Shown here: positions 1 through 64,000 of the stretch, piece by piece
How positions within the stretch are numbered: the first letter of the stretch is position 1
Layout: each line of letters begins with the position of its first letter
Position numbers and translations under genes: made by a program
Notes under the pieces: model-generated
Seen by the model: only the letters and a program-made list of their open reading frames with translations
Databases searched by the model: none
What the model was told of the DNA's origin: nothing
NCBI RefSeq assembly: GCF_913054185.1
Contig: NZ_CAJXIV010000009.1
Span: forward strand, 1 to 64,000
Reading direction: 5' to 3'
Length of the DNA stretch: 64,000 bases
Source: an uncultured Shimia sp.
Lineage (GTDB): Bacteria > Pseudomonadota > Alphaproteobacteria > Rhodobacterales > Rhodobacteraceae

Positions 1-245
1 TGCCAGGGGCCCTGCCCGGCATCTTGTCTGGCCTGCGCATCAGCCTCGCGATTGCGATCATCCTGCTTGTCGCCGCTGAAATGCTGGGCGCGCAATACGG
101 CATTGGCGCGTATATTCTTGAAGCCGGCTCGCTGTATGATCTGGAGCGGCTGTTTGCGGGCGTTGTGATCCTGTCGCTGCTTGGCGTGATTGTCAGCACG
201 GTCATCAGCGTCATCGAACGGCGCATGCTTGGTTGGCGCACCTGA
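1..245 (+). CDS. ABC transporter permease, 3' end only
   Basis: The frame is open from the window edge (P-G-A-L-P-G-I-L-S-G-L-R) to a TGA stop at 243-245. The start of the visible peptide, LPGILSGLRISLAIA, is the inner-membrane permease motif of nitrate/sulfonate/taurine-type (SsuC/TauC-like) importers, and two hydrophobic segments follow, as expected for the last two membrane helices. Only about the last 80 residues are present, so the substrate cannot be given. The other genes of the importer must lie to the left, outside the window. The track ORF at 24 starts at an internal TTG and is not a real start. Confidence 0.85.
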   Translation, partial: PGALPGILSGLRISLAIAIILLVAAEMLGAQYGIGAYILEAGSLYDLERLFAGVVILSLLGVIVSTVISVIERRMLGWRT

Positions 246-342
246 ACATGAAGTCAAATGTCGGTGCGGCAGGCATCTATGCCTGAAGGAGAGCTGCGGT
301 TAGGCAGGTTTTTCTATCAAGCTTTTGCAGGCAAACGACACG

Positions 343-368
343 GGATCAGACGCCGAGGCGCCTGATCC
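343..368. terminator. Hairpin between convergent genes
   Basis: GGATCAG and CTGATCC pair around an inner CGCC/GGCG stem with one mismatch and a 2-base loop. It sits just 3' of the minus-strand hydrolase stop and 100 bases after the permease stop. There is no clear T tract on either side, so it may be a weak or Rho-assisted terminator. Confidence 0.45.
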
Positions 369-375
369 GCGTTGC

Positions 376-873
376 TTACCAAGTTGAGTCAGGGTCAACT
401 TTGAACAGATGTTCCATGAATACCCGCGTGACAGCCTGGAGCTGATCGCTGCGGGCGTGGTCGCGCTGCAACTCAGCCGGCACAACATTCCATGTGATGG
501 GCTCAACACCCGCTTCGATCATCGGATCATATCCGTTCAGGCCGACGGCGACGTGGCTGAAAATGATCGGAATGTCAAAGATCACAGCGGTTTTGATCAG
601 CCCGGTTGTGTTGTTGACCAATTCCTCGTGGTCAATGTTTCTGACCCCCATCAGGATCGGTGGCTGATAATCGATCAAGATCAAGGCCGCGTTGCTCGGT
701 GACAAAAATGGATCTTCATCCGCCGCGCGCACCGGAGTGCCCTGATACCCGTCGGGGTAACTGGCAACGCCATTGATAGTTTTGATTGCCGGTGCCTCGG
801 CCAACGCTGGTAAGGTCGCTGCAGCCAGTGTCAGACTGAGCGCCGCGACAAGGGGTTTAAAAACTGTGGTCAT
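376..873 (-). pseudogene. Secreted isochorismatase-family cysteine hydrolase with internal deletion
   Basis: The start is the ATG at 871-873 (MTTVFKPL), preceded by AAGGAAAA, and not the longer track start. A typical signal peptide (LVAALSLTLAAATLPALA) leads into the isochorismatase-like fold: SNAALILIDYQPP holds the first catalytic Asp and MGVRNIDHEELVNN follows. After NGYDP the sequence jumps straight to IEAGVEPITWNVVPAEL, which in this family is the C-terminal helix. By recollection of full-length relatives about 85-100 residues are missing, including the catalytic Lys and the nucleophilic Cys; no Cys is left in the mature part. The reading frame is intact, so a truncated protein could still be made, but it should be inactive. 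It lies 25 bases downstream of the VOC gene and was probably co-transcribed with it. Confidence 0.75.
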
Positions 874-898
874 CGAATTTTTCCTTTTTGGGAACAGG

Positions 899-1330
899 TT
901 AGCCGTGCACGTGTTCGGCGATAAGTTGGGCAACGGACGGTCCGGGACCAACAAGCTCCAGTACGTTGCGATCGGGGTCTCGGATGAAGATGGTCTTGGT
1001 GCCGCGAAACTCGCGACGCCCAGTGATCGTGATGTCATTGCCAGTGACAAAGGCTTCGGTTGCTTCCGCGTCTTTCACCTTCAGCGCCAAATGCGTGATG
1101 CCGGGATATCTCGCTTTCTCGTCCATCAAGACATTTTCACCAGCCTTGGCTGTGGCTGGGCCAAGCAGGTTGATGTTGATTCCTGACGGATGCAGCATCA
1201 CCAGCGGATGCCCCTGATCGAAGCCACCGTCAGCTATGAGCTCAAATCCCAGAAGTTCGTAGAACGCCACGGTTGTGTCTCGGTCGCTGATGCGAATTCC
1301 GATGTGGTCGAAAGTGCTGATCTCAATCAT
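899..1330 (-). CDS. VOC / glyoxalase-bleomycin resistance family protein
   Basis: The protein has 143 residues and the start MIEISTFDHIGIRISD is fixed by AAGGAGA nine bases upstream; the longer track ORF is an artefact. Two babbab modules are visible: HIGIRISDRDTTVAFYELLGF opens the first and ITHLALKVKDAEATEAFV the second, with the closing FIRDPDRNVLELVGP motif. His-10, His-88-region and the Glu of LEL fit the metal ligands of glyoxalase I-type and dioxygenase members. The exact reaction is not determinable. The divergent LysR gene 86 bases away is the obvious regulator, and the truncated hydrolase downstream shares the transcript. Confidence 0.85.
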   Translation of the reverse strand: MIEISTFDHIGIRISDRDTTVAFYELLGFELIADGGFDQGHPLVMLHPSGININLLGPATAKAGENVLMDEKARYPGITHLALKVKDAEATEAFVTGNDITITGRREFRGTKTIFIRDPDRNVLELVGPGPSVAQLIAEHVHG

Positions 1331-1416
1331 TGGCTTATGTCTCCTTGCGCTTGCAAAGAAGGTAGCCATGCCTGTAACTGATATTAATCCCTCAATCAGA
1401 ACAGTATTTATTCCAT

Positions 1417-2328
1417 ATGGATCGCAATAGAGACCTCTTTGACGGCATGTATCTGTTCTACTCGGTGGTTGAGCAGAACGGGCTGAGCGCCGCTGCACGT
1501 GTGTTGGGCCACACTCCAAGCCACGTCAGCAAAGAGTTGGCCCGACTCGAAAACCGCCTGGGAACCCGGCTGCTCAATCGCACAACCCGCAAGATCAGCC
1601 TGACCGAAACGGGGCGCACTTACTTTGAAAACGCCCGGCGGATGATCGAAGACACACGCGCCGTCGAAGGCAGGCTCAACGCCCTTGGCGATCGGCCTTA
1701 TGGTGAACTGCGGATGAGTGTGCCGGTGGTTTTTGCCCACGGATGCCTGAATTCTTGGCTTCCGGAATTTCTGGAACGCTATCCGGACATGACACTCAAT
1801 ATCGATATCTCTGAACGCCGAGCGGATCTCATTGAAGAAGGCATCGACCTGCTGGTCCGGATTGGCGAATTGCCGCCGTCCGACTTCATTGCGCGCGAGT
1901 TGTTCAAAACAAATGGCGTGACCGTGGCCGCTCCCAGCTACTTGAAGCGCCGGGGCATTCCTCTCCACCCAAGCGCACTTGTGGATCATGACCTGATCGA
2001 TTTTTCATATCGCGGTGCGACGCAACACTGGATGTACCATGAAAGTGAACATGCCAAGCTTTCGGTGCCAATCGCTCCAATTGTACGTTGCAATGACGCC
2101 CAAACAGAAAAGGCTCTGGCTGTCGCCGGGCGCGGGATCACTCGGCTGCCTCACCTGTCTTGTCAGGCAGAACTTGAGGCCGGGTCTCTTGTGACTGTGC
2201 TTTCGGATTTTGCCCCGCCGCCTTCAGGTGTGCACGCCATATACGCAAGCAAAGACAACCTCGCGCCAAAAACCCGCGCCATGATCGACTTTCTTGTCGA
2301 GAAAAGTCGGGACGCAATGCAGCTTTAG
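1417..2328 (+). CDS. LysR family transcriptional regulator
   Basis: The protein has 303 residues, the usual LysR length. An N-terminal winged helix-turn-helix (residues about 5-65, FYSVVEQNGLSAAARVLGHT, then SHVSKELARLENRLGTRLLNRTTR) is followed by the substrate-binding domain (ELRMSVPVVFAHGCL, then the LIEEGIDLLVRIG motif). The wording LVRIGELPPSDFIARELF is characteristic of the large LysR subgroup related to AaeR/DsdC. It is transcribed away from the VOC and hydrolase genes, the standard arrangement for a LysR protein controlling its neighbour. No inducer can be inferred. Confidence 0.93.
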   Translation: MDRNRDLFDGMYLFYSVVEQNGLSAAARVLGHTPSHVSKELARLENRLGTRLLNRTTRKISLTETGRTYFENARRMIEDTRAVEGRLNALGDRPYGELRMSVPVVFAHGCLNSWLPEFLERYPDMTLNIDISERRADLIEEGIDLLVRIGELPPSDFIARELFKTNGVTVAAPSYLKRRGIPLHPSALVDHDLIDFSYRGATQHWMYHESEHAKLSVPIAPIVRCNDAQTEKALAVAGRGITRLPHLSCQAELEAGSLVTVLSDFAPPPSGVHAIYASKDNLAPKTRAMIDFLVEKSRDAMQL

Positions 2329-2343
2329 CCTCGCGCAGCCGAG

Positions 2344-3221
2344 CTACTCTAAGGAGGCTGTGGTCTGCGCTTTCTGCTTGGACATTCCTCTACATGAAAC
2401 CGCGCAAAGGTTCTCCCCCACACTGATGACCGCAGATCGGGGTGGGTCAGCACCCATCCGATGCGAAAACACAATGCCAGAGCCCGGGACGCGCATAATT
2501 CCGTCAAGAGCATCGACAAAAAAGCACCGCGAGGCACCCATTCTTTCGCGGCATGCACCTAATCGAACATGTTAGAGATTTGAAGCGTCACCTCCGCAGT
2601 TGAAGTTGGGCCGTGTTTGATCCAATTGTTGCCGGGATCGTTGAAAACACGCCCGATCCAATCGCCAACGGTCCGTCACTATTCAAAAGCAGGATTAGCA
2701 AAAAAATTCGGCGCGGCATGGGCAACTTTGTTAAAATCTGGCAGCCGCCGGCCCACCAAATTGTCGCGTGGATCAAGCTGGGACCGAAAAGCAACGTCAG
2801 CCACACCCTTCATCAGGCCTTCGCTCGAAACGCTTAAATGTAGTATGTTCTCAATACCCGGATATTGTCGGGAAAGTTCCACCAGAGGTGCATCAGCATA
2901 TACTAGGATAACAGTGGTGGTGACGTCACGCGCACCTGCCCCGCCCACATGGTGCCCAGGCTGTCCGCCTCACGTTGCAGATCAAGGCCCTCGCCTTCGA
3001 CCTTCTCTGCCTTAGCCAAGATTCGACCTGCCATCGCGCCCTTGCCAACCGCCCATTGCGTAACCGGGTGAACAGCACGGCCACAAAACTGATTTCCAAA
3101 TCAGTCAGGTGGCGGGACACGGTTGAGTGACTCATCCCAAGCTCACCAATGGCCGCCGTATAAACTTGCCTCCAAACAACGCCAGAACAACTTTGATGTC
3201 ATTCCATTCCAACTTGGCCAT
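2344..3221 (-). pseudogene. Decayed LysR family regulator
   Basis: On the minus strand, pieces of one LysR protein appear in the right order but in different frames. MAKLEWNDIKVVLALF begins at 3221; ELGMSHSTVSRHLTDLE (helix-turn-helix) follows in another frame; then KVEGEGLDLQREADSLG and WAGQVRVTSPPLL; then GLMKGVADVAFRSQLDP and NLVGRRLPDFNKVAHA from the ligand-binding domain; and IGWVLTHPDLRSS near the end. The span of 878 bases equals one full LysR gene, so this is in-place decay by frameshifts and stops, not a fragment. No single ORF covers it, and the track splits it into several short ORFs (2349, 2679, 2926). Confidence 0.8.
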
Positions 3222-3335
3222 GTGTTGTCTTTCCAAATGGCGGGGTGATTATTGCCCCGGAACCCCCAATTACCAAAATTCCCATTCACTTTTCATGAAC
3301 TTAAGTCAGGGGCACACAGGAGTTGGGCACCGCAC

Positions 3336-3964
3336 ATGACACGCAAAATGAACCGGACTGAGCTTAACGAGACCATTCACGCCTCAAGAGCGCGGGTGTG
3401 AGATGTGCTGTTTTCACAATAGGGCGACATCCATGTACACAACCCAACCATGGTGACCTCACATTACCTACGCGACGGCACAAGGGGCGCCTTGAACGCT
3501 GTCCGACATTGCAAGTTCCGCGAAAAATTGTTCCTCGATGAAGAGATCCCCGAAGTGAACGGCACCAACAGCTTCGCGATGGATGTGATTTCACACAACC
3601 TTCCGTTGGTGAATGACATATCGACAATTTATGAGATGACAGCCGCGGGAAAACGCGCTGCCTTACTTAACGACCTGACATTTCTGGCAATTCCACCAAC
3701 GCGGGACAAGACAATGTATCTGCTGTCGGGCGGGCACCTTTTTCAATCGATGGATGAGGTGATTACGCGAGAGACCGACGTGCGGTTATCCCGTCGGCCG
3801 ACACAGACCGAGTTGCAGATCCAGCCTTTGCACAGCAGGTGACGCAGGACAGTCCAAACTTATGGTGGAAAATCGATCATGCTCCGCCCCTGGCGAGCTG
3901 CGGATGACGCAATGCTCACATCGCCGTTCACCAATCCAGAAGAGGTTCGGGCCCGGTTCAGCAG
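3336..3964 (+). pseudogene. Unidentified broken gene divergent from the LysR pseudogene
   Basis: An ATG at 3336 opens MTRKMNRTELNETIHASRARV and hits a stop; the 130-residue ORF at 3450-3842 follows (HYLRDGTRGALNAVRHCKF, then YLLSGGHLFQSMDEV); and a further frame gives DPAFAQQVTQDSPNLWWKID before a stop at about 3907, with a last open piece SPFTNPEEVRARFSS. The pieces line up as one gene of about 200 codons carrying an early stop and at least one frameshift. I do not recognise the family. Being divergent from the decayed LysR gene, it was plausibly its target. The 130-residue ORF could alternatively be a short real gene. Confidence 0.45.
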
Positions 3965-3980
3965 TTCAGCATGATAACTT

Positions 3981-6900
3981 TCAAATCACATTGGTTGTCA
4001 CTTCAAACTTGTCTTTTATCATATCCTGCCACAACAGCGCCCCTTGGGCCGCCGCAATGTACCAAGCCTCTTGAGCGGTTTCCAAAGCTCTTGGGGTGTC
4101 ACCACGAGCCTCCTGACACAACGCCCGCGACAACATAAGTGGCGCACGGCTCTGGTTTTCGCCGGTTAGCAGCAATTGACCAAGATGGGTTTCAACCAAT
4201 TTTTCAGCCTGATCTATCTGACCTATGGCCACCATGTCCTGTGCGAGATAGCTGGCAAAATGCGATTGCCAACATGAGAATCCTGTAGCCGCCCAAAATT
4301 CGAGCCCGCCTTGCATCTGCTCCACGCCTTGCCGCAAATCCCCCCGACGGGCTTTGGCCCAACCTTGTACAAATTGGGACATGGCCTGGAATTCAGGAAA
4401 CCCTTGACGGGTTGCAAAACCCAGACTTGCCGCGCTGAATTCCTCCGCTCCGTCCACATCGTTGCGCAGCATGGCCATATTAAACCGTGCCAAAAGGCCA
4501 AAGCCGCGCCCATGCGGAAATCCCATTGCCTCTCCCAGCAGAGCCGACGTCTCTGCCGCCTCGCGCGCAAGGTCAAAATTGCCCAATACTGAATGGGTCA
4601 GGCCAAGATAGAAGTGGGAAAAAACGCCAAACTCCTTGAGAAACAACGCGTACAAATCGTGATGCAAATCAGGATTGTGGCGCGCTATTGTGTTGCTCAG
4701 CGTCTGCCGTGCTATGTCATTGCGTCCCTGATGCCATGCAATCAAGCCCCGCATCGTGTTGGCTGCCATGTAAGCCGCGTCAGAGGCGTCCTGTTCATTA
4801 ATCAACGCAATGGCATCCGCAATTGTCATCGCGCGATCCAACCGAGCCGTTGCCCAGGAATGCAGCGCTGTGTTGTAAATCACGGGCACCATGGTGGCGT
4901 GCAAGCCAAGCTTGTCCACCAAGACCATGGCGCGCTCTTGTGTGGCACCAAAGGCAGGATTACCCGGTCCGCCGGTCACCATCTGGGTTGGACCGCGCAC
5001 AGCACATAGTTGGAGCTCCATACGGTCGCGTTCTTCCCCCTCCGGTAAGGCATCAATACAGGCTAAGCCAGCCTCAAGGTGGCTCATCGCCTCAAACGCC
5101 GCGCCACGACCCGCCGCAGCAAGTGCTGCCTGCATGTAACGCATGATTGCTTCTTCATGGCGATGTGCACGGGCCAGATGATTGGCCAAAACGTGATCTG
5201 CCACCGATATACGCGCACTATCGCCAAGGAATGCATCCGCAATGTCGTTGTGCAATTGTCTTCGCCGCTCCGATGACATCACGCCATAAATCGCGTCCTG
5301 CACCAACGCATGGCTGAACATCAAACGGCTGCTGTCTTCGGTTTTCGAATGCGGCCGCTCCGCCAACGTCCCTGCAATCAGGTCTTCCGACAAACGGGAG
5401 GCGGCCTCGTTTGATAAATTGGCGATTGAGATCGCAAACGCGGGATCAAAACTGCGCCCAAGAGCAGATCCAACGGTGGCCAACAATCGCGCTTCTGCGG
5501 GCAACTGATCCAGTTTGCTCTGCACCAAAGCCGCCAAGCTGAGTGGAATTTTCCAATCCTCACCACGACCTGACCGCGCCAGCATGTCCGCGTATTCTTC
5601 TAGGAATAACGGCACGCCATCCGACTTTGCGATGATTTCGTCAATCTGCTCATCGCGTAAATCCGCGGAACCAAGGCTTTGACGCGCCAGTTCACGGGAG
5701 TCTTGATCTGACAACCGATTCAACTTCAGCAAGGTTTCACAATTGGGCGCGCCTTCACCAAACGGCGGTTCAGGGCGCGTTGTCAGAACTATGAGTGCGG
5801 CGTGATCTGCCACCTTTCCCGCAAGGATCTCCACCAACATCGCTGAGGTTGGGTCGATCCAATGCGCGTCCTCAAACTCGACGATGACAATGTCGCGCCC
5901 TGCGCCGGAGGCAAAGATCTTATCCGCCAACGTCGACAGCGCACGCCCCCGTCGCAACGGCACAGACTCCGTCTGATCAACCTCAGTTTCCGCCCCCAAT
6001 GGCGACAGCAAATCCAGGAGTGAGTTCAGCTCCACGTCCGAACATCCCCAAACCTTTGAAAACAAGCGTTTGAGCTTTTTGTGGCGCTGCGCGTCCGCGT
6101 CATGAGCCCCCGTGCCCGCGATCCACTCAAGAAAGGTGGAAACCGGATACAGCGGCGTACCGCGATGCTCAGGCGAACATTGCAAAACAAAACTCGCCGC
6201 ACGCTTTATCCTATCCTGCGCCAGAAAGGCTCGCGATAGCCGAGATTTCCCAAGGCCGGCTTCTGCGCTGATCACAACCCCGCTTCCGGCCCCGTGCGCG
6301 GCTTTGGCATAACAACTGTTGAGTACATCCATTTCAACAGCACGCCCAACGAGACCACCCAACTTGCGCCCCCGCAGTGCCTCAAATCGAGTGAGTAAGC
6401 CTGTACGACGGCGCTCAACTCTATAGGCTGGCTGCGGGTCCTTGAAACCCTTGAGGGTCTGAGGCCCCAGATCGCGCGCGTGAAAAAACGCACCCACAAG
6501 CGATTGTGTATCATGGCAAATCACAATCTCCCCAGCCTCTGCGAGGGCTTCTAGCCGGGCCGCTTTATTGATCGCACTGCCCACCGCATTGGCCCCAAAA
6601 TCATCGCCATCAGAGCGGATCATCACGTTGCCCGAGGCGATACCGATCCGAGTTTCCATGGCCGTTGCACCGCCCGCGTCTGTCAGAGCCGCGCAAATGT
6701 CCAACGCGGCGGCAACCGTTCGAATGGCATCGTCTTCCATCGCAGAAGGAAAACCAAAGTAACAAATGATGCCATCACCCTGATATTGTGCAACAACCCC
6801 TCCATGTGCGCGGATGGTGTCGTTGCAAATTGTGTGAAATCGCCGGATCAACTGCGCATAACCTTCCGCGCCAAACTCCTCGATCCGCTCCGTGGATCCC

Positions 6901-7007
6901 ACAAGGTCTGCAAACAGAACAGACACGCTCCGGTGTTCGGAGGCCCCACTTGTCTGAGGATTGCCGCCACGCGTGTCAGAAACGCCGGTTTCTACATCAG
7001 TGGACAC
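3981..7007 (-). CDS. Class III nucleotide cyclase with AAA ATPase and TPR-like C terminus
   Basis: I place the start at the GTG at 7005-7007 (VSTDVETG), eight bases after GGAG and overlapping the stop of the upstream gene by 11 bases, giving 1008 residues; the track start runs far into that gene. The N-terminal cyclase domain (about 25-195) has both metal Asp sites, VLFADLVGST and QYQGDGIICYFG, and the SAINKAARLE motif with the transition-state Asn and Arg. Next is an AAA-type ATPase (Walker A AEAGLGKSRL, Walker B VIVEFEDAHW). The last 450 residues are helical repeats of the tetratricopeptide kind. This is the adenylate cyclase/ATPase/TPR architecture common in alphaproteobacteria. It is cytoplasmic, and the signal sensed is unknown. 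Confidence 0.85.
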   Translation of the reverse strand: MSTDVETGVSDTRGGNPQTSGASEHRSVSVLFADLVGSTERIEEFGAEGYAQLIRRFHTICNDTIRAHGGVVAQYQGDGIICYFGFPSAMEDDAIRTVAAALDICAALTDAGGATAMETRIGIASGNVMIRSDGDDFGANAVGSAINKAARLEALAEAGEIVICHDTQSLVGAFFHARDLGPQTLKGFKDPQPAYRVERRRTGLLTRFEALRGRKLGGLVGRAVEMDVLNSCYAKAAHGAGSGVVISAEAGLGKSRLSRAFLAQDRIKRAASFVLQCSPEHRGTPLYPVSTFLEWIAGTGAHDADAQRHKKLKRLFSKVWGCSDVELNSLLDLLSPLGAETEVDQTESVPLRRGRALSTLADKIFASGAGRDIVIVEFEDAHWIDPTSAMLVEILAGKVADHAALIVLTTRPEPPFGEGAPNCETLLKLNRLSDQDSRELARQSLGSADLRDEQIDEIIAKSDGVPLFLEEYADMLARSGRGEDWKIPLSLAALVQSKLDQLPAEARLLATVGSALGRSFDPAFAISIANLSNEAASRLSEDLIAGTLAERPHSKTEDSSRLMFSHALVQDAIYGVMSSERRRQLHNDIADAFLGDSARISVADHVLANHLARAHRHEEAIMRYMQAALAAAGRGAAFEAMSHLEAGLACIDALPEGEERDRMELQLCAVRGPTQMVTGGPGNPAFGATQERAMVLVDKLGLHATMVPVIYNTALHSWATARLDRAMTIADAIALINEQDASDAAYMAANTMRGLIAWHQGRNDIARQTLSNTIARHNPDLHHDLYALFLKEFGVFSHFYLGLTHSVLGNFDLAREAAETSALLGEAMGFPHGRGFGLLARFNMAMLRNDVDGAEEFSAASLGFATRQGFPEFQAMSQFVQGWAKARRGDLRQGVEQMQGGLEFWAATGFSCWQSHFASYLAQDMVAIGQIDQAEKLVETHLGQLLLTGENQSRAPLMLSRALCQEARGDTPRALETAQEAWYIAAAQGALLWQDMIKDKFEVTTNVI

Positions 7008-8394
7008 TGAAACGCTCCAAAGCACGCACAGGTTTGCCTGACACATGCGGCGTTGCGCCCAACGCAAACATGATCGCCATGTCATAGTCCGTAGCAACCG
7101 GGCCGCGCCCGCCACTTTGGGCTGTGTCGCCCGGTCGGTTCTCAAACCATTGCGCCCATTGTACGGACCCCGGTTCATACAGCAGAAACGGCTCGCCATT
7201 TGGCGGAAAACTGCTGTTCGGAGAGGGATAAAGATTGACCGTAAAGGGGTACTCACCAGCGCCATGGCAACTCATGCAAGACGATGCCCCTAAGTTCTTG
7301 TCCCCCATATGGGTCCCGCGCGCCGTGATCACCCCTTGGCGGGTGGCCACATCCATAGGCCCAGCCATGCGCCCCCCCCAGCCCAGTGTGTCTTCTGTAA
7401 ATGCAGGTTTATCGGGATTGACCCATGTTTCCGTGAGCCGGGCATTTGCTGGCAGCCCTTTGGGGTCTCGGTTGAACTGCGGGTCGTTGCCCCACATCGC
7501 CCCCAACGGCACAAACCGATCCCATACCGTCGGCCCATCAGCAGCGGCATCATAAACAAAGGCCATAAACACCCAGCCAGTGACGGGAGATGCCACGCGG
7601 TCTTTCACTTTGATCGACATTTGCAGCGGATGCGCCTCTACCACTTTCGGAACCGGGTTGGCTTTTTTGGTGGCCTGATCCAACGTGGAAGGCCGGAAAA
7701 CCTGCCATGTGGCTGCCCCGTCCAAAACGGAGGGCCATTGCGAAATCGCCGGCGTTGTTGCCTCTGCCTTGATCACAATCGAGCCTTCTGGGAAAGACAG
7801 CGCCGAAAGATCGGCGTCGTACAAATCAGCCCAAACCGACCCAAGCATCGAGGCTGCGCGCGCGTCATAGTAGATCACCGCATGGTTCTGCACATATTGG
7901 CTTGTAGGTTGGTGCGGGGCACCAAACGACGTCGCATGAATGATTTGCCCCGTATAGGTATTCATCAGCGCTTCCCGTCCGCCTGTTGGCGCGTTTGAGC
8001 CCCCAGACCAAACCAGATCGTACCAACCAGCAGCTTTAGGGTCCCACGACGTTGGCTCATTGATAATCGTTGAAAAACTCGGCGTGATGTACTCTTTCAA
8101 AAGCAGCATGTAGTCCTGCGCAGTTTCGACCGTCAGCGGTTGTTGCAATGCCCCGCCAGCCGGAAACCGCGCATCAGGCAATGTGTCCGGGTAATCCAAA
8201 TTGGCGGCGACAAAAGGACCGGCGTAATCCGAAGCGTCAGGATAGAACCCATTGTTGGATGTTAACGGGTCGCCAAACGCGCCAAAACTGCTGAGAAAAA
8301 CAAGTGAGGAAGCCGCTACAATCGCCCGCGGTAAGTGATTGGGAGCGTGCAGCAAAATGGAAAATAAGCTCATGGAATCCTGCTCCTTGAACAA
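6997..8394 (-). CDS. Secreted single c-heme protein of unknown function
   Basis: The protein has 465 residues, beginning with MFKEQDSMSLFSILL or the second Met, and a signal-like hydrophobic stretch (AIVAASSLVFLSSFGAFG). The body is a long beta-rich region without a fold I can name. Near the C terminus one CMSCHG (CxxCH) heme-attachment site appears, followed by a short tail, so it should be exported and carry one c-type heme. It ends inside the start of the cyclase gene (11-base overlap), which points to a coupled pair: a periplasmic redox or ligand sensor or enzyme with a cytoplasmic second-messenger enzyme. It is not a standard cytochrome c domain; only the binding motif is clear. Confidence 0.75.
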   Translation of the reverse strand: MFKEQDSMSLFSILLHAPNHLPRAIVAASSLVFLSSFGAFGDPLTSNNGFYPDASDYAGPFVAANLDYPDTLPDARFPAGGALQQPLTVETAQDYMLLLKEYITPSFSTIINEPTSWDPKAAGWYDLVWSGGSNAPTGGREALMNTYTGQIIHATSFGAPHQPTSQYVQNHAVIYYDARAASMLGSVWADLYDADLSALSFPEGSIVIKAEATTPAISQWPSVLDGAATWQVFRPSTLDQATKKANPVPKVVEAHPLQMSIKVKDRVASPVTGWVFMAFVYDAAADGPTVWDRFVPLGAMWGNDPQFNRDPKGLPANARLTETWVNPDKPAFTEDTLGWGGRMAGPMDVATRQGVITARGTHMGDKNLGASSCMSCHGAGEYPFTVNLYPSPNSSFPPNGEPFLLYEPGSVQWAQWFENRPGDTAQSGGRGPVATDYDMAIMFALGATPHVSGKPVRALERFSVH

Positions 8395-8928
8395 GACAAA
8401 AATGACAAATGCGATACTAAGATTTTATTAGAATTGATCTATTCACTGTGACCGCCACACGCGAATTCGTCAATAAAATAAGGCTTTTCACGCATTTGCC
8501 GATCAAACCGGATTGCGATCCCCCTTAGGTTGTTGGCTTACCTTAAGTCTGTCACACCCCCTGGTTTGCGGATCAACCTCATGTGGGACCTGCCCTCCTT
8601 TTGTGATCAAGCCTTCCCGAGATCAAATCACCTGGCAGCATCGCCCGGTAGACAAAGCGCCAATTGCCTCCAGGGCATCAACGCAAAGATCACCAGTAGG
8701 AAGGATGGCGGGATCAACACACCCAACGTTCCGTCGCTAAGGCATGGCGCTACATCACAGGCCTCGTGCGTATTGGCGTCGCCGCACAAGGTGCGACCAA
8801 TGGATTGCATCAACTGGGGCCATTGGCGTTGAGTTTGGGATTAACGGAGATTTGGAGAAGCGCCGCGGTGTCACGCAGGCCTGATTATTTCCGTATCTGC
8901 CAACGCTCCCAAAGGAATGGGATGTATC
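8395..8928. other. Gene-free stretch with remnants
   Basis: About 530 bases lie between the heme-protein start and the ABM stop. No ORF here looks like a gene. The only recognisable content is the TRAP-permease fragment listed at 8628-8813. The part next to 8394 is AT-rich and probably holds the promoter of the heme-protein/cyclase pair. Confidence 0.6.
8628..8813 (-). pseudogene. Fragment of a TRAP transporter large permease (DctM-like)
   Basis: The peptide SDGTLGVLIPPSFLLVIFAL matches the very conserved GTLG-LIPPS helix-turn of TRAP large permeases. Upstream residues and everything after about ten further residues do not fit, and stops interrupt all frames on both sides. It is a short relic of a lost TRAP system, not a gene. 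Confidence 0.55.
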
Positions 8929-9219
8929 CTAACGAACAAGCCGAAACTTTCGGGCAGACAAGCGACCAATGTTGGGCAAAACATCAAACTTGAAGGCGCG
9001 AAACACATCCGTCTCCAGGTGCTGCCGCCAGTGCATCTCCGATTGCCACACTTCATAAATCAGCCACGTTCCAATGGCGCCTTCCTCCTCACAAAGGCTG
9101 TATTGCACACACCCAGCCTCTGCGCGTGATGCTTTGGCCAACACATCAAGCTCCGCCGCCATGGTCTCCTCGTGACCGTCACCAGCCTCCACCTCAGCAA
9201 CAACCACAAATACAGGCAT
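8929..9219 (-). CDS. Antibiotic biosynthesis monooxygenase (ABM) domain protein, YgiN-like
   Basis: The protein has 96 residues, the length of a single ferredoxin-like ABM domain. MPVFVVVAEVEAGDGHEE, then SRAEAGCVQYSL and WLIYEVWQSEMHWRQH are the usual blocks, including the E-x-W-x-S strand and the following helix. Members act as small quinol or polyketide monooxygenases or as heme-degrading enzymes; the active His near W-R-Q-H fits but does not decide. It starts directly after the stop of the GMC oxidoreductase (adjacent bases) and is the last gene of the long sugar operon. Confidence 0.85.
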   Translation of the reverse strand: MPVFVVVAEVEAGDGHEETMAAELDVLAKASRAEAGCVQYSLCEEEGAIGTWLIYEVWQSEMHWRQHLETDVFRAFKFDVLPNIGRLSARKFRLVR

Positions 9220-10833
9220 CTAGTGCGCCTCCCGGATAAGGTCGGCGGCCTTTTCTGCGATCATAATCACGGGTGACGCGGTGTTGCCCGACACAATTTT
9301 TGGCATGATTGAGGCATCAACAACGCGCAATCCTTCAAGCCCTCTCACCCGCAAATCCGGCCCCACCACAGCGGCATCATCCGTGCCCATTTTGCAGGTG
9401 CCAACCGGGTGAAAAATCGTGGTGGCAATATCACCAATGGCAGACAGAAGCGCGTTGTCACTTTGCACCTCAGGTCCCGGGAGCATCTCCTCAGGCGCAT
9501 GAGGCTCAAGCGCACTTGCGGTCATAATCTCGCGCACCTGCTTCACGGAGGTCAGGGCCACCTGCCTGTCTTTGGCAGCTGACAGGTAATTCAACTGGAT
9601 GTCTGGTTGAACCTGCCGGTCCGAGGTTGAGATATGGCAACTTCCAACACTCTCGGGCCGCAAATTGCACACGGACACGGTAATGGCCGGATAGGGGTGC
9701 AAAGGGTCGCCCAATTTGTCGGTGGACAAGGGTTGCACATGGTACTCCAGATCGGGCGTCGCCATGGCCGCATCTGATTTGGTGAACATGCCAAATTGAC
9801 TGGGGGCCATCGACATCGGACCAGATTGGGTGAACATATACTGCAACCCAATCCGCGCTTTGCCGATGATCGAATTGGCCATGGTGTTCAGCGTTTTGGC
9901 GTTTTTGACCTTAAACACCGTGCGAATTTGCAGGTGATCTTGCAGGTTTTCACCAACACCCGCACTCATATGGCGCACATCAATGCCGTGCTTATTCAAC
10001 ACGTCCGGGCGTCCAATTCCCGACAGTTCCAGAATTTTGGGAGAGTTGATCGCCCCTGCAGCAAGCAAAACTTCCGCATTGGCTTTGACCAAAGTTTTCT
10101 GCCCCTTATGGGTAAAACACACCCCCGTGACCCGCGTGCCCTCAAGCACCACATGGTCGGTATGCGCCTCAGTAAGCACACGCAGGTTGGGGCGTTTCAC
10201 GGCTGGACGCAAAAATGCCTTGGACGTGTTCCACCGCACTCCGCCTTTCTGGTTCACTTCAAACAGGCCACTGCCTTCGTTGTTCCCATCGTTGAAGTCA
10301 GCCCGTGGCGCGATGCCAAATTCGCGCGCGCCGTCCTGAACCGCCTCCAGGATATCCCAACCCAAACGTTGTTTGGACACCTTCCATTCACCACCCGCGC
10401 CATGCAACGGGTTCTCACCGGCGTGGTGATCCTCCGATTTACAAAAATACGGCAAGACGTCATCCCACGCCCAACCAGCATTTCCCAATTGCCGCCAGTG
10501 ATCATAGTCCGCGGCCTGCCCGCGCATGTAGATCATGCCGTTCACTGAGGAACAGCCGCCCAGCACCTTGCCACGTGGATAGACCAGCGCCCGCCCATTC
10601 AAGCCCGGCTCCTTGGCAGTTTTCATCATCCAGTCGGTGCGCGGATTGCCGATGCAATACAAATAGCCCACCGGGATGTGCACCCAATGGTAATTGTCCG
10701 ACTTGCCCGCCTCCAACAAAAGCACCCGGGTTTTGGGATCTTCCGTCAGGCGGTTGGCCAGCACACATCCGGCTGTCCCCGCCCCGACTATGATGTAGTC
10801 GTAATCACCCTCTAAAGAGGTTGGAATTGTCAT
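9220..10833 (-). CDS. GMC family FAD-dependent oxidoreductase (choline/alcohol dehydrogenase-like)
   Basis: The protein has 537 residues, typical for GMC enzymes. The N-terminal Rossmann motif YIIVGAGTAGCVLANRL binds FAD, followed by the GMC signature region GKVLGGCSSVNGMIYMRG and the second signature GAINSPKILELSGIG. The C terminus has HPVGTCKMG with the catalytic His and GNTASPVIMIAEKAADLI with the Asn. It should oxidise a primary or secondary alcohol at the flavin. The sequence resembles the choline dehydrogenase/alkyl-alcohol dehydrogenase branch, but the operon context suggests a polyol or a product of the same pathway. It starts 23 bases after the alcohol dehydrogenase stop. Confidence 0.92.
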   Translation of the reverse strand: MTIPTSLEGDYDYIIVGAGTAGCVLANRLTEDPKTRVLLLEAGKSDNYHWVHIPVGYLYCIGNPRTDWMMKTAKEPGLNGRALVYPRGKVLGGCSSVNGMIYMRGQAADYDHWRQLGNAGWAWDDVLPYFCKSEDHHAGENPLHGAGGEWKVSKQRLGWDILEAVQDGAREFGIAPRADFNDGNNEGSGLFEVNQKGGVRWNTSKAFLRPAVKRPNLRVLTEAHTDHVVLEGTRVTGVCFTHKGQKTLVKANAEVLLAAGAINSPKILELSGIGRPDVLNKHGIDVRHMSAGVGENLQDHLQIRTVFKVKNAKTLNTMANSIIGKARIGLQYMFTQSGPMSMAPSQFGMFTKSDAAMATPDLEYHVQPLSTDKLGDPLHPYPAITVSVCNLRPESVGSCHISTSDRQVQPDIQLNYLSAAKDRQVALTSVKQVREIMTASALEPHAPEEMLPGPEVQSDNALLSAIGDIATTIFHPVGTCKMGTDDAAVVGPDLRVRGLEGLRVVDASIMPKIVSGNTASPVIMIAEKAADLIREAH

Positions 10834-10856
10834 TTTCTTCGTCTCGGCTGTTTGGA

Positions 10857-11867
10857 TCAGAAGGCAACCACAAGCTTGCCAATCATGGTGCCACGTTCAA
10901 TTAACTCATGCGCCTCTTTCAGGGTGTCTGCGCTTAAACCATTGAGCGTGGTGGTCTCTGTTGTGCTGACGATACCGTCGTCCACCAGGCGGGCCATGCG
11001 GGCCAGTATCTGCCCCTGACGCGCCATATCCGGCGTCCCAAACAGGGAGCGTGTAAACATGAGCTCCCACATCAAAGCGGCTGATTTGCCTTGTAACGCA
11101 GAGATATCAAGCTTTTCATCGGTTTCCACAATGGTTCCGATCCGACCCTGCGGGGCGATCAAGTCACACATGGCCTCCCAATGCTGCGCGGTGTCGGCAT
11201 ATTGCGCGATGAAGTCCACAAACTCTCGGCCACCGGCCCGTGTGTCCGAAATCAAGTCGTGGTGGTTCACAACCTCATGCGCCCCCATCTTTCGACACCA
11301 CTGCGCACTTTCCTTGCGCGACGCCGTGGCAATGACTTCCAAACCCGTGAGCTTTCGCGCCAATTGCTGTGTGATCGACCCGACCCCTCCGGCCCCACCA
11401 ATCACCAGCAACGATTTACGCGACGGCCCAGAAGCCACCTGCAATCGGTCAAACAGCATCTCCCAGCTTGTGAGCGACACCAACGGCAAAGCCGCAGAAG
11501 CCTTCGGTGCCACATTGCCAGGCGCATGGGACACGATCCGGTGATCCACTGCCTGTAGTTCCGCATAAGATCCGGGGCGGTTGGCATCGCCCGCATACCA
11601 CACCCGATCGCCCACCTCGAATCCGGACACATCTGCCCCGATGGCCTCAATGCGGCCAACGGCGTCATAGCCTAAAATCATCGGATCCTCATGTGGCACG
11701 TCCACAGCAGTGCGGATACGCCGTTTGGCGTCTGCCGGATTGACCGAGATGGCTTCCACCGCCACCAAAAGATCCATAGCGCCAATTTCAGGCGTGGGCA
11801 TATCAACCTCAAACAGGCTGTCGGGGTGCTCGATTGGCAGAGAGTTTACAAAACCAATGGCTTTCAT
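10857..11867 (-). CDS. Zinc-type alcohol dehydrogenase-like / quinone oxidoreductase (MDR superfamily)
   Basis: The start is the ATG at 11865-11867 (MKAIGFVNSLP), with GGAGGACAACTC before it and a 4-base ATGA overlap with the kinase stop; the 428-residue track ORF begins far inside the kinase gene. The 336 residues show the GroES-like N half (SVNPADAKRRI, LGYDAVGRIEAIG) and the NADPH Rossmann motif VIGGAGGVGSITQQLA. There is no structural-zinc Cys cluster and the catalytic Cys/His ligands are absent, so this is the zinc-free quinone oxidoreductase-like branch (ZADH/QOR). It probably reduces or oxidises a small carbonyl product of the pathway. Confidence 0.9.
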   Translation of the reverse strand: MKAIGFVNSLPIEHPDSLFEVDMPTPEIGAMDLLVAVEAISVNPADAKRRIRTAVDVPHEDPMILGYDAVGRIEAIGADVSGFEVGDRVWYAGDANRPGSYAELQAVDHRIVSHAPGNVAPKASAALPLVSLTSWEMLFDRLQVASGPSRKSLLVIGGAGGVGSITQQLARKLTGLEVIATASRKESAQWCRKMGAHEVVNHHDLISDTRAGGREFVDFIAQYADTAQHWEAMCDLIAPQGRIGTIVETDEKLDISALQGKSAALMWELMFTRSLFGTPDMARQGQILARMARLVDDGIVSTTETTTLNGLSADTLKEAHELIERGTMIGKLVVAF

Positions 11868-13408
11868 GAGTTGTCCTCCAGAGAGCGCATCTGCGCCCAG
11901 ATAGGTTGCATTGCGTCTGACAGGGTCGCAAAAATTTCGGCACGTTTTTGGTAGTGCGCGTGCATCGCCGGATTGGGCGCAAACGTCTGGCGTGGGCGCG
12001 TCATTTTGGCGATGCCATCGGCGTAATCCGCCACCAGTTCCACGGCCACCGCAGCGCCAATTGCGGCACCCAGCGCGCCAGTTTCCTGCGCCTCCGCCAC
12101 CACGATAGGCACGCCCAAACAATCCGCAAACATTTGCGGCCAATGGGGGCTACGAGCGCCGCCGCCTGACAAGATCGCACGGTCGATTTTCACTCCGGCA
12201 TCTTGCAAAACCGCAATGTGACGACGGTGCTCAAACATCACCCCTTCAAACAGGGCGCGCAGCATGTGGCCTTCGGTGTGCCACCCTGCCACCCCATAAA
12301 ACCCGGCGCGAAATTCTGCGCCCTGCCCAGAGCCATAAAGAAACGGGTGAAAAAATGGATCATCCAAGCGCGGCGCAATTTCCCCAACGCGTTGGTTGCA
12401 ATAGCCAAAAGGATCGTCGTGATGGGCGCCCCGCTCGACAAATTCACGGACATACCACTCCAGATTCACCGCAGAGGTGGCGCTTGCTTCGATATTGACA
12501 AACTGGCCGGCGCCAAACGCGCTGACCATAAAGACGCTGGGATCAACCACAGGCGCGTCAGAGAACACCTGATTGATACTCCAGGTGCCCGCAATAATGG
12601 AGGCATCGCCCGCACACCCTGCCCCAGAGCCCAACGCACTGGAGACCACGTCAAAATAGCCCCCGATCACAGGTGTGCCTTCGGCCAAGCCGGTGACTTT
12701 TGCAGCCTCGGCTGTGACATGACCCGCAATATCAGCGGGATCGATCAGGCAAGGCAACATCTCTTCTGCGTCAGCCAAGCCGTACAGCGCCAAAAGTTCC
12801 GCGTCATAAGTGGCCTGAGGCATCCGCGTAAAGCCACAGCCGGACATGTCGGAGATGTCACTGACCCGCGCGCCAGTCAGTCGGTTGGTGATGAAATCTT
12901 TGCACAACAGCACCGTGCCAGTGGCGGCGTAGAGGTCCGGCTGATGCCGCTTCACCCATGCCAATAGCGCAGGGGTTTGCGAGGGCCATGGTTTTTGCAA
13001 GCAGAGCTCGTGTAAGCGCTCCCCATTGGCCTGCGACAGCTCCTCAGCCACAGACGCTGCCCGCGTATCCAGAGATTGGATGCCAAGCAACGGCGCCCCG
13101 GCTTTATCCAGCAAATAAAGCCCGTTGCCATGTCCGGCACAGCCAACCGCTGCAATCTGCTTCGACGCAATTCCAGCCTCCGCGATACAGGCGGCAATCA
13201 CAGTGCCTGCATTTGCCCAAAGCTCGCCCAAATCACGCTCAACGTAGCCTGGCTGTGGCGTGCTGGTCTGACCGTCCAACACCTGCATCGCAACCTGGCG
13301 GCCTTCAAGATCAAACAGCACCGCTTTGATCACGGTGTTGCCTGCATCCAGACCCAGAAGGTATTTTTGCGCTGCTTCACCCACGGTTATAGATATCCCA
13401 TGCTTCAT
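11864..13408 (-). CDS. FGGY-family carbohydrate kinase (L-xylulose/erythritol kinase-like)
   Basis: The protein has 514 residues in two actin-like halves. YLLGLDAGNTVIKAVLFD is the first phosphate loop, VGCAGHGNGLYLLDKAG and SLDTRA line the sugar site, IAGTWSINQ is the second phosphate loop, and AILSGGGARSPHWPQMFAD with ETGALGAAIGAA is the FGGY C-terminal signature. By memory it is closest to LyxK (L-xylulose kinase) and EryA-like kinases. It overlaps the aldolase gene by 32 bases if the ATG at 13408 is used; a GTG at 13384 (VGEAAQKY) would cut the overlap to 8. It should phosphorylate the imported polyol or ketose as the committed step. The exact substrate is unknown. Confidence 0.92.
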   Translation of the reverse strand: MKHGISITVGEAAQKYLLGLDAGNTVIKAVLFDLEGRQVAMQVLDGQTSTPQPGYVERDLGELWANAGTVIAACIAEAGIASKQIAAVGCAGHGNGLYLLDKAGAPLLGIQSLDTRAASVAEELSQANGERLHELCLQKPWPSQTPALLAWVKRHQPDLYAATGTVLLCKDFITNRLTGARVSDISDMSGCGFTRMPQATYDAELLALYGLADAEEMLPCLIDPADIAGHVTAEAAKVTGLAEGTPVIGGYFDVVSSALGSGAGCAGDASIIAGTWSINQVFSDAPVVDPSVFMVSAFGAGQFVNIEASATSAVNLEWYVREFVERGAHHDDPFGYCNQRVGEIAPRLDDPFFHPFLYGSGQGAEFRAGFYGVAGWHTEGHMLRALFEGVMFEHRRHIAVLQDAGVKIDRAILSGGGARSPHWPQMFADCLGVPIVVAEAQETGALGAAIGAAVAVELVADYADGIAKMTRPRQTFAPNPAMHAHYQKRAEIFATLSDAMQPIWAQMRSLEDNS

Positions 13409-14219
13409 CCCCCGACGCGCCGGAGTGGATCAGCGCCATCAGCGCAGCAACCACAGCCTTCGGATTGTCATGCTGATAGATATTGCGGCCGTAGACCATC
13501 CCCTGCGCGCCTTGGGCAATTAGTTCTGCAGATTTTTTCAGCACGGATTGCAGATCGTCTTTGCCGCCGCCGCGCACCAGCACCGGCACCCGAGCAGCCT
13601 CAATCACGCGATGAAAATCCTCAGCGTTTTCAGTGGGGTCAGCTTTGATGATATCCGCACCCATTTCTGAAGCCAAGCGCACAAGCGTCACAATTTTCTC
13701 AGCATCGCCATCAACTTGATAGCCACCGCGCACGTCATTGGGCAGCATCACCAGCGGCTCAATCATCAAAGGCATGCCGTATTTGTCACAGGACGCCCGC
13801 ACACGGCTGATGTTTTCCACACACTGACGGAACAGCTCTGGCTCGTCAGGCAACATGAACAGATTGACCACCACTGCCGCCGCATCCATTTCCAGCGCGC
13901 CAATAATGGGCTCATCGGCGTTTTGCAGCATCGACCACATCACCCGGTGGCGTTGGTCGTTGTAGGGGTTGCCCATGTCGATGCGCATCACCAACGCGGG
14001 CTTGTCCTTTTCGGGGCGGCTTTGCAACAGATCGGCCTGACCATAGGCACATTGGATCGCATCCGGCTTGGCCTTGATCAGCGTGTCCATCACACTTGGC
14101 ATATCTTCCAGACCCACCATGAAGCTGGGCTCGTTACAGACGCCATGGTCAATTGCCACATCAAGACACCCGCCATTTGTGAACATGCGGTTCATCCGCG
14201 CTTTAGTGCTTACGCGCAT
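13377..14219 (-). CDS. Class I (Schiff-base) aldolase of the DeoC/LsrF/FbaB family
   Basis: I use the ATG at 14219 (MRVSTKARMNRMF) because GGAG lies six bases upstream; the track start four codons earlier has no Shine-Dalgarno. The 280 residues form a TIM barrel: LDVAIDHGV near the start, MIEPLVML in the middle, ADIIKADPT with the probable Schiff-base Lys, and VLVRGGGK and GMVYGRNIYQ as the phosphate-binding strands. LsrF, archaeal-type fructose-bisphosphate aldolases and sulfo-sugar aldolases share this fold. In this operon it would cleave the ketose phosphate made by kinase and dehydrogenase into dihydroxyacetone phosphate and an aldehyde, but that is inference. Confidence 0.88.
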   Translation of the reverse strand: MRVSTKARMNRMFTNGGCLDVAIDHGVCNEPSFMVGLEDMPSVMDTLIKAKPDAIQCAYGQADLLQSRPEKDKPALVMRIDMGNPYNDQRHRVMWSMLQNADEPIIGALEMDAAAVVVNLFMLPDEPELFRQCVENISRVRASCDKYGMPLMIEPLVMLPNDVRGGYQVDGDAEKIVTLVRLASEMGADIIKADPTENAEDFHRVIEAARVPVLVRGGGKDDLQSVLKKSAELIAQGAQGMVYGRNIYQHDNPKAVVAALMALIHSGASGDEAWDIYNRG

Positions 14220-15934
14220 TTCATACTCCATTGTTTTGTACGTTCGGCCAGCATCTGCGGGGTCACCCCGTAGAAGTCTGACAATTCTTCGATCAGTTGC
14301 GTTTTCTGTGCTGTGGCTTGCGCAGCCGACAAGGCCATCTCCTCTGACAACACCTGCGCCAGCTCCTCGATGAGCCCTGAGGATATCTGCCCGGTGATCG
14401 CCAAAGAGGTGCGTCGCAATGCAATGTCAGCGAGCGTCTGAACGTGTTCATCGGTGATAAGGCGACGTATCTCAGCTTTCGAATACTGGACACCTTCGCC
14501 AAGGGAGATATCCCCCCCAAAGGAGGCGCAGACCTCCTGGACCGAAGCTGCTGCACTTCCGTAGTGCGAGATCAAATGCTGCGCCCGATCCGCGCTGATA
14601 TCAAAGCGGTGCTGCAAAGCTTGGGTAAGCACCTCAGGCCGCTCAGGATAGCCTTTGCCGCCGCCAATTGCCAAACCTCGCGTGTCGCGGCGCCGGGGCT
14701 TGCCCAGTTCCTGCAAAACCATGTCGGCGGTCTGTTCCGCAAAGGCACGAAATGTTGTCCACTTGCCGCCAACCATACAAAACTGGGGCACATCTCCGGG
14801 CAGCACTTTTACGTCATGGCCACGGGAAATTCGCCCAGTGAACTCCTGCGTGCTCTGCGGCAACGGCCGAATGCCCGAATAGCTAAACACAACGTCAGCT
14901 GCGGACATCTCGATATTGGGAAACACCAACCTCAACGAGTCCAGGATGTAGCTGAGCTCATCCGCTTCGCACCGCACCCGGGCGGCCTCTTCCACCCGAA
15001 TATCGGTGGAGCCCGCCAGAACTTTGCCCTGATACGGGAACACAACGCACACCCGCCCATCCGCGTTCTCAAAATAGGCCATATGGCCACCCAGCGCCTT
15101 TTCCAACGCAGGGTTGTCGATGATCAGATGGGAGCCTTTGGTGCCGGCAACCATCTTTTTCTCAGGTGCGCCCGCCAAGTTTGACACGGATTTGTCCAGC
15201 CAAGCGCCCGTTGCATGCACAATTGTGCGGGGTTCAATGCCCCAACTTTTGCCGGTGCGCTGACAAGTCAGTGTGTAAGTGTCTCCAGATTTCTGCAATT
15301 CGGCATAATTCAGGGCGACACAATGTGGCGCGGCGTCACTCACATCGGAAATCATCTCCAGACACAGCCGTTCCGGATGCGAAATCCACGCATCGTAATA
15401 GACCGCCGAACATTTGGCCTGTGTCGTGATGTCAGGCCAGCGCTTACGGGTTTCCGCCCCGCCAAAAAACGCATGTCTTGGCACCGCTCGACTTTTCCGG
15501 GTCACCCAGTCATACAACCCCAGCCCCAATTTGATCGGCAGCGCACCGCGGCTTGACGGTTTGCCTTGCCGCCCCAAAAAGCTCGCCGCAGAATTGAGCA
15601 CGCCCGAAAAAAAGGAGGTGATTGGGATCACCGTTGGCAGCGGCTTCACCATATGGGGAGCATTGCGCAGCAACGCATCGCGCTCCTGCAATGACTCCCG
15701 CACCAAATCAAATTCACCGTTTTCCAGATAGCGCAGGCCGCCGTGGATCATGCGAGACGGCGCCGCAGAACAGCCTGAGGCAAAATCGTTTTTCTCCACC
15801 AGCAAAACGCGCAGCCCTTGCAGCGCCAGGTCTCTATAGACTCCGATCCCATTCACTCCGCCGCCAACGACAACAACGTCAAAGGCATTGTTATCTTTGA
15901 TCAAAGCCAGGTTATTTTGGCGTGCGTCAGACAT
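14210..15934 (-). CDS. FAD-dependent glycerol-3-phosphate dehydrogenase-like (GlpD/EryB family)
   Basis: The start is taken at the ATG at 15934 (MSDARQNNL), five codons inside the track ORF, giving 574 residues. The FAD motif DVVVVGGGVNGIGVYRDLALQG is followed by the GlpD signature SRMIHGGLRYLENGEFDLV. GKVLAGSTDI, then YSGIRPL and GGKWTTFRAFAEQ complete the DAO fold, and the C-terminal DAO_C helical domain (about 390-550) is present. The family oxidises polyol phosphates and passes electrons to quinone at the inner face of the membrane. EryB, the erythritol-phosphate enzyme, is one branch. It is located between the aldo/keto reductase and the aldolase, with which it overlaps. Confidence 0.92.
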   Translation of the reverse strand: MSDARQNNLALIKDNNAFDVVVVGGGVNGIGVYRDLALQGLRVLLVEKNDFASGCSAAPSRMIHGGLRYLENGEFDLVRESLQERDALLRNAPHMVKPLPTVIPITSFFSGVLNSAASFLGRQGKPSSRGALPIKLGLGLYDWVTRKSRAVPRHAFFGGAETRKRWPDITTQAKCSAVYYDAWISHPERLCLEMISDVSDAAPHCVALNYAELQKSGDTYTLTCQRTGKSWGIEPRTIVHATGAWLDKSVSNLAGAPEKKMVAGTKGSHLIIDNPALEKALGGHMAYFENADGRVCVVFPYQGKVLAGSTDIRVEEAARVRCEADELSYILDSLRLVFPNIEMSAADVVFSYSGIRPLPQSTQEFTGRISRGHDVKVLPGDVPQFCMVGGKWTTFRAFAEQTADMVLQELGKPRRRDTRGLAIGGGKGYPERPEVLTQALQHRFDISADRAQHLISHYGSAAASVQEVCASFGGDISLGEGVQYSKAEIRRLITDEHVQTLADIALRRTSLAITGQISSGLIEELAQVLSEEMALSAAQATAQKTQLIEELSDFYGVTPQMLAERTKQWSMKCA

Positions 15935-15991
15935 AGCTTTCCCGTTCACCGCAGCACATGCGATGTTGCAAAGGTTTCATTGTGACGAGGG

Positions 15992-16975
15992 TTACTCGTC
16001 GAGGTCGGTCAGGTTCTTTTGAGCCGCAGCACTGATGATTTCGAGATCGTCGCTGCTCAGTCGCAAGCGCCCAGCCTTGGCGTTTTCTGCGGCTTGACCC
16101 GCGTCACGCGCACCACAGAGTGAAAAGGTTATGCCCGGTTGTTGCACGGTCCAAGCGATGACCGTTTGGGCGCAGGTGGCCCCATGTGTTTCCGCAACTC
16201 CTGAAATGGCCTGCATGAGCTGCGCCACTTTCTGGCGGTTGGCCATCGAGAAGCGCGGGTTATCCTTGCGTTGGTCATCGCCCTCAAACACGCGATCCGG
16301 GCCAATTTTGCCACTTAGCAGACCCAGCGCGAGCGACGAATAGCTCAGGATCGACACACCTTGTTCAACACACAGCGGCGCCAAAGTGGTGTCCAGATCG
16401 CGCTTGATCATCGAGTACTCTTCCTGCACCGCATCCAATTGACCTGCGGCGAGATAAGCTTTCACGTCCTCTGGCGCGGTATTGCTGGCGCCAATCGAGC
16501 GGATCTTGCCTTGGGTTTTGAGCAGTTCCAAAGCTTCCATGGTCTCTTCAACCGGGGTTGTCGGATCCTGCCAATGGGTGATGTAGTGATCGATCACATC
16601 TGTGCCCAAACGTTTCAGGCTCTGCTCCACCTCATAGATGATCGCATCTTTCCCCAGATAGCGATGCACCGGCCCGCTGTCGTAATCAAAGAAGTGATTT
16701 CCCTTTTGCGTGTGCCAGACCAAGCCGCATTTGGTGGCCAAAACCACCTTGTCACGCCGTCCTTTTAGGGCCTTGCCAACAATCTCCTCAGCCACGCCTT
16801 GCCCGTAGGCCGGCGCCGTGTCGATCAGGCTGATGCCTTCGTCAATCGAGGCCTGAATGGCTTTGATGGATTTGGCCTCATCGGTGCCCCCCCACATCCA
16901 GCCACCAATGGCCCAGGTGCCCAGCCCAATGGCAGAGGCCTGGATACCGGAGCGGCCAATTTCACGCGTCAGCAT
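15992..16975 (-). CDS. Aldo/keto reductase
   Basis: The start is the ATG at 16975 (MLTREIGRSGIQ), with AGGA seven bases upstream, giving 327 residues. The catalytic tetrad is visible: DTAPAYGQG (Asp, Tyr), VVLATKCG (Lys) and YITHWQDP (His). The NADPH-binding end is TFSLCGARDAGQAAENA. The sequence resembles the YajO/IolS-type AKR branch active on sugars. It directly follows the SorC regulator gene (16-base gap) and would interconvert an aldose and a polyol or oxidise an alcohol group in the pathway. Confidence 0.92.
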   Translation of the reverse strand: MLTREIGRSGIQASAIGLGTWAIGGWMWGGTDEAKSIKAIQASIDEGISLIDTAPAYGQGVAEEIVGKALKGRRDKVVLATKCGLVWHTQKGNHFFDYDSGPVHRYLGKDAIIYEVEQSLKRLGTDVIDHYITHWQDPTTPVEETMEALELLKTQGKIRSIGASNTAPEDVKAYLAAGQLDAVQEEYSMIKRDLDTTLAPLCVEQGVSILSYSSLALGLLSGKIGPDRVFEGDDQRKDNPRFSMANRQKVAQLMQAISGVAETHGATCAQTVIAWTVQQPGITFSLCGARDAGQAAENAKAGRLRLSSDDLEIISAAAQKNLTDLDE

Positions 16976-16991
16976 GTTATGTTCCTGTCGA

Positions 16992-17963
16992 TCAAGCATT
17001 GAGCACTTCCTCTTTCAGCAAGGCGGTTGCGGTGTGCTCGTCAGTGACAAGCGAATTGAAATAGCCACCATTCAGCGCAGCGGCGATGGGTTCGACCTTT
17101 TCGGCCCCCGACGCAATGGCAATGGTGACGGGAATGCGGGCCAATTCTTGCGGCAACAGCGCCACAAGACGGGAGTTGTAAGTGTTGCCGGAGACGCTGC
17201 CGTCTTCCTGAATAAGGTGGCCCAAAAACTCGCTGCGCACCCCGGTTTTGTACAGGCGTCTGCGTTCCACCTCTGAGACGGGGTGGGCCATGTAATATGT
17301 GCTATCCGCACCAACCACTGCGCCGATCCCAACCACAGCCACATTGGCACTGCGGGCCTCACTCATGACCTCGCGCACAGACTTAACCGACATCACCAGA
17401 TCGCGCTCCCCCTCGGAATCCGCATGCAATGGCGCGTGAATAAGCCGCGCGCGCCCCGACAACTTGTCGGCCAGCTGCGTGGTGATGTGGTTGACGTCGG
17501 TGTAATGCTGCCCTTGAACGCCGCCGGTCATTGGCACCACTTCAATGTCATATTCGGCGCTGGCAGACAGGTTTTCGATCATAACGCTGAGCGTTTTGCC
17601 ACCCGAGACCGCAATCTTGTCGCCGTCCCGGATCGCATCCAGCAACAGGTTTGCAGCACCTTTGCCCACTTCGGTTAACGTCGATGTCTCACTGCCCGTC
17701 ACAGATGGTACCACCAAACACCGCTTCAAAGACCAGCGATCCGCAATTTCACGTTCCAGATCAAAAAAGCGCATCAACGGGCTTTTGATCGTGATCTGCA
17801 CCATGCCAAGCTCTCGGCCCTGCTTGATCAGACGGTTCACTTTGGCGGTTGAAAGCTCCAACGCTTTGGCGATGTCAGATTGCGCACGTTCTTCTTCGTA
17901 ATGCATCGACAACACACGCACGATCAGCCGCATTTGTTCTGGATTTGGGGTCAGGGAACTCAC
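16992..17963 (-). CDS. SorC/DeoR-type sugar-binding transcriptional regulator
   Basis: The 323-residue protein starts with GTG, overlapping the permease stop by four bases (GTGA). The N-terminal HTH (about 10-60) includes YEEERAQSDIAKALELSTAKVNRLIKQGRELG. The C-terminal sugar-binding domain is the SorC/CggR/EryD phosphosugar-isomerase-like fold, with IAVSGGKTLSVMI, VVGIGAVVG and GSVSGNTYN. Members respond to a sugar phosphate and repress or activate the operon they sit in. Being encoded inside the operon implies autoregulation. A fitting inverted repeat lies upstream of the first gene (22814-22838). Confidence 0.93.
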   Translation of the reverse strand: MSSLTPNPEQMRLIVRVLSMHYEEERAQSDIAKALELSTAKVNRLIKQGRELGMVQITIKSPLMRFFDLEREIADRWSLKRCLVVPSVTGSETSTLTEVGKGAANLLLDAIRDGDKIAVSGGKTLSVMIENLSASAEYDIEVVPMTGGVQGQHYTDVNHITTQLADKLSGRARLIHAPLHADSEGERDLVMSVKSVREVMSEARSANVAVVGIGAVVGADSTYYMAHPVSEVERRRLYKTGVRSEFLGHLIQEDGSVSGNTYNSRLVALLPQELARIPVTIAIASGAEKVEPIAAALNGGYFNSLVTDEHTATALLKEEVLNA

Positions 17964-18994
17964 GATACTTTGCCCTTTTGACTAACAAGGTGGTTGGTGG
18001 CTGCCGCTGTCAAAAGCGCCGCGCCAATTACAAGTGTTTGATAATACGCAGGGACAATCGTCAACATGCCCACTGTCAGCGCCATGATGATCAGCGCACC
18101 GACAAAAGAGCGCAACACCCGCCCCTCGCCACCGCTGAACGCCGTCCCGCCAAGCAGAACCACCAGGATCGCGGTGAGTTCCATCCCGTCGCCAGACAGC
18201 GGGTCCCCCAGAGACATAAAGCTGGATCGGGCGATCCCAGCCAAGGCTGCGGCGACACCAACGATGACATAAAGCAGGAAAACCGTGCGTCCGGTATTGA
18301 TGCCAGAAAGTTTGGCAGCAGTTGGGTTGCCGCCTGTTGCGGCTGCGTATTTGCCAAGCTTGCCGCGGTTTTGCACAACAATCAGCACCAGCGTCACCGC
18401 CACAGCAACCCAGAAGGCAGCCGGCAATTTGAGAAACACCCCGTCCCGGCCATAGTCGTTGAACCACGCTGGCATTTTTAATCCACCACCGGATTTGATC
18501 GCCGAAACCCCGTCCTGCACCAACAAAAGCGCAATGCCTTTGAACAAACTCAACGTAATCAGTGTTGCAATCACCGGCGTGATATTGAGCCGCACAACCA
18601 AAATCCCATTGATCGCTCCCAACACCGCACCTGCCAGCATTGTCAGCAAAAAGGCGGGCACAAACGGCATGCCATTGATCGCCAACATCGCATAGATCAC
18701 CGCCGTCAGCCCCATTGTACTGCCAATGGACAAATCGATGTAGCCTGACACCATCAGCAATGTGAACGCACCAGCGACCACAAGAATGGGCGCAGACACA
18801 CGCAGAATATTGATGATGTTGCGCTTGTTGAGAAAGTTGCCGCGCTCAAACAAAGCAAATTGATCCAAATTAGCCAGGCTGAGCAGCGCCACAACAGCCA
18901 CAAGCACAAAGTAGATATAGTAGTTGCGCAGGAAGTTGGCCGCACCAGACGTGACGCTCAGTTCCGCAGTTTTGGATTGAGATGACATCGACAT
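17960..18994 (-). CDS. Sugar ABC transporter permease (RbsC family), second of two
   Basis: The protein has 344 residues from the ATG at 18994; a GTG at 19003 that overlaps the previous stop is an alternative. It has eight to ten membrane segments, the first near LRNYYIYFVLVAVVALLSLA. The family motif LMVSGYIDLSIGSTMGLTAVIY and the ALAGIARSSFMSLGDPLSGDGMELTAILVVLLGGT region are typical of ribose/galactose-type permeases. It forms a heterodimeric channel with the neighbouring permease and is driven by the ATPase upstream. Confidence 0.94.
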   Translation of the reverse strand: MSMSSQSKTAELSVTSGAANFLRNYYIYFVLVAVVALLSLANLDQFALFERGNFLNKRNIINILRVSAPILVVAGAFTLLMVSGYIDLSIGSTMGLTAVIYAMLAINGMPFVPAFLLTMLAGAVLGAINGILVVRLNITPVIATLITLSLFKGIALLLVQDGVSAIKSGGGLKMPAWFNDYGRDGVFLKLPAAFWVAVAVTLVLIVVQNRGKLGKYAAATGGNPTAAKLSGINTGRTVFLLYVIVGVAAALAGIARSSFMSLGDPLSGDGMELTAILVVLLGGTAFSGGEGRVLRSFVGALIIMALTVGMLTIVPAYYQTLVIGAALLTAAATNHLVSQKGKVS

Positions 18995-18999
18995 TGTAC

Positions 19000-20025
19000 T
19001 CACTTATTCCGACGGGCCAGCGCCCAGGTTTGTGTGACAATCGCGAGGAACACGGCCACCGCTTTGAGAATGAACTGCCAGTCCGGCGAGAGCACCAATC
19101 CGGTGGCCGCAGAGGTGACCACCGCGAGAATGATGGCCCCAAAGAACATGCCAATCACGGAGCCAAAGCCGCCTGCAATGGCAACGCCGCCCAGCAATGC
19201 GATGACCAGGGCATCAAACTCCATCAGCAGGCCACGGTTGGAAAATCCGGACTTATACTCAGACGCCAGAAGGATCCCAACGACCCCGGCAATACCGGCA
19301 CTAAACAGATAAAGCTTGGTGATATGGCGCGCCCGATCAATGCCAGACAGGGTTGCGGCTTCTGGGTTGGCGCCAATCCAATAGGTGATGCGACCAAACA
19401 CCATTTTCCGCTCCACAAAGATGGCAACCACCAACAACAGCCCCATAAGCACCACGGGAAATTTGATTGATGTGCCGAACACACTCAGATTTCCAAGATA
19501 CCCAAAAGCCTCTGGCAAGTTTGTGTTGCGCTGAGAGCCGTGAGTGATGACCTGCGCAATGCCCCGCGCCACCATCATTGTGCCCAAGGTGACAATGATT
19601 GATGGGATGCCAAATCGCACCACAAACAACGCGTTCAGCGCCCCAATGGCCAAAGCCCCAAGCAGGGCACATGCAATCGCCAGCCCATAAGGCAGCCCCA
19701 GCCCTGTGGACAGCGCATTTGCGCCCTCCGTGCTTTGGGCAAACCAGACCGACAAGACCCCGGACAAGGCCACAATGCCGCCCACCGACAGGTCAAAATT
19801 GCCAGATACCAACAGGAAGGACACCCCCACACCAAGCGCAATCACCGCCCAATTGTTGGTGACCAAATTGACCACGTTCTGCCATTGGAAAAAATTGGGT
19901 ACCAACAGCGAGGCAATCAGAAAGAGACTGATCGCAACCGCCGCCACAAGGGACGAGATGAACCCTTCGTCGCTCATCTTAGACCGCGTTGGCCGTGTAG
20001 GGAGAGTGTCTGTCACGCTGCTCAT
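19000..20025 (-). CDS. Sugar ABC transporter permease (RbsC family), first of two
   Basis: The 341-residue protein starts at the ATG at 20025 (MSSVTDTLPTRP), four bases before the ATPase stop ends; the longer track start lies inside the ATPase gene. It is multi-spanning, with FLLVSGNFDLSVGGIVALSG as the RbsC-type signature and GVVGILLASEYKSGFSNRG in the second half. Together with the downstream permease, which begins where this one stops, it forms the membrane part of the importer. Confidence 0.94.
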   Translation of the reverse strand: MSSVTDTLPTRPTRSKMSDEGFISSLVAAVAISLFLIASLLVPNFFQWQNVVNLVTNNWAVIALGVGVSFLLVSGNFDLSVGGIVALSGVLSVWFAQSTEGANALSTGLGLPYGLAIACALLGALAIGALNALFVVRFGIPSIIVTLGTMMVARGIAQVITHGSQRNTNLPEAFGYLGNLSVFGTSIKFPVVLMGLLLVVAIFVERKMVFGRITYWIGANPEAATLSGIDRARHITKLYLFSAGIAGVVGILLASEYKSGFSNRGLLMEFDALVIALLGGVAIAGGFGSVIGMFFGAIILAVVTSAATGLVLSPDWQFILKAVAVFLAIVTQTWALARRNK

Positions 20026-21533
20026 CGTGCGTCCTCGTCTTGACCACCGGTCACCACATTCAAAATATGGGCGATATCCACATTTGGGCCGTTTTCGATT
20101 TCTTCCTGAAGACACCCGTCAAACATCAAAAACACACGGTCACAAATGCCAAGAACCTCTTCGAGCTCCGAGGAAAACACCGCCACCGCGTTGCCTTCGT
20201 TTGCCAGGTCTTTTATGATTTCATAAATTTCAGTCTTTGCGCCAACATCCACGCCGCGCGTTGGCTCATCCAACAGCAGCAGGTCTGCTTGCGAAAACAG
20301 GCACTTGGCCAGAACAACCTTTTGCTGGTTGCCGCCAGAAAGCTTTTCTGTGTGTTTCTCAATCGAACTGGTCGCGATGCCCAGCTGAGTGACAAATTCC
20401 TCGGCCGCAGCGCGCACGTCCTCAGCTTTGAACACACCGTTTTGCGTCACCCTTGGCAGGTTCATCACCGGCACGTTTTCACGAATGGTCAAACTGGTGA
20501 ACAGGCCCTGCGTGCGGCGTTCCTCCGGCACCAGCGCAATGCCTTGGGCAATTGCCTCTTTGGGTGTTTTACCGCCGGGTTTGCCGTGAAATATGACCTT
20601 GCCGTCAAAGGTGTCTGCGCCAAACAACGCCCGTGCCACCTCGGTTTTTCCGGCCCCGACCAGCCCGTAAAACCCAATGATCTCACCTTCTTTGATGTCA
20701 AAGGACACATCTTTCAGAAGCTTGGTGTTCAGACCTTCGGCCTTGAGCACCACTTTGTCCCCGATCTTGCCGCGCGGTGAATAGCTCTGAAACACCGTCC
20801 GACCAATCATCAATTCAATCAATTCCGCGCGTCCGTCCACGTCGCTCAGCGGGCAGGTGGTGATATGTTTGCCGTCCCGCATAACCGTGACCGTGTCACC
20901 CAATTCAAAAATCTCGTCCAGCTTGTGGGAGATATAGATCACCGTGACATTGTTTTCGCGCAGTCGCCGAATAACTGTGAACAAACGCGCCACTTCGCGC
21001 TCTGACAGCGCCGCTGTGGGTTCGTCCATAATGATAATATTCGCACCGGATGATGCCGCGCGTGCAATCTCAACAATCTGTTTTTGTGCGACACTCAAGG
21101 TCGACACCCGCGCAGCCGGATCAATCGCAGGCTCAATCGTGGCCAAAGTCTGGGTCACTCGGTCTTCAAGGTCCGACTTCACAAAGAACCCAAATCGGCT
21201 TTTCTCCATGCCCAAGGTCAGGTTCTCAAGAACGGTCAACTCATCAACCACGTGCAGTTCTTGGAACAAAGTTGCGATCCCGCCGTCACGCGCTTCTTGC
21301 GGACTGGTTGGGACATAAGCCTTACCATTCACCGTCATTGCGCCGGCCGTTGGCGCAAGTGCGCCCGTCAGCATCTTAACCAGCGTTGATTTGCCAGCAC
21401 CGTTCTCCCCCACCAAACAGTGCACAACACTGTTTTGAATAGAAAATGTGACGTTGTCGACAGCCCGGACCCCCGGATAATCTTTTGTCAGCCCGTCAAC
21501 GGAGAGCACCGATATTTTCTGCTCTTCGGTCAT
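20022..21533 (-). CDS. Sugar ABC transporter ATP-binding protein (RbsA/MglA family)
   Basis: The protein has 503 residues with two fused nucleotide-binding domains. The first has Walker A GENGAGKSTLVKML, Walker B IIIMDEPTA and signature LSVAQKQIVEIAR. The second has FYGLVGAGKTEVARALFG, a normal signature LSGGNQQKVVLAKCL and LLLLDEPTRGVDVG. One canonical and one variant site are normal for the family. It powers carbohydrate uptake from the cytoplasmic face. It is separated from the solute-binding protein gene by 152 bases and coupled to the permease by an ATGA overlap. Confidence 0.96.
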   Translation of the reverse strand: MTEEQKISVLSVDGLTKDYPGVRAVDNVTFSIQNSVVHCLVGENGAGKSTLVKMLTGALAPTAGAMTVNGKAYVPTSPQEARDGGIATLFQELHVVDELTVLENLTLGMEKSRFGFFVKSDLEDRVTQTLATIEPAIDPAARVSTLSVAQKQIVEIARAASSGANIIIMDEPTAALSEREVARLFTVIRRLRENNVTVIYISHKLDEIFELGDTVTVMRDGKHITTCPLSDVDGRAELIELMIGRTVFQSYSPRGKIGDKVVLKAEGLNTKLLKDVSFDIKEGEIIGFYGLVGAGKTEVARALFGADTFDGKVIFHGKPGGKTPKEAIAQGIALVPEERRTQGLFTSLTIRENVPVMNLPRVTQNGVFKAEDVRAAAEEFVTQLGIATSSIEKHTEKLSGGNQQKVVLAKCLFSQADLLLLDEPTRGVDVGAKTEIYEIIKDLANEGNAVAVFSSELEEVLGICDRVFLMFDGCLQEEIENGPNVDIAHILNVVTGGQDEDAR

Positions 21534-21685
21534 GCCTGCTTCCCCCTGGCTCGAAGCACTTCATCTCAACTTGCGGCGCCTCAGCGTTGTGTGCTTGCCG
21601 CTATTCTCAAACAATATTGGCAAGCTGGCGATCCCTATGACCCATCCCCGGTCACGTCAGAACCGCCAGCCGCCTTAGTGTTGGC
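21534..21685 (-). other. Intercistronic spacer with inverted repeat
   Basis: The 152 bases between the binding-protein stop and the ATPase start contain GCTTGCC and GGCAAGC as a 7-bp inverted repeat with a 19-base loop (about 21594-21627) and smaller repeats. Such spacers after binding-protein genes often stabilise the upstream mRNA and lower expression of the distal genes; here this is inference from position. Confidence 0.4.
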
Positions 21686-22705
21686 TTAGCCGCCGAACTG
21701 GCTGTCCAACCACTTCTCCGCGTCTGCTTTGTCCATTGTCCAATTGGAAATGGTATACGCTTTGTAGAAGAACTCTTCAGCGGTGTCCGATTGCGGCGCA
21801 ACCTTACCCTCAAGCACGTCCATGATCAGGTCGATACGGCCCATCGCTGTTTCCAGCGGTGGCAAACCCATGGACACTTTCAGGCTCGAGTCCGGATCAA
21901 ACACATGGTCAACTTCAACCGCGTCAAAATCCACGCTGGCCACGATCTCTGTCAACGGCTTGCCGTTTTCAAACTTGCCACGCCCAAGTTGGGACAGGCC
22001 CGCCATGGTGCCAACGGTCAGGTTTGACGCTTCCGAGTAGATCAGGTTCACTTCAGGACGCTGGGTCAACAGGTCAACAATGATCTGCTTGGCCGCCTCC
22101 TGGCCTTTGCTGGAGTCCAACGCACCGAGGTTTTCGGCCGTCGCATCCACGGACAACACACCTTCAACAAACGGCGCTGTGCGTCCAGAGTTGACCTCAG
22201 TGTGGTTTGGCCAACCAAGCTGTACCATCACAATCGGCTTGTCGGGATGGGCCTCTTTCCATGCGGTCGCCATTTGGGCGCCCATTTCAAACGACACCGA
22301 CGCTTCATCGCTGCGCGCCGTTGGAATGCCCGTGTCGGTGATGGGGCTAAAGAAGGAGGTCATGACAATGCCCTCGTCCAGCGCGTCCATCACACCAGGC
22401 GTTGCCGCCTCAGCATCCCAAATGTGCAACGTTGCCGCGTCAAAGCCACCAGCAACAACCTGATCAACGTTTTGGGTCATCACCGCACTGTCGGCCTGAC
22501 CGTCAAACACAACAACCTTTGCGCCATACTCCTCCATCGCGTACTTCTCAGCAGCCGCGGCCTGCGACTGGTGAAACACGTTGGACAAGTCTGAAACAAA
22601 AAACGCGATACGCTTACCATCGTCTGCAAGCGCCGCCCCTGCCGATATCGCCAAGGATGACACCATCAACGTGGTCGCCATTAGTTTCTTTCCAAAGATC
22701 CCCAT
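21686..22705 (-). CDS. Periplasmic sugar/polyol-binding protein (ribose-type, Peripla_BP_4)
   Basis: The 339-residue protein is the first gene of the long operon. A signal peptide (LMATTLMVSSLAISAGAALA, cut near ALADD) leads to the type I binding fold: KRIAFFVSDLSNVFHQSQAAAAEKYAMEEYG, then VFDGQADSAVMTQNVDQVVAGG and the hinge region. A strong AGGAGGAGTGTGTA precedes the ATG. It delivers substrate to the two permeases. The acidic pocket wording does not identify the sugar; the enzymes downstream suggest a polyol. Confidence 0.93.
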   Translation of the reverse strand: MGIFGKKLMATTLMVSSLAISAGAALADDGKRIAFFVSDLSNVFHQSQAAAAEKYAMEEYGAKVVVFDGQADSAVMTQNVDQVVAGGFDAATLHIWDAEAATPGVMDALDEGIVMTSFFSPITDTGIPTARSDEASVSFEMGAQMATAWKEAHPDKPIVMVQLGWPNHTEVNSGRTAPFVEGVLSVDATAENLGALDSSKGQEAAKQIIVDLLTQRPEVNLIYSEASNLTVGTMAGLSQLGRGKFENGKPLTEIVASVDFDAVEVDHVFDPDSSLKVSMGLPPLETAMGRIDLIMDVLEGKVAPQSDTAEEFFYKAYTISNWTMDKADAEKWLDSQFGG

Positions 22706-22813
22706 TACACACTCCTCCTATGCATTGGATCACAGAGATGACAGTCACCTCCCTTTTCCGGCCTCCCGCGCACCCTCCCGAATCCGCAATAAATATCAAC
22801 CGATGAAATATAA

Positions 22814-22838
22814 TTCACACAAGTGAGATTTGTGTCAA
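22814..22838. promoter_or_regulatory. Candidate SorC-type operator
   Basis: TTCACACAA-N7-TTGTGTCAA is a 9+9 inverted repeat with one mismatch, about 110 bases upstream of the first gene of the sugar operon. No other good inverted repeat stands out there, so it is the best candidate for the SorC regulator encoded in the operon. Confidence 0.4.
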
Positions 22839-23243
22839 TAAGAACTTCCCAAAAACACTTTGAGAACTCCAACCATTTGAAATTATTCACCTCTTAACTC
22901 GGACCAATGTCACATCACCACAGGTCGGCTTCTTCGAAAGCCACAGAATGTGTTGCCTTGTGATCCAAAGCCCCTAGAGGATCGGGCCGTCCGCCTGCCA
23001 GATTCTCTCCTCTAGCGATGTGCCGACGCGTCCAATCAGGGCCACAATCAGTGCGACCTACTCTGGTAAAACCCACCCAAAAAATGGAATAAAGCCCGAC
23101 CCAAGTCTTTCTCAATGTCTGCTTTAGCGGCGTCCCAGTGGTCTTTAAGACTTGCTGTGACGGACGGCTTTCAGTCTTTCTAATTGAACCCAACGCAGCG
23201 GCAGTCCGCCATCATCACAGTCGGCCAGCCCCGGCCAGACAAT

Positions 23244-23277
23244 AAAACGGCCTCGGATGAAACCCGAGGCCGTTTTT
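23244..23277. terminator. Strong bidirectional terminator
   Basis: AAAACGGCCTCGG and CCGAGGCCGTTTT form a perfect 13-bp stem with a 7-base loop and T runs on both strands. It lies 83 bases 3' of the nrdJ stop and also shields the sugar-operon promoter from nrdJ transcription. Confidence 0.9.
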
Positions 23278-23359
23278 GGTATCACGTCTCAATAGGACCT
23301 ATTGAGGTGCTTTGGGCATGTCGCGCGACACGCCACACAAATCTGTATCTCAGATCACA

Positions 23360-25642
23360 TCAGCCGCATTTGCTGTGGCCACAGCTGCGGCATGTCATAC
23401 AGCCTTCCACCATCTGCAAATCAAACTGACCACAGCTTGGGCAGGCTTTGCCACGTGGGGCACCACCAACAGCCATCACTTCCGCTTGCGGGTCAGATTT
23501 CAGCCCCATGCCCTCGCCCTCAATGAAGCCAATCGCAATCATGTGGCGCTCCAGCACGCCGCCAATCGCGGCCAGAATCGATGGGATGTACTTGCCTTCC
23601 ATCCACGCGCCACCACGCGGATCAAACACCGCTTTGAGCTCTTCGACCACAAACGACACATCGCCACCGCGACGGAACACCGCCGAAATCATCCGGGTCA
23701 GTGCCAATGTCCAGGCGTAGTGCTCCATGTTTTTGGAGTTGATAAACACCTCAAACGGACGCCGATGCCCATTGATAATCACATCGTTCACCGTCAGGTA
23801 AATTGCATGTTCGCTGTCTGGCCACTTCAACTTGTAGGTCGCGCCTTCAAGGCTCTGCGGACGCTCCAGCGGCTCCGCCATGTAAATGACCTCACCGGAA
23901 TCAGCCACATTGTCGGCTGGCTGCTCACCCGGTGCCTGTTCGCTGCTCTCAGACACGGTCAAAACCGAGCCGGTTACATCGTTTGGACGGTAGGTGGTGC
24001 AGCCTTTGCAACCGGTGTCCCAAGCCTGCATGTAAACGTCTTTGAAGCTTTCAAAGTCGATGTCTTCCGGGCAGTTGATGGTTTTGGAGATCGAGCTGTC
24101 GATCCATTTCTGCGCCGCCGCCTGCATGCGCACATGCGCCGCTGGCGCCAATGTCTGCGCGTTCACAAAATAGCTGGGAAGCTCTTTATCGCCAAACTTG
24201 TCACGCCACATTTGCACTGCGTAATCAACAACTTCCTCTTCGGTCCGTGAACCGTCTTTCTGCAAAACCTTCCGCGTATAGGCGTAGGCAAATACCGGCT
24301 CGATGCCCGAGCTGACGTTGCCCGCATAGAGGCTGATGGTGCCGGTTGGCGCGATGGAGGTCAGCAGCGCGTTGCGGATGCCGTGTTTGGCAATCGCGTC
24401 TTTCACGTCCTGATCCATGTCCTGAACCAGACCACCGTTGATGTATTTCTCTTTGTCAAAGAGTGGGAAGGCGCCCTTCTCTTTGGCAAGGTCCACCGAC
24501 GCCAAATAAGACGCCCGCGCAATGGCTTTCATCCAGGCTTCGGTCTGTAACGCAGCCTCTTCGGTGCCATACTCCAAACCCAGCATCAAAAGTGCATCGG
24601 CCAGTCCGGTCACACCAAGGCCAATCCGGCGCTTGTTCTGAGCTTCATTCTGCTGTTCCGGCAGCGGGAATTTGGACGCGTCCACAACGTTGTCCATCAT
24701 CCGCACGGCGGTCGCCACCAGGTCAGTCAGCGCCTCCTCATTCAGTTCCGCCGCCTTTTCAAACGGATCGCTGACCAGTCGTGCAAGGTTGATTGAGCCC
24801 AGCAAACACGCACCATATGGCGGCAATGGCTGCTCACCACACGGGTTGGTCGCTGCAATTTCTTCAACATAGCTGAGGTTGTTGCGCTGGTTGATGCGGT
24901 CGATGAAAATCACACCTGGCTCAGCATAGTCATAGGTGCCCTGCATGATCTTGTTCCACAGATCGCGCGCATCCACGGTGTGATACACCCGATCGCCAAA
25001 TTTCAGCTCCCACGGGCCATCGGCTTTCACCGCTTCCATGAAGTCATCGGTCACCAACACGGACATGTTGAACATGCGCAGGCGTGCTGGATCAGACTTT
25101 GCGGTGATGAAGTCTTCCACATCCGGGTGGTCGCAGCGCATTGTCGCCATCATCGCGCCCCGCCGAGAGCCCGCAGACATGATCGTGCGGCACATTGCGT
25201 CCCACACATCCATAAAGCTCAACGGCCCAGAAGCATCCGCCGCCACACCCATAACGTCCGCGCCGCGCGGACGGATGGTGGAGAAGTCATAGCCGATGCC
25301 GCCGCCCTGCTGCATGGTCAAAGCCGCTTCTTTGAGCATGTCAAAAATGCCGGACATGCTGTCAGGCACCGTGCCCATCACAAAGCAGTTGAACAGCGTC
25401 ACATTGCGCGCGGTGCCCGCACCAGCGGTGATGCGCCCGGCTGGCAGATATTTAAAGTCTTCCAACGCGCCGTAGAATTTCTCTTCCCACTTGGCCGAGT
25501 CTTTTTCTACCTTGGCCAGGTCGCGAGCGATCCGTCGCCAGCTGTCTTCCACCGACAGGTCAATCGGCGTACCGTCCGCCTCTTTGAAACGGTATTTCAT
25601 GTCCCAGATTTGCTCTGCGATGGGGGCGGCGAAACGGCTCAT
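23360..25642 (-). CDS. nrdJ: Adenosylcobalamin-dependent (class II) ribonucleotide reductase
   Basis: The 760-residue enzyme converts ribonucleotides to deoxyribonucleotides using coenzyme B12 and no oxygen. AAGGAATCC precedes the ATG. The N-terminal region GRITAGAGTARNVTLFNCFV and the loop QQGGGIGYDFSTIRPRGA are the class II core; NPCGEQPLPPYGACLLGS holds the active-site N-x-C-x-E; ALLTSIAPTGTISLYAGNVS follows. The tail ACPSCGQFDLQMVEGCMTC ends in paired CxxC motifs that pass electrons from thioredoxin, as in the long NrdJ type of alphaproteobacteria. An NrdR box lies 137-152 bases upstream, so repression by NrdR is likely. Confidence 0.97.
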   Translation of the reverse strand: MSRFAAPIAEQIWDMKYRFKEADGTPIDLSVEDSWRRIARDLAKVEKDSAKWEEKFYGALEDFKYLPAGRITAGAGTARNVTLFNCFVMGTVPDSMSGIFDMLKEAALTMQQGGGIGYDFSTIRPRGADVMGVAADASGPLSFMDVWDAMCRTIMSAGSRRGAMMATMRCDHPDVEDFITAKSDPARLRMFNMSVLVTDDFMEAVKADGPWELKFGDRVYHTVDARDLWNKIMQGTYDYAEPGVIFIDRINQRNNLSYVEEIAATNPCGEQPLPPYGACLLGSINLARLVSDPFEKAAELNEEALTDLVATAVRMMDNVVDASKFPLPEQQNEAQNKRRIGLGVTGLADALLMLGLEYGTEEAALQTEAWMKAIARASYLASVDLAKEKGAFPLFDKEKYINGGLVQDMDQDVKDAIAKHGIRNALLTSIAPTGTISLYAGNVSSGIEPVFAYAYTRKVLQKDGSRTEEEVVDYAVQMWRDKFGDKELPSYFVNAQTLAPAAHVRMQAAAQKWIDSSISKTINCPEDIDFESFKDVYMQAWDTGCKGCTTYRPNDVTGSVLTVSESSEQAPGEQPADNVADSGEVIYMAEPLERPQSLEGATYKLKWPDSEHAIYLTVNDVIINGHRRPFEVFINSKNMEHYAWTLALTRMISAVFRRGGDVSFVVEELKAVFDPRGGAWMEGKYIPSILAAIGGVLERHMIAIGFIEGEGMGLKSDPQAEVMAVGGAPRGKACPSCGQFDLQMVEGCMTCRSCGHSKCG

Positions 25643-25778
25643 CGGTGGATTCCTTGGTTGTGCTGCGCGTGTGTTTAGGGTTTTTTAATCTATATCAAAT
25701 CTACGTCATCTGACAACGGGCAAATATGGTGTTTTTCGAAAGATGACCACTTTATTTTGGGGTTGAAGGTTAACAACC

Positions 25779-25794
25779 CCACTATATACTGTGT
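25779..25794. promoter_or_regulatory. NrdR box
   Basis: CCACTATATACTGTGT matches the 16-bp NrdR consensus acaCwAtATaTwGtgt at 13-14 positions. It lies between nrdJ and the divergent DUF1489 gene, 29 bases before the latter's start. A second box at the usual spacing is not clear; a poor half match lies near 25731. Confidence 0.7.
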
Positions 25795-25822
25795 GTCCCG
25801 TGCATAATCCTGTGGGAAAACT

Positions 25823-26254
25823 GTGGATAAATTCGTGCATCTTGTGAAACTGTCTGTGGGCTCAGAGAGCCCCGAAACCCTTGCTGCGTGGCAAGAGGCC
25901 AATAAAGCACGGTTTTCTGATGGGCTGCCTCGTCACGTCACACGTATGTGGCCTAAACGAGAAGCTGAAATTCTCAGTGGAGGCTCAATCTATTGGGTCA
26001 TCAAGGGCAGCATCCAGTGCCGTCAACGCATATTACGTCTGGACGAGTTTATCGGAGAAGACGGCATTCGCCGCTGCGCCATTGTTTTGGAACCAGAGGT
26101 ACATTTGACACAAGCCGCGCTAAAACGCCCCTTCCAAGGATGGCGCTACCTGAAGCCCGAAGACGCTCCGGCGGACCTTCCCGCCAACCGCGCCAATGAC
26201 GATGTCCTGCCGGACGACCTCAACCGCGCCCTGGCAGAAATTGGCGTGCTCTAA
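25823..26254 (+). CDS. DUF1489 family protein
   Basis: The 143-residue protein starts with GTG (VDKFVHLVKLSVG), with GGGAAAACT upstream. The sequence (LAAWQEANKARFSDGLPRHVTRMWPKR, then GSIYWVIKGSIQCRQRI and ILRLDE, then RPFQGWRYLKPEDAPADL) is the conserved alphaproteobacterial DUF1489 pattern, single domain, no signal peptide or membrane segment. The function of the family is unknown. Its start lies next to the NrdR box, which may be shared with nrdJ. Confidence 0.88.
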   Translation: MDKFVHLVKLSVGSESPETLAAWQEANKARFSDGLPRHVTRMWPKREAEILSGGSIYWVIKGSIQCRQRILRLDEFIGEDGIRRCAIVLEPEVHLTQAALKRPFQGWRYLKPEDAPADLPANRANDDVLPDDLNRALAEIGVL

Positions 26255-26260
26255 AGGGAT

Positions 26261-26352
26261 GCAACGCGCGGTGCAGTAACCGTTGCGCGCGCCCTGCGCT
26301 CGCAAAAACACACCGTTCATATGCAGTCGCGATACAGACGTATTACCGACGC
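26261..26352. repeat. Dispersed intergenic repeat, copy 1
   Basis: CCGTTGCGCGCGCCC, a spacer with GCAAAA, and the core CGCGATACAGACGTATTACCGACG (26328-26351) recur at 53155-53224 with the same order and orientation. Here it lies between the ends of the convergent DUF1489 and modC genes. Confidence 0.75.
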
Positions 26353-26399
26353 GGATTCAGTCCAATCTGCCTCGGTTAACACCGCGACAAACTCCGCCA

Positions 26400-27485
26400 T
26401 CAACGTGCGCCAATATCCTGCGGTGCCACGGACACGGATTTTATCACCGCATAACATGTCACGCCCTCTGACAGCTCCAGCGCTGCGGCAGAGCGCCGTG
26501 TGATCCGCGCCAAAATGCGCCCGGCTTTGGTATCAACAGAGACAATTGCCCCAGGTCCATCACCAGATCGGACCGAATGCACCCTGCCTTCCACAATATT
26601 CAGCGCGGACAACCCTTTAGGCGCCTCTCTTGAGAGGATCACATCATGCGCCGCCACCCGCACACGGACCTGATCACCCACAGAATGAGACAACTGCGGC
26701 AACATCAACGCCACGCCATTGGCGGATAACTCGGTCAATCCATCTTCGTGGTGCCGCATCACCGTCGCATCCAACACCGCGCCCACCGCCCGTGGTCCCA
26801 TTGGTGTAAAGCTCGGATCACTAAGGACTTCGGCCGCCGGGCCAACCCGGTCAACTTTGCCATCCTTGAGTGCCACAACCGTAGTCGCCAACCGCGCCAC
26901 CTCGGCAATCGAATGGGTAACATACAGAATTGGCAGGGAAAATTCATCTCTGAGCCGCTCGAAATACGGCAATATTTCCGCTTTGCGAGGTTCATCCAAC
27001 GCCGCCAGAGGTTCATCCGCCAGGATCAATTTGGACCGCGCCAACAACGCCCGCCCAATCGCGACCCGCTGCTTTTCGCCGCCAGACAACTCCGATGGAC
27101 GTCGATGCAACAGCGTCCCGATGCCGAGGATGTCCACCACCTGAACAAAACTCGCAATTTCTGGCCGGGTTTTAGCCAACCCATTGCCATACAACAGGTT
27201 TTTACGCACGTTCATATGCGGAAACAGCCGCCCTTCCTGAAACACATAGCCCAGACTGCGTTGATGTGTTGGCACCCAAACGCCAGCCGCGCTGTCACTC
27301 AAAACCGCGTCATTCACAACAATCCGACTTTGTGCAGGCTTGCTCAACCCCGCCACCGCGTTGATCACACTGGTTTTTCCAGACCCTGAACTGCCAAACA
27401 ACACTGTCAGCCCGGACGGTGCCTCAAAGCCCACATCGAGATCAAAGCCTTGAAAATTTTGCCGGATTTGCACCTCAACACTCAT
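26400..27485 (-). CDS. modC: Molybdate ABC transporter ATP-binding protein
   Basis: The 361-residue protein has the ABC core: Walker A LFGSSGSGKTSVINAVAGL, Q loop YVFQEGRLFPHMNVRKNLLYG, signature LSGGEKQRVAIGRAL, Walker B LILADEPLAALD, and H loop YVTHSIAEV. The C-terminal 130 residues form the molybdate-binding Mop/TOBE-like domain, usual for ModC. FPHMNVRKNLLYG is the ModC wording of the Q-loop region. It overlaps modB by four bases. Confidence 0.95.
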   Translation of the reverse strand: MSVEVQIRQNFQGFDLDVGFEAPSGLTVLFGSSGSGKTSVINAVAGLSKPAQSRIVVNDAVLSDSAAGVWVPTHQRSLGYVFQEGRLFPHMNVRKNLLYGNGLAKTRPEIASFVQVVDILGIGTLLHRRPSELSGGEKQRVAIGRALLARSKLILADEPLAALDEPRKAEILPYFERLRDEFSLPILYVTHSIAEVARLATTVVALKDGKVDRVGPAAEVLSDPSFTPMGPRAVGAVLDATVMRHHEDGLTELSANGVALMLPQLSHSVGDQVRVRVAAHDVILSREAPKGLSALNIVEGRVHSVRSGDGPGAIVSVDTKAGRILARITRRSAAALELSEGVTCYAVIKSVSVAPQDIGAR

Positions 27486-28177
27486 ACCTGCCCCACCTTC
27501 TTGGCAATGCGACGCGCAAGCACTTCAGACAGAATTAACGCTCCCGCAGCAACAATGATGCTCACAACCACAAGCCGCATCGCCGCGGTCTCTCCGCCGG
27601 GCACCTGCAAGAACGCGTAGATTGCACTTGGCAAGGTCCGCGTTTGGCCGGGAATATTGCTGACAAATGTGATGGTTGCCCCAAATTCGCCCATCGCTTT
27701 GGCAAACGCGAGCACCATTCCGGCCAGCAAGCCTGGCAACATCAACGGCAATGTGACCGTCGCAAACACCCACAAGCGCGATGCCCCCAACGTGGCAGCC
27801 GCCTGCTCCAGCTTGGGATCAGTCGCCTCGATTGAAAGCCGGATCGAGCGCACCAACAGAGGAAACGCCATAACGGCTGCCGCCAAGGCTGCCCCCGTCC
27901 AACGAAAGGCAAACACCACACCGATTTCTTTAAGCGCGCTGCCAATAAACCCCTGCGTGCCAAATGTCACCAGCAACAGATACCCGGTTGCAACCGGTGG
28001 AAGTACAAGCGGCAAGTGCACCAAAACGTTAACAAATTGCTTACCGAAGAAGTCCCAGCGCGCGAGTGCGTAGGCGACAAAAACTCCCGGCAATACAGCC
28101 CCCAACATTGCCCAAAATGCCACTTTCAGAGACAGCCCCACTGCGGCCCATTCCTGCGGCCCCAACCACTCGGTCAT
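27482..28177 (-). CDS. modB: Molybdate ABC transporter permease
   Basis: The 231-residue inner-membrane protein has five to six helices. VHLPLVLPPVATGYLLLVTFG is the ModB signature, and LPLMLPGLLAGMVLAFAKAMGEFGATITFVSNIPGQT is the conserved ABC-interaction EAA loop with the ModB GEFGAT motif. It lies between modA and modC, overlapping both by four bases. Confidence 0.96.
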   Translation of the reverse strand: MTEWLGPQEWAAVGLSLKVAFWAMLGAVLPGVFVAYALARWDFFGKQFVNVLVHLPLVLPPVATGYLLLVTFGTQGFIGSALKEIGVVFAFRWTGAALAAAVMAFPLLVRSIRLSIEATDPKLEQAAATLGASRLWVFATVTLPLMLPGLLAGMVLAFAKAMGEFGATITFVSNIPGQTRTLPSAIYAFLQVPGGETAAMRLVVVSIIVAAGALILSEVLARRIAKKVGQV

Positions 28178-28962
28178 TGTGTACCCTCCAACACAACAAA
28201 CCCACGATTGGCAAAGGCGTCTTTTGCCGCATCGCTTTCCATATAGTCCATAAATTCAACCACTTCAGGCCGATCTTGCCCCGTTATCACGGCGGCAGGG
28301 TAAACAATCTCACTGTGCAAACCCGCCGAGAACCGGGCGACAATCCGTACACGATCATTCACCGCTGCATCCGTGGCATACACTATCCCTGCGGCCACTT
28401 CACCCAGTGCAACCAGCGCCAAGGCCGCACGTACATTATCTGTTTCAACCACTTTGGGTCGAGTAGCCTCCCAGAGCCCAAGGGATTGCAAAACCTCTTT
28501 GCCGTAAATGCCCGCGGGCACCGCCTCAACCAGAGCCATCGCCAGTTTACCAGTCTTTAATAATTCGGACAATTCACTGCTATCCGTCACATCGGAATTG
28601 ACCGCCGCATCTGCTGGAACCACAAGCACCAACTCATTGCCAAATATCGTGCTTTGGGAATTTTCGGCCAGCAAGCCTTTGTCGTCCAAGTACGTCATCC
28701 AATTGACATTTGCCAACATTACCACATCCACAGGCGCCCCGTATGCGATCTGCCGCGCCAAGGTGGAAGATCCGGCAAACGAAGCGGTGACCATATGTCC
28801 GCTTTTCTCTTCAAACCGGGAAATTATGTCTGAAACCGCTTCATGTAAGCTGGCGGCGGCAAAAATGCTGATCTGTTCAGCCCGGATAGGCGACACAGCC
28901 GCGCCGAAGATGCCGGTCGCCAGAACGAGTACAGAGAGATAAGACCGCAGCATGGAACCCAT
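28174..28962 (-). CDS. modA: Molybdate-binding periplasmic protein
   Basis: The 262-residue protein has a signal peptide (YLSVLVLATGIFGAAVSPIRA) followed by QISIFAAASLHEAVSDIISRFEEKSG, the ModA beginning with the oxyanion-binding Ser. FAGSSTLARQIAYGAPVDVVMLANVNWM is the second ligand loop, and VALGEVAAGIVYATDA the third. The start may be the ATG at 28962 or at 28953. It binds molybdate or tungstate in the periplasm for ModBC, supplying molybdenum-cofactor enzymes. Confidence 0.95.
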   Translation of the reverse strand: MGSMLRSYLSVLVLATGIFGAAVSPIRAEQISIFAAASLHEAVSDIISRFEEKSGHMVTASFAGSSTLARQIAYGAPVDVVMLANVNWMTYLDDKGLLAENSQSTIFGNELVLVVPADAAVNSDVTDSSELSELLKTGKLAMALVEAVPAGIYGKEVLQSLGLWEATRPKVVETDNVRAALALVALGEVAAGIVYATDAAVNDRVRIVARFSAGLHSEIVYPAAVITGQDRPEVVEFMDYMESDAAKDAFANRGFVVLEGTQ

Positions 28963-28989
28963 TGTGTCCAGACAAGTTTATTGCCTGCA

Positions 28990-29018
28990 TAGGCCTAGCC
29001 AATGTAGGCCAACCTACG
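28990..29018. promoter_or_regulatory. Paired palindromes upstream of modA
   Basis: TAGGCCTA (28990-28997) and TGTAGGCCAACCTACG (29003-29018) lie 28-56 bases before the modA start. They are not the TATATA-type ModE box. They may be the operator of an unseen molybdate regulator; position is the only support. Confidence 0.3.
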
Positions 29019-29163
29019 CAAGGGCTTTGCGCCCCGTCCGGACATTCAGGATGCCCCCCCCTTGCGAGGCAAATCCATGAACGATCGTTCATCCGATGCC
29101 AATACACATGTCAAACCCGACAGCCAAAGCGCTCGCGGCCTTTGCCGAACGCCAACCGAGACC

Positions 29164-30762
29164 TTACGGCTGCGACACATGCCCAGCCCCTGTGCGCGAC
29201 AACAAAGCTGGCAGCGCCGCGGACACAAAATACCGCGACAACAGTTGATACTCTTCCACTGACGCCTGCCCCGACAACGCTGTACCTTGGCGTGCCACCG
29301 TACCGGCGGCGGCCATTTCGGCCTCCAATTCTGCCAGAATTTGATCCACCATCGCGTTTTCAAACAAAACATGCGACGGTGTTGCAGCAATTTCTGTCTC
29401 GGTGCTTTGCACTGGAATTGCGCCAACCTGAGAGGGTTTGGCCCCATTGTTTGGATTCGCCAGCAAAATTGCCTGCGCTGTCTGTGCATCAAATCCCAGG
29501 TGTTGAACCAAATAGGTCATGCGGGCGCTGTTCTGATCCTGATCTGGCGCAGAAGAACCCGACATCGCGCCGTCTGGTCCCGGATTGCCCAAATGCACTT
29601 GCGGAGCTGAGTTGCTTAATGCGGCAAACACACCTGGTGCATTGGGCTGGAATTGAGACACCCGCACCTGCAGCCGCTCCATCGCCTCAAACAGCTTGTT
29701 CAACTCGGCCTGCGATGGTGGGCCAATAGGCTCAGCACCTTGCTGCGAAAACTGCTCCGAGGGTCTGGCACGCATCGTGCCCGCCTCTTGTGCCTCAACA
29801 AACAAGTCTTTCAACGTGGCCAATTCTCGTCGCAAAGTTTCAGCATCTAGCACGTTTGGTGCATCCGCATTGTAGGGTGACAGTACCGGCTGGATCGTCA
29901 ATGGTTGCACTTGCAGGGGCGGAAGAGTGTTGCTTTGCACCAAGGTGGTCTGCGGCGCTTGCGCAGAGTACGTGAGTGGGGCAGCCGAGGTTGCCGGCGC
30001 AATCCCGGTTGTCATTGGGGTTCCGTACCCCGGCGCAACCACTTGCGGCTGTGGCATCGGAGAGTTCCACGCCGCCGGTTGTGTCATTCCCCCAGCGCTC
30101 TCTGCATTTGGCACGGGCCACCCTCTTGGCAACACCGAATAATCCTGCCGCGCGGCAATCCATCGCAAATAGGCTGTAACAGCCGAAAACCCTTTGAGCG
30201 ACACCCGCCCAACTTCGGTGGCCCCCCGCCGGGTGCTCAGCTCCCCACCCGCGCCCAAAAGCAATTCAAGTTGCACATCTAATGGCTGTAAGATGCGCTC
30301 TGGCACCTGTATCTCCGAGACGCCCTCAGACACATAAAACATGTCGCCAGCCAACGCGTGTTCCAGTCGCATCTGCAGCTGCCCCCGCTCCGTCAGGAAC
30401 ACCTCAAGCCCGTCTTTACGCGCCGCACACGCAAAGGTGCGCGGTCGGCAGATCACCTCAAACACGTCCACATCCAACCGCGGCGTAGGGGCAAACCGCG
30501 CGTACCCGTCTGGGTCAAACCGAAAATACACCCCTTGCACCAACCCTTCTTGAAAGCTGGGCCAGCCAAACGCGCCCCGCAGCGCCTGTCGCGCCTCCCG
30601 CGCGCCAATCGCAAAAGGAATGGCCGTATCCAGGATGGCATTTTCCGAGGCAAACGCCTCAGCGCTCCGATCCTGACCCAATGCTGGTTGCGCCGCCACA
30701 AAGGACGCGGCGCCGGTCGAAGCGGCCAAGGAGAGAATTAGTACCTGCATGGTATGTCGCAT
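29164..30762 (-). CDS. Exported protein of unknown function in polysaccharide cluster
   Basis: The 532-residue protein begins MRHTMQVLILSLAAS, a signal peptide with cleavage near AQPALGQ. The first 200 residues are an ordered domain (ALRGAFGWPSFQEGLVQGVYF, then LDVDVFEVICRPRTFACAA with two Cys that may pair). The middle, about 210-300, is low-complexity Pro/Gln/Ala/Thr. A short coiled coil (LNKLFEAMERLQVRVSQF) follows, then a helical C-terminal domain. No family is recognised. It starts on the last base of the upstream DUF3131 stop (TAATG), so the two are translated together. A periplasmic or cell-surface role in polysaccharide handling is inference. Confidence 0.75.
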   Translation of the reverse strand: MRHTMQVLILSLAASTGAASFVAAQPALGQDRSAEAFASENAILDTAIPFAIGAREARQALRGAFGWPSFQEGLVQGVYFRFDPDGYARFAPTPRLDVDVFEVICRPRTFACAARKDGLEVFLTERGQLQMRLEHALAGDMFYVSEGVSEIQVPERILQPLDVQLELLLGAGGELSTRRGATEVGRVSLKGFSAVTAYLRWIAARQDYSVLPRGWPVPNAESAGGMTQPAAWNSPMPQPQVVAPGYGTPMTTGIAPATSAAPLTYSAQAPQTTLVQSNTLPPLQVQPLTIQPVLSPYNADAPNVLDAETLRRELATLKDLFVEAQEAGTMRARPSEQFSQQGAEPIGPPSQAELNKLFEAMERLQVRVSQFQPNAPGVFAALSNSAPQVHLGNPGPDGAMSGSSAPDQDQNSARMTYLVQHLGFDAQTAQAILLANPNNGAKPSQVGAIPVQSTETEIAATPSHVLFENAMVDQILAELEAEMAAAGTVARQGTALSGQASVEEYQLLSRYFVSAALPALLSRTGAGHVSQP

Positions 30763-32450
30763 TAGAAATCAGCCTTCTCTTGTACTGAATGACGCAAAGC
30801 CGGCAGCCAGTCGTCTTTCTGGGGGGGATCCGGATAATGGCGCAGCAATCGTATGTCTTGATCGCGGAACGCGGTGTACCAGACCTCAGTGTCGCCCGTG
30901 TAAGGCGTCAAAATTGTGCCCTGCACCTTGTGCAATAAGGCGGTGAGAATAATGCCATTGTTGTTGGCCGTAAAAATGCCAACCCGTCCCTGCCCGCGCT
31001 CATAGAGCCCTTCGTACATGCCATTTTCCGGGTCGTAGAGCTCGATCATCGCCTCATAGAGCACATCGGTGTACTCGGTCTCCCATAAGGCCCAGAGACC
31101 CAGCGCCGCCTTGGCCGCCACTGCGGAATGATCCGGGACGTAGTCGCCGCGTGGCGTCACAGTGTTCCACGGGTAGCCGTCTGAAAAAATTGTATCGTAG
31201 GTGAAATACGGCGGCCCTTTGACATTGTGTTCTGAACGCGCGGTCATAAACCCGGTCTGACGCCAACGGTTTTCCTGCACCTGATAGATCCGATCGGCAA
31301 ACTCGGCGCGCCACCCATCGGTATGCACCCACTCCGGGCTGCTGTCGTCATGTGGGAGATCAAAGCCCAGCTCCAACCCGTCTTGCAGGTAACTCTCTGT
31401 CACCACATAGTTTTGGGAGTGAAAAATCCGAGGGTCGCGGCCATCATACGGCACTTGAATACCAAAAATGGACGCTGTCAAAAACGGCTCGGCACGATGG
31501 GCCAATCGCGGCCGAAACCCCCAGAGCGCAAAACCTTTGGCTGCATATTCCTCATACCCCAGCCGTCCTTCTTGGGCATAGACCGTCTCATCTGTTTCCT
31601 TGTCGACATAAGCGCCAAACATAAGCCCTTCGTCGTCAATCACATTGCGAAAATCCCACTTCAGAAGCACGGAATCGATGGTGTTGGCCAAATAGGGGTA
31701 GCGATTTTTGTAAATCCGCATCCACACAAGAAAGCGCCCGATATCCAGTGCGGAAAATCCAATTTCACCCGGCTTATTGGTATAATCCACTTTTGCGCCG
31801 GTTTTGGTGTGATACACTTTGTTGGGCATCTCTTTGCGAAACAAATCCAAACCCTTGATGGTCGTCAACAACTGCGTGATGCGGCGGTCAAATTCTGGCT
31901 TTTCAATGAGGCACAACTCATAAGCGCTGACCAACCCTGCCATATAAGACGCGGTGTCCCACAGCGTGGTGGAGGGATAATTGCCCACGGAATTAGCCAA
32001 GCCGGTGGACTCCTGCGTAAACTGTTCAAAATAGTGCCACGCGACCTGCGCCGCTCGCAGGTCGCGCTCGTTTAGGAACCCACGGCGGCTGCGGTACTTG
32101 CGCACGTAAGCGTTGTGCTTGTCATAGCCATGCGGGGCGTTCTCCCCCCGCCGAAGGTCGTCAAAGAAGTCCGCAGGCATGTCGCACATGCGCGGTGGCT
32201 TTTCACGGCGTCGCTCATCGATGACCATACTACTGGTGACGCTGGGCAAATTTCCTCTCATAAGGGCGGGGATTTCATCCAACGCGCCCCCGGCTATGAT
32301 CGGAATGACCTCGTCTTCCTGAGCCAGAAACACACGGCGCGCAGACACGCCCACTGCGTAACTCGCCCCGGTGATACACACCACCACAAGACAGAACATC
32401 AAGACACCCACAATCGGGGCTCGCTTGCTGGAACCAACAGCACTCTTCAT
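30762..32450 (-). CDS. Membrane-anchored DUF3131 protein (large paralogue)
   Basis: The start is placed at the ATG at 32450 (MKSAVGSSKRAP) with GGAG eight bases upstream, giving 562 residues. One membrane helix (VGVLMFCLVVVCITGASYAVG) anchors it, with the body outside. From about residue 125 the DUF3131 fold follows: AWHYFEQFTQESTGLANSVG, then TLWDTASYMAGLVSAYEL, ALDIGRFLVWMRIY, EGRLGYEEYAAKGFALWG, and near the end NNNGIILTALLHK. It looks like the (alpha/alpha)6 barrel of glycoamylase-like enzymes. Conserved acidic residues are present but the catalytic pair cannot be assigned. A polysaccharide lyase, hydrolase or epimerase role is inference. Confidence 0.85.
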   Translation of the reverse strand: MKSAVGSSKRAPIVGVLMFCLVVVCITGASYAVGVSARRVFLAQEDEVIPIIAGGALDEIPALMRGNLPSVTSSMVIDERRREKPPRMCDMPADFFDDLRRGENAPHGYDKHNAYVRKYRSRRGFLNERDLRAAQVAWHYFEQFTQESTGLANSVGNYPSTTLWDTASYMAGLVSAYELCLIEKPEFDRRITQLLTTIKGLDLFRKEMPNKVYHTKTGAKVDYTNKPGEIGFSALDIGRFLVWMRIYKNRYPYLANTIDSVLLKWDFRNVIDDEGLMFGAYVDKETDETVYAQEGRLGYEEYAAKGFALWGFRPRLAHRAEPFLTASIFGIQVPYDGRDPRIFHSQNYVVTESYLQDGLELGFDLPHDDSSPEWVHTDGWRAEFADRIYQVQENRWRQTGFMTARSEHNVKGPPYFTYDTIFSDGYPWNTVTPRGDYVPDHSAVAAKAALGLWALWETEYTDVLYEAMIELYDPENGMYEGLYERGQGRVGIFTANNNGIILTALLHKVQGTILTPYTGDTEVWYTAFRDQDIRLLRHYPDPPQKDDWLPALRHSVQEKADF

Positions 32451-32633
32451 CAAACACACTCCAAACGGAATACATCCATATAAACCGAAAATGGTTAAGA
32501 ATTGGCAACTTCGATATTATCCCCATAAATTAACGATATTGGACAAAATAAGAACAAAAAATAAAACGCAAACACCTCCTTAACCTAAGATCGATATTCT
32601 TTCCATGTTCTTTGAGTAACCGGGTATTGTTTT
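32451..32633. promoter_or_regulatory. Divergent AT-rich promoter with three CGATATT repeats
   Basis: The 183 bases between the DUF3131 and ABC genes are markedly AT-rich compared with neighbours. CGATATT occurs three times on the plus strand (32512, 32534 and 32592), and TTAACC lies at 32580. No ORF fits. Confidence 0.5.
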
Positions 32634-34607
32634 ATGTCTCATGATCGCGCGCTGCCTGACCTACCCCTGGATGCCATTGGCACCGTTTCAAATGAGCCAA
32701 GTGCCTTTCGGGATCGTACGGTGCCCATGTGGACCCATGGGGTGTCATTTCTGTTTTCGTTTGGTGGCGGCATATGCCTCCTCGCAGTCGCTATTTTTGT
32801 TGTGTTTTTTTACGAACTTGTGGCGCAGGAGGGGCAACGCATTCTTGCGGTTTTACTTGCCTTGGGGACCGTGGTGCCAATCCTGGGCATTCTGATTTTT
32901 GATGTTGGACACGCCCGGGCGTTATCCGGCTACCGCCACATCCGAAAGCGCAACGCCGTGACCGGTCAGGCCCTTGTTGCGGTGCTGGCGGGAGGGGTGT
33001 TTGGCTTTCTGCACCCGTTGATGGCAGCCCCCTTTGTTATCGGTGGTGTATTGAGCTGGCTTCTGTGTAGCATGGCCGCCCGATGGACCCGCCGCGAACC
33101 CATGTGGGAGTTTTTGCCACAAGAGGCCGCCAGCTTCCTGTCCGGGCGAGATCAAAGAGCCATTGATTTGGCAAACGCCGCCCGCGGCGACAGCGCAGTA
33201 CTGGAAGGGCTGCAGAAAGTGCTGAGCCTTGGTGCGCTTATCGCAGGTTTTGCTGTGGCCAGCTGGCTCTCCGCCAACGAGGTCATCAACATCGCGGCCA
33301 TCGCCACCATTGCGTTGGTGACATATTGGTCTGTGGACGCGTTTTTTGCCTATTTCCGCCAACGCTCCGTGGCAGATCCCGAACGCTTTGGCCGCGCCGA
33401 AGAGGTTGTGCTTTTACCCCCACCCTATTCTGCGGACCCGGAAGGGGACAACACCGCGCTTGTAGTGCACCATTTATCTGTTCGTACCGCGAACGGAGCG
33501 TCCCTTCTGTCCGATGTGTCCTTTCGCGTTGAGCCGGGCGAGGTGATTGGCCTCTCCGGCGACAGCTTTTCCGGCAAATCCCTTTTGATGCAGGCCCTGC
33601 ACGCGCCACATGACCTTACCGGATTACAGGTTGAAGGATATGTCGCCTTGCAAGGCGCCTCTCTTTGGGGGCGCACTGGCAAAGACCGCCCCGTCCAAAG
33701 TGTGATGGTGCCTCCGGGCACTCTGGCGGTGCCGGGTGGCGGCGCGGCAAACCTATCCTGCTTTTGCGGAGACGCGCACTTGGACCGAGCCCGCAAAGCC
33801 CTGCAATCTTTGGTCTTTACCGCGGACACCGTGTCTCGAATTCTCAATGCATCCGATGTACGCCATCTCTCTCGCACGGAGCAAAAAGCCTTGTCTCTGG
33901 CACGCGCATTGGCACTGCGCCCTGGGCTATTTTTGATCGACCGCCCCGAGGATGGTGCCAGCGAAAGCTTGCTTGCGGCCCTTGGTGACCGACTGCGCTC
34001 TGAGGCCCGACTGGGCCATACCACATTGCTCGCCACCGAAAACCGCCAGCTCCTGGAACGCTGCGACCGCTTGTTAATGATGCAAAACGGGCGCGTGATT
34101 GAATTTGCCTCAACTGCAGAAATCCGGGCCCGATTGTCTTCCGGTTGGAGCCGTTTTGTCACCACACGAGAGCTGGACAATGAAGAGGCACTGGATGCCT
34201 GGCTGTGTAGCCAATTTCGCCGCGACGGGGACGAAGGAAACCGCCGCGCGGTCTGTATGGTTGCCAATGAAATGCTGGCGGTGGCCTGCCAGGCGCCAAG
34301 CGATAACAATCTCCACGCCGACGACGTCTCGTTTGAATTCAAACACTTTGTGGGACAGTGCCAGCTGCGCTTGATTGACCCTCGCCTGGCTCTGTCCTCT
34401 GGCGCCATGCAAAAAGCCCGGGTCGCCGCGGACACCTCCGTCGAAGGCGAGCGTTTGTCGCCACTTGCCAAAATCATGCGCGACAGCCTCGAAGTCGAAA
34501 CCGGTGGCGAAGAAGGGCATGGCTATCTTCAGGTCACAATGAAGACCTATGATCCTCGGCTGCAGGAAAACCGCAAAGGGCATGCCGATGCACCGTCCCA
34601 AACTTGA
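32634..34607 (+). CDS. Membrane ABC protein with degenerate ATPase motifs
   Basis: The 657-residue protein has about six membrane helices in residues 35-240 (for example ICLLAVAIFVVFFYELV and GALIAGFAVASWLSANEV), then an ABC domain (about 270-490) and a C-terminal domain of about 165 residues. Walker A is normal (SGDSFSGKSLL), but the Q loop reads VMVPPG, the signature reads LSRTEQ, Walker B is LFLIDRPED with Arg for the catalytic Glu, and the H loop has TEN instead of TH. ATP may bind but hydrolysis should be poor. The last domain, with ANEMLAVACQ, faintly recalls an RsbW/HATPase fold. Its stop overlaps the HlyD-like gene, which implies an exporter pair, probably for the polysaccharide. Confidence 0.7.
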   Translation: MSHDRALPDLPLDAIGTVSNEPSAFRDRTVPMWTHGVSFLFSFGGGICLLAVAIFVVFFYELVAQEGQRILAVLLALGTVVPILGILIFDVGHARALSGYRHIRKRNAVTGQALVAVLAGGVFGFLHPLMAAPFVIGGVLSWLLCSMAARWTRREPMWEFLPQEAASFLSGRDQRAIDLANAARGDSAVLEGLQKVLSLGALIAGFAVASWLSANEVINIAAIATIALVTYWSVDAFFAYFRQRSVADPERFGRAEEVVLLPPPYSADPEGDNTALVVHHLSVRTANGASLLSDVSFRVEPGEVIGLSGDSFSGKSLLMQALHAPHDLTGLQVEGYVALQGASLWGRTGKDRPVQSVMVPPGTLAVPGGGAANLSCFCGDAHLDRARKALQSLVFTADTVSRILNASDVRHLSRTEQKALSLARALALRPGLFLIDRPEDGASESLLAALGDRLRSEARLGHTTLLATENRQLLERCDRLLMMQNGRVIEFASTAEIRARLSSGWSRFVTTRELDNEEALDAWLCSQFRRDGDEGNRRAVCMVANEMLAVACQAPSDNNLHADDVSFEFKHFVGQCQLRLIDPRLALSSGAMQKARVAADTSVEGERLSPLAKIMRDSLEVETGGEEGHGYLQVTMKTYDPRLQENRKGHADAPSQT

Positions 34608-35760
34608 TCTTCACCCGCCGCGCAGCCTCAATCCCTTGCAATGGATGTGGGTGTTATGGGCGCTTTTGGCGACAAGCCTTTTGGTGATCAGCGCTTGGGC
34701 TTTTGCCGCCCGCTTTCCGGTACAGTCCGCGCGCAGTGTCGTTGGCTCCTTTGAAAGCCAAACGCCCTCTGTTGACGTGGTTTTGCCGGCTGGCGTCACT
34801 CTGACAGAAGTTCTGATTATTGATGGTGATCAAGTTGTTGCAGGGCAAAAGCTCGCGAGACTGGACCAAATTGCGCTCCATGAGCTGCTCCACCGACTGC
34901 GCGCAGATCTCGCGGAAAATGCAGCCGAAAGCACGTGCTGGCGGGATCCCTCCCTCCCCCCCGCAAGCTCCGGAGAAGCGCTCTCGACAGCGCTGCAGTC
35001 CTGTCACAACGCCAAACGTCACCAGCAACTGGCGCGGGAGCAACTGATGCACCGCCGCTTTAGCCTGCAACGCGAAACCGCGCTTGCCGTGCGCGAACTG
35101 GTCTTGCGCGCAAAAAATACGCCAGCGTCTGTGCAAAAAATCCTGATGCTGCGTGCCGCGGTGGAGCGGGAAACCCTCAACAGTGTGGTGCGCGATGTGG
35201 AGTTTGAATTGGCTGACCTTATTCAATCTCAAGAGGCCAGTCGTCTGCAGCAGCTAACTGCGTTGGAGGCGGACTCCGCTGCCTTGCACACTCGCTTGCT
35301 GTCTCTGGAAGAGATCGCCGCGGATCCATGGCTCTACGCCCCACAGGGCGGGCGGATCGAGCGCCTCCGCCGGCTGCCGGACACCGCCGGGCGGGCTTGG
35401 AATGTCACTTTGGCGCAAATTCAAACAGACGCCCCCAATACGTATCAAGCCCGGTTTGTGATCCCGATGTCAGAAGCGGACACCCTCCATGTTGGGGATC
35501 CGTTGTTTGTCACCCTGGCAGGTATACCGGTGCCGCAAAACCGCTTTCCAGCCCGCGTGCAAACCATCAAGAGCATGGGCACCAACGCAAGCAACACCAG
35601 CGAAGTGCTTGTGCGCCTGTCCACGCCAAACCAACAAACACAAGACGCGCTGCGCACCCTGCCTGCAGGCACACGCTCTTCCATGCAGGTCGACCTGCCA
35701 GCGCAACAGCTTGGTAGCCTCTTAAGCGCGGCAACTGACCGCCTGACACAGTCGTTTTAG
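34588..35760 (+). CDS. HlyD-like membrane fusion / periplasmic adaptor protein
   Basis: I start at the ATG at 34588 (MHRPKLDLHPPRSLN), seven bases after AAAGGG, giving 390 residues and a 20-base overlap with the ABC gene. One membrane helix (WVLWALLATSLLVISAWAFAA) is followed by a biotinyl-lipoyl-like half (LPAGVTLTEVLIIDGDQVVAGQKLARLD), a long helical hairpin (about 110-260, with LHELLHRLRADLAEN and QQLTALEADSAALHTRLLSLEE), and a beta-barrel tail (VGDPLFVTLAGIPVPQNRFPARV). This is the adaptor topology of type I secretion and of alginate/cellulose-type export. No outer-membrane TolC partner is encoded nearby. Confidence 0.82.
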   Translation: MHRPKLDLHPPRSLNPLQWMWVLWALLATSLLVISAWAFAARFPVQSARSVVGSFESQTPSVDVVLPAGVTLTEVLIIDGDQVVAGQKLARLDQIALHELLHRLRADLAENAAESTCWRDPSLPPASSGEALSTALQSCHNAKRHQQLAREQLMHRRFSLQRETALAVRELVLRAKNTPASVQKILMLRAAVERETLNSVVRDVEFELADLIQSQEASRLQQLTALEADSAALHTRLLSLEEIAADPWLYAPQGGRIERLRRLPDTAGRAWNVTLAQIQTDAPNTYQARFVIPMSEADTLHVGDPLFVTLAGIPVPQNRFPARVQTIKSMGTNASNTSEVLVRLSTPNQQTQDALRTLPAGTRSSMQVDLPAQQLGSLLSAATDRLTQSF

Positions 35761-35788
35761 CTCGCCAGCCACCCCACCCGTGATTTGA

Positions 35789-35829
35789 CAATAGAAAAGC
35801 CCCGGAACCACACCGGAGCTTTTCTATTG
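35789..35829. terminator. Bidirectional terminator
   Basis: CAATAGAAAAGC...CCGG pairs with CCGG...GCTTTTCTATTG (stem about 16 bp, one mismatch) between the convergent HlyD-like and DUF3131 genes. Confidence 0.85.
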
Positions 35830-35865
35830 CAGCACTTTTCTTGCCCTTAGGATTTGCGACCGCCG

Positions 35866-37188
35866 TCAATCAACCAACAGCAATGGCCCTTTGTGTTTAT
35901 AGTGCAGGGCTTCCAAAACAACCGCATTGGTGTTCAAGGTCAGCGCCATATTGACACGGCCATCCACCTCATATTGCCCCGCATACCAGCCGTGTTCACC
36001 AGCCAGATGATCCAGACCACCTACCACCTCCTCTGTATACGGGGTCCCATACAGGGCCTGCCAGGCAAACGCGGCTTTCAAACTGACAGTCCTGAGCACA
36101 TCATGCGCGCTGCCGTCCTCGGCCAACACCGCCCAATCTGCCCCGTTGCCAAAAACTGCCCCGTACAAAAAATGCGGCGCCTGATCAATGTGATCTTCGC
36201 TCACCATAGTGATCTTGCCAGTCCGTTTTGCCCGCGCCTCCTGTGCCTGATACAACCGACTGGCCAAAAGCCGCCCCTCTGCGTTCAAACCTGTTTCAAA
36301 CGCTTGCAAAACATAAGGCTCACTGACCACTGGTGTGATCGCTCCAAAATCTTTGGCACGCCGTCGATCGATGGCAATGTTTACGCCTGACACCTCTTCC
36401 CACGCCATGATTGGGCGCGCAGTGCTTGCGCCCAACACATCCAATCCCCAGAGCGCGGCCGCCCGTGCACCATACTGTTCATAGCCAATACGCCCTTCCT
36501 GATGATATCGTGTTTGGCCGTCCTGCCGGCTACTACCCCAAAGACGCCCCTCAGCGGTCATCGCTGCCAGGTCCCAGGTTGCAAGCAGCGCCCGAATGCG
36601 CGGGCCGTATTCCGGCGTTTGGATCTCCAGAATACGCAAGGCCATAAGCAGCCGCGCCACATCCAGCGCAGACCAGCCGATGCCCTCCGGCACCGGGGTG
36701 TTGGCATAGTCCACCATGGCAAGACTGCGGGTATCATAAGCCTTATTTGGCAGCTGCCCCTCAAACAGAGGCAAGCGCTCCAATCCGCTCAAAAACGCGG
36801 CGCTGCGGCTTAAAAATTTGCCGTCATCCACAATCCCCAGGCCCTTTGCAGCCAGAAGCGCCATAAGATAGCTGCCTTGATCCCAAAGGGTTGCGCTGGG
36901 GTGGTCGTGGATGGCATCGACAAGCCCGGTTTCAGCCCGGTAATGGCTTTCGAAATACCGCCAAGCCGTCTCGGCAGAGCGCCAATCCTGTGTTGTCATT
37001 CCAAGACCAGGTTTGGGCTGAAGCCCCTCGGCTTGTGGCAGTTGCGCCAAGCCGGTGTCACGCATAACGCGGCCCCAACTGTCTTGTTGCACCGCAATCC
37101 CTGCTGTCAGCAAAAGCCCGGTGAGGAACGCAAAGCTTGCCCGATTGGGCCGAACCGGGGCGTCAGTTCGAATAGGACTGGACGACAT
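35866..37188 (-). CDS. Exported DUF3131 protein (small paralogue)
   Basis: The start is the ATG at 37188 (MSSSPIRTDAPVRP), eight bases after GGAG and overlapping the GT2 stop by 26 bases; the track ORF begins too early. The 440 residues begin with a signal-anchor (FAFLTGLLLTAGIAVQQ). The DUF3131 core is complete: AWRYFESHYRAETGLVDAI, TLWDQGSYLMALLAA, ALDVARLLMALRIL, EGRIGYEQYGARAAALWG, LNTNAVVLEALHYK. It is clearly homologous to the larger protein at 30762, with the same order of blocks. Coupling to the glycosyltransferase suggests it acts on the growing or exported glycan. Confidence 0.85.
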   Translation of the reverse strand: MSSSPIRTDAPVRPNRASFAFLTGLLLTAGIAVQQDSWGRVMRDTGLAQLPQAEGLQPKPGLGMTTQDWRSAETAWRYFESHYRAETGLVDAIHDHPSATLWDQGSYLMALLAAKGLGIVDDGKFLSRSAAFLSGLERLPLFEGQLPNKAYDTRSLAMVDYANTPVPEGIGWSALDVARLLMALRILEIQTPEYGPRIRALLATWDLAAMTAEGRLWGSSRQDGQTRYHQEGRIGYEQYGARAAALWGLDVLGASTARPIMAWEEVSGVNIAIDRRRAKDFGAITPVVSEPYVLQAFETGLNAEGRLLASRLYQAQEARAKRTGKITMVSEDHIDQAPHFLYGAVFGNGADWAVLAEDGSAHDVLRTVSLKAAFAWQALYGTPYTEEVVGGLDHLAGEHGWYAGQYEVDGRVNMALTLNTNAVVLEALHYKHKGPLLLVD

Positions 37189-39022
37189 GATGCATCTCCG
37201 CTGTTCTCTGTTGAGGAGCTGTTGTGTGGTCATGGGGCAATCGCGCAGGTGGCCGCCAGCGCGCCATTTGGACAGCACGCACCACAAGGTTCATGTTCAC
37301 GCTCAACCAAAACAGGTTCACCCACAGCAGTGACGCACTGTAGCCGGGAGCGTTTTGCACGGTTTGCCAAACACCAAAGACGGCCGCGCCCCCCATGACA
37401 GCCAAAAGGGTCACATGCGGCCAGACATGTCGCATGTTTGGCGTGCCCTCAGCACCGGGCAACTTGGGTGTTGGGGCAAACTGGGGCGTTTGGCGACGTA
37501 ACACACAAAAAAGCGCGCGCAGCTGCACTGGCAGCGCCACAACCGTCATGACACGTCCAGCGCCAATGGCGTGTCCCTTACAAGCCGCAACCATGGCCAA
37601 TTCTCCCAAGACCACCGCAGGCAAGAATCGTTGAAAGAACTCAACCGAGTAGGCCGAAACCGGGGCCAATCCCATGACGAGGGACACCACCGGCGCCAAC
37701 AGCAGGACCGGCGCCCATAGGATGCTCACATAAGACCAAAACGTCGCCCCATAATGCAGCTTTTGACGCCAGTTCAACCCTTTGCGAAACAGAGGATTGT
37801 CCCAGATCGCGATGTCAAACGTGCCACCGGCATATTTGAGCCGCTGCGCTGCCCAGGCGGACATACTCCACGGCGACAACATGCGTGCTTCCACCTGTGG
37901 GTGGTAAACCGAAGTCCACCCTGCCGCTTGATCTGCGTGCAGCAAAATCGACGTGGAAAGGTCTTCGGACACGTGAAACCGGTATGGCTGTAAGAGATGT
38001 GCCGCCAAGTGGGCCTGAGTGCCCAAACGAATTTTTGTCACGTCCCTGCTTATCGAGTGTGCCTTGTCCCGCAAAGCGGCGTCAAACACCGCTTCTCGGC
38101 GATGAATGGACGCCGCCCCGCAACAAAATGAGGCGCCGTTTCGATTTCGCCGTCGCTGGATCACATCAAAAAAAACACTTGGGTCAGATAAAAAGGGATC
38201 CCGCCCAACGCGGCCCTGTCCACTCATCCAAGTCAAAACCCGCGCGCTCAGGCGCGTACACCAGCTTTCTGCTTTGGGAAACGCCCGTAACCAACGTGGG
38301 CTTTGGCGTGTTACCCATCTCTGCCAGCTCTCCCCGTCCGGCAGGTCGTAAAACCAATGCGGCGTCTGCACCCAGGCGACTTTTGGATCACAAAAATAGC
38401 CCAAAGTGTTCTGCAAAAACGTCGGCAGCAGCCTTGTGTCCGCGTCACAAATCACCACAAAATCCCCGGATGTGCGCAACAGCGCATGCCGCAAGTTGCC
38501 CGCTTTAAACCCCTCATTGGTTTGCCGAGAAAAATAGCCAATGCCGCGCCGCTCCGCTTCCAAAGCCATCTCAGCTCGATCGCCGTCATCCAACAAACAC
38601 ACGCGTATCCGTACCCCGTGAGGCACGTGCACAGCCAACAGCGCCTCCAACGAGGGGCGCACCACTTCAAGCGGTTCGTCATAAGTTGTGACGAAAATAT
38701 CCACGGAGGTTGTTGTGGAGTGCGGCGCGTGCCAGGGATGACCATCCAAAACCGCGACAAAAGGCGTATCCCCCTCATCCCAAATGTCGAAGTAAAACAA
38801 CAACGTACCCAAGAAAAACAAACTCTCCGCAGTGGCCACAAAAACGGAAAATACAAATGCGTCCGGATTTAGGGAGGCGGTCCAGCGCCAGTGCAAATAG
38901 GCCGCGCCCGCGGCAATGGCTGCGCCGGCCAGAAAGTGCCAAACCCACCGGCGCCAGGCCCCGAGAGGCGTGTAGATGGGAGCTTGACGATGGGAAAACA
39001 TCTCAAAATACGACTTTGTCAT
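37163..39022 (-). CDS. Processive GT2 glycosyltransferase, cellulose-synthase-like
   Basis: The 619-residue inner-membrane enzyme has two N-terminal helices (VWHFLAGAAIAAGAAYLHWRW and FVFSVFVATAESLFFLGTLLFY), a GT-A domain, and four to five C-terminal helices. Catalytic landmarks are VDIFVTTYDEPLEVV, CLLDDGDRAEM, VICDADTRLLP (DxD), VSEDLSTSI (the TED-type base) and QRLKYAGG where BcsA-like enzymes have Q-x-x-R-W. No PilZ domain follows the membrane region, so direct c-di-GMP activation as in BcsA is unlikely. It should polymerise a beta-linked hexose polymer and translocate it. GGAGG lies ten bases before the ATG. Confidence 0.88.
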   Translation of the reverse strand: MTKSYFEMFSHRQAPIYTPLGAWRRWVWHFLAGAAIAAGAAYLHWRWTASLNPDAFVFSVFVATAESLFFLGTLLFYFDIWDEGDTPFVAVLDGHPWHAPHSTTTSVDIFVTTYDEPLEVVRPSLEALLAVHVPHGVRIRVCLLDDGDRAEMALEAERRGIGYFSRQTNEGFKAGNLRHALLRTSGDFVVICDADTRLLPTFLQNTLGYFCDPKVAWVQTPHWFYDLPDGESWQRWVTRQSPRWLRAFPKAESWCTRLSARVLTWMSGQGRVGRDPFLSDPSVFFDVIQRRRNRNGASFCCGAASIHRREAVFDAALRDKAHSISRDVTKIRLGTQAHLAAHLLQPYRFHVSEDLSTSILLHADQAAGWTSVYHPQVEARMLSPWSMSAWAAQRLKYAGGTFDIAIWDNPLFRKGLNWRQKLHYGATFWSYVSILWAPVLLLAPVVSLVMGLAPVSAYSVEFFQRFLPAVVLGELAMVAACKGHAIGAGRVMTVVALPVQLRALFCVLRRQTPQFAPTPKLPGAEGTPNMRHVWPHVTLLAVMGGAAVFGVWQTVQNAPGYSASLLWVNLFWLSVNMNLVVRAVQMARWRPPARLPHDHTTAPQQRTAEMHHVVQSYSN

Positions 39023-39053
39023 TGCGTTTCAGCCTCCGTTGGCCCTGTGATCT

Positions 39054-39893
39054 TCAGCGCGCGTTTGCCTGCTGGTGATCGCGCACAAACATGTCCACAA
39101 CACGCATAATTGCATCCGCCTCTGTTCCCTGATGGTCCTTTGCCGTGGATCCTGTGGAGTAAGACCAAACACCGGCGGCAACTTTGATCCGTAGATCCCG
39201 GGTCAACAGCACCTCCTGCGACAAACTGGCAAAAACCGAATATTCGTATTTGCATAAATCGCTTGGATCGGAGAATGAAAAATAGAGGTTCAAGGTGGGT
39301 TGGCCTGGCACAAGATGAAGCTGATCTTGAGGGACAATCCGAATGCCTGCAGCCGTGAGTTTGGCGTCAAAGGCTTTTTGCAGCTGGCGCCCAAATGTTC
39401 CATCAAATCCAGGCGGAGGCTTAAGGGTTGTCAGGTCTAGGTGCAGCTTCTTAACCCCCCGTAATACCTCTCCTTTTTCAGACCTTGGCAAAGCCTTCGG
39501 GTCAAAACCAAGGCTCAAATCAGCCTGACTTTTCAGGCAAACTTCCGGCGCTTCGGGATGGTCACGCGGCAGGCCTCCTGCTTGATTTCCGCCATCACGC
39601 ACACCAAACAATCGATAGATGAAGCCTGTGTTGCTGGTGTCCAAAGGGCGGCTGGAAAAGCTGCGCCGCTCCTGACACTGCGCGCCGCCTGGGCAATGTG
39701 TGCCAACAAAGGTAACCCGCTCCCACAAAATCCAAAACCTGTCCTGTGCAGAAGCTGCGGTAACAGAATCGGCCTGCGCCTGCTGGCTCATAAAAACGAT
39801 ACAGGCTCCGGTCAGTCCAGTTTGCCCCACCCATCGGAAAATTCGCCGCCAAGCCATTTCGGTCAGCCGCTGCAGGTGTCTGATTTGCCTCAT
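39054..39893 (-). CDS. Exported protein of unknown function between nucleotidyltransferase and GT2
   Basis: The 279-residue protein overlaps the upstream stop by four bases (ATGA). A signal-type segment (WVGQTGLTGACIVFMSQQAQADS) is followed by a single domain with several Cys (THCPGGAQCQERRS, DHPEAPEVCLKSQ, DLCKYEYSV) suggesting disulfides. HLDLTTLKPPPGFDGTFGRQL and LNLYFSFSDPSDLCKYEYSVFASLSQEVLLTRD look like a beta-sandwich with a helical part. I recognise no family. Being inside the GT2 operon, a periplasmic accessory role is likely but unproven. Confidence 0.75.
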   Translation of the reverse strand: MRQIRHLQRLTEMAWRRIFRWVGQTGLTGACIVFMSQQAQADSVTAASAQDRFWILWERVTFVGTHCPGGAQCQERRSFSSRPLDTSNTGFIYRLFGVRDGGNQAGGLPRDHPEAPEVCLKSQADLSLGFDPKALPRSEKGEVLRGVKKLHLDLTTLKPPPGFDGTFGRQLQKAFDAKLTAAGIRIVPQDQLHLVPGQPTLNLYFSFSDPSDLCKYEYSVFASLSQEVLLTRDLRIKVAAGVWSYSTGSTAKDHQGTEADAIMRVVDMFVRDHQQANAR

Positions 39894-41401
39894 CGCGCGC
39901 CTCCGCCAGCCTGCCGTACCACGGGTTGAGGCTGCATCAATGGCGCCCCATCCTGAAGAGGCTCAACCGCAATGCCGTCAAGCGGCGTGTGCGGTTGCGC
40001 ATGGCTGTCCATGTACCGATGATCAAGCGCCCAATCAGGTGCCACAATCATGTCATCAACCCAGGTGCCCGCATTTATGCGGGTTTGTGCACACACCACC
40101 GACCGGCGCACCAAGCTGCGCCGACAGGCCCGTGCCCCGGCGCCAAGCACAACTGGTCCCTCCAGCTTTGCGCCAGCTTCCACCACCGCATCGGCGCCGA
40201 TAAAGGCGGGCCCAACAATCACCGCGCGCGGCGAGACGTCCGCTCCATCTGCGGCCCAGACGTGCCGCCGTATCAGCTGCCCGTTTGGCATCAGGTCGGG
40301 GATAAGCCCGCGCAGCCCGCGAGACAGGCCGGAGAAATAGTCGTTTGGGTTGCCCAGATCGATCCAACTGAACGGAGCGTCATAGACCTGCAAGTGTCGC
40401 CCGGCAGCCAAAAGACTGGGCAGCAAATGTTGCGCGATGTCTTGCTCAGACTGCGCTGACACATGTTTCAGAACTCTTGGGGCAAATACATAAATGCCGC
40501 TGCTGGCCAGACAGGATGGGGCGTCTTTGGGCGCTGGTTTCTCGGCAAACCGACAAATACGTCCAGAGCGCTCTGCGTCAATGATGCCATACTTCTGCAC
40601 CTGGGCGGGCGGCACGTGCTGGGCGGCTATTGTCACATCCGCACCACTGGCGCGATGCTGCGCCAACAATGCCGCCACATCGATATTGGTCACCGCGTCG
40701 CCGCAAAACACCAGGAAATCCTCGTCAAACGCACGGGTGGTGCGCTGCAGATGGCGCAGGGTGCTGGCCGACCCAAGCGGAGCGGATTGCCATTGATCAC
40801 CGTGCCACTGGCCTTCGTTCAAAAATTGGAAACTGCGCAATGGCGAGCTGCGCACATGCGCGTGGAACTGAGGGGCTAGGTGTCCGGGATTAAGGATAAA
40901 GTCCCTGATCCCAAACGCCGACAGGTGTCGCAGCACATGGTCCAGCACCGGCCGCCCAAGAAAGTCGAGCAGCGGTTTGGGGGTGTCATGGCTAAGCGGC
41001 GCCATGCGCGCGCCTTGTCCTGCGACCAAAATCACAGCCTTAACGCCGGTCAATTGCCGGGCGCGAAACACCGGAGCCGCAAGCGCGTCTTTGCGGGTTT
41101 TAAACACCCTCAGCAATCTGGACAAAGTGCACTTTGAGATTTCCTTTTGAACGCGCTCGCCCGCCCCAAAAAAGCCAACCGCCATCTGATGTGGCGCTTC
41201 ACTTTGAAACTCGACCAAAGCCGCAAGACCAGACCGTGCAATCCGGCGCACCGCGCTAAGATCCACCAAAATGGCCGAGCGCCCACGGGCGGCACATTGG
41301 GCTTCTGCAGCCTTCAGTGTGGCATAGTCGGCCGAGGTCAGCCGTGCCGCAGCGATCTTCAGGATCGAAATCATGCCGACATCTTCAGAATTGGTAAGCA
41401 T
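39890..41401 (-). CDS. STAS domain fused to sugar nucleotidyltransferase
   Basis: The 503-residue protein starts at the ATG after a strong AAGGAGACCCCT. Residues about 10-110 form a STAS domain: ARGRSAILVDLSAVRRIARSG then LAALVEF; the usual D-S-S-G phosphosite reads A-R-S-G. From about 118 it is a nucleotidyltransferase: VKAVILVAGQGARMAPLSHDTPK (signature GxGxR), KPLLDFLGRPVLDHVLRHL, FCGDAVTNIDV (metal Asp), FAEKPAPKD, DLGNPNDYF. A left-handed beta-helix tail (SPRAVIVGPAFIGADAVVEAGAKLEG) follows. It resembles mannose-1-phosphate guanylyltransferase/glucose-1-phosphate thymidylyltransferase types and should make the NDP-sugar for the GT2. Confidence 0.85.
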   Translation of the reverse strand: MLTNSEDVGMISILKIAAARLTSADYATLKAAEAQCAARGRSAILVDLSAVRRIARSGLAALVEFQSEAPHQMAVGFFGAGERVQKEISKCTLSRLLRVFKTRKDALAAPVFRARQLTGVKAVILVAGQGARMAPLSHDTPKPLLDFLGRPVLDHVLRHLSAFGIRDFILNPGHLAPQFHAHVRSSPLRSFQFLNEGQWHGDQWQSAPLGSASTLRHLQRTTRAFDEDFLVFCGDAVTNIDVAALLAQHRASGADVTIAAQHVPPAQVQKYGIIDAERSGRICRFAEKPAPKDAPSCLASSGIYVFAPRVLKHVSAQSEQDIAQHLLPSLLAAGRHLQVYDAPFSWIDLGNPNDYFSGLSRGLRGLIPDLMPNGQLIRRHVWAADGADVSPRAVIVGPAFIGADAVVEAGAKLEGPVVLGAGARACRRSLVRRSVVCAQTRINAGTWVDDMIVAPDWALDHRYMDSHAQPHTPLDGIAVEPLQDGAPLMQPQPVVRQAGGGAR

Positions 41402-41428
41402 AGGGGTCTCCTTGATCTTAGGGCACGT

Positions 41429-42580
41429 TCAGGCTTTGCCTGGGCGACGCAGCAAAGGGAACTCAGGCAGAGAGCCCAATCCCACTGTCCACGCGGTCAA
41501 CTTGTGGTGGCTCAGCGTCCAGACGAAACAACCAGTTGCGGGAAGCGTCCAGGCAAGTTCCAACACAACCGACTGACTTGGCGTGACATCCCGTCCTGCC
41601 AAAGCCATTTCTGCAAGATCCAGAAAAACCGGATGGCACAGATAGAGCCCAAACGCATATTTTGAAAGCCGCGACAGCCCGGCCGGCCAGGCCTTATGGG
41701 CCAGGGTCAGGCACAAAATCAAAAGCGCAACTGGCATCAGATAGTCCGCCCAAAAGGCTAAAGGATTGTCATACACCCAGCGGCCAGTTGCGATCACTTT
41801 GACCGTGCCAATCAGTTTGAGGACAAGCAACACACTCGCAGTCAGGGCAATTGGCCCAACCCAGGTTTGCCGCTCTACTGCCGTGGTTTGGCGCCACAGC
41901 CCCAAAACCGCACCTGCCGCCATGCCGTAGCCAAGGTAACTCAGCACCTTGAGGGCGCGCACCGCATAGCCAAGAATTTCCGTGTCCCACAGGGCGGCAT
42001 ACAGCAGAGGGTCTACCAGTTGCTTCAGCAGCAAGGCTGGCACCACAAACAAGCCCATCATTGGCCTGCGTTCTGCCACCTCAAACAGTGGAAAAAACAG
42101 CAAGAGCGCAAACAGCGTTGGTATAAAATGCATGTGATACTTCACATCCCCCAACAGCAGATACCCGGCCCAGGTGACTGGCTGTTGAAGCGCGGCAAAA
42201 ACCTCAGCCTCATACCCCAATGACCTGGCCTTCAGCAGGTTGTAAAACGCATAAGCCGCGGTCCAGAACACAAAAGGGATCAACAGCCGACGTGCCTGCT
42301 CAGCCATCACTGTTCCATAACTGCGGGGGCGCCGGGAAAGCGTCATCAACAGCAACATTATCGAGATCATCAAAAACAGTTCCGTCCGCGCCGTATACAG
42401 CAGCGCGCGCAGCACCATAGGCGCTAAGCGCGCCGCAGGATCCGCCTCCGGGAACGGCTGCCCTTGAGCATCCGCTGTCACATGCAGCCCAACCATCGAC
42501 ACGCCTGCAAATAGGCGCAAGGCGTCGATCCAGGTGTGCCGCCCCGTATCAGGACCATCTGCAACCATGCAGTTCACCAT
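41429..42580 (-). CDS. Acyltransferase 3 family membrane protein
   Basis: The 383-residue protein has about ten membrane helices. The N terminus HTWIDALRLFAGVSMVGLHV is the acyltransferase-3 opening with the active-site-type His, followed by LFLMISIMLLLMTLSRRPRSYG and RLLIPFVFWTAAYAFYN, and the late LSRLSKYAFGLYLCHPVFLD. Such proteins transfer acetyl or succinyl groups to exopolysaccharides at the membrane. It is the first gene of the operon that continues with the STAS-nucleotidyltransferase (27-base gap), so it probably decorates the same polymer. The start may be 12 bases further in. Confidence 0.88.
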   Translation of the reverse strand: MVNCMVADGPDTGRHTWIDALRLFAGVSMVGLHVTADAQGQPFPEADPAARLAPMVLRALLYTARTELFLMISIMLLLMTLSRRPRSYGTVMAEQARRLLIPFVFWTAAYAFYNLLKARSLGYEAEVFAALQQPVTWAGYLLLGDVKYHMHFIPTLFALLLFFPLFEVAERRPMMGLFVVPALLLKQLVDPLLYAALWDTEILGYAVRALKVLSYLGYGMAAGAVLGLWRQTTAVERQTWVGPIALTASVLLVLKLIGTVKVIATGRWVYDNPLAFWADYLMPVALLILCLTLAHKAWPAGLSRLSKYAFGLYLCHPVFLDLAEMALAGRDVTPSQSVVLELAWTLPATGCFVWTLSHHKLTAWTVGLGSLPEFPLLRRPGKA

Positions 42581-42723
42581 TTACCAAACAAACAACACAT
42601 TCAGTGTCACTGCCAAACCTGAACAAAAAGTGAACAAATGCGCATTTGTTTTTATTTTGTTCTAGTTTCATTAACCGCTTCGCAACAGTTTGTTCTTACC
42701 CTGTCGGGGCGAGGAGTGTTGTT

Positions 42724-43257
42724 ATGTGTGTCTTTCGGTTCCCCCATCTGCTGATACTGGTTTTGCTCGGCGTTTTTGATCCAAGCGCTGCAACTGCGTT
42801 GAATGAAACGGAACTTTGTGCCCGTGCCGTGGAACAATACGGCGTGGAACCCACGCAATGTGGTTTGCCCAGCGCCGGATCGCCGTCGTCTTCTCCAACG
42901 GCCCTGTCCAATGAAGTGCTGGAAAGCCACATTTTTTTTCCACAAGGCGGCACCAGTTTGAATGACGATGCACAGGTACAGCTTGCGGTGTTGCTGTCCG
43001 TGCTGAACACGTCTGTGATGCAATCCGCCTGCCTGCGCCTGATTGGCCACTCTGACAGCAGCGGTGGTGAGGACGCAAACAAAGCACTGGCGCTCAAACG
43101 GGCCGAAACGGTGGCCGCCGCCTTGCGCGACGGGCTGAAAGACCCTTCGCGCATCCGCACCGTTGGCTCCGCAGGCGAAGCACGGCCTTTGTCCGGTTTG
43201 GAAAGCACGTCCGTACATAACCGCCGCGTGGAAATTCAGGCCAAGACCTGCCCTTAA
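42724..43257 (+). CDS. OmpA-family outer membrane/peptidoglycan-binding protein
   Basis: The start is the ATG at 42724 (MCVFRFPHLL), with GAGGAG upstream, giving 177 residues; the track start lies in the promoter. A signal peptide (LLILVLLGVFDPSAATA) is followed by a short linker and a C-terminal OmpA domain: IFFPQGGTSLNDDAQVQLAVL, LRLIGHSDSSGGEDANKALALKRAETVAAAL, GEARPLSGLESTSVHNRRVEI. Asp and Arg of the diaminopimelate site are present (HSDSSG, NRRVEI). It may link the export machine to the cell wall. Confidence 0.85.
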   Translation: MCVFRFPHLLILVLLGVFDPSAATALNETELCARAVEQYGVEPTQCGLPSAGSPSSSPTALSNEVLESHIFFPQGGTSLNDDAQVQLAVLLSVLNTSVMQSACLRLIGHSDSSGGEDANKALALKRAETVAAALRDGLKDPSRIRTVGSAGEARPLSGLESTSVHNRRVEIQAKTCP

Positions 43258-43305
43258 CGCGGCAAACGGCTTATAACGGCAAATCCGCCGTATTCATTAA
43301 CCACG

Positions 43306-43334
43306 ACGCGCATTAACCAACGCGCGCGTTTTTT
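43306..43334 (+). terminator. Probable terminator after the OmpA-family gene
   Basis: ACGCGC (43306-43311) and GCGCGT (43324-43329) form a short GC stem directly followed by TTTTT. It lies 48 bases after the stop. It overlaps a TTAACC motif in the loop. Confidence 0.5.
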
Positions 43335-43408
43335 CTTGCCCTCCAGCCCTGCCTGATGATTTCAAAGGTGTGGAAATAGTCCATTAACCTTAATCGGGTG
43401 GGGGCCTG

Positions 43409-44197
43409 ATGCGTGGGATACTCGAAAGCTGGCGCAGATTGCGTCTTGGCTTGGCTGTGGCTTTAGCGGCGGCCAACCCAGCGCTGGCTGATCCAATCAA
43501 CGGATTTAGCGAACAGTTTGCGCAGCCACCTGAGGCCGGTTGGCATGTTGCACATTACACCTTCATCCACCCGGCATTTGACACCGACTGGAGCCGCAAA
43601 AATCTGCGATTTGATCAAGGGCTGCATCTGTCTGTGACGCCGCAGACCTCCGCAGAAAACCGCTTTCTGGGGGCTTCAATCCGGCGTGAAACGCCAAGTC
43701 ACTATGGCCGCTACGAGGCAGTTCTGCACCCGGCGCGCGGGGACGGCATAGTTACCGGTTTTTTCACCTATACCGGCCCGCACTATGGCACCCGGCATGA
43801 TGAAATCGACATAGAGTTTCTCGGACAAGATACCACCCAGGTTCAGGTTGCCTGGTTTGTGGACGGCCACCTCAGGAGCCGTAAAATCCCCCTAGGGTTT
43901 GACGCCGCTGATCACCCACGCCGTTACGCCTTTGAATGGCATCCGGATCGCTTGCGGTGGTTTGTCGAAGACACCATGATTTTCGAAGTGACCGAGGCAG
44001 AGTCCCCACTGCCAAAGGAACCAGGTTATTTGTTTGCCAATCTATGGGCAGTGGACAAAAGCGTCGCCTCTTGGGCTGGCGTGGCCGCAGATGGAACCTC
44101 CGCACAGGCTTATGTCGGCCACATGCAGTTCGCCCCACTTGTCACGCTTACTTCAAGCTTGCAAACAACACACACCGCCGCACAGTCCACACCGTGA
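43409..44197 (+). CDS. Secreted GH16 glycoside hydrolase (endo-beta-glucanase-like)
   Basis: The 262-residue protein has a signal peptide (LRLGLAVALAAANPALADP) and a GH16 jelly roll. The catalytic motif HDEIDIEFLG contains the E-x-D-x-(x)-E nucleophile and acid/base. Upstream GASIRRETPSHYGRYEAVLH and downstream WHPDRLRWFVEDTMIFEV and LFANLWAVD are GH16 blocks. Enzymes of this type (ExoK, ExsH) trim beta-1,3/1,4-linked exopolysaccharide during biosynthesis. Its presence at the end of the cluster suggests the polymer contains beta-glucan or a similar linkage. GGGGG precedes the ATG. Confidence 0.92.
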   Translation: MRGILESWRRLRLGLAVALAAANPALADPINGFSEQFAQPPEAGWHVAHYTFIHPAFDTDWSRKNLRFDQGLHLSVTPQTSAENRFLGASIRRETPSHYGRYEAVLHPARGDGIVTGFFTYTGPHYGTRHDEIDIEFLGQDTTQVQVAWFVDGHLRSRKIPLGFDAADHPRRYAFEWHPDRLRWFVEDTMIFEVTEAESPLPKEPGYLFANLWAVDKSVASWAGVAADGTSAQAYVGHMQFAPLVTLTSSLQTTHTAAQSTP

Positions 44198-44212
44198 CCC
44201 AGCCATTGCGGT

Positions 44213-44338
44213 TTAATAATCCGTGAAAAACCCAAAGGGTGCCACAGTCGCAAATCCTCTTTCGGCGGAGCCCGTCGCAGCCATTGTCGACACCGCCATA
44301 ACCGTCAGAACCACAAACATCATCGCGCGTTTTTGCAT
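44213..44338 (-). CDS. Small secreted peptide, 41 residues
   Basis: MQKRAMMFVVLTVMAVSTMAATG is a complete signal-like helix and SAERGFATVAPFGFFTDY a short mature tail. AGAGAGGA lies seven bases before the ATG, a convincing ribosome-binding site. It is too short for the ORF track, which lists only a plus-strand shadow. It is convergent with the GH16 gene (15 bases between stops). No family is recognised. Confidence 0.55.
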   Translation of the reverse strand: MQKRAMMFVVLTVMAVSTMAATGSAERGFATVAPFGFFTDY

Positions 44339-44440
44339 AAGAAATCCTCTCTCTGGCACCACTCGCCACGCATTCATGCTGGTGGGATTCGGTAAAACGG
44401 AGGTGAATTCGGCAAGAGTTTAGGCGGACCGCACCACACA

Positions 44441-44477
44441 AAAAGGCCGGCACACATTCTCTGCGCACCGGCCTTTC
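44441..44477. terminator. Terminator downstream of the MCP gene
   Basis: AAAGGCCGG and CCGGCCTTT form a 9-bp stem with a 17-base loop, 20 bases 3' of the chemoreceptor stop on the minus strand. Confidence 0.75.
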
Positions 44478-44496
44478 AAACTTGTATGCCCATTGG

Positions 44497-46227
44497 TTAG
44501 GCGGTCTGGCGGAAGTCCTCGTCATAAGCATCCGAGCTTGCCCCACCCACCGAAGACGGACGGAAGCTGCCAACCAGCTCCGCCAACTCACTGGCGGCTT
44601 CCTGCAGCGCTCGCCCCTGCGCACTGGAGCGATCCACCAAGCTGGCGTTCTGTTGCGTCACCCGGTCCAGATCCATCACGCCAGAATTGATCTCGGTGAT
44701 CGCGGTCGCCTGATCGCGCGAGCTGTTCGCAATCTGCACCGCCAGCCGGCTCACCTCCTGAATTTTGGTGATGATGCCTTCAATGGCTTTGCCCGCCTGG
44801 TCCACCAGATCGACGCCAACGTCCACTTGATCAGACGAGGTATCAATCAATTCTTTGATCTCATGCGCACTGGTTGCAGAGCGCAGCGCCAGCGAGCGCA
44901 CCTCTGAAGCGACCACAGCAAACCCACGTCCGCTGTCCCCAGCCCGCGCGGCCTCAACCCCGGCATTCAGTGCCAACAAGTTGGTCTGGAACGAGATATC
45001 TTCAATCACCCGGTTGATTTCGCTGATCTTTCCGGCGCTGTCTTTGATGTCCTGCATGGCGTCCACCGCGGATTTCACAATCTCGCCACCCCGCATCGCT
45101 TCTGATTTGGTGGCATCCACCGTGTTCTCAACAGATTTGGTCTGATCAGACGCCGATTGCACGCCATCAGTGATCGAGCCAATCGCCGCTGCGGTCTCTT
45201 CCAGCGTTGCGGCCTGTGCTTCCGTACGTTTGGCCAGGTTCTGCGTGCCTTCTGCCATTTCGCCAGTCTCGTCTTCGATCTGCGAAATGGTGCCCAACAC
45301 ACGGCCAATCACATCGTCCAACGCTTCCGCGGTCTTGTTGAAATCCGCCCGCAACATTTCATAGTCGCTGCTGAACGCGGTGGTGATGCGATGGCTCAAC
45401 TGCCCCTGTGCCAGATGGTTCAACCCATCTGCCAGTTCACTAACCACTTCGGATTGCTCCCGCGCCGAGGCGTGAGCTTGCTCTTCCATGGTTTTGTTGG
45501 CTTTGATGGTTTCCACAAATTCGCGCACGGCCCGCGCCAGCCGGCCCAGTTCATCTTTGCGATCGGTCGATAGCACCTCACTTGCCGTATCCCCATCACG
45601 CAACGCGGTGATCCGCGCGACAATCCGCGCCAACGGTCGGGTCACACCGGCCGCTGAGAAATACACAATCGCCGACATCACCAAGCAAATCACAGCCACA
45701 GCAATCAACGATTGCATGTAAAGCTTGTTCACCACCGCAGCGATCACGCCGTCATAAAATCCCATCACCATTTCGGCCACAACGGTGCCATCAGTGTGCA
45801 GGATCGGGAATTTCACATAAGCCACATGGTTGGATTCAAACCGCGCTTCGGCTTCGTCCATGGCCAAAATCTCGGCCACGCCCTCTTCCCAACCGGTTTG
45901 ATCCGCACCGTCTACGGCCACTTTCGCAAACAGCTCATCGTCGACAAACACCTTGGCAAACAAGGCATTTTCCATCTGGGTCACACCGGCAATGGCACCG
46001 GCGGCCCCATCGGTGTTAAAATCCCAAACCGCTGCCGCTACGGGTGGCGCCACAAAAGTCTGCGACAGCGCCAGTTCGCTTTCAAACGCTTTGATCAGCG
46101 TGTTGCTCTGCTTGCTCACCCAAAACACAGTGGTCGCAATGAAGGACACCAAAATACAGGCCACGATCGGCAGCAACAGCCGCCCCATGATCGACAGCCC
46201 AAAGGACCGCTTCTTTTCACCAGTCAT
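44497..46227 (-). CDS. Methyl-accepting chemotaxis protein
   Basis: The start is the ATG at 46227 (MTGEKKRSFGLS), seven bases after GGAG, giving 576 residues. An N-terminal helix (LLLPIVACILVSFIATTVFW) and a second (MQSLIAVAVICLVMSAIVYFSAAG) flank a periplasmic sensor of about 140 residues. HAMP (VTRPLARIVARITALRDGD) and the signalling domain follow; the tip reads EDISFQTNLLALNAGVEAARAGD with GFAVVASEVRSLALRSA, the highly conserved CheW/CheA contact. No C-terminal pentapeptide for CheR is present. The ligand is unknown. Confidence 0.95.
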   Translation of the reverse strand: MTGEKKRSFGLSIMGRLLLPIVACILVSFIATTVFWVSKQSNTLIKAFESELALSQTFVAPPVAAAVWDFNTDGAAGAIAGVTQMENALFAKVFVDDELFAKVAVDGADQTGWEEGVAEILAMDEAEARFESNHVAYVKFPILHTDGTVVAEMVMGFYDGVIAAVVNKLYMQSLIAVAVICLVMSAIVYFSAAGVTRPLARIVARITALRDGDTASEVLSTDRKDELGRLARAVREFVETIKANKTMEEQAHASAREQSEVVSELADGLNHLAQGQLSHRITTAFSSDYEMLRADFNKTAEALDDVIGRVLGTISQIEDETGEMAEGTQNLAKRTEAQAATLEETAAAIGSITDGVQSASDQTKSVENTVDATKSEAMRGGEIVKSAVDAMQDIKDSAGKISEINRVIEDISFQTNLLALNAGVEAARAGDSGRGFAVVASEVRSLALRSATSAHEIKELIDTSSDQVDVGVDLVDQAGKAIEGIITKIQEVSRLAVQIANSSRDQATAITEINSGVMDLDRVTQQNASLVDRSSAQGRALQEAASELAELVGSFRPSSVGGASSDAYDEDFRQTA

Positions 46228-46544
46228 TATTCGCTCCGGCCAGACCACCCCAACATCCTGCGGCGGGGCCTGATTAGGCGCCATTTTCTCGGCGCAGTTT
46301 CAATCTGTTACGCGATCACGGCGTGTCAATTTGACAGGCCCAAATCCTCACCTCCCACTTGGCCCAATTGGCCAAATGAAAACCCGTAAACACTGTGTGC
46401 TTCTGTGTGTCTTGTTGGGGAAACCGCAGTTCCGCTTGTCCAAAAGACGCACAGACGCCTTTAGTTCCTCGGTCAAACTAGAACTGCTGAGTTAATAGAG
46501 GCTTACAGGCTGCGGCCGGATTTCACTTATAAAAATGAAACACT
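46228..46544. other. Promoter region of the MCP gene
   Basis: The 317 bases hold no gene. Two inverted repeats stand out, TGTCAATTTGACA (46324-46336, perfect) and TTGGCC-CAATT-GGCCAA (46359-46375). They may be operators of the chemoreceptor promoter. The nadD stop lies at the right end. Confidence 0.5.
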
Positions 46545-47150
46545 TTAACCCTTTGGCCAAGCGCCGTTTTTTCTCAGTTCTGTGGAGCTGATGGCCTGCA
46601 TTGGCACATTGGCAAAGGCCCAGGCAGGCGCAATTGCGCGACTCAACTGGCGACTATTGCGCGGGTGCAATCGGGCTTTGCGAAACACCTGCGCTGCCTT
46701 GGCTGTGCGCGCCTCAATCCGGTCACCGGGGCGCGCCAACACGCCCACCGGCACCCGCGCCATAATGTCCTGCCAGTCTCGCCATCGGTGAAACTGCGCC
46801 AGATTATCGGCGCCCATCAGCCAGACAAACCGCGCCTGCGGGCATTTGTCCTGCAACACCGCAATGGTTTCTGCGGTATACCGCGTGCCCACGTGGCTCT
46901 CAAAATCAGAGATATGCACCCGCGGATGATCCATAATGTCACGCGCCGCTGTCATGCGTTGTTCCAGCTTCGCTGGTCCACGATCCTTAAGCGGATTGCC
47001 CGGGCTGACCAGCCACCAGACCTGATCGAGCCCAAACCGCTTAAGCGCCTCTTTGGTGATATGCACATGACCTGTGTGTGGCGGATCAAACGATCCCCCA
47101 AGCAGCCCAATTTTCTGGCCGCGCGCAACATATGGCAATCCGTAAGGCAC
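46545..47150 (-). CDS. nadD: Nicotinate-nucleotide adenylyltransferase
   Basis: The 201-residue enzyme makes NaAD from NaMN and ATP in NAD synthesis. [18 protein letters not shown] has the nucleotide-binding GSFxPxHxGH motif; [12 protein letters not shown] and [16 protein letters not shown] follow; [10 protein letters not shown] is the closing ISSTxxR motif. The start used is a GTG ([12 protein letters not shown]) without a strong ribosome-binding site, so a slightly shorter form is possible. No ribosomal silencing factor gene follows, unlike many genomes. Confidence 0.95.
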
Positions 47151-47205
47151 GCTGGCTAAAGAGCTTTGAGCAGCCAGGAAGTCAACATCAAAGCGCCACC
47201 CCCAA

Positions 47206-47234
47206 CAAAAAGGGCGGCCCGATCTTGGCCGCCC
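47206..47234 (-). terminator. Rho-independent terminator of the YcnI gene
   Basis: On the minus strand GGGCGGCC and GGCCGCCC form an 8-bp stem with a 7-base loop followed by TTTTTG, 24 bases after the stop. Confidence 0.85.
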
Positions 47235-47257
47235 ATCTTCAATTTCAATTTGTGGGT

Positions 47258-47788
47258 TTAGTGCGAGTGCGCGTTGGGTGCGGTCAGCATCAACCCAGGG
47301 GCTGGCTTTTTGAGCTCATGCGGATCCTGACCTTTGGCCGGGATTTCCACCCATGGGTTTTCGCCCTCGAAACAGGACTGCACCGTTGGGAAGAACAGCA
47401 TTTCGCCAGCTGGAAGTGACTTATCAAGCTTCGCCATAAAGACAAATTCGTCAAAGTGAGGAGCCGCCAATTCACCGGTCCAAACCACTTCTTTGACGCC
47501 TTCTGTCATGGTCCGCCCATGCAGATCATAGCTGTTTTCATACGCGCCGTTCACGGTTTCCAGCGTCCAGCCGGGCTTGGGCATTGGCTTCACCGACAGC
47601 ACACCTTCGGGGATCTGAACCCGCATGGATTTGGTGGCCGAGCCATCGCACCCATGCCCAACGCGGACAACAGCTTTATAGTAGCTGCCGACCTCTGCTT
47701 CTTTAACTTCCAGTGTGGCATGTGCATTGGCCACGGTTCCGGCTGCCGCTGCGAACACGCAGGCGGATACAAAGTGCGAGATTTTCAT
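47258..47788 (-). CDS. YcnI family (DUF1775) copper-binding periplasmic protein
   Basis: The start is the ATG at 47788, eight bases after AGGA; the one at 47794 is an alternative. The 176-residue protein has a signal peptide ([17 protein letters not shown]) cut before [16 protein letters not shown], so the mature chain begins with His, the copper brace ligand of YcnI proteins. [25 protein letters not shown] is the family core with the conserved Cys. The C terminus ends NAHSH. It probably carries copper for insertion or detoxification. It is preceded by a small Cys-rich membrane protein in the same direction. Confidence 0.9.
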
Positions 47789-47837
47789 GTTCATTTTCCT
47801 GATATCTTTGACGTGAGGGCGCACCCTCGGTGAGAGG

Positions 47838-48245
47838 TCAGGAAAACGAGGGCGGTGCTCTTGCAAGATAGACCGCGTTGGACACCCGCCCGGACCATGC
47901 CTGAGACAGCCACTGAAACTTCTCTTTATGGAAAAACGCAGCGCGCGACAGGTGATGCGATTGTGCAAACAGAGCGGTCGACGCAACAACACAGCTTGGG
48001 CATTCTTGCCCGGCGTCGCTGCCCATATCGCCGCAGATGTCGCCCGCACCAAATAGCCCAGCGACTTCAGCCAAGGGCTCTGCAATTACTCGGGTGACAT
48101 GTGCGGTTGAAAACGTCGCAAAACTCAGCGCCGCAAACAGCAACACAATGAGGTTTATCGGGACTCTACATTTCAACGCAAACGGTCTTTCAGAAAATCG
48201 AGGGCAACTTTTGGCTATATCGCCCTCCGACGACCGCTGCGACAT
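47838..48245 (-). CDS. Small Cys/His protein upstream of YcnI (DUF2946-like)
   Basis: The 135-residue protein has one membrane helix or signal (INLIVLLFAALSFATFSTAHV). The short extracytoplasmic part has DICGDMGSDAGQECPSCVVAS with four close Cys or acidic residues, HHLSR with two His, and ends in the VYLARAPPSF pattern seen in DUF2946-type small proteins near copper genes. Together with YcnI (49-base gap) it suggests a copper-handling unit. The exact start is uncertain, and the family assignment rests on short motifs. Confidence 0.6.
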   Translation of the reverse strand: MSQRSSEGDIAKSCPRFSERPFALKCRVPINLIVLLFAALSFATFSTAHVTRVIAEPLAEVAGLFGAGDICGDMGSDAGQECPSCVVASTALFAQSHHLSRAAFFHKEKFQWLSQAWSGRVSNAVYLARAPPSFS

Positions 48246-48290
48246 GACCTATCTCAAGTCATGGGAAGAAAACAGCTTTATTGCGCCCTG

Positions 48291-48851
48291 TCAGGCCTCG
48301 CACTGCAGATACTCTTCCAACAACATCTCCCAGCTTTCGACGGGATCAAAGTCATCCAACAGCCCGTCGCCTTCGCGTCCGGTAAACGCCGTCATCCCAT
48401 GTTGCACCATATAGCGCGGCGAGTGGCTCGGCGGCCCGAACTCCGCCATCTGCGCACACAACGCTGAATGCCTCGGACTGCCGCTATCGCCAAATTGCGC
48501 CGCAGCGTCTTGCATGCGCGGCCCAAAGGCCTCACCTGCCGCATACTGAATTTCCAACATCATCACCTGCCCAGCCTGATGTGCGGTGGTGTCCTCCACC
48601 CGCAAAGTGTCAAACGCCGTACGCAGCTGCATGGTCACAATCATTTCAAAGGCACGGTCGTCCTGACCATCTTTAAAACAGCGGATCACCCCACCAGCCA
48701 AATCCGCCGGTGAATAGGCGTTGGACAGCTCGCTCAACGCGACACATCCCACATCATAAGTGCTCTCCAGATTGCCATCCGCCTCATAATTGGTCACTTG
48801 CGCCGCCCCCTGAGTGGCCCACAACATTCCAACAACCGCCAACCATCGCAT
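48291..48851 (-). CDS. Exported protein of unknown function
   Basis: The start is the ATG at 48851 (MRWLAVVGMLWATQGAAQ) with AAGGAATTTGCC before it, giving 186 residues and a signal peptide cut after AAQ. The mature part has three Cys (VGCVALSE, GVIRCFKDG, SALCAQM) plus one near the end, and helices rather than strands; the N-terminal region resembles small alpha-helical proteins. No family is recognised. It is divergent from ettA with 96 bases between starts. Confidence 0.7.
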   Translation of the reverse strand: MRWLAVVGMLWATQGAAQVTNYEADGNLESTYDVGCVALSELSNAYSPADLAGGVIRCFKDGQDDRAFEMIVTMQLRTAFDTLRVEDTTAHQAGQVMMLEIQYAAGEAFGPRMQDAAAQFGDSGSPRHSALCAQMAEFGPPSHSPRYMVQHGMTAFTGREGDGLLDDFDPVESWEMLLEEYLQCEA

Positions 48852-48947
48852 GGCAAATTCCTTCTTCATAATCGCGCGGATCATTGCCCTTTTGCCCGCG
48901 CTTGGCTAGACCCGCTGAAACAGCATTTTTCTTCGGAGTCGACTCCC

Positions 48948-50603
48948 ATGGCAGCTTATCAGTACGTCTATCACATGCAGGGTGTGTCCAAGACCTATCC
49001 CGGCGGTAAAAAGTGTTTCGAAAACATCCACCTGTCCTTCCTTCCGGGCGTGAAAATTGGTGTGGTTGGTGTCAACGGCGCCGGTAAATCCACCCTGATG
49101 AAGATCATGGCCGGTCTGGACAAAGACTTCACCGGCGAGGCCTGGTCTGCTGAGGGCGCCCGCGTCGGCTACCTGCCTCAGGAGCCAAAGCTCGACGAAA
49201 GCCTGTCCGTGCGCGAAAACGTCATGCTCGGCGTGGCTGCAAAAAAGGCCATTCTGGACCGCTACAACGAACTGGCGATGAACTACAGCGACGAAACCGC
49301 TGACGAAATGGCCGCCCTGCAAGACGACATCGATGCCCAGAACCTCTGGGATCTCGACAGCCAGGTCGACATCTCCATGGAAGCTCTGCGCTGCCCGCCA
49401 GATGACGCCCGCATTCAAGACCTCTCCGGCGGGGAAGCCCGCCGCGTGGCGCTGTGCAAATTGCTGCTCGAAGCGCCAGAAATGCTGCTGCTCGATGAAC
49501 CGACCAACCACCTCGATGCGGAAACCATCGCCTGGCTGCAACAGCACCTGATCGACTACAAAGGCACCATCCTCTGCGTCACCCACGACCGTTACTTCCT
49601 CGACGACATCACCAGCTGGATTCTCGAGCTCGACCGCGGCAAGGGCATCCCATATGAGGGCAACTACTCCGCATGGCTGGAGCAAAAAGCCAAACGTCTG
49701 GAGCAGGAAGCCCGCGAAGACAAATCCAAGCAACAAACCTTGCAGCGCGAACTTGACTGGATGCGTCAGGGTCAAAAAGCCCGTCAGGCCAAATCCAAAG
49801 CCCGTATCAGCGCCTATAACGAGATGGCCAACCAGTCAGAGCGTGAAAAAGTCGGCCGCGCACAGATCGTCATTCCAAACGGGCCTCGTTTGGGCTCCAA
49901 AGTCATTGAGGTCAACGGACTCTCCAAGCACTATGGCGACAAGCAGCTGATCGAAAACCTCGAATTCTCTCTGCCTCCGGGTGGGATTGTGGGCGTGATC
50001 GGCCCCAACGGGGCTGGTAAATCCACGCTCTTCAAAATGCTCACCGGTCAGGAACAGCCGGACGAAGGCACCGTGGAATACGGCGACACCGTGAAGCTCA
50101 GCTACGTCGACCAGTCCCGCGATGACCTGAACGACAAAGACACTGTCTGGGAAGCCATCTCCGGCGGCGCGGAAATCATCGAACTGGGCGACGCTCAGGT
50201 GAACTCCCGCGCCTACTGCTCGTCCTTCAACTTCAAAGGTGGCGATCAGCAGAAACCGCTGAACCTGCTGTCCGGCGGGGAACGCAACCGCGTGCACATG
50301 GCACGTCTGCTGAAAGAAGGCGGCAACGTCTTGCTGCTCGACGAACCAACCAACGACCTCGACGTAGAAACCCTCCGCGCACTCGAAGACGCCTTGGTGG
50401 ATTTCGCAGGCTGTGCCGTGGTCATCTCCCACGACCGCTTCTTCCTCGACCGCATCTGTACCCACATGCTGGCCTTTGAAGGCGACGCTCATGTGGAATG
50501 GTTCGAAGGCAACTTTGAAGACTACGAAGAAGACAAAAAGCGCCGTCTTGGCGCAGATGCCTTGGAGCCTAAACGGCTCAAGCACAAAAAGTTCAGCCGC
50601 TAA
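48948..50603 (+). CDS. ettA: ABC-F ribosome-binding ATPase, energy-dependent translational throttle
   Basis: The start is the ATG at 48948 (MAAYQYVYHMQGVSK), with GGAG nine bases upstream, giving 551 residues; the longer track start is not used. Both ABC domains are intact: Walker A VGVNGAGKSTLMKIMAG and IGPNGAGKSTLFKMLTG, signatures LSGGEARRVALC and LSGGERNRVHMA, and Walker B LLLDEPTNHLD and LLLDEPTNDLD. The linker helices (EQKAKRLEQEAREDKSKQQ and MRQGQKARQAKSKARIS) and the arm in the first domain (about 95-135) are the EttA type. It binds the ribosomal E site and gates the first peptide bonds according to ADP/ATP. Confidence 0.95.
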   Translation: MAAYQYVYHMQGVSKTYPGGKKCFENIHLSFLPGVKIGVVGVNGAGKSTLMKIMAGLDKDFTGEAWSAEGARVGYLPQEPKLDESLSVRENVMLGVAAKKAILDRYNELAMNYSDETADEMAALQDDIDAQNLWDLDSQVDISMEALRCPPDDARIQDLSGGEARRVALCKLLLEAPEMLLLDEPTNHLDAETIAWLQQHLIDYKGTILCVTHDRYFLDDITSWILELDRGKGIPYEGNYSAWLEQKAKRLEQEAREDKSKQQTLQRELDWMRQGQKARQAKSKARISAYNEMANQSEREKVGRAQIVIPNGPRLGSKVIEVNGLSKHYGDKQLIENLEFSLPPGGIVGVIGPNGAGKSTLFKMLTGQEQPDEGTVEYGDTVKLSYVDQSRDDLNDKDTVWEAISGGAEIIELGDAQVNSRAYCSSFNFKGGDQQKPLNLLSGGERNRVHMARLLKEGGNVLLLDEPTNDLDVETLRALEDALVDFAGCAVVISHDRFFLDRICTHMLAFEGDAHVEWFEGNFEDYEEDKKRRLGADALEPKRLKHKKFSR

Positions 50604-50604
50604 C

Positions 50605-50676
50605 GTGGGGTGCGCATTCACTGCGCACCACTCCTCCCGACCAAACAAAACGGTGCGCGGCAACCGCGCACCCTAC
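50605..50676. repeat. BIME-like REP hairpin pair, copy 1
   Basis: GGTGCGCA-ttcac-TGCGCACC (50609-50629) and GGTGCGCGG-caa-CCGCGCACC (50652-50672) stand head to tail between ettA and its terminator. The first hairpin is identical to the one at 51606-51626. Confidence 0.85.
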
Positions 50677-50717
50677 GGAGGAGACCACATAAGCGTCGCG
50701 TGACCGAGACAACAATC

Positions 50718-50743
50718 CACCCGCGCCCCGGCGCGGGTGTTTT
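50718..50743 (+). terminator. Rho-independent terminator of ettA
   Basis: CACCCGCGCC-CC-GGCGCGGGTG followed by TTTTCATTT; a 10-bp GC-rich stem, 115 bases after the stop. Confidence 0.85.
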
Positions 50744-50948
50744 CATTTCACCACCTCAATAGCTAGCCCCCCCAAAGCCCCCAAAGAGGGCTTACGCGTC
50801 CGCCCCGCCCCCTTGCTTCACTCCGTCCAGCGCAAGTGAAGTAATTCAACCTCGAGCGAAAGTTGTTTTTTACAGCACAATTTCCAGTATCTGTTGAAAA
50901 CAAGTTTGTCTCGCCATCAGTGAATTGGCGAATAGTGAGGTTATCGAA

Positions 50949-51593
50949 GTGTTCAGACAAAACAGATTTTTGTGTAGGTTTACCGACACGATATACGGCT
51001 TCGCCGTCCTTTTGATTTGCCATGGTTTGGCATTTGCACAATCGGATCTGCCTCTTTCCAAACAGGGCTCCGATGCATGTGTAGATACCCGCCAATTCCT
51101 TAGCGGGGAGTACCTCGAAGGCAGTAAAAGTTGCGATCCAAAGTTGGATTTGGCAATGGAGTTTTGCGCGCTCCCTGGCGTCACGGAACAACAAAGGGTG
51201 TCCCTCTACTCGGAATCTTTTATCGGAGAATTCTTCGTTCCCTTTCCTGTTGAGGATCTTGTGCAACGGCTACATCTGGTTGACGCGATGAGAACAAAGA
51301 TCCTTCTACAAGAGACCCTGGATGCAGACTATGATGCTTTGCTGTTTCTCCTATATTCAGATCTCTACTCCGAATTGATCGGAGAACTAGCAGACAGTGT
51401 AAACCAAGACTCCTTTGATTTCTCGGGAGCCGCGCTCAGAGCACAATTCTTCCCATTCGAAGTTGGCGTCTCCAGGAACCTCTGGCCTAAAACTGAAAGA
51501 AAACTCGAATGTTTGTGGAAGTGTGGCTCCAGCACTTTCTCCGCGGAAAAACTAACCCGATCCGAAGTTTTTAACGAGTGCCTTCACAGATAA
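50949..51593 (+). CDS. Exported protein of unknown function between two BIME repeats
   Basis: I prefer the GTG at 50949 (VFRQNRFLCRFTDT), eight bases after GAGG, over the TTG at 50925. The 214-residue protein has a signal peptide (IYGFAVLLICHGLAFAQS). The mature part has six or seven Cys (SDACVDTRQ, SKSCDPKLD, MEFCALPG, LECLWKCGS, NECLHR), which suggests a disulfide-bonded helical protein. No family is recognised. Its base composition is visibly more AT-rich than the flanking genes, and it is bracketed by two copies of the same repeat, so it may have come with the RAYT-associated repeats. Confidence 0.7.
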   Translation: MFRQNRFLCRFTDTIYGFAVLLICHGLAFAQSDLPLSKQGSDACVDTRQFLSGEYLEGSKSCDPKLDLAMEFCALPGVTEQQRVSLYSESFIGEFFVPFPVEDLVQRLHLVDAMRTKILLQETLDADYDALLFLLYSDLYSELIGELADSVNQDSFDFSGAALRAQFFPFEVGVSRNLWPKTERKLECLWKCGSSTFSAEKLTRSEVFNECLHR

Positions 51594-51599
51594 TGGCCC

Positions 51600-51676
51600 C
51601 CGTAGGGTGCGCATTCACTGCGCACCACTCCCGCCCCAAACACTCCTACGGTGCGCAACAAATGCACACCCTACAT
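51600..51676. repeat. BIME-like REP hairpin pair, copy 2
   Basis: GGTGCGCA-ttcac-TGCGCACC (51606-51626) is followed by GGTGCGCA-acaaa-TGCACACC (51650-51670, one mismatch). The shared flank GTAGGGTGCGCATTCACTGC marks it as the same element as at 50605. Its right end contains the stop codon of the RAYT gene. Confidence 0.85.
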
Positions 51677-52150
51677 CCACCGCCCAATCGCAATGTCCCT
51701 GTGCACCGACGAATACGGCCACTCTTCTGCGTTCTGAACAAACCCATGTTTGACCGGGTTCAAATGGCAATAGCTTATCGCCGCACGGTAGCTCTCTGCA
51801 TCACGAACATGATGCTCCCAAAACCGCCGCTGCCACACAGCGCGTTCGCGTCGTGCAACATGGCTACTGCGTTGGTGTCCTTTCGGCACGGATCGAGAAA
51901 ACCGGGCTTTGATCACCTGCCATCGCCTTGCATAATCACTGTCCCCGGGGGGCAATGTCCAAACCGAATGTATATGATCCGGCATCACCACCCATGCATC
52001 GATATAGAACCGGCGCTCCGAAAGCGTTTTGCGCACTGCATCTCGCAGCGCATCAATGTGCTTTATCAAACTGTCCTCGCCACGCGCAGCCAGATTGACG
52101 GTGAAGAACACCGTTGCACCGGGCACCTTGGGGCGAATGTAGCGGGACAT
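51671..52150 (-). mobile_element. REP-associated tyrosine transposase (RAYT, TnpA_REP)
   Basis: The 159-residue protein is a Y1 HUH-type transposase domain. ATVFFTVNLAARGEDSLIKHIDALRDAVRK opens it, VVMPDHIHSVWTLP carries the HUH pair (H-I-H), KARFSRSVPKGH follows, and SYCHLNPVKHGFVQ has the catalytic Tyr region. The EEWPYSSVHRDI closing motif is also typical. The gene is intact and should be able to nick and move the REP hairpins next to it. Its stop codon lies inside copy 2 of the repeat. It does not belong to a full insertion sequence; no accessory gene or terminal repeats are seen. Confidence 0.92.
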
Positions 52151-52453
52151 ATCTGCAGACTACCAAATGCCAGTTAACGGCTGATTAACCAATATTGGCT
52201 CGCCACTTTCCCTGACATCCCCCGCTATCCAACTGTAACACCAATTAAATCCCACGCCCTGTGCCTAACTTCGAATGAACCAAACCACGGGGATCAAACC
52301 ATCCGCCACTTGCTCACCGCCCTCACCCAGTCCCTACGCCCCCGCAAAGCCAGATAAGTTTTAGCCACCGCCCACAGCAAAGCCCTTTCCGTGCCACATT
52401 TGCGCCCCATTTCACCTTAGTAATGGTTAACGACATCAACCGGAGACGCAGAC
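52151..52453. other. Intergenic stretch without a recognised gene
   Basis: About 300 bases with upstream region of the RAYT and of the small membrane protein. ORFs are short and no repeats or hairpins stand out. GGAGACGCAGAC at its end is the ribosome-binding site of the next gene. Confidence 0.5.
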
Positions 52454-52669
52454 ATGGCCCTTATCCTCATCTTTGCTGGCAGCATCGCAGGCATCCTGCT
52501 TGGTGGCATTCAGATGATGTTTCAGGACGCCTCGGTCTGGACCGCCCTCACCACCTACCTGAGCTTCTCGCTCGGCTTCCCGCTCTGCTCTGGCCTCATC
52601 GCGCTGACGCTGACCGCCCTGCGCGGCCGCTTTGCCGAGCAAGACGAGTTTGGCCTCTACAAAGCCTAA
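52454..52669 (+). CDS. Small membrane protein, 71 residues
   Basis: GGAGACGCAGAC precedes the ATG. Two hydrophobic segments are visible (LILIFAGSIAGILLGGIQMMF and LTTYLSFSLGFPLCSGLIALTL), with a polar tail (RGRFAEQDEFGLYKA). No domain is recognised; it looks like one of the conserved short inner-membrane proteins of Rhodobacterales. Confidence 0.7.
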   Translation: MALILIFAGSIAGILLGGIQMMFQDASVWTALTTYLSFSLGFPLCSGLIALTLTALRGRFAEQDEFGLYKA

Positions 52670-52699
52670 CGCTTTCTCTTTCTAAAAATACCTCGGGGA

Positions 52700-52730
52700 G
52701 TCACAGCCCGCTGTGACGGGGCCGCGCCCC
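52700..52730. terminator. Hairpins between the small membrane protein and BrnA-like genes
   Basis: GTCACAGC-CC-GCTGTGAC (8 bp, 52700-52717) is directly followed by GGGG-CCGCG-CCCC. It separates two convergent genes and probably ends both transcripts. Confidence 0.55.
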
Positions 52731-53095
52731 TAATCCCGCAACCGCGCCGCCAAATGCGCGTCCAGTTGCACCTCTTCGGCAATCTTCATCTGCGCCCAGG
52801 TTGCGAGCAACCGATTGATGCGCGCCTGATACCCCTGCCCCATGGCGCGGTAAAACTTCGCTACCGAGCGATCCAGATACAGCGTCACTTTCTCTTTCGG
52901 CTCCGCCACATCCAGATCCTGCTCCAGCGTGTGCCACGCCTCCGGCACCGCCTCCCGCAACGCCTCGGTGATCCAGGTCTCAGCGGTCAATGCCAGCAGG
53001 TTGCGCCCCAAAGCCTCCCGCGCCATGCGCTGTGTCTTGGTGCCTTTGCTGGCCCGTTGAAACGGCGGCCAATCCTCGCTCTGATCCTCAGACAT
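52730..53095 (-). CDS. BrnA antitoxin-like protein without BrnT partner
   Basis: The 121-residue protein ends in a ribbon-helix-helix-like module: KVTLYLDRSVAKFYRAMGQGYQARINRLLATWAQ matches the BrnA antitoxin pattern (short strand, then K/Q-G-Y-Q-x-R-I-N helices). The N-terminal half (WPPFQRASKGTKTQRMAREALGRNL) is longer than usual. No BrnT toxin ORF lies on either side, and no Shine-Dalgarno-coupled partner is seen. It may act as a stand-alone DNA-binding regulator. Confidence 0.65.
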   Translation of the reverse strand: MSEDQSEDWPPFQRASKGTKTQRMAREALGRNLLALTAETWITEALREAVPEAWHTLEQDLDVAEPKEKVTLYLDRSVAKFYRAMGQGYQARINRLLATWAQMKIAEEVQLDAHLAARLRD

Positions 53096-53154
53096 GCTGC
53101 GCCTCCTTGAAGGACACCCTGCCGATCAGAGGTTAAACCCACCAAACTGCACCG

Positions 53155-53224
53155 CGCGCCGCCGTTGCGCGCGCCCAAATATGCACCTCCGCAAAACAGC
53201 CGCGATACAGACGTTATACCGACG
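53155..53224. repeat. Dispersed intergenic repeat, copy 2
   Basis: CCGTTGCGCGCGCCC (53162-53176), GCAAAACAGC and the core CGCGATACAGACGTTATACCGACG (53201-53224) repeat copy 1 at 26261. Here it lies between the BrnA-like gene and the 3' end of the thioesterase gene. Confidence 0.75.
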
Positions 53225-53239
53225 TGCAAATCGCCCATT

Positions 53240-53647
53240 TTAGCGCGGCGGCCAGGCCGCATCTTCTTGCGGCACAGCCCGCGGTTTTCCATCCTCATCA
53301 ATTGCCACATAGGTGAACACCGCCTCGGTCACCTTCTCCGAAACACCCCGCCGGTGTCGCACCGCCCAGGCCTCGATTTTGATGCCCATAGAGCTGCGCC
53401 CGACACGTTCCACCCAGGCCCAAACACAAAGGATATCACCCACTTGCACCGGTCTGATGAACTGCATCGCGTCCACCGCAACCGTGGTCACCCGCCCCTT
53501 GGCCCGCTGCGCTGCGATGATCCCGCTGGCAATATCCATCTGGCTCAGCACCCAGCCGCCAAAGATATCGCCATTGATGTTCACATCTGACGGCATCGCC
53601 AAAACCCGCAGCGTCGCTTCCCCGTCTGGCTGTCTCTCATCACTCAT
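53240..53647 (-). CDS. Acyl-CoA thioesterase, YciA-like hotdog fold
   Basis: The 135-residue protein is a single hotdog domain. RVLAMPSDVNINGDIFGGWVLSQMDIASG has the conserved N-x-x-G-D-I-F-G-G-W motif with the catalytic Asp, followed by VTTVAVDAMQFIRPVQVGDILCVWAWVERVGRSSMGIKIE. YciA enzymes hydrolyse a wide range of acyl-CoA. It is transcribed alone, 87 bases from the divergent flavoprotein gene. Confidence 0.93.
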   Translation of the reverse strand: MSDERQPDGEATLRVLAMPSDVNINGDIFGGWVLSQMDIASGIIAAQRAKGRVTTVAVDAMQFIRPVQVGDILCVWAWVERVGRSSMGIKIEAWAVRHRRGVSEKVTEAVFTYVAIDEDGKPRAVPQEDAAWPPR

Positions 53648-53734
53648 CGCGCATCCTTTCTAGACTTTCCCCACCCTAACCCTCTGGCGCCGCCGCGAAA
53701 AGCTGGTAGAAACCCGCCCCAGAAGGACACGCGC

Positions 53735-54892
53735 ATGACCCAGTTTGACATCATCGTAATTGGCGCAGGCCCTGCCGGCAGTGCGGCAGCCACATGGGCC
53801 GCGAAACAGGGGCGATCTGTGGCACTGATCGACAAGGCGACCTTCCCACGCAGCAAGCTCTGCGGCGGCCTCTTTACCGAGCGCAGCCGCGCCTATTATC
53901 ACGAGATTTTTGGTCAGGATGTGGACCTTTCTCACGCTGTCACTCGCGATGAAATTGCCTTCTGGCATGACGGCCGTGAGCTGGCTGTTCTCAAGGAAGT
54001 CCCGCCCCTGCATCTCACCATGCGCTTGGATCTGGATGCGGCCATGTTTGCCCATGCCTTGGACGCCGGCGCCGAGGACTTCTCAGGCCAAGCCATATCC
54101 CAACTCACTGAAACAGCGGTAAAATTGCGCAACGGCACAACCTTGACTGCCGCGGTCATCATTGGCGCAGATGGGGTGAATTCCATTGTCGCCAAACAGC
54201 TATTTGGCAAATCTTTCGACACAAAAACCATCGGATTTGGTCTCGAAATCGAAGCCCCTCTGTCGGTGCAAGACCCCCATGACCACCCTTTACGGATCGA
54301 CTTCGCCGCCGCGACTTGGGGATATGGCTGGTCTTTTCCAAAACAAGGCTCTACCACAGTTGGCGTTGGCGGACTACGCACTCCAAACCCAGATATGAAA
54401 GACCACATGCAGCGCTACATGCGCACGCTGGGCCTGCCGTCTGAAGCCGTGAAAATAAAAGGCCACCACCTGCCGTTTGGCGACTTTCACGCCTCGCCGG
54501 GCCGCGCTCATATTCTCTTGGCAGGCGACGCTGCTGGCCTAGTGGACCCGATCACTGGAGAAGGCATCGCCTTTGCCATGAGAAGCGGTCAAATCGCCGC
54601 CCAAGCGGCCTGTGACGCGCTCGCGGCCACGGAACCGCACACCGCTCTGGCGCGCTACAAAACCGGGCTCAAGGACATGCACCGCAACCTGCGCATCGCC
54701 CGCAATCTGCGCCGCATCATCTTTGCCCCGCGCTGGCAGAAAGCTTTCATCAGCACCTTCCGCCGCTCTGATACGGTGCGCATGATGTATATGCGTCTTC
54801 TGGCCGGTGAAGTGGAATATCCAGAACTGTCACGCCGCGTGCTAGCGCGCCTGCCCCGCTACCTGCTCAACGCGTTCAGACGGACGCCTTAA
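53735..54892 (+). CDS. FAD-dependent oxidoreductase, geranylgeranyl reductase family
   Basis: The 385-residue protein has the FAD motif FDIIVIGAGPAGSAAATWAAKQGRSVALIDK at the N terminus, the KLCGGLFTERSR stretch typical of geranylgeranyl reductase-type flavoproteins (G-G-G/L), GADGVNSIV, and the second FAD motif LLAGDAAGLVDPITGEGIAFAM. Family members reduce isoprenoid double bonds or oxidise small substrates. The substrate is not evident. It is convergent with thioredoxin 2, overlapping by 17 bases. Confidence 0.88.
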   Translation: MTQFDIIVIGAGPAGSAAATWAAKQGRSVALIDKATFPRSKLCGGLFTERSRAYYHEIFGQDVDLSHAVTRDEIAFWHDGRELAVLKEVPPLHLTMRLDLDAAMFAHALDAGAEDFSGQAISQLTETAVKLRNGTTLTAAVIIGADGVNSIVAKQLFGKSFDTKTIGFGLEIEAPLSVQDPHDHPLRIDFAAATWGYGWSFPKQGSTTVGVGGLRTPNPDMKDHMQRYMRTLGLPSEAVKIKGHHLPFGDFHASPGRAHILLAGDAAGLVDPITGEGIAFAMRSGQIAAQAACDALAATEPHTALARYKTGLKDMHRNLRIARNLRRIIFAPRWQKAFISTFRRSDTVRMMYMRLLAGEVEYPELSRRVLARLPRYLLNAFRRTP

Positions 54893-55307
54893 CCCACTTC
54901 ACAATCGCCGATTTGGGCATCGCGCCGGACTGCCGGGCGCGCTCTTTGCCGTTTGTGAAAGCCGCCATCGTTGGAATACCACGAATACGATATTTCGCGC
55001 CCGCGTTTTTATGCGCTTCGGTGTTCAGCTTCACCAAACGCACCGTGCCTTTGACCTCCTGTGCCGCCGCTTGATACTGCGGCGCCATCTGGCGACACGG
55101 CCCACACCACGGCGCCCAGAAATCCACCACCAGCGGCACATCATCCGTGCGCACCGCCTTCTCAAACGTCGCGAGATCAACCTCAGCCACCTTGCCGTTC
55201 ATCAAGCCTTTGCCACAGCTGCCACAATTGGGCTCCGAACTTAGCTTGTCATAAGGCACGCGGTTCACTTGGCCACAGTCAAAACAGGTCAATTTCTTGC
55301 CGCTCAT
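54876..55307 (-). CDS. trxC: Thioredoxin 2 (zinc-type, TrxC)
   Basis: The start is the ATG at 55307 (MSGKKLTCFDCGQ), seven bases after GGAG, giving 143 residues. The N-terminal zinc module has CFDCGQ and CGSCGKG. The thioredoxin domain follows, with DFWAPWCGPCRQMAP and the cis-Pro in RGIPTMAAF. It reduces disulfides in the cytoplasm and could serve NrdJ. It is separated from the next gene's terminator by 77 bases. Confidence 0.95.
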   Translation of the reverse strand: MSGKKLTCFDCGQVNRVPYDKLSSEPNCGSCGKGLMNGKVAEVDLATFEKAVRTDDVPLVVDFWAPWCGPCRQMAPQYQAAAQEVKGTVRLVKLNTEAHKNAGAKYRIRGIPTMAAFTNGKERARQSGAMPKSAIVKWVKASV

Positions 55308-55383
55308 GGTCACTCTCCGCCGTCACATTCCGCAATCCACATATGTGGCAAGCGACAGAATTGAAAGCCTGCACACAAAGAAA

Positions 55384-55408
55384 AAAGGCCGGGCAAAACC
55401 CGGCCTTT
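55384..55408. terminator. Terminator of the NMT1-type binding-protein gene
   Basis: AAAGGCCGGG-CAAAA-CCCGGCCTTT is a perfect 10-bp stem, 20 bases after the stop; it ends the pyrimidine operon. Confidence 0.9.
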
Positions 55409-55427
55409 CCCCACGCTTGAAACGAAC

Positions 55428-56417
55428 TTAGTTCAGGGCCTTGTCGGTGATTGCGTGGGTCCACGCACCTTCTGGCTTTTTGGTGATCACAGGATCAGAC
55501 CCACCAGACATCAGGCTGTCTACAGTGCGGTCAAAGTCAGCCACATCCAGCGCGCCATTGCTGCCCGCGGTCAACTTGGCAATCTCGCTCATCATGCGCA
55601 CCTGATGCTCTTCGGTCTGTGCGCCGGAAGCATCATTGTCCAGTACGATCAGCGCCGCTTCTTCTGGGTTCTCTTCAGCCCACTTCCAGCCTTTCATGGA
55701 CGCACGCACAAAGCGTACCATTTTGTCTTCAAACGCCGGATCAGCGAGCTTTTCTTCCATGACGTACATGCCGTCTTCGAGCGTTGCCACGCCTTGGTCT
55801 TCATACTTAAATACCACCAGATCATCCGGGCTCAGGCCCGCGTCAATGATCTGCCAATATTCGTTGTAGGTCATAGTCGATACACAGGCCGCCTGACCCT
55901 GCAGAATTGGATCTACGTTGAAACCCTGCTTCAGTACGGTCACGCCGCCGTCAGAGCCGTCTGTTGCCAGACCCAGCTTGTTCATCCAGCTCAGGAATGG
56001 ATACTCGTTGCCAAAGAACCAAACGCCCAATGTCTTGCCTGCGAAATCCTCTGGCGAAGACACACCCGCATCCTTGCGGCAAGTCAGCATCATGCCAGAG
56101 GCTTTGAACGGCTGTGCAATGTTGACCAACGCCAAGCCCTTTTCACGGCTTGCAAGCGCGGATGGCATCCAGTCCAGAACCACATCGGCACCACCCCCGG
56201 CAATCACCTGCGCCGGGGCAATGTCTGGACCGCCTGGCTTGATGGTCACGTTCAGGTCTTCCTCACCGTAGAAGCCTTTGTCCTGCGCCACGTAGTAACC
56301 CGCAAACTGCGCCTGCGTGACCCACTTCAATTGCAGCGTCACATCGTCGGCCGCTTGTGCCACGCTGGCAGCAACGCCCAGCGCTGCCGCGGTCAGTGCT
56401 TTCATCATCGTTTTCAT
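55428..56417 (-). CDS. ABC transporter substrate-binding protein, NMT1/THI5-like
   Basis: The 329-residue protein has a signal peptide (ALTAAALGVAASVAQAADD). VTLQLKWVTQAQFAGYYVAQDKGFYGEEDLNVTIKPGGPDIAPAQVIAGGGADVV is the NMT1-like beginning seen in ThiY-type pyrimidine-precursor binders, and ASGMMLTCRKDAGVSSPEDFAGKTLGVWFFGNEYPFLSW is the second lobe. It is the last gene of the pyrimidine-degradation operon. It likely captures a pyrimidine or related ring compound for the two permeases upstream; thiamine precursors are the alternative. Confidence 0.9.
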   Translation of the reverse strand: MKTMMKALTAAALGVAASVAQAADDVTLQLKWVTQAQFAGYYVAQDKGFYGEEDLNVTIKPGGPDIAPAQVIAGGGADVVLDWMPSALASREKGLALVNIAQPFKASGMMLTCRKDAGVSSPEDFAGKTLGVWFFGNEYPFLSWMNKLGLATDGSDGGVTVLKQGFNVDPILQGQAACVSTMTYNEYWQIIDAGLSPDDLVVFKYEDQGVATLEDGMYVMEEKLADPAFEDKMVRFVRASMKGWKWAEENPEEAALIVLDNDASGAQTEEHQVRMMSEIAKLTAGSNGALDVADFDRTVDSLMSGGSDPVITKKPEGAWTHAITDKALN

Positions 56418-56525
56418 TTTGGCTTTCTCCTTGTTGGTATTTGGCTTTTTGTTATTGATGCACCATCTCCGTGATGCCTGTCACAAAGCAGAACCCTCTG
56501 GGATTGCTATGAATTAATTCAATGG

Positions 56526-56558
56526 CCTGTGCCTAACTCCGCATCTTCTGGGCACAGG
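56526..56558. other. Hairpin upstream of the binding-protein gene
   Basis: CCTGTGCC and GGCACAGG form an 8-bp stem with a 17-base loop between the permease stop and the binding-protein start. It may attenuate or stabilise mRNA; no T tract follows. Confidence 0.4.
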
Positions 56559-56602
56559 ATTGCACATCCCCTACCCGGAAGGAAAAGGAAGTTACCTTTT
56601 CG

Positions 56603-57448
56603 TCATCGCGATTTCCTTTGCGAGGGGTGCCAGAAGGTCACCGACTTCTCCAGCAAAGCCACACCGCCATAAAACAGCGAACCTGCAAGGGCGGCGACAA
56701 CAATCTCCGCCCAAACCATATCCAGTGCAAGCCGTCCGACCTCTGTGGAGATACGAAAGCCCATGCCTTTGATTGGACTGCCAAAAAACTCAGCAACAAT
56801 CGCGCCAATCAGCGCAAGCGTGGTCGAGATTTTGAGGCCGTTGAAGACAAACGGCATTGCCGCAGGCAGGCGCAACTTAAACAGTGTTTGTTTGTAGTTA
56901 GAACCATAAGTCCGCATCAAATCACGTTGCATGTGATCCGTCGCCTGAAGGCCTTCCACGGTGTTCACCAACATCGGGAAGAACACCATGATCACCACCA
57001 CTGCCGCCTTGGATTGCCAGTCAAAGCCAAACCACATCACCATAATGGGGGCCATGCCAATGATCGGCAGCGCCGCCACAAAGTTGCCAACCGGCAGCAG
57101 GCCCCGTTGCAAAAACGGGAAGCGGTCAATCACCAATGCGGTCAGGAAGGCTGCGCCGCAGCCTAGGATATAGCCCGACATCGCGCCTTTGATCACAGTC
57201 TGTACAAAGTCTTGCCACAGCGTCGGGATTGACGTGGCAAACGTAACCGCTATGGCTGTTGGCGCGGGCAGCAACACCGGGTTGATTTCAAACCCACGCA
57301 CCGCGCATTCCCAAAGCATCACAATGGTCAGCCCAAAGATCACCGGCACTGCCAGCGCAGTGAACCGTGTTCTAGGCTGCTGTGACAGATATGAATTTAT
57401 CCGCCAGCCAAGCAGCCACGTCACTATTCCAAATACAATCCAGACCAT
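56603..57448 (-). CDS. ABC transporter permease (SsuC/ThiX family), second of two
   Basis: The start is the ATG at 57448 (MVWIVFGIVTWL), overlapping the preceding stop by one base (TGATG), giving 281 residues. The hydrophobic helices and the permease motif RTYGSNYKQTLFKLRLPAAMPFVFNGLKISTTLALIGAIVAEF (EAA loop) are typical of nitrate/sulfonate/pyrimidine-type importers. It pairs with the permease at 57448-58320, to which it is related. Confidence 0.92.
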   Translation of the reverse strand: MVWIVFGIVTWLLGWRINSYLSQQPRTRFTALAVPVIFGLTIVMLWECAVRGFEINPVLLPAPTAIAVTFATSIPTLWQDFVQTVIKGAMSGYILGCGAAFLTALVIDRFPFLQRGLLPVGNFVAALPIIGMAPIMVMWFGFDWQSKAAVVVIMVFFPMLVNTVEGLQATDHMQRDLMRTYGSNYKQTLFKLRLPAAMPFVFNGLKISTTLALIGAIVAEFFGSPIKGMGFRISTEVGRLALDMVWAEIVVAALAGSLFYGGVALLEKSVTFWHPSQRKSR

Positions 57449-58320
57449 CACGCCATCCCCATCCGTTTGAGAACCACTTTCTGGATCACGCCAATGATCG
57501 CCACCAGTGCCGCCGCAAGGGCCGCCGCGGTGATCAACGCGCTCCAAATTTGGATCGTTTGTCCATAATAACTACCGGCCAACAAACGTGCGCCCAAACC
57601 AGCCACCGCGCCAGTTGGCAACTCGCCGACAATGGCCCCCACCAGAGAGGCCGCCATGGCCACCTTCAGCGAAGGGAATAGGAACGGCATCGAGCTTGGC
57701 AGACGCAGCTTCCAGAACTCCTGCCCTTTGGAGGCGCTCCAGGTCTTCATCTGATCGACCATCATATGATCCGGGCTGCGCAAGCCTTTCACCATGCCCA
57801 CGACCACGGGGAAGAAACTGAGGTACATGGAAATCACTGCCTTGGGCAGCAAACCAGATATGCCAATCGCATTCAGCACCACAATGATCATTGGCGCAAT
57901 TGCAAGGATCGGAATGGTTTGGCTGGCAATCACCCAGGGCATGACGCTCATGTCCATGGTGCGGTTGTACACGATCCCCACCGACAGCGAGACACCAAGT
58001 GCCGTGCCCATGGCAAATCCCAAAAGCGTCGCCGACAGCGTGATCCAGCTGTGATAAATCAGGCTACGCTTGGAGAACGCGCGCCCTTTGACGACCATTT
58101 CTCCCGTGGTTTTCCAAATCTCCTTGCCCACTTGATGTGGCGCGGGGAGTTTGGGTTTTTTCTGGTTCATCGTGTCGGTCACCATCTCAGAGAAGGTGAT
58201 CTCCACGTTGGCCCGTTTGGCTTTATCATAAGCCCAGGATGCATTTAACGCCACGGCGCCCGCGTACCACAATACAAAAATCGCAGCGACAACCGTCAGG
58301 ATCGGTCCGATGTTTTTCAT
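57448..58320 (-). CDS. ABC transporter permease (SsuC/ThiX family), first of two
   Basis: The start is the ATG at 58320 (MKNIGPILTVVAAIF), eight bases after GGAG and overlapping the GNAT stop (ATGA), giving 290 residues. After one N-terminal helix and a cytoplasmic or periplasmic stretch of about 70 residues come the usual helices; MKTWSASKGQEFWKLRLPSSMPFLFPSLKVAMAASLVGAIVGEL is the EAA loop. LPTGAVAGLGARLLAGSYYGQT near the end is also conserved. Confidence 0.92.
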   Translation of the reverse strand: MKNIGPILTVVAAIFVLWYAGAVALNASWAYDKAKRANVEITFSEMVTDTMNQKKPKLPAPHQVGKEIWKTTGEMVVKGRAFSKRSLIYHSWITLSATLLGFAMGTALGVSLSVGIVYNRTMDMSVMPWVIASQTIPILAIAPMIIVVLNAIGISGLLPKAVISMYLSFFPVVVGMVKGLRSPDHMMVDQMKTWSASKGQEFWKLRLPSSMPFLFPSLKVAMAASLVGAIVGELPTGAVAGLGARLLAGSYYGQTIQIWSALITAAALAAALVAIIGVIQKVVLKRMGMA

Positions 58321-58748
58321 GCCCGCCACTCCATCCGCACTTCGCGTACGCTCTCATGGATATCGCCGTCATGGCGACTGACCTCTTGGAAGCCCTCACG
58401 CTTGTAGAACTTTTGGGCTTTTTCATTGGGCACATGCGTGTGCAGCCAGACAAAGCCCCGCCCCGCTTTGGCCTTTTCCATCAGAGCCTTACCCACTCCG
58501 GCGCCTGTCCTGCGGCAATACAGCCCGCCGACCCGCGACACATTGGGGTCAAACGACAAATAGCCTTCAATTGGGCTGCCAGCGACCCAGATCTCCCGAT
58601 CCAGAAGAGCGTCGCGAATAAGGGCTGCAATCTCATCGACACTGTAGGGAGAGTCCATCCACTCCGTGGCCGCCTCCCAGTCACTGACGATCTGCGCCAT
58701 CGCTGGCACATCCGCCTCCACTGCCCGTCTTACGACAACGTCAGTCAT
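58317..58748 (-). CDS. GNAT family N-acetyltransferase
   Basis: The start is the ATG at 58748 (MTDVVVRRAVEADV), eight bases inside the ATPase stop, giving 143 residues. VVRRAVEADVPAMAQIVSDW opens the fold, GYLSFDPNVSRVGGLYCRRTGAGVGKALMEKAK has the acetyl-CoA pyrophosphate loop (R-x-x-G-x-G/A), and VPNEKAQKFYKREGFQEVSRHDGD closes it. The coupling on both sides puts it inside the transporter operon. An amine or amino product of pyrimidine breakdown, such as beta-alanine, is a possible but unproven substrate. Confidence 0.9.
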   Translation of the reverse strand: MTDVVVRRAVEADVPAMAQIVSDWEAATEWMDSPYSVDEIAALIRDALLDREIWVAGSPIEGYLSFDPNVSRVGGLYCRRTGAGVGKALMEKAKAGRGFVWLHTHVPNEKAQKFYKREGFQEVSRHDGDIHESVREVRMEWRA

Positions 58749-59520
58749 CGCCATGCCCCGCACGCAGACCGTCGCGCACCCGATGCGCAATCTCGATAAA
58801 TTCGGGGCTGTCACGAATGTCCAGAGGACGTTCTTTTGGCAACGTGCTTTCGATTACATCTGTGATCCGCCCCGGACGTGGGCTCATCACCACAATTTTG
58901 GTGCTCAGATAGACCGCCTCAGGGATCGAGTGGGTCACAAAGCCAATGGTTTTGTTGGTTCGCCCCCAAAGGTCCAGAAGCTGTTCATTCAGGTGGTCAC
59001 GCACAATCTCGTCCAGCGCGCCAAACGGCTCATCCATCAACAAGATATCGGCCTGAAACGCTAGCGCCCGCGCAATAGACGCCCGTTGCTGCATCCCCCC
59101 TGAAAGCTGCCAGGGAAACTTATTCTCAAATCCCTCAAGATGCACCAGCTCCAGCACCTCTTGCACGGACTTGTCCTGCTCCGCTTTGCTGATCCCCATT
59201 ACCTCAAGCGGCAAGCGAATATTGCCGCCAATAGTGCGCCATGGATATAGCCCGGCATGCTGAAATACATATCCATAAGCGCGGGATTTCCGCGCCTCAG
59301 CCGCGCTTACCCCATTGACGGTGATCTCCCCTGCAGTGGGCTGTTCCAAATCGGCCATGCAGCGCAGGAATGTGGTCTTGCCACAGCCCGACGGCCCAAT
59401 GAAGGAAACAAAATCCCCTCTGTTGATATCAAGGTCTACATCCTTGAGCGCATGAACCGGCCCGTCGTTTGTCTCAAACGTCAGGCTCAGGTTCGTGGCT
59501 GAAATGACTGTGTCGTTCAT
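58741..59520 (-). CDS. ABC transporter ATP-binding protein (SsuB/ThiZ family)
   Basis: The start is the ATG at 59520 (MNDTVISATNLSL), giving 259 residues; the track start lies in untranslated sequence. Walker A FIGPSGCGKTTFLRCMADL, Q loop YVFQHAGLYPWRTI, signature QLSGGMQQRASIARAL, Walker B ILLMDEPFGALD, and H loop GFVTHSIPEAVYL are all standard. It powers the importer formed with the two permeases and the NMT1-like protein. Confidence 0.95.
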   Translation of the reverse strand: MNDTVISATNLSLTFETNDGPVHALKDVDLDINRGDFVSFIGPSGCGKTTFLRCMADLEQPTAGEITVNGVSAAEARKSRAYGYVFQHAGLYPWRTIGGNIRLPLEVMGISKAEQDKSVQEVLELVHLEGFENKFPWQLSGGMQQRASIARALAFQADILLMDEPFGALDEIVRDHLNEQLLDLWGRTNKTIGFVTHSIPEAVYLSTKIVVMSPRPGRITDVIESTLPKERPLDIRDSPEFIEIAHRVRDGLRAGHGDD

Positions 59521-59603
59521 CTTGGCTCTCGTTTCACCGCCCTGCGCGGAGTTCGTTTTTGGGTGGTCCCGAGTTGATCCCGGGTTCCACCATTCTGTCT
59601 GTC

Positions 59604-61061
59604 TTAAACGCCGGTCGCCGGAATACCGGACCGCTTCACCGGCTGCGGCGAGGTCAGCTCTTTCCAAGTCGACAACGCCTTGTTCACCGATGCGTTGGCT
59701 TCGCGCTCGACAAACTTGCCGTGGCCTTCCTGCGTGCGGATTTCACCGTCATGCACCGCCACCTGTCCACGGGTGAGCGTGAAGCGCGGCAGGCCTTTGA
59801 CCTCTTTGCCTTCAAACACGTTGTAGTCGATCGCCGATTGCTGCGAGCTGGCCGAAATAGTTTTGGACTTCTCCGGATCCCAGACCACAAGATCAGCATC
59901 CGCGCCTACCAGAACCGCGCCCTTTTTTGGGTAACAGTTCAGGATTTTGGCGATGTTGGTCGAGGTCACGGCCACAAATTCATTGGGCGTCAAACGCCCC
60001 GTTGCCACACCGTGTGTCCACAACATCGGCATACGATCCTCAAGCCCACCGGTACCGTTTGGAATGAGCGAGAAGTCATTGAGACCATTACGCTTCTGTT
60101 CTGTGGTAAAGGCACAGTGATCGGTTGCCACCACGCTCAAAGAGCCAGATTGCAGACCGGCCCAGAGGCTGTCCTGATGTTTCAGATTGCGGAATGGAGG
60201 TGACATCACGCGCCGTGCGGCATGGTCCCAATCCGGGTTGAAATACTCGCTCTCATCCAACGTCAGATGCTGGATCAGCGGCTCACCCCACACGCGCTTG
60301 CCCTGCATACGCGCACGGCGAATGGCTTCATGCGCCTCTTCACAGGAGGTGTGCACCACATAGAGCGGCACACCCGCCATATCGGCAATCATGATCGCAC
60401 GGTTGGTGGCTTCGCCCTCAACCTGGCTGGGCCGCGAGTAGGCATGCGCCTCCGGCCCGGTGTTGCCCTCCGCCAGCAGCTTTGCGGTCATTTCTGCGAC
60501 CACATCACCGTTCTCGGCATGAACCATGGCAATCCCGCCCAGCTCGCTGAGACGGTTGAACGAAGCAAACAGCTCATCGTCATTCACCATCAGCGCGCCT
60601 TTGTAGGCGAGGAAGTGTTTAAACGTGTTGATCCCGCGCTGCTCGATCACGGTTTTCATGTCGTTGAAAACCTGCTCCCCCCACCAGGTCACCGCCATGT
60701 GGAAGGAGTAGTCACAGTTTGCGCGGGTCGATTTATTGTCCCAGCGTTTGATCGCATCCAGCAGGCTCTCGCCTTGGTTTGGCAGACAGAAATCCACCAC
60801 CATCGTGGTGCCACCCGCCAGCCCAGCCCGCGTGCCACTCTCAAAATCATCGGTTGAATAGGTGCCCATAAACGGCATCTCAAGGTGCACGTGTGGGTCA
60901 ATTCCACCCGGCATCACGTAACAACCGGTTGCGTCCAGCGTCTCGTCGCCTTTGAGACCCTTGCCAATTTCAATGATCTGACCGTTTTCAATCAGCACAT
61001 CCGCCTCATAGGTCAGATCTGCGGTCACCACGGTGCCGTTCTTAATGACTTTTGTCGCCAT
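59604..61061 (-). CDS. hydA: Dihydropyrimidinase (D-hydantoinase)
   Basis: The 485-residue amidohydrolase opens the dihydrouracil/dihydrothymine ring. GGIDPHVHLEMPF carries the HxH zinc ligands, INTFKHFLAYKGALM the carboxylated Lys, YVVHTSCEE and ATDHCAFT further ligands (His, Asp), and RVWGEPLIQHLTLDESEY and NGTGGLEDRMPMLW the substrate loops. AGGGGAGAAAAGAC precedes the ATG. It follows the barstar-family gene by 12 bases. PydAB-type dihydropyrimidine dehydrogenase is not in the window. Confidence 0.96.
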   Translation of the reverse strand: MATKVIKNGTVVTADLTYEADVLIENGQIIEIGKGLKGDETLDATGCYVMPGGIDPHVHLEMPFMGTYSTDDFESGTRAGLAGGTTMVVDFCLPNQGESLLDAIKRWDNKSTRANCDYSFHMAVTWWGEQVFNDMKTVIEQRGINTFKHFLAYKGALMVNDDELFASFNRLSELGGIAMVHAENGDVVAEMTAKLLAEGNTGPEAHAYSRPSQVEGEATNRAIMIADMAGVPLYVVHTSCEEAHEAIRRARMQGKRVWGEPLIQHLTLDESEYFNPDWDHAARRVMSPPFRNLKHQDSLWAGLQSGSLSVVATDHCAFTTEQKRNGLNDFSLIPNGTGGLEDRMPMLWTHGVATGRLTPNEFVAVTSTNIAKILNCYPKKGAVLVGADADLVVWDPEKSKTISASSQQSAIDYNVFEGKEVKGLPRFTLTRGQVAVHDGEIRTQEGHGKFVEREANASVNKALSTWKELTSPQPVKRSGIPATGV

Positions 61062-61073
61062 GTCTTTTCTCCC

Positions 61074-61418
61074 CTAAACGTGGTACGAAAGCGCCAATAC
61101 GGCCCTGTCACCTTGTTCTATGCGCCGCCAATTCACAAACGCCGCCCTTTCTTGAAAACCCGCCCACACATCTGGGCAGTTTTTAGCCCAAGACGATGCA
61201 TCTTCAATCTGCAATGTAAGCAAGTCGCCCTCATCCACAGTCACCGAACTTAACCCGCTGGCCACATCATCCACGCGTGTCATGCAATCTATCCATGCAT
61301 CACCGTTGCGACCATAAAACGAAGGAAAGCCAATCTTGACCGAAAATTCGTCGTGAAAACTCGGCCAATCATGGATGGCTTTTCCTTCAATTGAGACTAT
61401 GGGCGAAGCGGATTTCAC
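61074..61418 (-). CDS. Barstar-family protein
   Basis: The start is the GTG at 61418, overlapping the carbamoylase stop by four bases (GTGA), giving 114 residues. VSIEGKAIHDWPSFHDEFSVKIGFPSFYGRNGDAWIDCMTRVDD is the barstar core: helix, then G-F-P-x-F-Y-G-x-N with the acidic helix and the conserved Asp-Cys. VDEGDLLTLQIED follows. Barstars inhibit barnase-type RNases, but many orphan members lie in metabolic operons. No barnase-like gene is nearby. Its placement between two pyrimidine-degradation enzymes is conserved by overlap, so a role in that operon is likely. Confidence 0.85.
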   Translation of the reverse strand: MKSASPIVSIEGKAIHDWPSFHDEFSVKIGFPSFYGRNGDAWIDCMTRVDDVASGLSSVTVDEGDLLTLQIEDASSWAKNCPDVWAGFQERAAFVNWRRIEQGDRAVLALSYHV

Positions 61419-62665
61419 TCCACAACTTCCGCGGTCTCTAGCACCGCATGCAGCATCACATCCGTGCCGGCCGAAGCCCACTCTTTGGAAATCTCTTCCG
61501 CCTCATTGTGGCTCAGCCCGTCCACACATGGACACATGATCATCGCGGTCGGCGCCACATCATTGATCCAGCAGGCGTCATGCCCCGCGCCAGAGACAAT
61601 ATCCATATGGCTATAGCCCAAACGCTCGGCCGCTTCACGCACCGCGCCGACACAGGCCTCATCAAAGGCGGGGGGATCAAACTGCCCCACAATCTCCCAG
61701 TCCAGCCCCACTTCGATCTCTTCACAGAGCTTTGGCGCTTTCTCGGCAAACTCAGCCAGCATCGCGTCAATCACCTCTTGCAGGTGGCTGCGGAAATCAA
61801 TGGTGAAGACAACCTTGCCCGGAATGATATTGCGCGAGTTCGGATAGACATCCACATGGCCAATCGCACCCACCGCATTGGGCTGATGTTTCATCGCAAT
61901 CTCATGCACCAGCTCGGTGATCCGCGCCAAGCCACGCCCGGCGTTCTTGCGCATCGGCATTGGCGTGGACCCGGTGTGGCTCTCTTTGCCGGTCACGGTA
62001 CACTCAATCCAGCGCAAACCCTGACCGTGTGTCACAACCCCGATGTCTTTGCCTTCCGCTTCCAAGATTGGCCCTTGTTCGATGTGCAATTCAAACATTG
62101 CATGCATCTTGCGCGCGCCAACCTCTTCGTCGCCAATCCAGCCTATCCGCTTGATCTCATCGCCAAAACTTTTGCCCTCAGCATCGACTCGATCATAGGC
62201 CCAATCTTGCGTGTGCCGCCCGGTAAACACTCCGGACGCCAGCATCGCAGGCGCATAACGCGTGCCCTCTTCGTTGGTCCAGTTGGTGACCACGATGGGG
62301 TGGTTGGTCTTGATGCCCAAATCATTCATCGTGCGCACCGCTTCCAAACCACCGAGCACACCCAGCACACCGTCGTATTTGCCGCCGGTTGGCTGCGTAT
62401 CCAAGTGGCTGCCCATATAGACCGGCAGCGCCTCTGGGTCTTCGCCCGGACGGGTGGCAAACATATTGCCCATCGTGTCCACGCCCATGCTCATGCCCGC
62501 GGCTTCACACCATGATTGAAACAGCGCGCGGCCTTCCGCGTCTTCATCGGTCAAAGTCTGGCGGTTGTTGCCACCGGCGATACCGGGGCCAATCTTGGCC
62601 ATGTCCATCAGGCTGTCCCACAGCCGGTCCGCGTTCACCTTAAGGTTCTCACCCGGTGCACCCAT
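61415..62665 (-). CDS. hydC: Zn-dependent N-carbamoyl-amino acid (beta-ureidopropionate) amidohydrolase
   Basis: The 416-residue M20-family enzyme hydrolyses N-carbamoyl-beta-alanine to beta-alanine, CO2 and ammonia, the last step of reductive pyrimidine breakdown. VYMGSHLDTQPTGGKYDGVLGVLGGLE gives the His-Asp metal ligands, TNWTNEEGTRYAPAMLASGVF the Glu pair, FELHIEQGPIL another His, GKESHTGSTPMPMRKNAG the dimer-domain site, and GAGHDACWI the last His. It is the first gene of the operon, divergent from the TetR gene. Other hydantoinase/carbamoylase family substrates cannot be excluded. Confidence 0.93.
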   Translation of the reverse strand: MGAPGENLKVNADRLWDSLMDMAKIGPGIAGGNNRQTLTDEDAEGRALFQSWCEAAGMSMGVDTMGNMFATRPGEDPEALPVYMGSHLDTQPTGGKYDGVLGVLGGLEAVRTMNDLGIKTNHPIVVTNWTNEEGTRYAPAMLASGVFTGRHTQDWAYDRVDAEGKSFGDEIKRIGWIGDEEVGARKMHAMFELHIEQGPILEAEGKDIGVVTHGQGLRWIECTVTGKESHTGSTPMPMRKNAGRGLARITELVHEIAMKHQPNAVGAIGHVDVYPNSRNIIPGKVVFTIDFRSHLQEVIDAMLAEFAEKAPKLCEEIEVGLDWEIVGQFDPPAFDEACVGAVREAAERLGYSHMDIVSGAGHDACWINDVAPTAMIMCPCVDGLSHNEAEEISKEWASAGTDVMLHAVLETAEVVE

Positions 62666-62748
62666 AGCATCTACTCCCTAATGTCTGGCCCGGGCTTGCG
62701 CCCAATTGGGCTGCCCTTGCTGGTGGGGCTCTTGATCTCACGGCCTTC

Positions 62749-62764
62749 CTGACCGTATGGTCAA
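62749..62764. promoter_or_regulatory. RutR-like operator 1
   Basis: CTGACCGTATGGTCAA agrees with the RutR palindrome TTGACCANNTGGTCAA at all but two positions, in the divergent promoter between hydC and the first TetR gene. Confidence 0.7.
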
Positions 62765-62781
62765 ATTCAGACGACCACACC

Positions 62782-62797
62782 CTGACCAACCGGTCAA
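62782..62797. promoter_or_regulatory. RutR-like operator 2
   Basis: CTGACCAACCGGTCAA agrees with the same palindrome at all but two positions, 33 bases from operator 1. Two boxes suggest cooperative binding by one or both TetR proteins. Confidence 0.65.
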
Positions 62798-62820
62798 GAT
62801 TTTTTATCAGGGCAATTTTG

Positions 62821-63468
62821 ATGGCAGAGACCTCTACGGCAGTAACCAAAGCCACCAGCAAGAAAATGCGCCGCAAGGAAGCTGAAGCGCTCATTTTGTC
62901 AGCAGCGGAAAAAGTGTTTGCTGAGGCCGGCTTTGGCGGGGCCACCATGCAGCTCATTGCCGATGTGGCAGGACTGCCCAAGGCCAACCTGCATTATTAC
63001 TTTCCTACCAAGGAGTTGCTCTATCGTCAGGTGGTTCAAAAAATCTTCCAAATCTGGCTTCAGGCGGCTGATATTTTTGATCAAGCCGAAGGTCCTGAAG
63101 AGGGCATCGGTGCCTATATCGACGCCAAAATGGAGATCTCGCGACGCCATGCCGACGGCTCCAAAGTTTGGGCCAGCGAGGTGATGCACGGCGCGCCGGT
63201 CATACAGGATTATCTGGAAACCACGCTGACAGATTGGACCAATGGGCGAATCGACGTGATTGAGCGGTGGATTTCCGAAGGCCGCATGGCGCAGATTGAT
63301 CCGCGCCACCTGCTCTACATGCTCTGGGCCACCACCCAGCATTACGCTGACTTTGGCCACCAAATCGACACCCTTAATGGCGGCGCGCCACTGGACGACA
63401 AACAGTGGGAAGCGGCCAAATCCAATATCAAAACCATCATCCTGCGCGGGATTGGCGCCACCGAGTAA
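62821..63468 (+). CDS. TetR family regulator, RutR-like, first of tandem pair
   Basis: The start is the ATG at 62821, eight bases after AGGG, giving 215 residues. The N-terminal HTH (about 22-62) is ILSAAEKVFAEAGFGGATMQLIADVAGLPKANLHYYFPTKELLY. The C-terminal domain (WASEVMHGAPVIQDYLETTLTDWTNGRIDVIERWISEGRMAQ) matches RutR-type ligand domains that bind uracil or thymine. It probably represses the divergent pyrimidine operon until the ligand accumulates. Confidence 0.88.
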   Translation: MAETSTAVTKATSKKMRRKEAEALILSAAEKVFAEAGFGGATMQLIADVAGLPKANLHYYFPTKELLYRQVVQKIFQIWLQAADIFDQAEGPEEGIGAYIDAKMEISRRHADGSKVWASEVMHGAPVIQDYLETTLTDWTNGRIDVIERWISEGRMAQIDPRHLLYMLWATTQHYADFGHQIDTLNGGAPLDDKQWEAAKSNIKTIILRGIGATE

Positions 63469-63549
63469 GGCTTTCCTATCCTAAATCCCTGTAGACCCAC
63501 GCCTTTGGCTGCATTAGCCTAAAAGGCAAAGAAATACGGAATGTTACCT

Positions 63550-64000
63550 ATGGCCGAGGCATCGACGCGCAAACCCAGCCGCATTCAGCAGCGCAACCGC
63601 AAGCGCATCCTGGACGCCGCTCTAGAGGTGTTTTCCCGCCACGGCTATCGCGGCGCCACGCTGGACCTGATTGCCGAAGAAGCCGGCCTGTCCAAACCCA
63701 ACATCCTCTATTACTTTGGCGGCAAGGAAGACATCCATGTCACCCTACTGAACCAGCTTATGGAAACTTGGCTAGACCCTTTGGATCACATGGACCCTGA
63801 TGGCGAGCCGCTCGACGAAATTTTGGGATATGTGCACCGAAAATTAGAAATGAGCCGCGAGTTCCCACGTGAAAGTCGTCTCTTTGCCAATGAAATCCTG
63901 CAAGGCGCGCCCCGTATGGAGCCACATTTGGTCAGTGATCTAAAACCTCTGGTCGACAAAAAAACCGCGTTGATCCGCACCTGGATTGCCCAAGGCAAAC
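63550..64000 (+). CDS. TetR family regulator, RutR-like, second of tandem pair (partial)
   Basis: The frame is open from the ATG at 63550 (MAEASTRKPSRIQQR), nine bases after GGAA, to the window edge, which is why it is missing from the ORF track. The HTH (RKRILDAALEVFSRHGYRGATLDLIAEEAGLSKPNILYYFGGKEDIHV) and SREFPRESRLFANEILQGAPRMEPHLVSD are the pattern of E. coli RutR itself. About 150 of some 210 residues are visible. It is a paralogue of the gene before it, 81 bases away, and either may be the true uracil sensor. Confidence 0.88.
   Translation, partial: MAEASTRKPSRIQQRNRKRILDAALEVFSRHGYRGATLDLIAEEAGLSKPNILYYFGGKEDIHVTLLNQLMETWLDPLDHMDPDGEPLDEILGYVHRKLEMSREFPRESRLFANEILQGAPRMEPHLVSDLKPLVDKKTALIRTWIAQGK

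Follow-up and report, generated by a model that had tools for sequence, protein, structure and literature searches.

Background

The described systems closest to the locus analyzed here are those for cellulose (Bcs), for Cgs/NdvB and for the BgsBA glucan of Sinorhizobium meliloti. In the Bcs system, a synthase of the GT2 fold family with the DDG, DxD, ED and gating-loop motifs, the QxxRW signature and a PilZ domain is accompanied by BcsB and BcsC, and a periplasmic (alpha/alpha)6 glucanase, the GH8 enzyme BcsZ, is encoded nearby. The Trp of QxxRW is the acceptor-stacking residue. Cgs/NdvB is a single protein of ~2800 aa that joins GT84, cyclization and GH94 domains, with the cyclization domain located in the cytoplasm. 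The bgsBA genes encode a HlyD-like periplasmic adaptor and a BcsA-like GT2, BgsA, which retains QxxRW, possesses a C-terminal c-di-GMP-binding region and has no PilZ domain (PMC5567048). A further relative, 'block 3b' of Klebsiella pneumoniae, is an accessory gene block similar in make-up to the locus described below and has been listed without a tested function (PMC12974863).

Gene content and organization of the locus

The locus consists of eleven genes at positions 29164-44197 of the window, that is, the whole 64,000-nucleotide stretch of DNA that was analyzed; the host is a marine bacterium close to Shimia. The genes are:

29164-30762, minus: secreted protein of 532 aa, no known family
30762-32459, minus: DUF3131 protein a (PF11329, 391 bits), N-terminal membrane anchor and predicted (alpha/alpha)6 barrel
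32634-34607, plus: degenerate ABC protein (ABC_tran), transmembrane region and nucleotide-binding domain
34549-35760, plus: HlyD/MFP-like periplasmic adaptor, 403 aa (HlyD_3, 25.8 bits), overlapping the ABC gene
35866-~37188, minus: DUF3131 protein b, 440 aa from the likely ATG (PF11329, 421 bits), N-terminal hydrophobic anchor
37163-39022, minus: GT2 polysaccharide synthase, 619 aa (Glycos_transf_2), with DDG, DAD, SED, QxxKY and FxxTxK motifs
39054-39893, minus: predicted periplasmic protein of 279 aa, no known family, with conserved Cys residues
39890-41401, minus: fusion of STAS (29.6 bits) and sugar-1-phosphate nucleotidyltransferase (NTP_transferase, 125 bits) with a C-terminal extension
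41429-42580, minus: acyltransferase-3 membrane protein, 383 aa (Acyl_transf_3, PF01757, 101 bits), predicted to acylate the polymer
42646-43257, plus: OmpA-domain protein, cell-wall anchor (PF00691, 41.7 bits)
43409-44197, plus: secreted, licheninase-like GH16 (PF00722, 106 bits)

All of these products, from the GT2 without PilZ, the two DUF3131 proteins, the nucleotidyltransferase fusion and the acyltransferase to the ABC/HlyD pair, OmpA, GH16 and the two secreted proteins without a family, are encoded where the first-pass annotation had put them. The layout, described there as three facing operons, instead comprises four transcription units, arranged as two divergent pairs (29164-32459 minus with 32634-35760 plus, and 35866-42580 minus with 42646-44197 plus). 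The gene content and the recurrence of the same adjacent genes support a coherent synthase-dependent polysaccharide cluster, and, as had been claimed, it belongs to none of the Bcs, Alg, Pel and Wzx/Wzy types, with BcsB (PF03170) absent from the whole genome. The earlier designation 'exopolysaccharide' goes further than these data: domain profile search recognized no outer-membrane porin or channel in the window's set, and the relation of DUF3131 to the Cgs cyclization domain, together with OpgC in sister clusters, would also suit a periplasmic or oligomeric glucan. The open-access literature yielded no functional description or name for such a cluster, which agrees with its presentation as an undescribed system, although the similar Klebsiella block had already been listed (PMC12974863).

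The most likely role of the gene set is the synthesis and trimming of a sugar polymer of the cell surface, probably a beta-glucan. The explanation that we favor, with about even confidence, is a synthase-dependent pathway for an acylated beta-glucan that represents one branch, in Rhodobacterales, of a wider, uncharacterized family with a QxxKY GT2 and DUF3131; the product would most likely be a (1,3;1,4)-type or other beta-glucan.

Distribution and sister clusters

The comparison across Rhodobacterales that had been suggested earlier shows that the window-type set recurs in ~40 loci of this order, shuffled as blocks; two modules are flipped relative to each other among loci, so that linkage is kept despite rearrangement. 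Given this recurrent adjacency, the gene grouping is beyond chance. The DUF3131b gene adjoins the GT2 gene in nearly all window-type loci for which the contig is long enough, and among 397 genomes of the host family, a strong DUF3131 match is present in 31 of the 32 that encode the GT2, compared to 4 of the 365 that do not (Fisher p ~1e-40, a value that is indicative only because the genomes are phylogenetically related).

Related clusters extend beyond Rhodobacterales, to Gammaproteobacteria and other groups. The sister version, found in Paracoccus, in Pantoea and on a Salmonella plasmid, consists of a GT2, two or three DUF3131 genes, an acyltransferase or OpgC, and SpoIIE/STAS/HATPase genes. 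OpgC, a glucan succinyltransferase, takes the place of the acyltransferase in some of these clusters, and the Paracoccus liaowanqingii cluster includes a PgaA-like TPR/barrel gene. The Klebsiella block, compared from its published listing alone, and the Pantoea and Salmonella-plasmid clusters share the cellulose-synthase-like GT2 with the window and contain three DUF3131 genes, OpgC and partner-switch regulators; the GT2s of Pantoea and Salmonella carry QxxKY, as in the window. Relative to these clusters, the window set adds the STAS-nucleotidyltransferase fusion, the ABC/HlyD pair, OmpA and both secreted proteins of no known family. If the favored explanation is correct, a widespread, unstudied polysaccharide pathway would exist both in marine roseobacters and on plasmids of enterobacteria.

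DUF3131 proteins

DUF3131a ranks among the best-conserved members of the set. Its AF2 model (pLDDT 84.6), compared with the PDB using Foldseek, retrieves GH144/GH189/GH162 enzymes at the top (E 2e-10, probability 1.00), and the best 19 PDB matches comprise beta-1,2-glucanases, structural-genomics entries resembling them and the Cgs cyclization domain. Thus, the predicted (alpha/alpha)6 fold is nearest to structures of the SGL clan (GH144/162/189/192-194), and nearer to beta-1,2-glucanases than to BcsZ (GH8), which is a weak fold match. At the sequence level, DUF3131 is distantly linked to Cgs (8wy1; hmmsearch E 1.7e-5, hhalign 94%), and the Pfam DUF3131 model matches frames of Cgs size, ~2800 aa, in many genomes. 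The invariant S236-x-x-D239 falls on the SSVD motif of Cgs in the profile alignment, with the Asp corresponding to E142 of CpSGL. Members of the SGL clan share a conserved general-acid Glu together with a Phe and a Tyr (PMC12102758). In DUF3131, the invariant E303 is similar by motif to the Glu of MFE in Cgs and is left unplaced in the alignment by a Cgs insertion; because the direct profile alignment of the C-terminal half of DUF3131 with Cgs and GH144 is not significant, the assignment of the general acid is based on the similarity between motifs. The N-terminal anchors of the DUF3131 proteins begin with positive residues, which suggests that the catalytic domain is periplasmic. DUF3131a is predicted from its model to be a periplasmic beta-glucan hydrolase or transglycosylase, and the predicted fold and kinship with beta-1,2-glucan enzymes and the Cgs cyclization domain are new here; if borne out, they would provide the first testable function for DUF3131.

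The locus does not belong to the Cgs/NdvB type: the GT2 and DUF3131 are encoded by separate genes, no GH94 match occurs in the cluster, and DUF3131 is a separate membrane-anchored protein, without GT84 or GH94 domains and with <15% identity in the structural alignment. The kinship with the cyclization domain could nonetheless indicate that the product is an oligosaccharide, either periplasmic or cyclic-glucan-like, rather than a biofilm polymer, and the OpgC genes of the sister clusters, the lack of a recognized porin among the window's set and the overlap between the DUF3131b gene start and the GT2 stop are compatible with such a product. We consider this unlikely: the GH94 phosphorylase domain is missing, the DUF3131 anchor points to a periplasmic catalytic domain, unlike the cytoplasmic one of Cgs, the secreted GH16 and the OmpA/peptidoglycan-binding partners suggest a surface polymer, and a PgaA-like gene is part of the P. 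liaowanqingii cluster.

The polysaccharide synthase and the nature of the polymer

The GT2 retains the features of BcsA-like processive enzymes, namely, the DDG, DxD and ED motifs, hydrophobic helices and the gating loop FxxTxK. This relationship to BcsA, with the catalytic Asp motifs and FxxTxK kept, argues for a beta-glucan synthase, and OpgC in the sister clusters and GH16 near the GT2 likewise count for a beta-glucan. Membership in the Bcs system is rejected: BcsB, QxxRW and PilZ (no match in the domain profile search) are all missing, and the score with the CelA model TIGR03030, 187 bits, is far under the cut-off of 699. BcsC is also absent from the locus, which encodes the acyltransferase, ABC/HlyD and OmpA in addition. 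The only other CelA-like match in the genome, an unrelated 671-aa glycosyltransferase, was dismissed as a second such GT2, being weakly BgsA-like and showing no match to the window GT2.

QxxKY is present in 85 of 85 family members (the window GT2 and 84 relatives) and in 0 of the 17 outside GT2s, which have xxxRW. In the tree, the QxxKY GT2s form a separate clade of 65 rows (support 100), apart from BgsA. Judged by sequence, this signature site is unlike that of any characterized bacterial relative in the comparison. With the acceptor-stacking Trp replaced, the sugar and the linkage may depart from those of known beta-glucans. The QxxKY polymerase would allow the influence of the acceptor site on sugar and linkage in cellulose-synthase-like enzymes to be studied as a natural experiment.

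The GH16 enzyme has an intact catalytic motif, DEIDIEF, which aligns with that of 1byh, its best PDB match (E 9e-35), as the bulge-less ExDxE licheninase type; it scores 165 bits with the BglS model and 125 bits with ExoK, both under the cut-off. Of 40 window-type loci, 18 have a GH16 gene close to the GT2, an arrangement also seen in sister loci. We know of no GH16 enzyme that cleaves beta-1,2-glucan, the substrate of the fold relatives of DUF3131, and hence the two hints at the linkage disagree.

The affinity of GH16 to lichenases and ExoK, the periplasmic adaptor that adjoins the synthase in bgsBA-type loci as well, and the lack of PilZ in both synthases (PMC5567048) are what would be expected of a (1,3;1,4)-beta-glucan system equal to rhizobial BgsBA, in which the HlyD-like protein would be the counterpart of BgsB and GH16 a lichenase. 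Such an equivalence is decidedly unlikely, considering that the GT2 is 26.5% identical to BgsA and belongs to a different, well-supported clade, that QxxRW and the C-terminal c-di-GMP-binding region are features of BgsA, that the HlyD-like protein has no significant sequence match to BgsB, and that the annotated surroundings of two BgsA-like loci include no DUF3131. It is very improbable that the polymer consists of a different sugar, such as mannose or an amino sugar, and that GH16 and DUF3131 serve as general remodelers of envelope glycans: the acceptor site is altered and the nucleotidyltransferase resembles UTP-glucose- and mannose-1-phosphate enzymes alike, but both hydrolase families indicate beta-glucans, and in the PDB the nucleotidyltransferase is by far most closely related to a UTP-glucose-1-phosphate uridylyltransferase (8x7s, E 1.8e-52).

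Envelope proteins and a candidate pathway

In the nucleotide-binding domain of the ABC protein, Walker A is intact, the Walker B Glu is replaced by Arg (DRPED) and the H-loop His by Glu; the loss of both catalytic residues is conserved in 24 aligned family members, which argues against a catalytically competent type I secretion exporter. Of ~36 orthologues of the nucleotidyltransferase, 11 have lost its motif, and therefore substrate supply by this protein cannot be general. Both losses, like the QxxKY clade, are new here, as read from the alignments. OmpA is encoded in 38 of 40 loci. Orthologues of the 532-aa and 279-aa proteins are found in 30 and 22 of 40 window-type loci, respectively, and Pfam scans of all members of both families gave nothing consistent. 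The first ~200 aa of the 532-aa protein are nearly invariant (from DTSIPFAIGAREARQ to GVYFRFDPDGYARF), with no PDB match for the low-confidence model of this part; the middle is variable and Q/P-rich.

In the favored beta-glucan pathway, the nucleotidyltransferase would supply, or would formerly have supplied, NDP-glucose and/or act as a regulatory or scaffold subunit. By homology to BcsA, the GT2 would polymerize the sugar in the cytoplasm and extrude the chain via its own channel; the two membrane-anchored DUF3131 proteins would act on the emerging chain as periplasmic glucan hydrolases or transglycosylases, and the acyltransferase would decorate it. OmpA may join the degenerate ABC/HlyD pair and both novel secreted proteins in an envelope complex, and GH16 may trim or release the polymer. 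A bolder version, which we regard as tentative and rather doubtful, is a glucan synthase machine of a new class, in which a QxxKY GT2 with a rebuilt acceptor site and separate, clan GH-S-like periplasmic DUF3131 transglycosylases would produce an acylated glucan not described before, which may be cyclic or contain beta-1,2 linkages, with the help of a catalytically inactive ABC protein and of a nucleotidyltransferase that now serves as a scaffold.

Candidate regulators

A role of the STAS domain as a SpoIIAA-type antagonist was rejected, the phosphorylatable Ser of DSxG being replaced (ARSG) and variable among orthologues. OpgC, SpoIIE and HATPase genes do not occur near the window set, and SpoIIE is absent from the 40 loci, which rules out a SpoIIE/HATPase partner switch beside the window-type clusters. 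The host genome encodes a SpoIIE protein on another contig.

Gene organization and conservation in Rhodobacterales

ORF and family scans recovered all the genes named in the first-pass annotation, between positions 29164 and 44197; the three facing operons proposed there, however, resolve into four transcription units, flanked by genes named from sequence only:

26400-28962, molybdate-transporter-like genes, flank
29164-32459, minus strand, transcription unit 1
32634-35760, plus strand, transcription unit 2
35866-42580, minus strand, transcription unit 3
42646-44197, plus strand, transcription unit 4
44497-46284, chemotaxis-receptor-like gene, flank

The source genome measures 4.04 Mb; among named genomes, Shimia sagamensis is closest at this locus (85% GT2 identity). 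Mapping of all window proteins onto 75 loci from a GT2 scan of named genomes delineated two blocks, namely, OmpA / acyltransferase-STAS-NTP-(279 aa)-GT2-DUF3131b and (532 aa)-DUF3131a / ABC-HlyD, that stay linked yet are flipped against each other from genus to genus (Shimia, Thalassovita, Phaeobacter, Sulfitobacter, Actibacterium, Planktomarina and others). Among the 40 window-type loci, i.e. Rhodobacterales clusters like this one, orthologues were detected for DUF3131 (40), OmpA (38), GT2 (37), STAS-NTP (36), acyltransferase (36), the 532-aa protein (30), ABC (27), the 279-aa protein (22), HlyD (19) and GH16 (18); these counts are lower bounds because contig ends cut off several loci and the ORF predictions were rough. 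Across 397 genomes of the family, a strong DUF3131 match is present in 31 of the 32 that carry the GT2 compared to 4 of the 365 that lack it.

Window-type loci of other genera also encode a peptidoglycan-binding-domain protein (15 of 40) or a caspase-like C14 protein (11 of 40), both missing from the window cluster (examples at L015:13288-14613, L024:15011-15862 and related loci). In the 532-aa secreted protein (29164-30762), about 200 N-terminal residues are nearly invariant and the remainder varies freely; no relative of this N-terminal domain was detected in Pfam or PDB. Distant homologs of the 279-aa protein (23-26% identity; L019:13251-14033, L027:5654-6496, L026:10325-11038) are encoded outside the usual position upstream of GT2, suggesting a wider uncharacterised family.

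A distinct clade of GT2 polymerases

In an alignment of 85 members of this GT2 family with 17 other GT2s, all 85 contain QxxKY where the others have QxxRW and OpgH has RxxRW, and SED replaces the usual TED. In BcsA, the QxxRW Trp is the residue that stacks on the acceptor glucose (PMC6821405), and QxxKY is therefore an acceptor-site change. In a tree built by a quick method, with very long OpgH and PgaC branches, 65 family members form one long-stemmed clade (support 100) separate from BcsA and BgsA; the window GT2 belongs to a 42-row Rhodobacterales subclade (support 99). The whole genome contains neither BcsB nor a second cellulose-synthase-like GT2.

DUF3131 proteins

The DUF3131a model (41 sequences; mean pLDDT 84.6) matched GH144, GH189 and GH162 structures best, with BcsZ as a later match (E 1.4e-3). 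Sequence methods agree with this predicted fold: hmmsearch matched the GH189 domain 8wy1 (E 1.7e-5), hhalign against cyclic beta-glucan synthase (Cgs) sequences gave 94%, and in dozens of genomes positions 2-91 of the Pfam DUF3131 profile align to frames of Cgs size (~2800 aa). In the profile alignment, the invariant S236-A-L-D239 falls on the Cgs S-S-V-D motif, whose Asp corresponds to the catalytic E142 of CpSGL (PMC10901819). The invariant E303, within GRLGYEEY, resembles the Cgs general-acid motif MFEY; this role is one that we infer, because the alignment leaves E303 unplaced. In both proteins, positively charged residues followed by a hydrophobic segment form the N-terminus, a layout that suggests the catalytic domain lies in the periplasm.

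Proteins of a second type, 820-1160 aa in length and carrying DUF3131 at the C-terminus (L147:1-2625, L149:121-2598), are encoded in about 28 of the 397 genomes, mainly those without the QxxKY GT2; one has a weak polysaccharide-deacetylase match upstream of DUF3131. These proteins possibly belong to another polysaccharide system.

Degenerate components

The 24 aligned ABC-protein orthologues, including that of the window, generally retain Walker A but have D[RQ]PE at Walker B and another residue in place of the H-loop His; that these losses are conserved suggests that the protein serves a structural or regulatory function. No phosphorylatable DSxG motif is present in the STAS domain. Of about 36 nucleotidyltransferase orthologues, 11 (loci L015, L018, L020, L030, L031, L034, L037, L038, L039, L043 and L046) have lost the GxGxR motif with the gene still in place; the window protein retains this motif and is closest to a UTP-glucose-1-phosphate uridylyltransferase.

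Putative pathway and relation to known systems

The gene content, conservation, motif changes and predicted fold are results of the analysis; all enzymatic activities, the nature of the sugar and its linkage, and any secretion of the product are our inference. We favour, at about even odds, a synthase-dependent beta-glucan pathway in which GT2 would polymerise the sugar and extrude the chain across the inner membrane, the chain would be acylated and processed in the periplasm by the DUF3131 proteins, and the secreted GH16 would trim the polymer. The linkage hints from the two hydrolases conflict: GH16 relatives cleave beta-1,3/1,4-glucans, whereas DUF3131 relatives act on beta-1,2-glucans. The main rival is a split cyclase or periplasmic-glucan pathway.

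Synthase-dependent polysaccharide systems are a known kind; the polymerase clade, the processing enzyme and the accessory parts set this cluster apart from every named system with which it was compared. A search of the open-access literature found no functional description of the gene set.

Sister clusters

A plasmid search identified GT2 relatives with 40-45% identity. The annotated neighbourhoods in Pseudooceanicola, Paracoccus, Rhodobacteraceae SC52, Pantoea and one Salmonella plasmid combine GT2, 2-3 DUF3131 genes and an acyltransferase or OpgC with SpoIIE phosphatase, STAS and HATPase genes; in Sphingobium, GT2 and these three switch genes occur with BcsS and GH16. SpoIIE genes are present in 11 of 15 sister loci compared to 0 of 40 window-type loci. 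The Paracoccus liaowanqingii cluster encodes a TPR protein that carries an outer-membrane barrel resembling that of PgaA (L006:16326-18449), a candidate export porin with no counterpart in the window cluster. The only strong SpoIIE phosphatase match in the window's genome (G000:C18:30183-30794) shares its contig with a nucleotidyltransferase gene (C18:47160-47867), and this region is possibly another surface-glycan locus.
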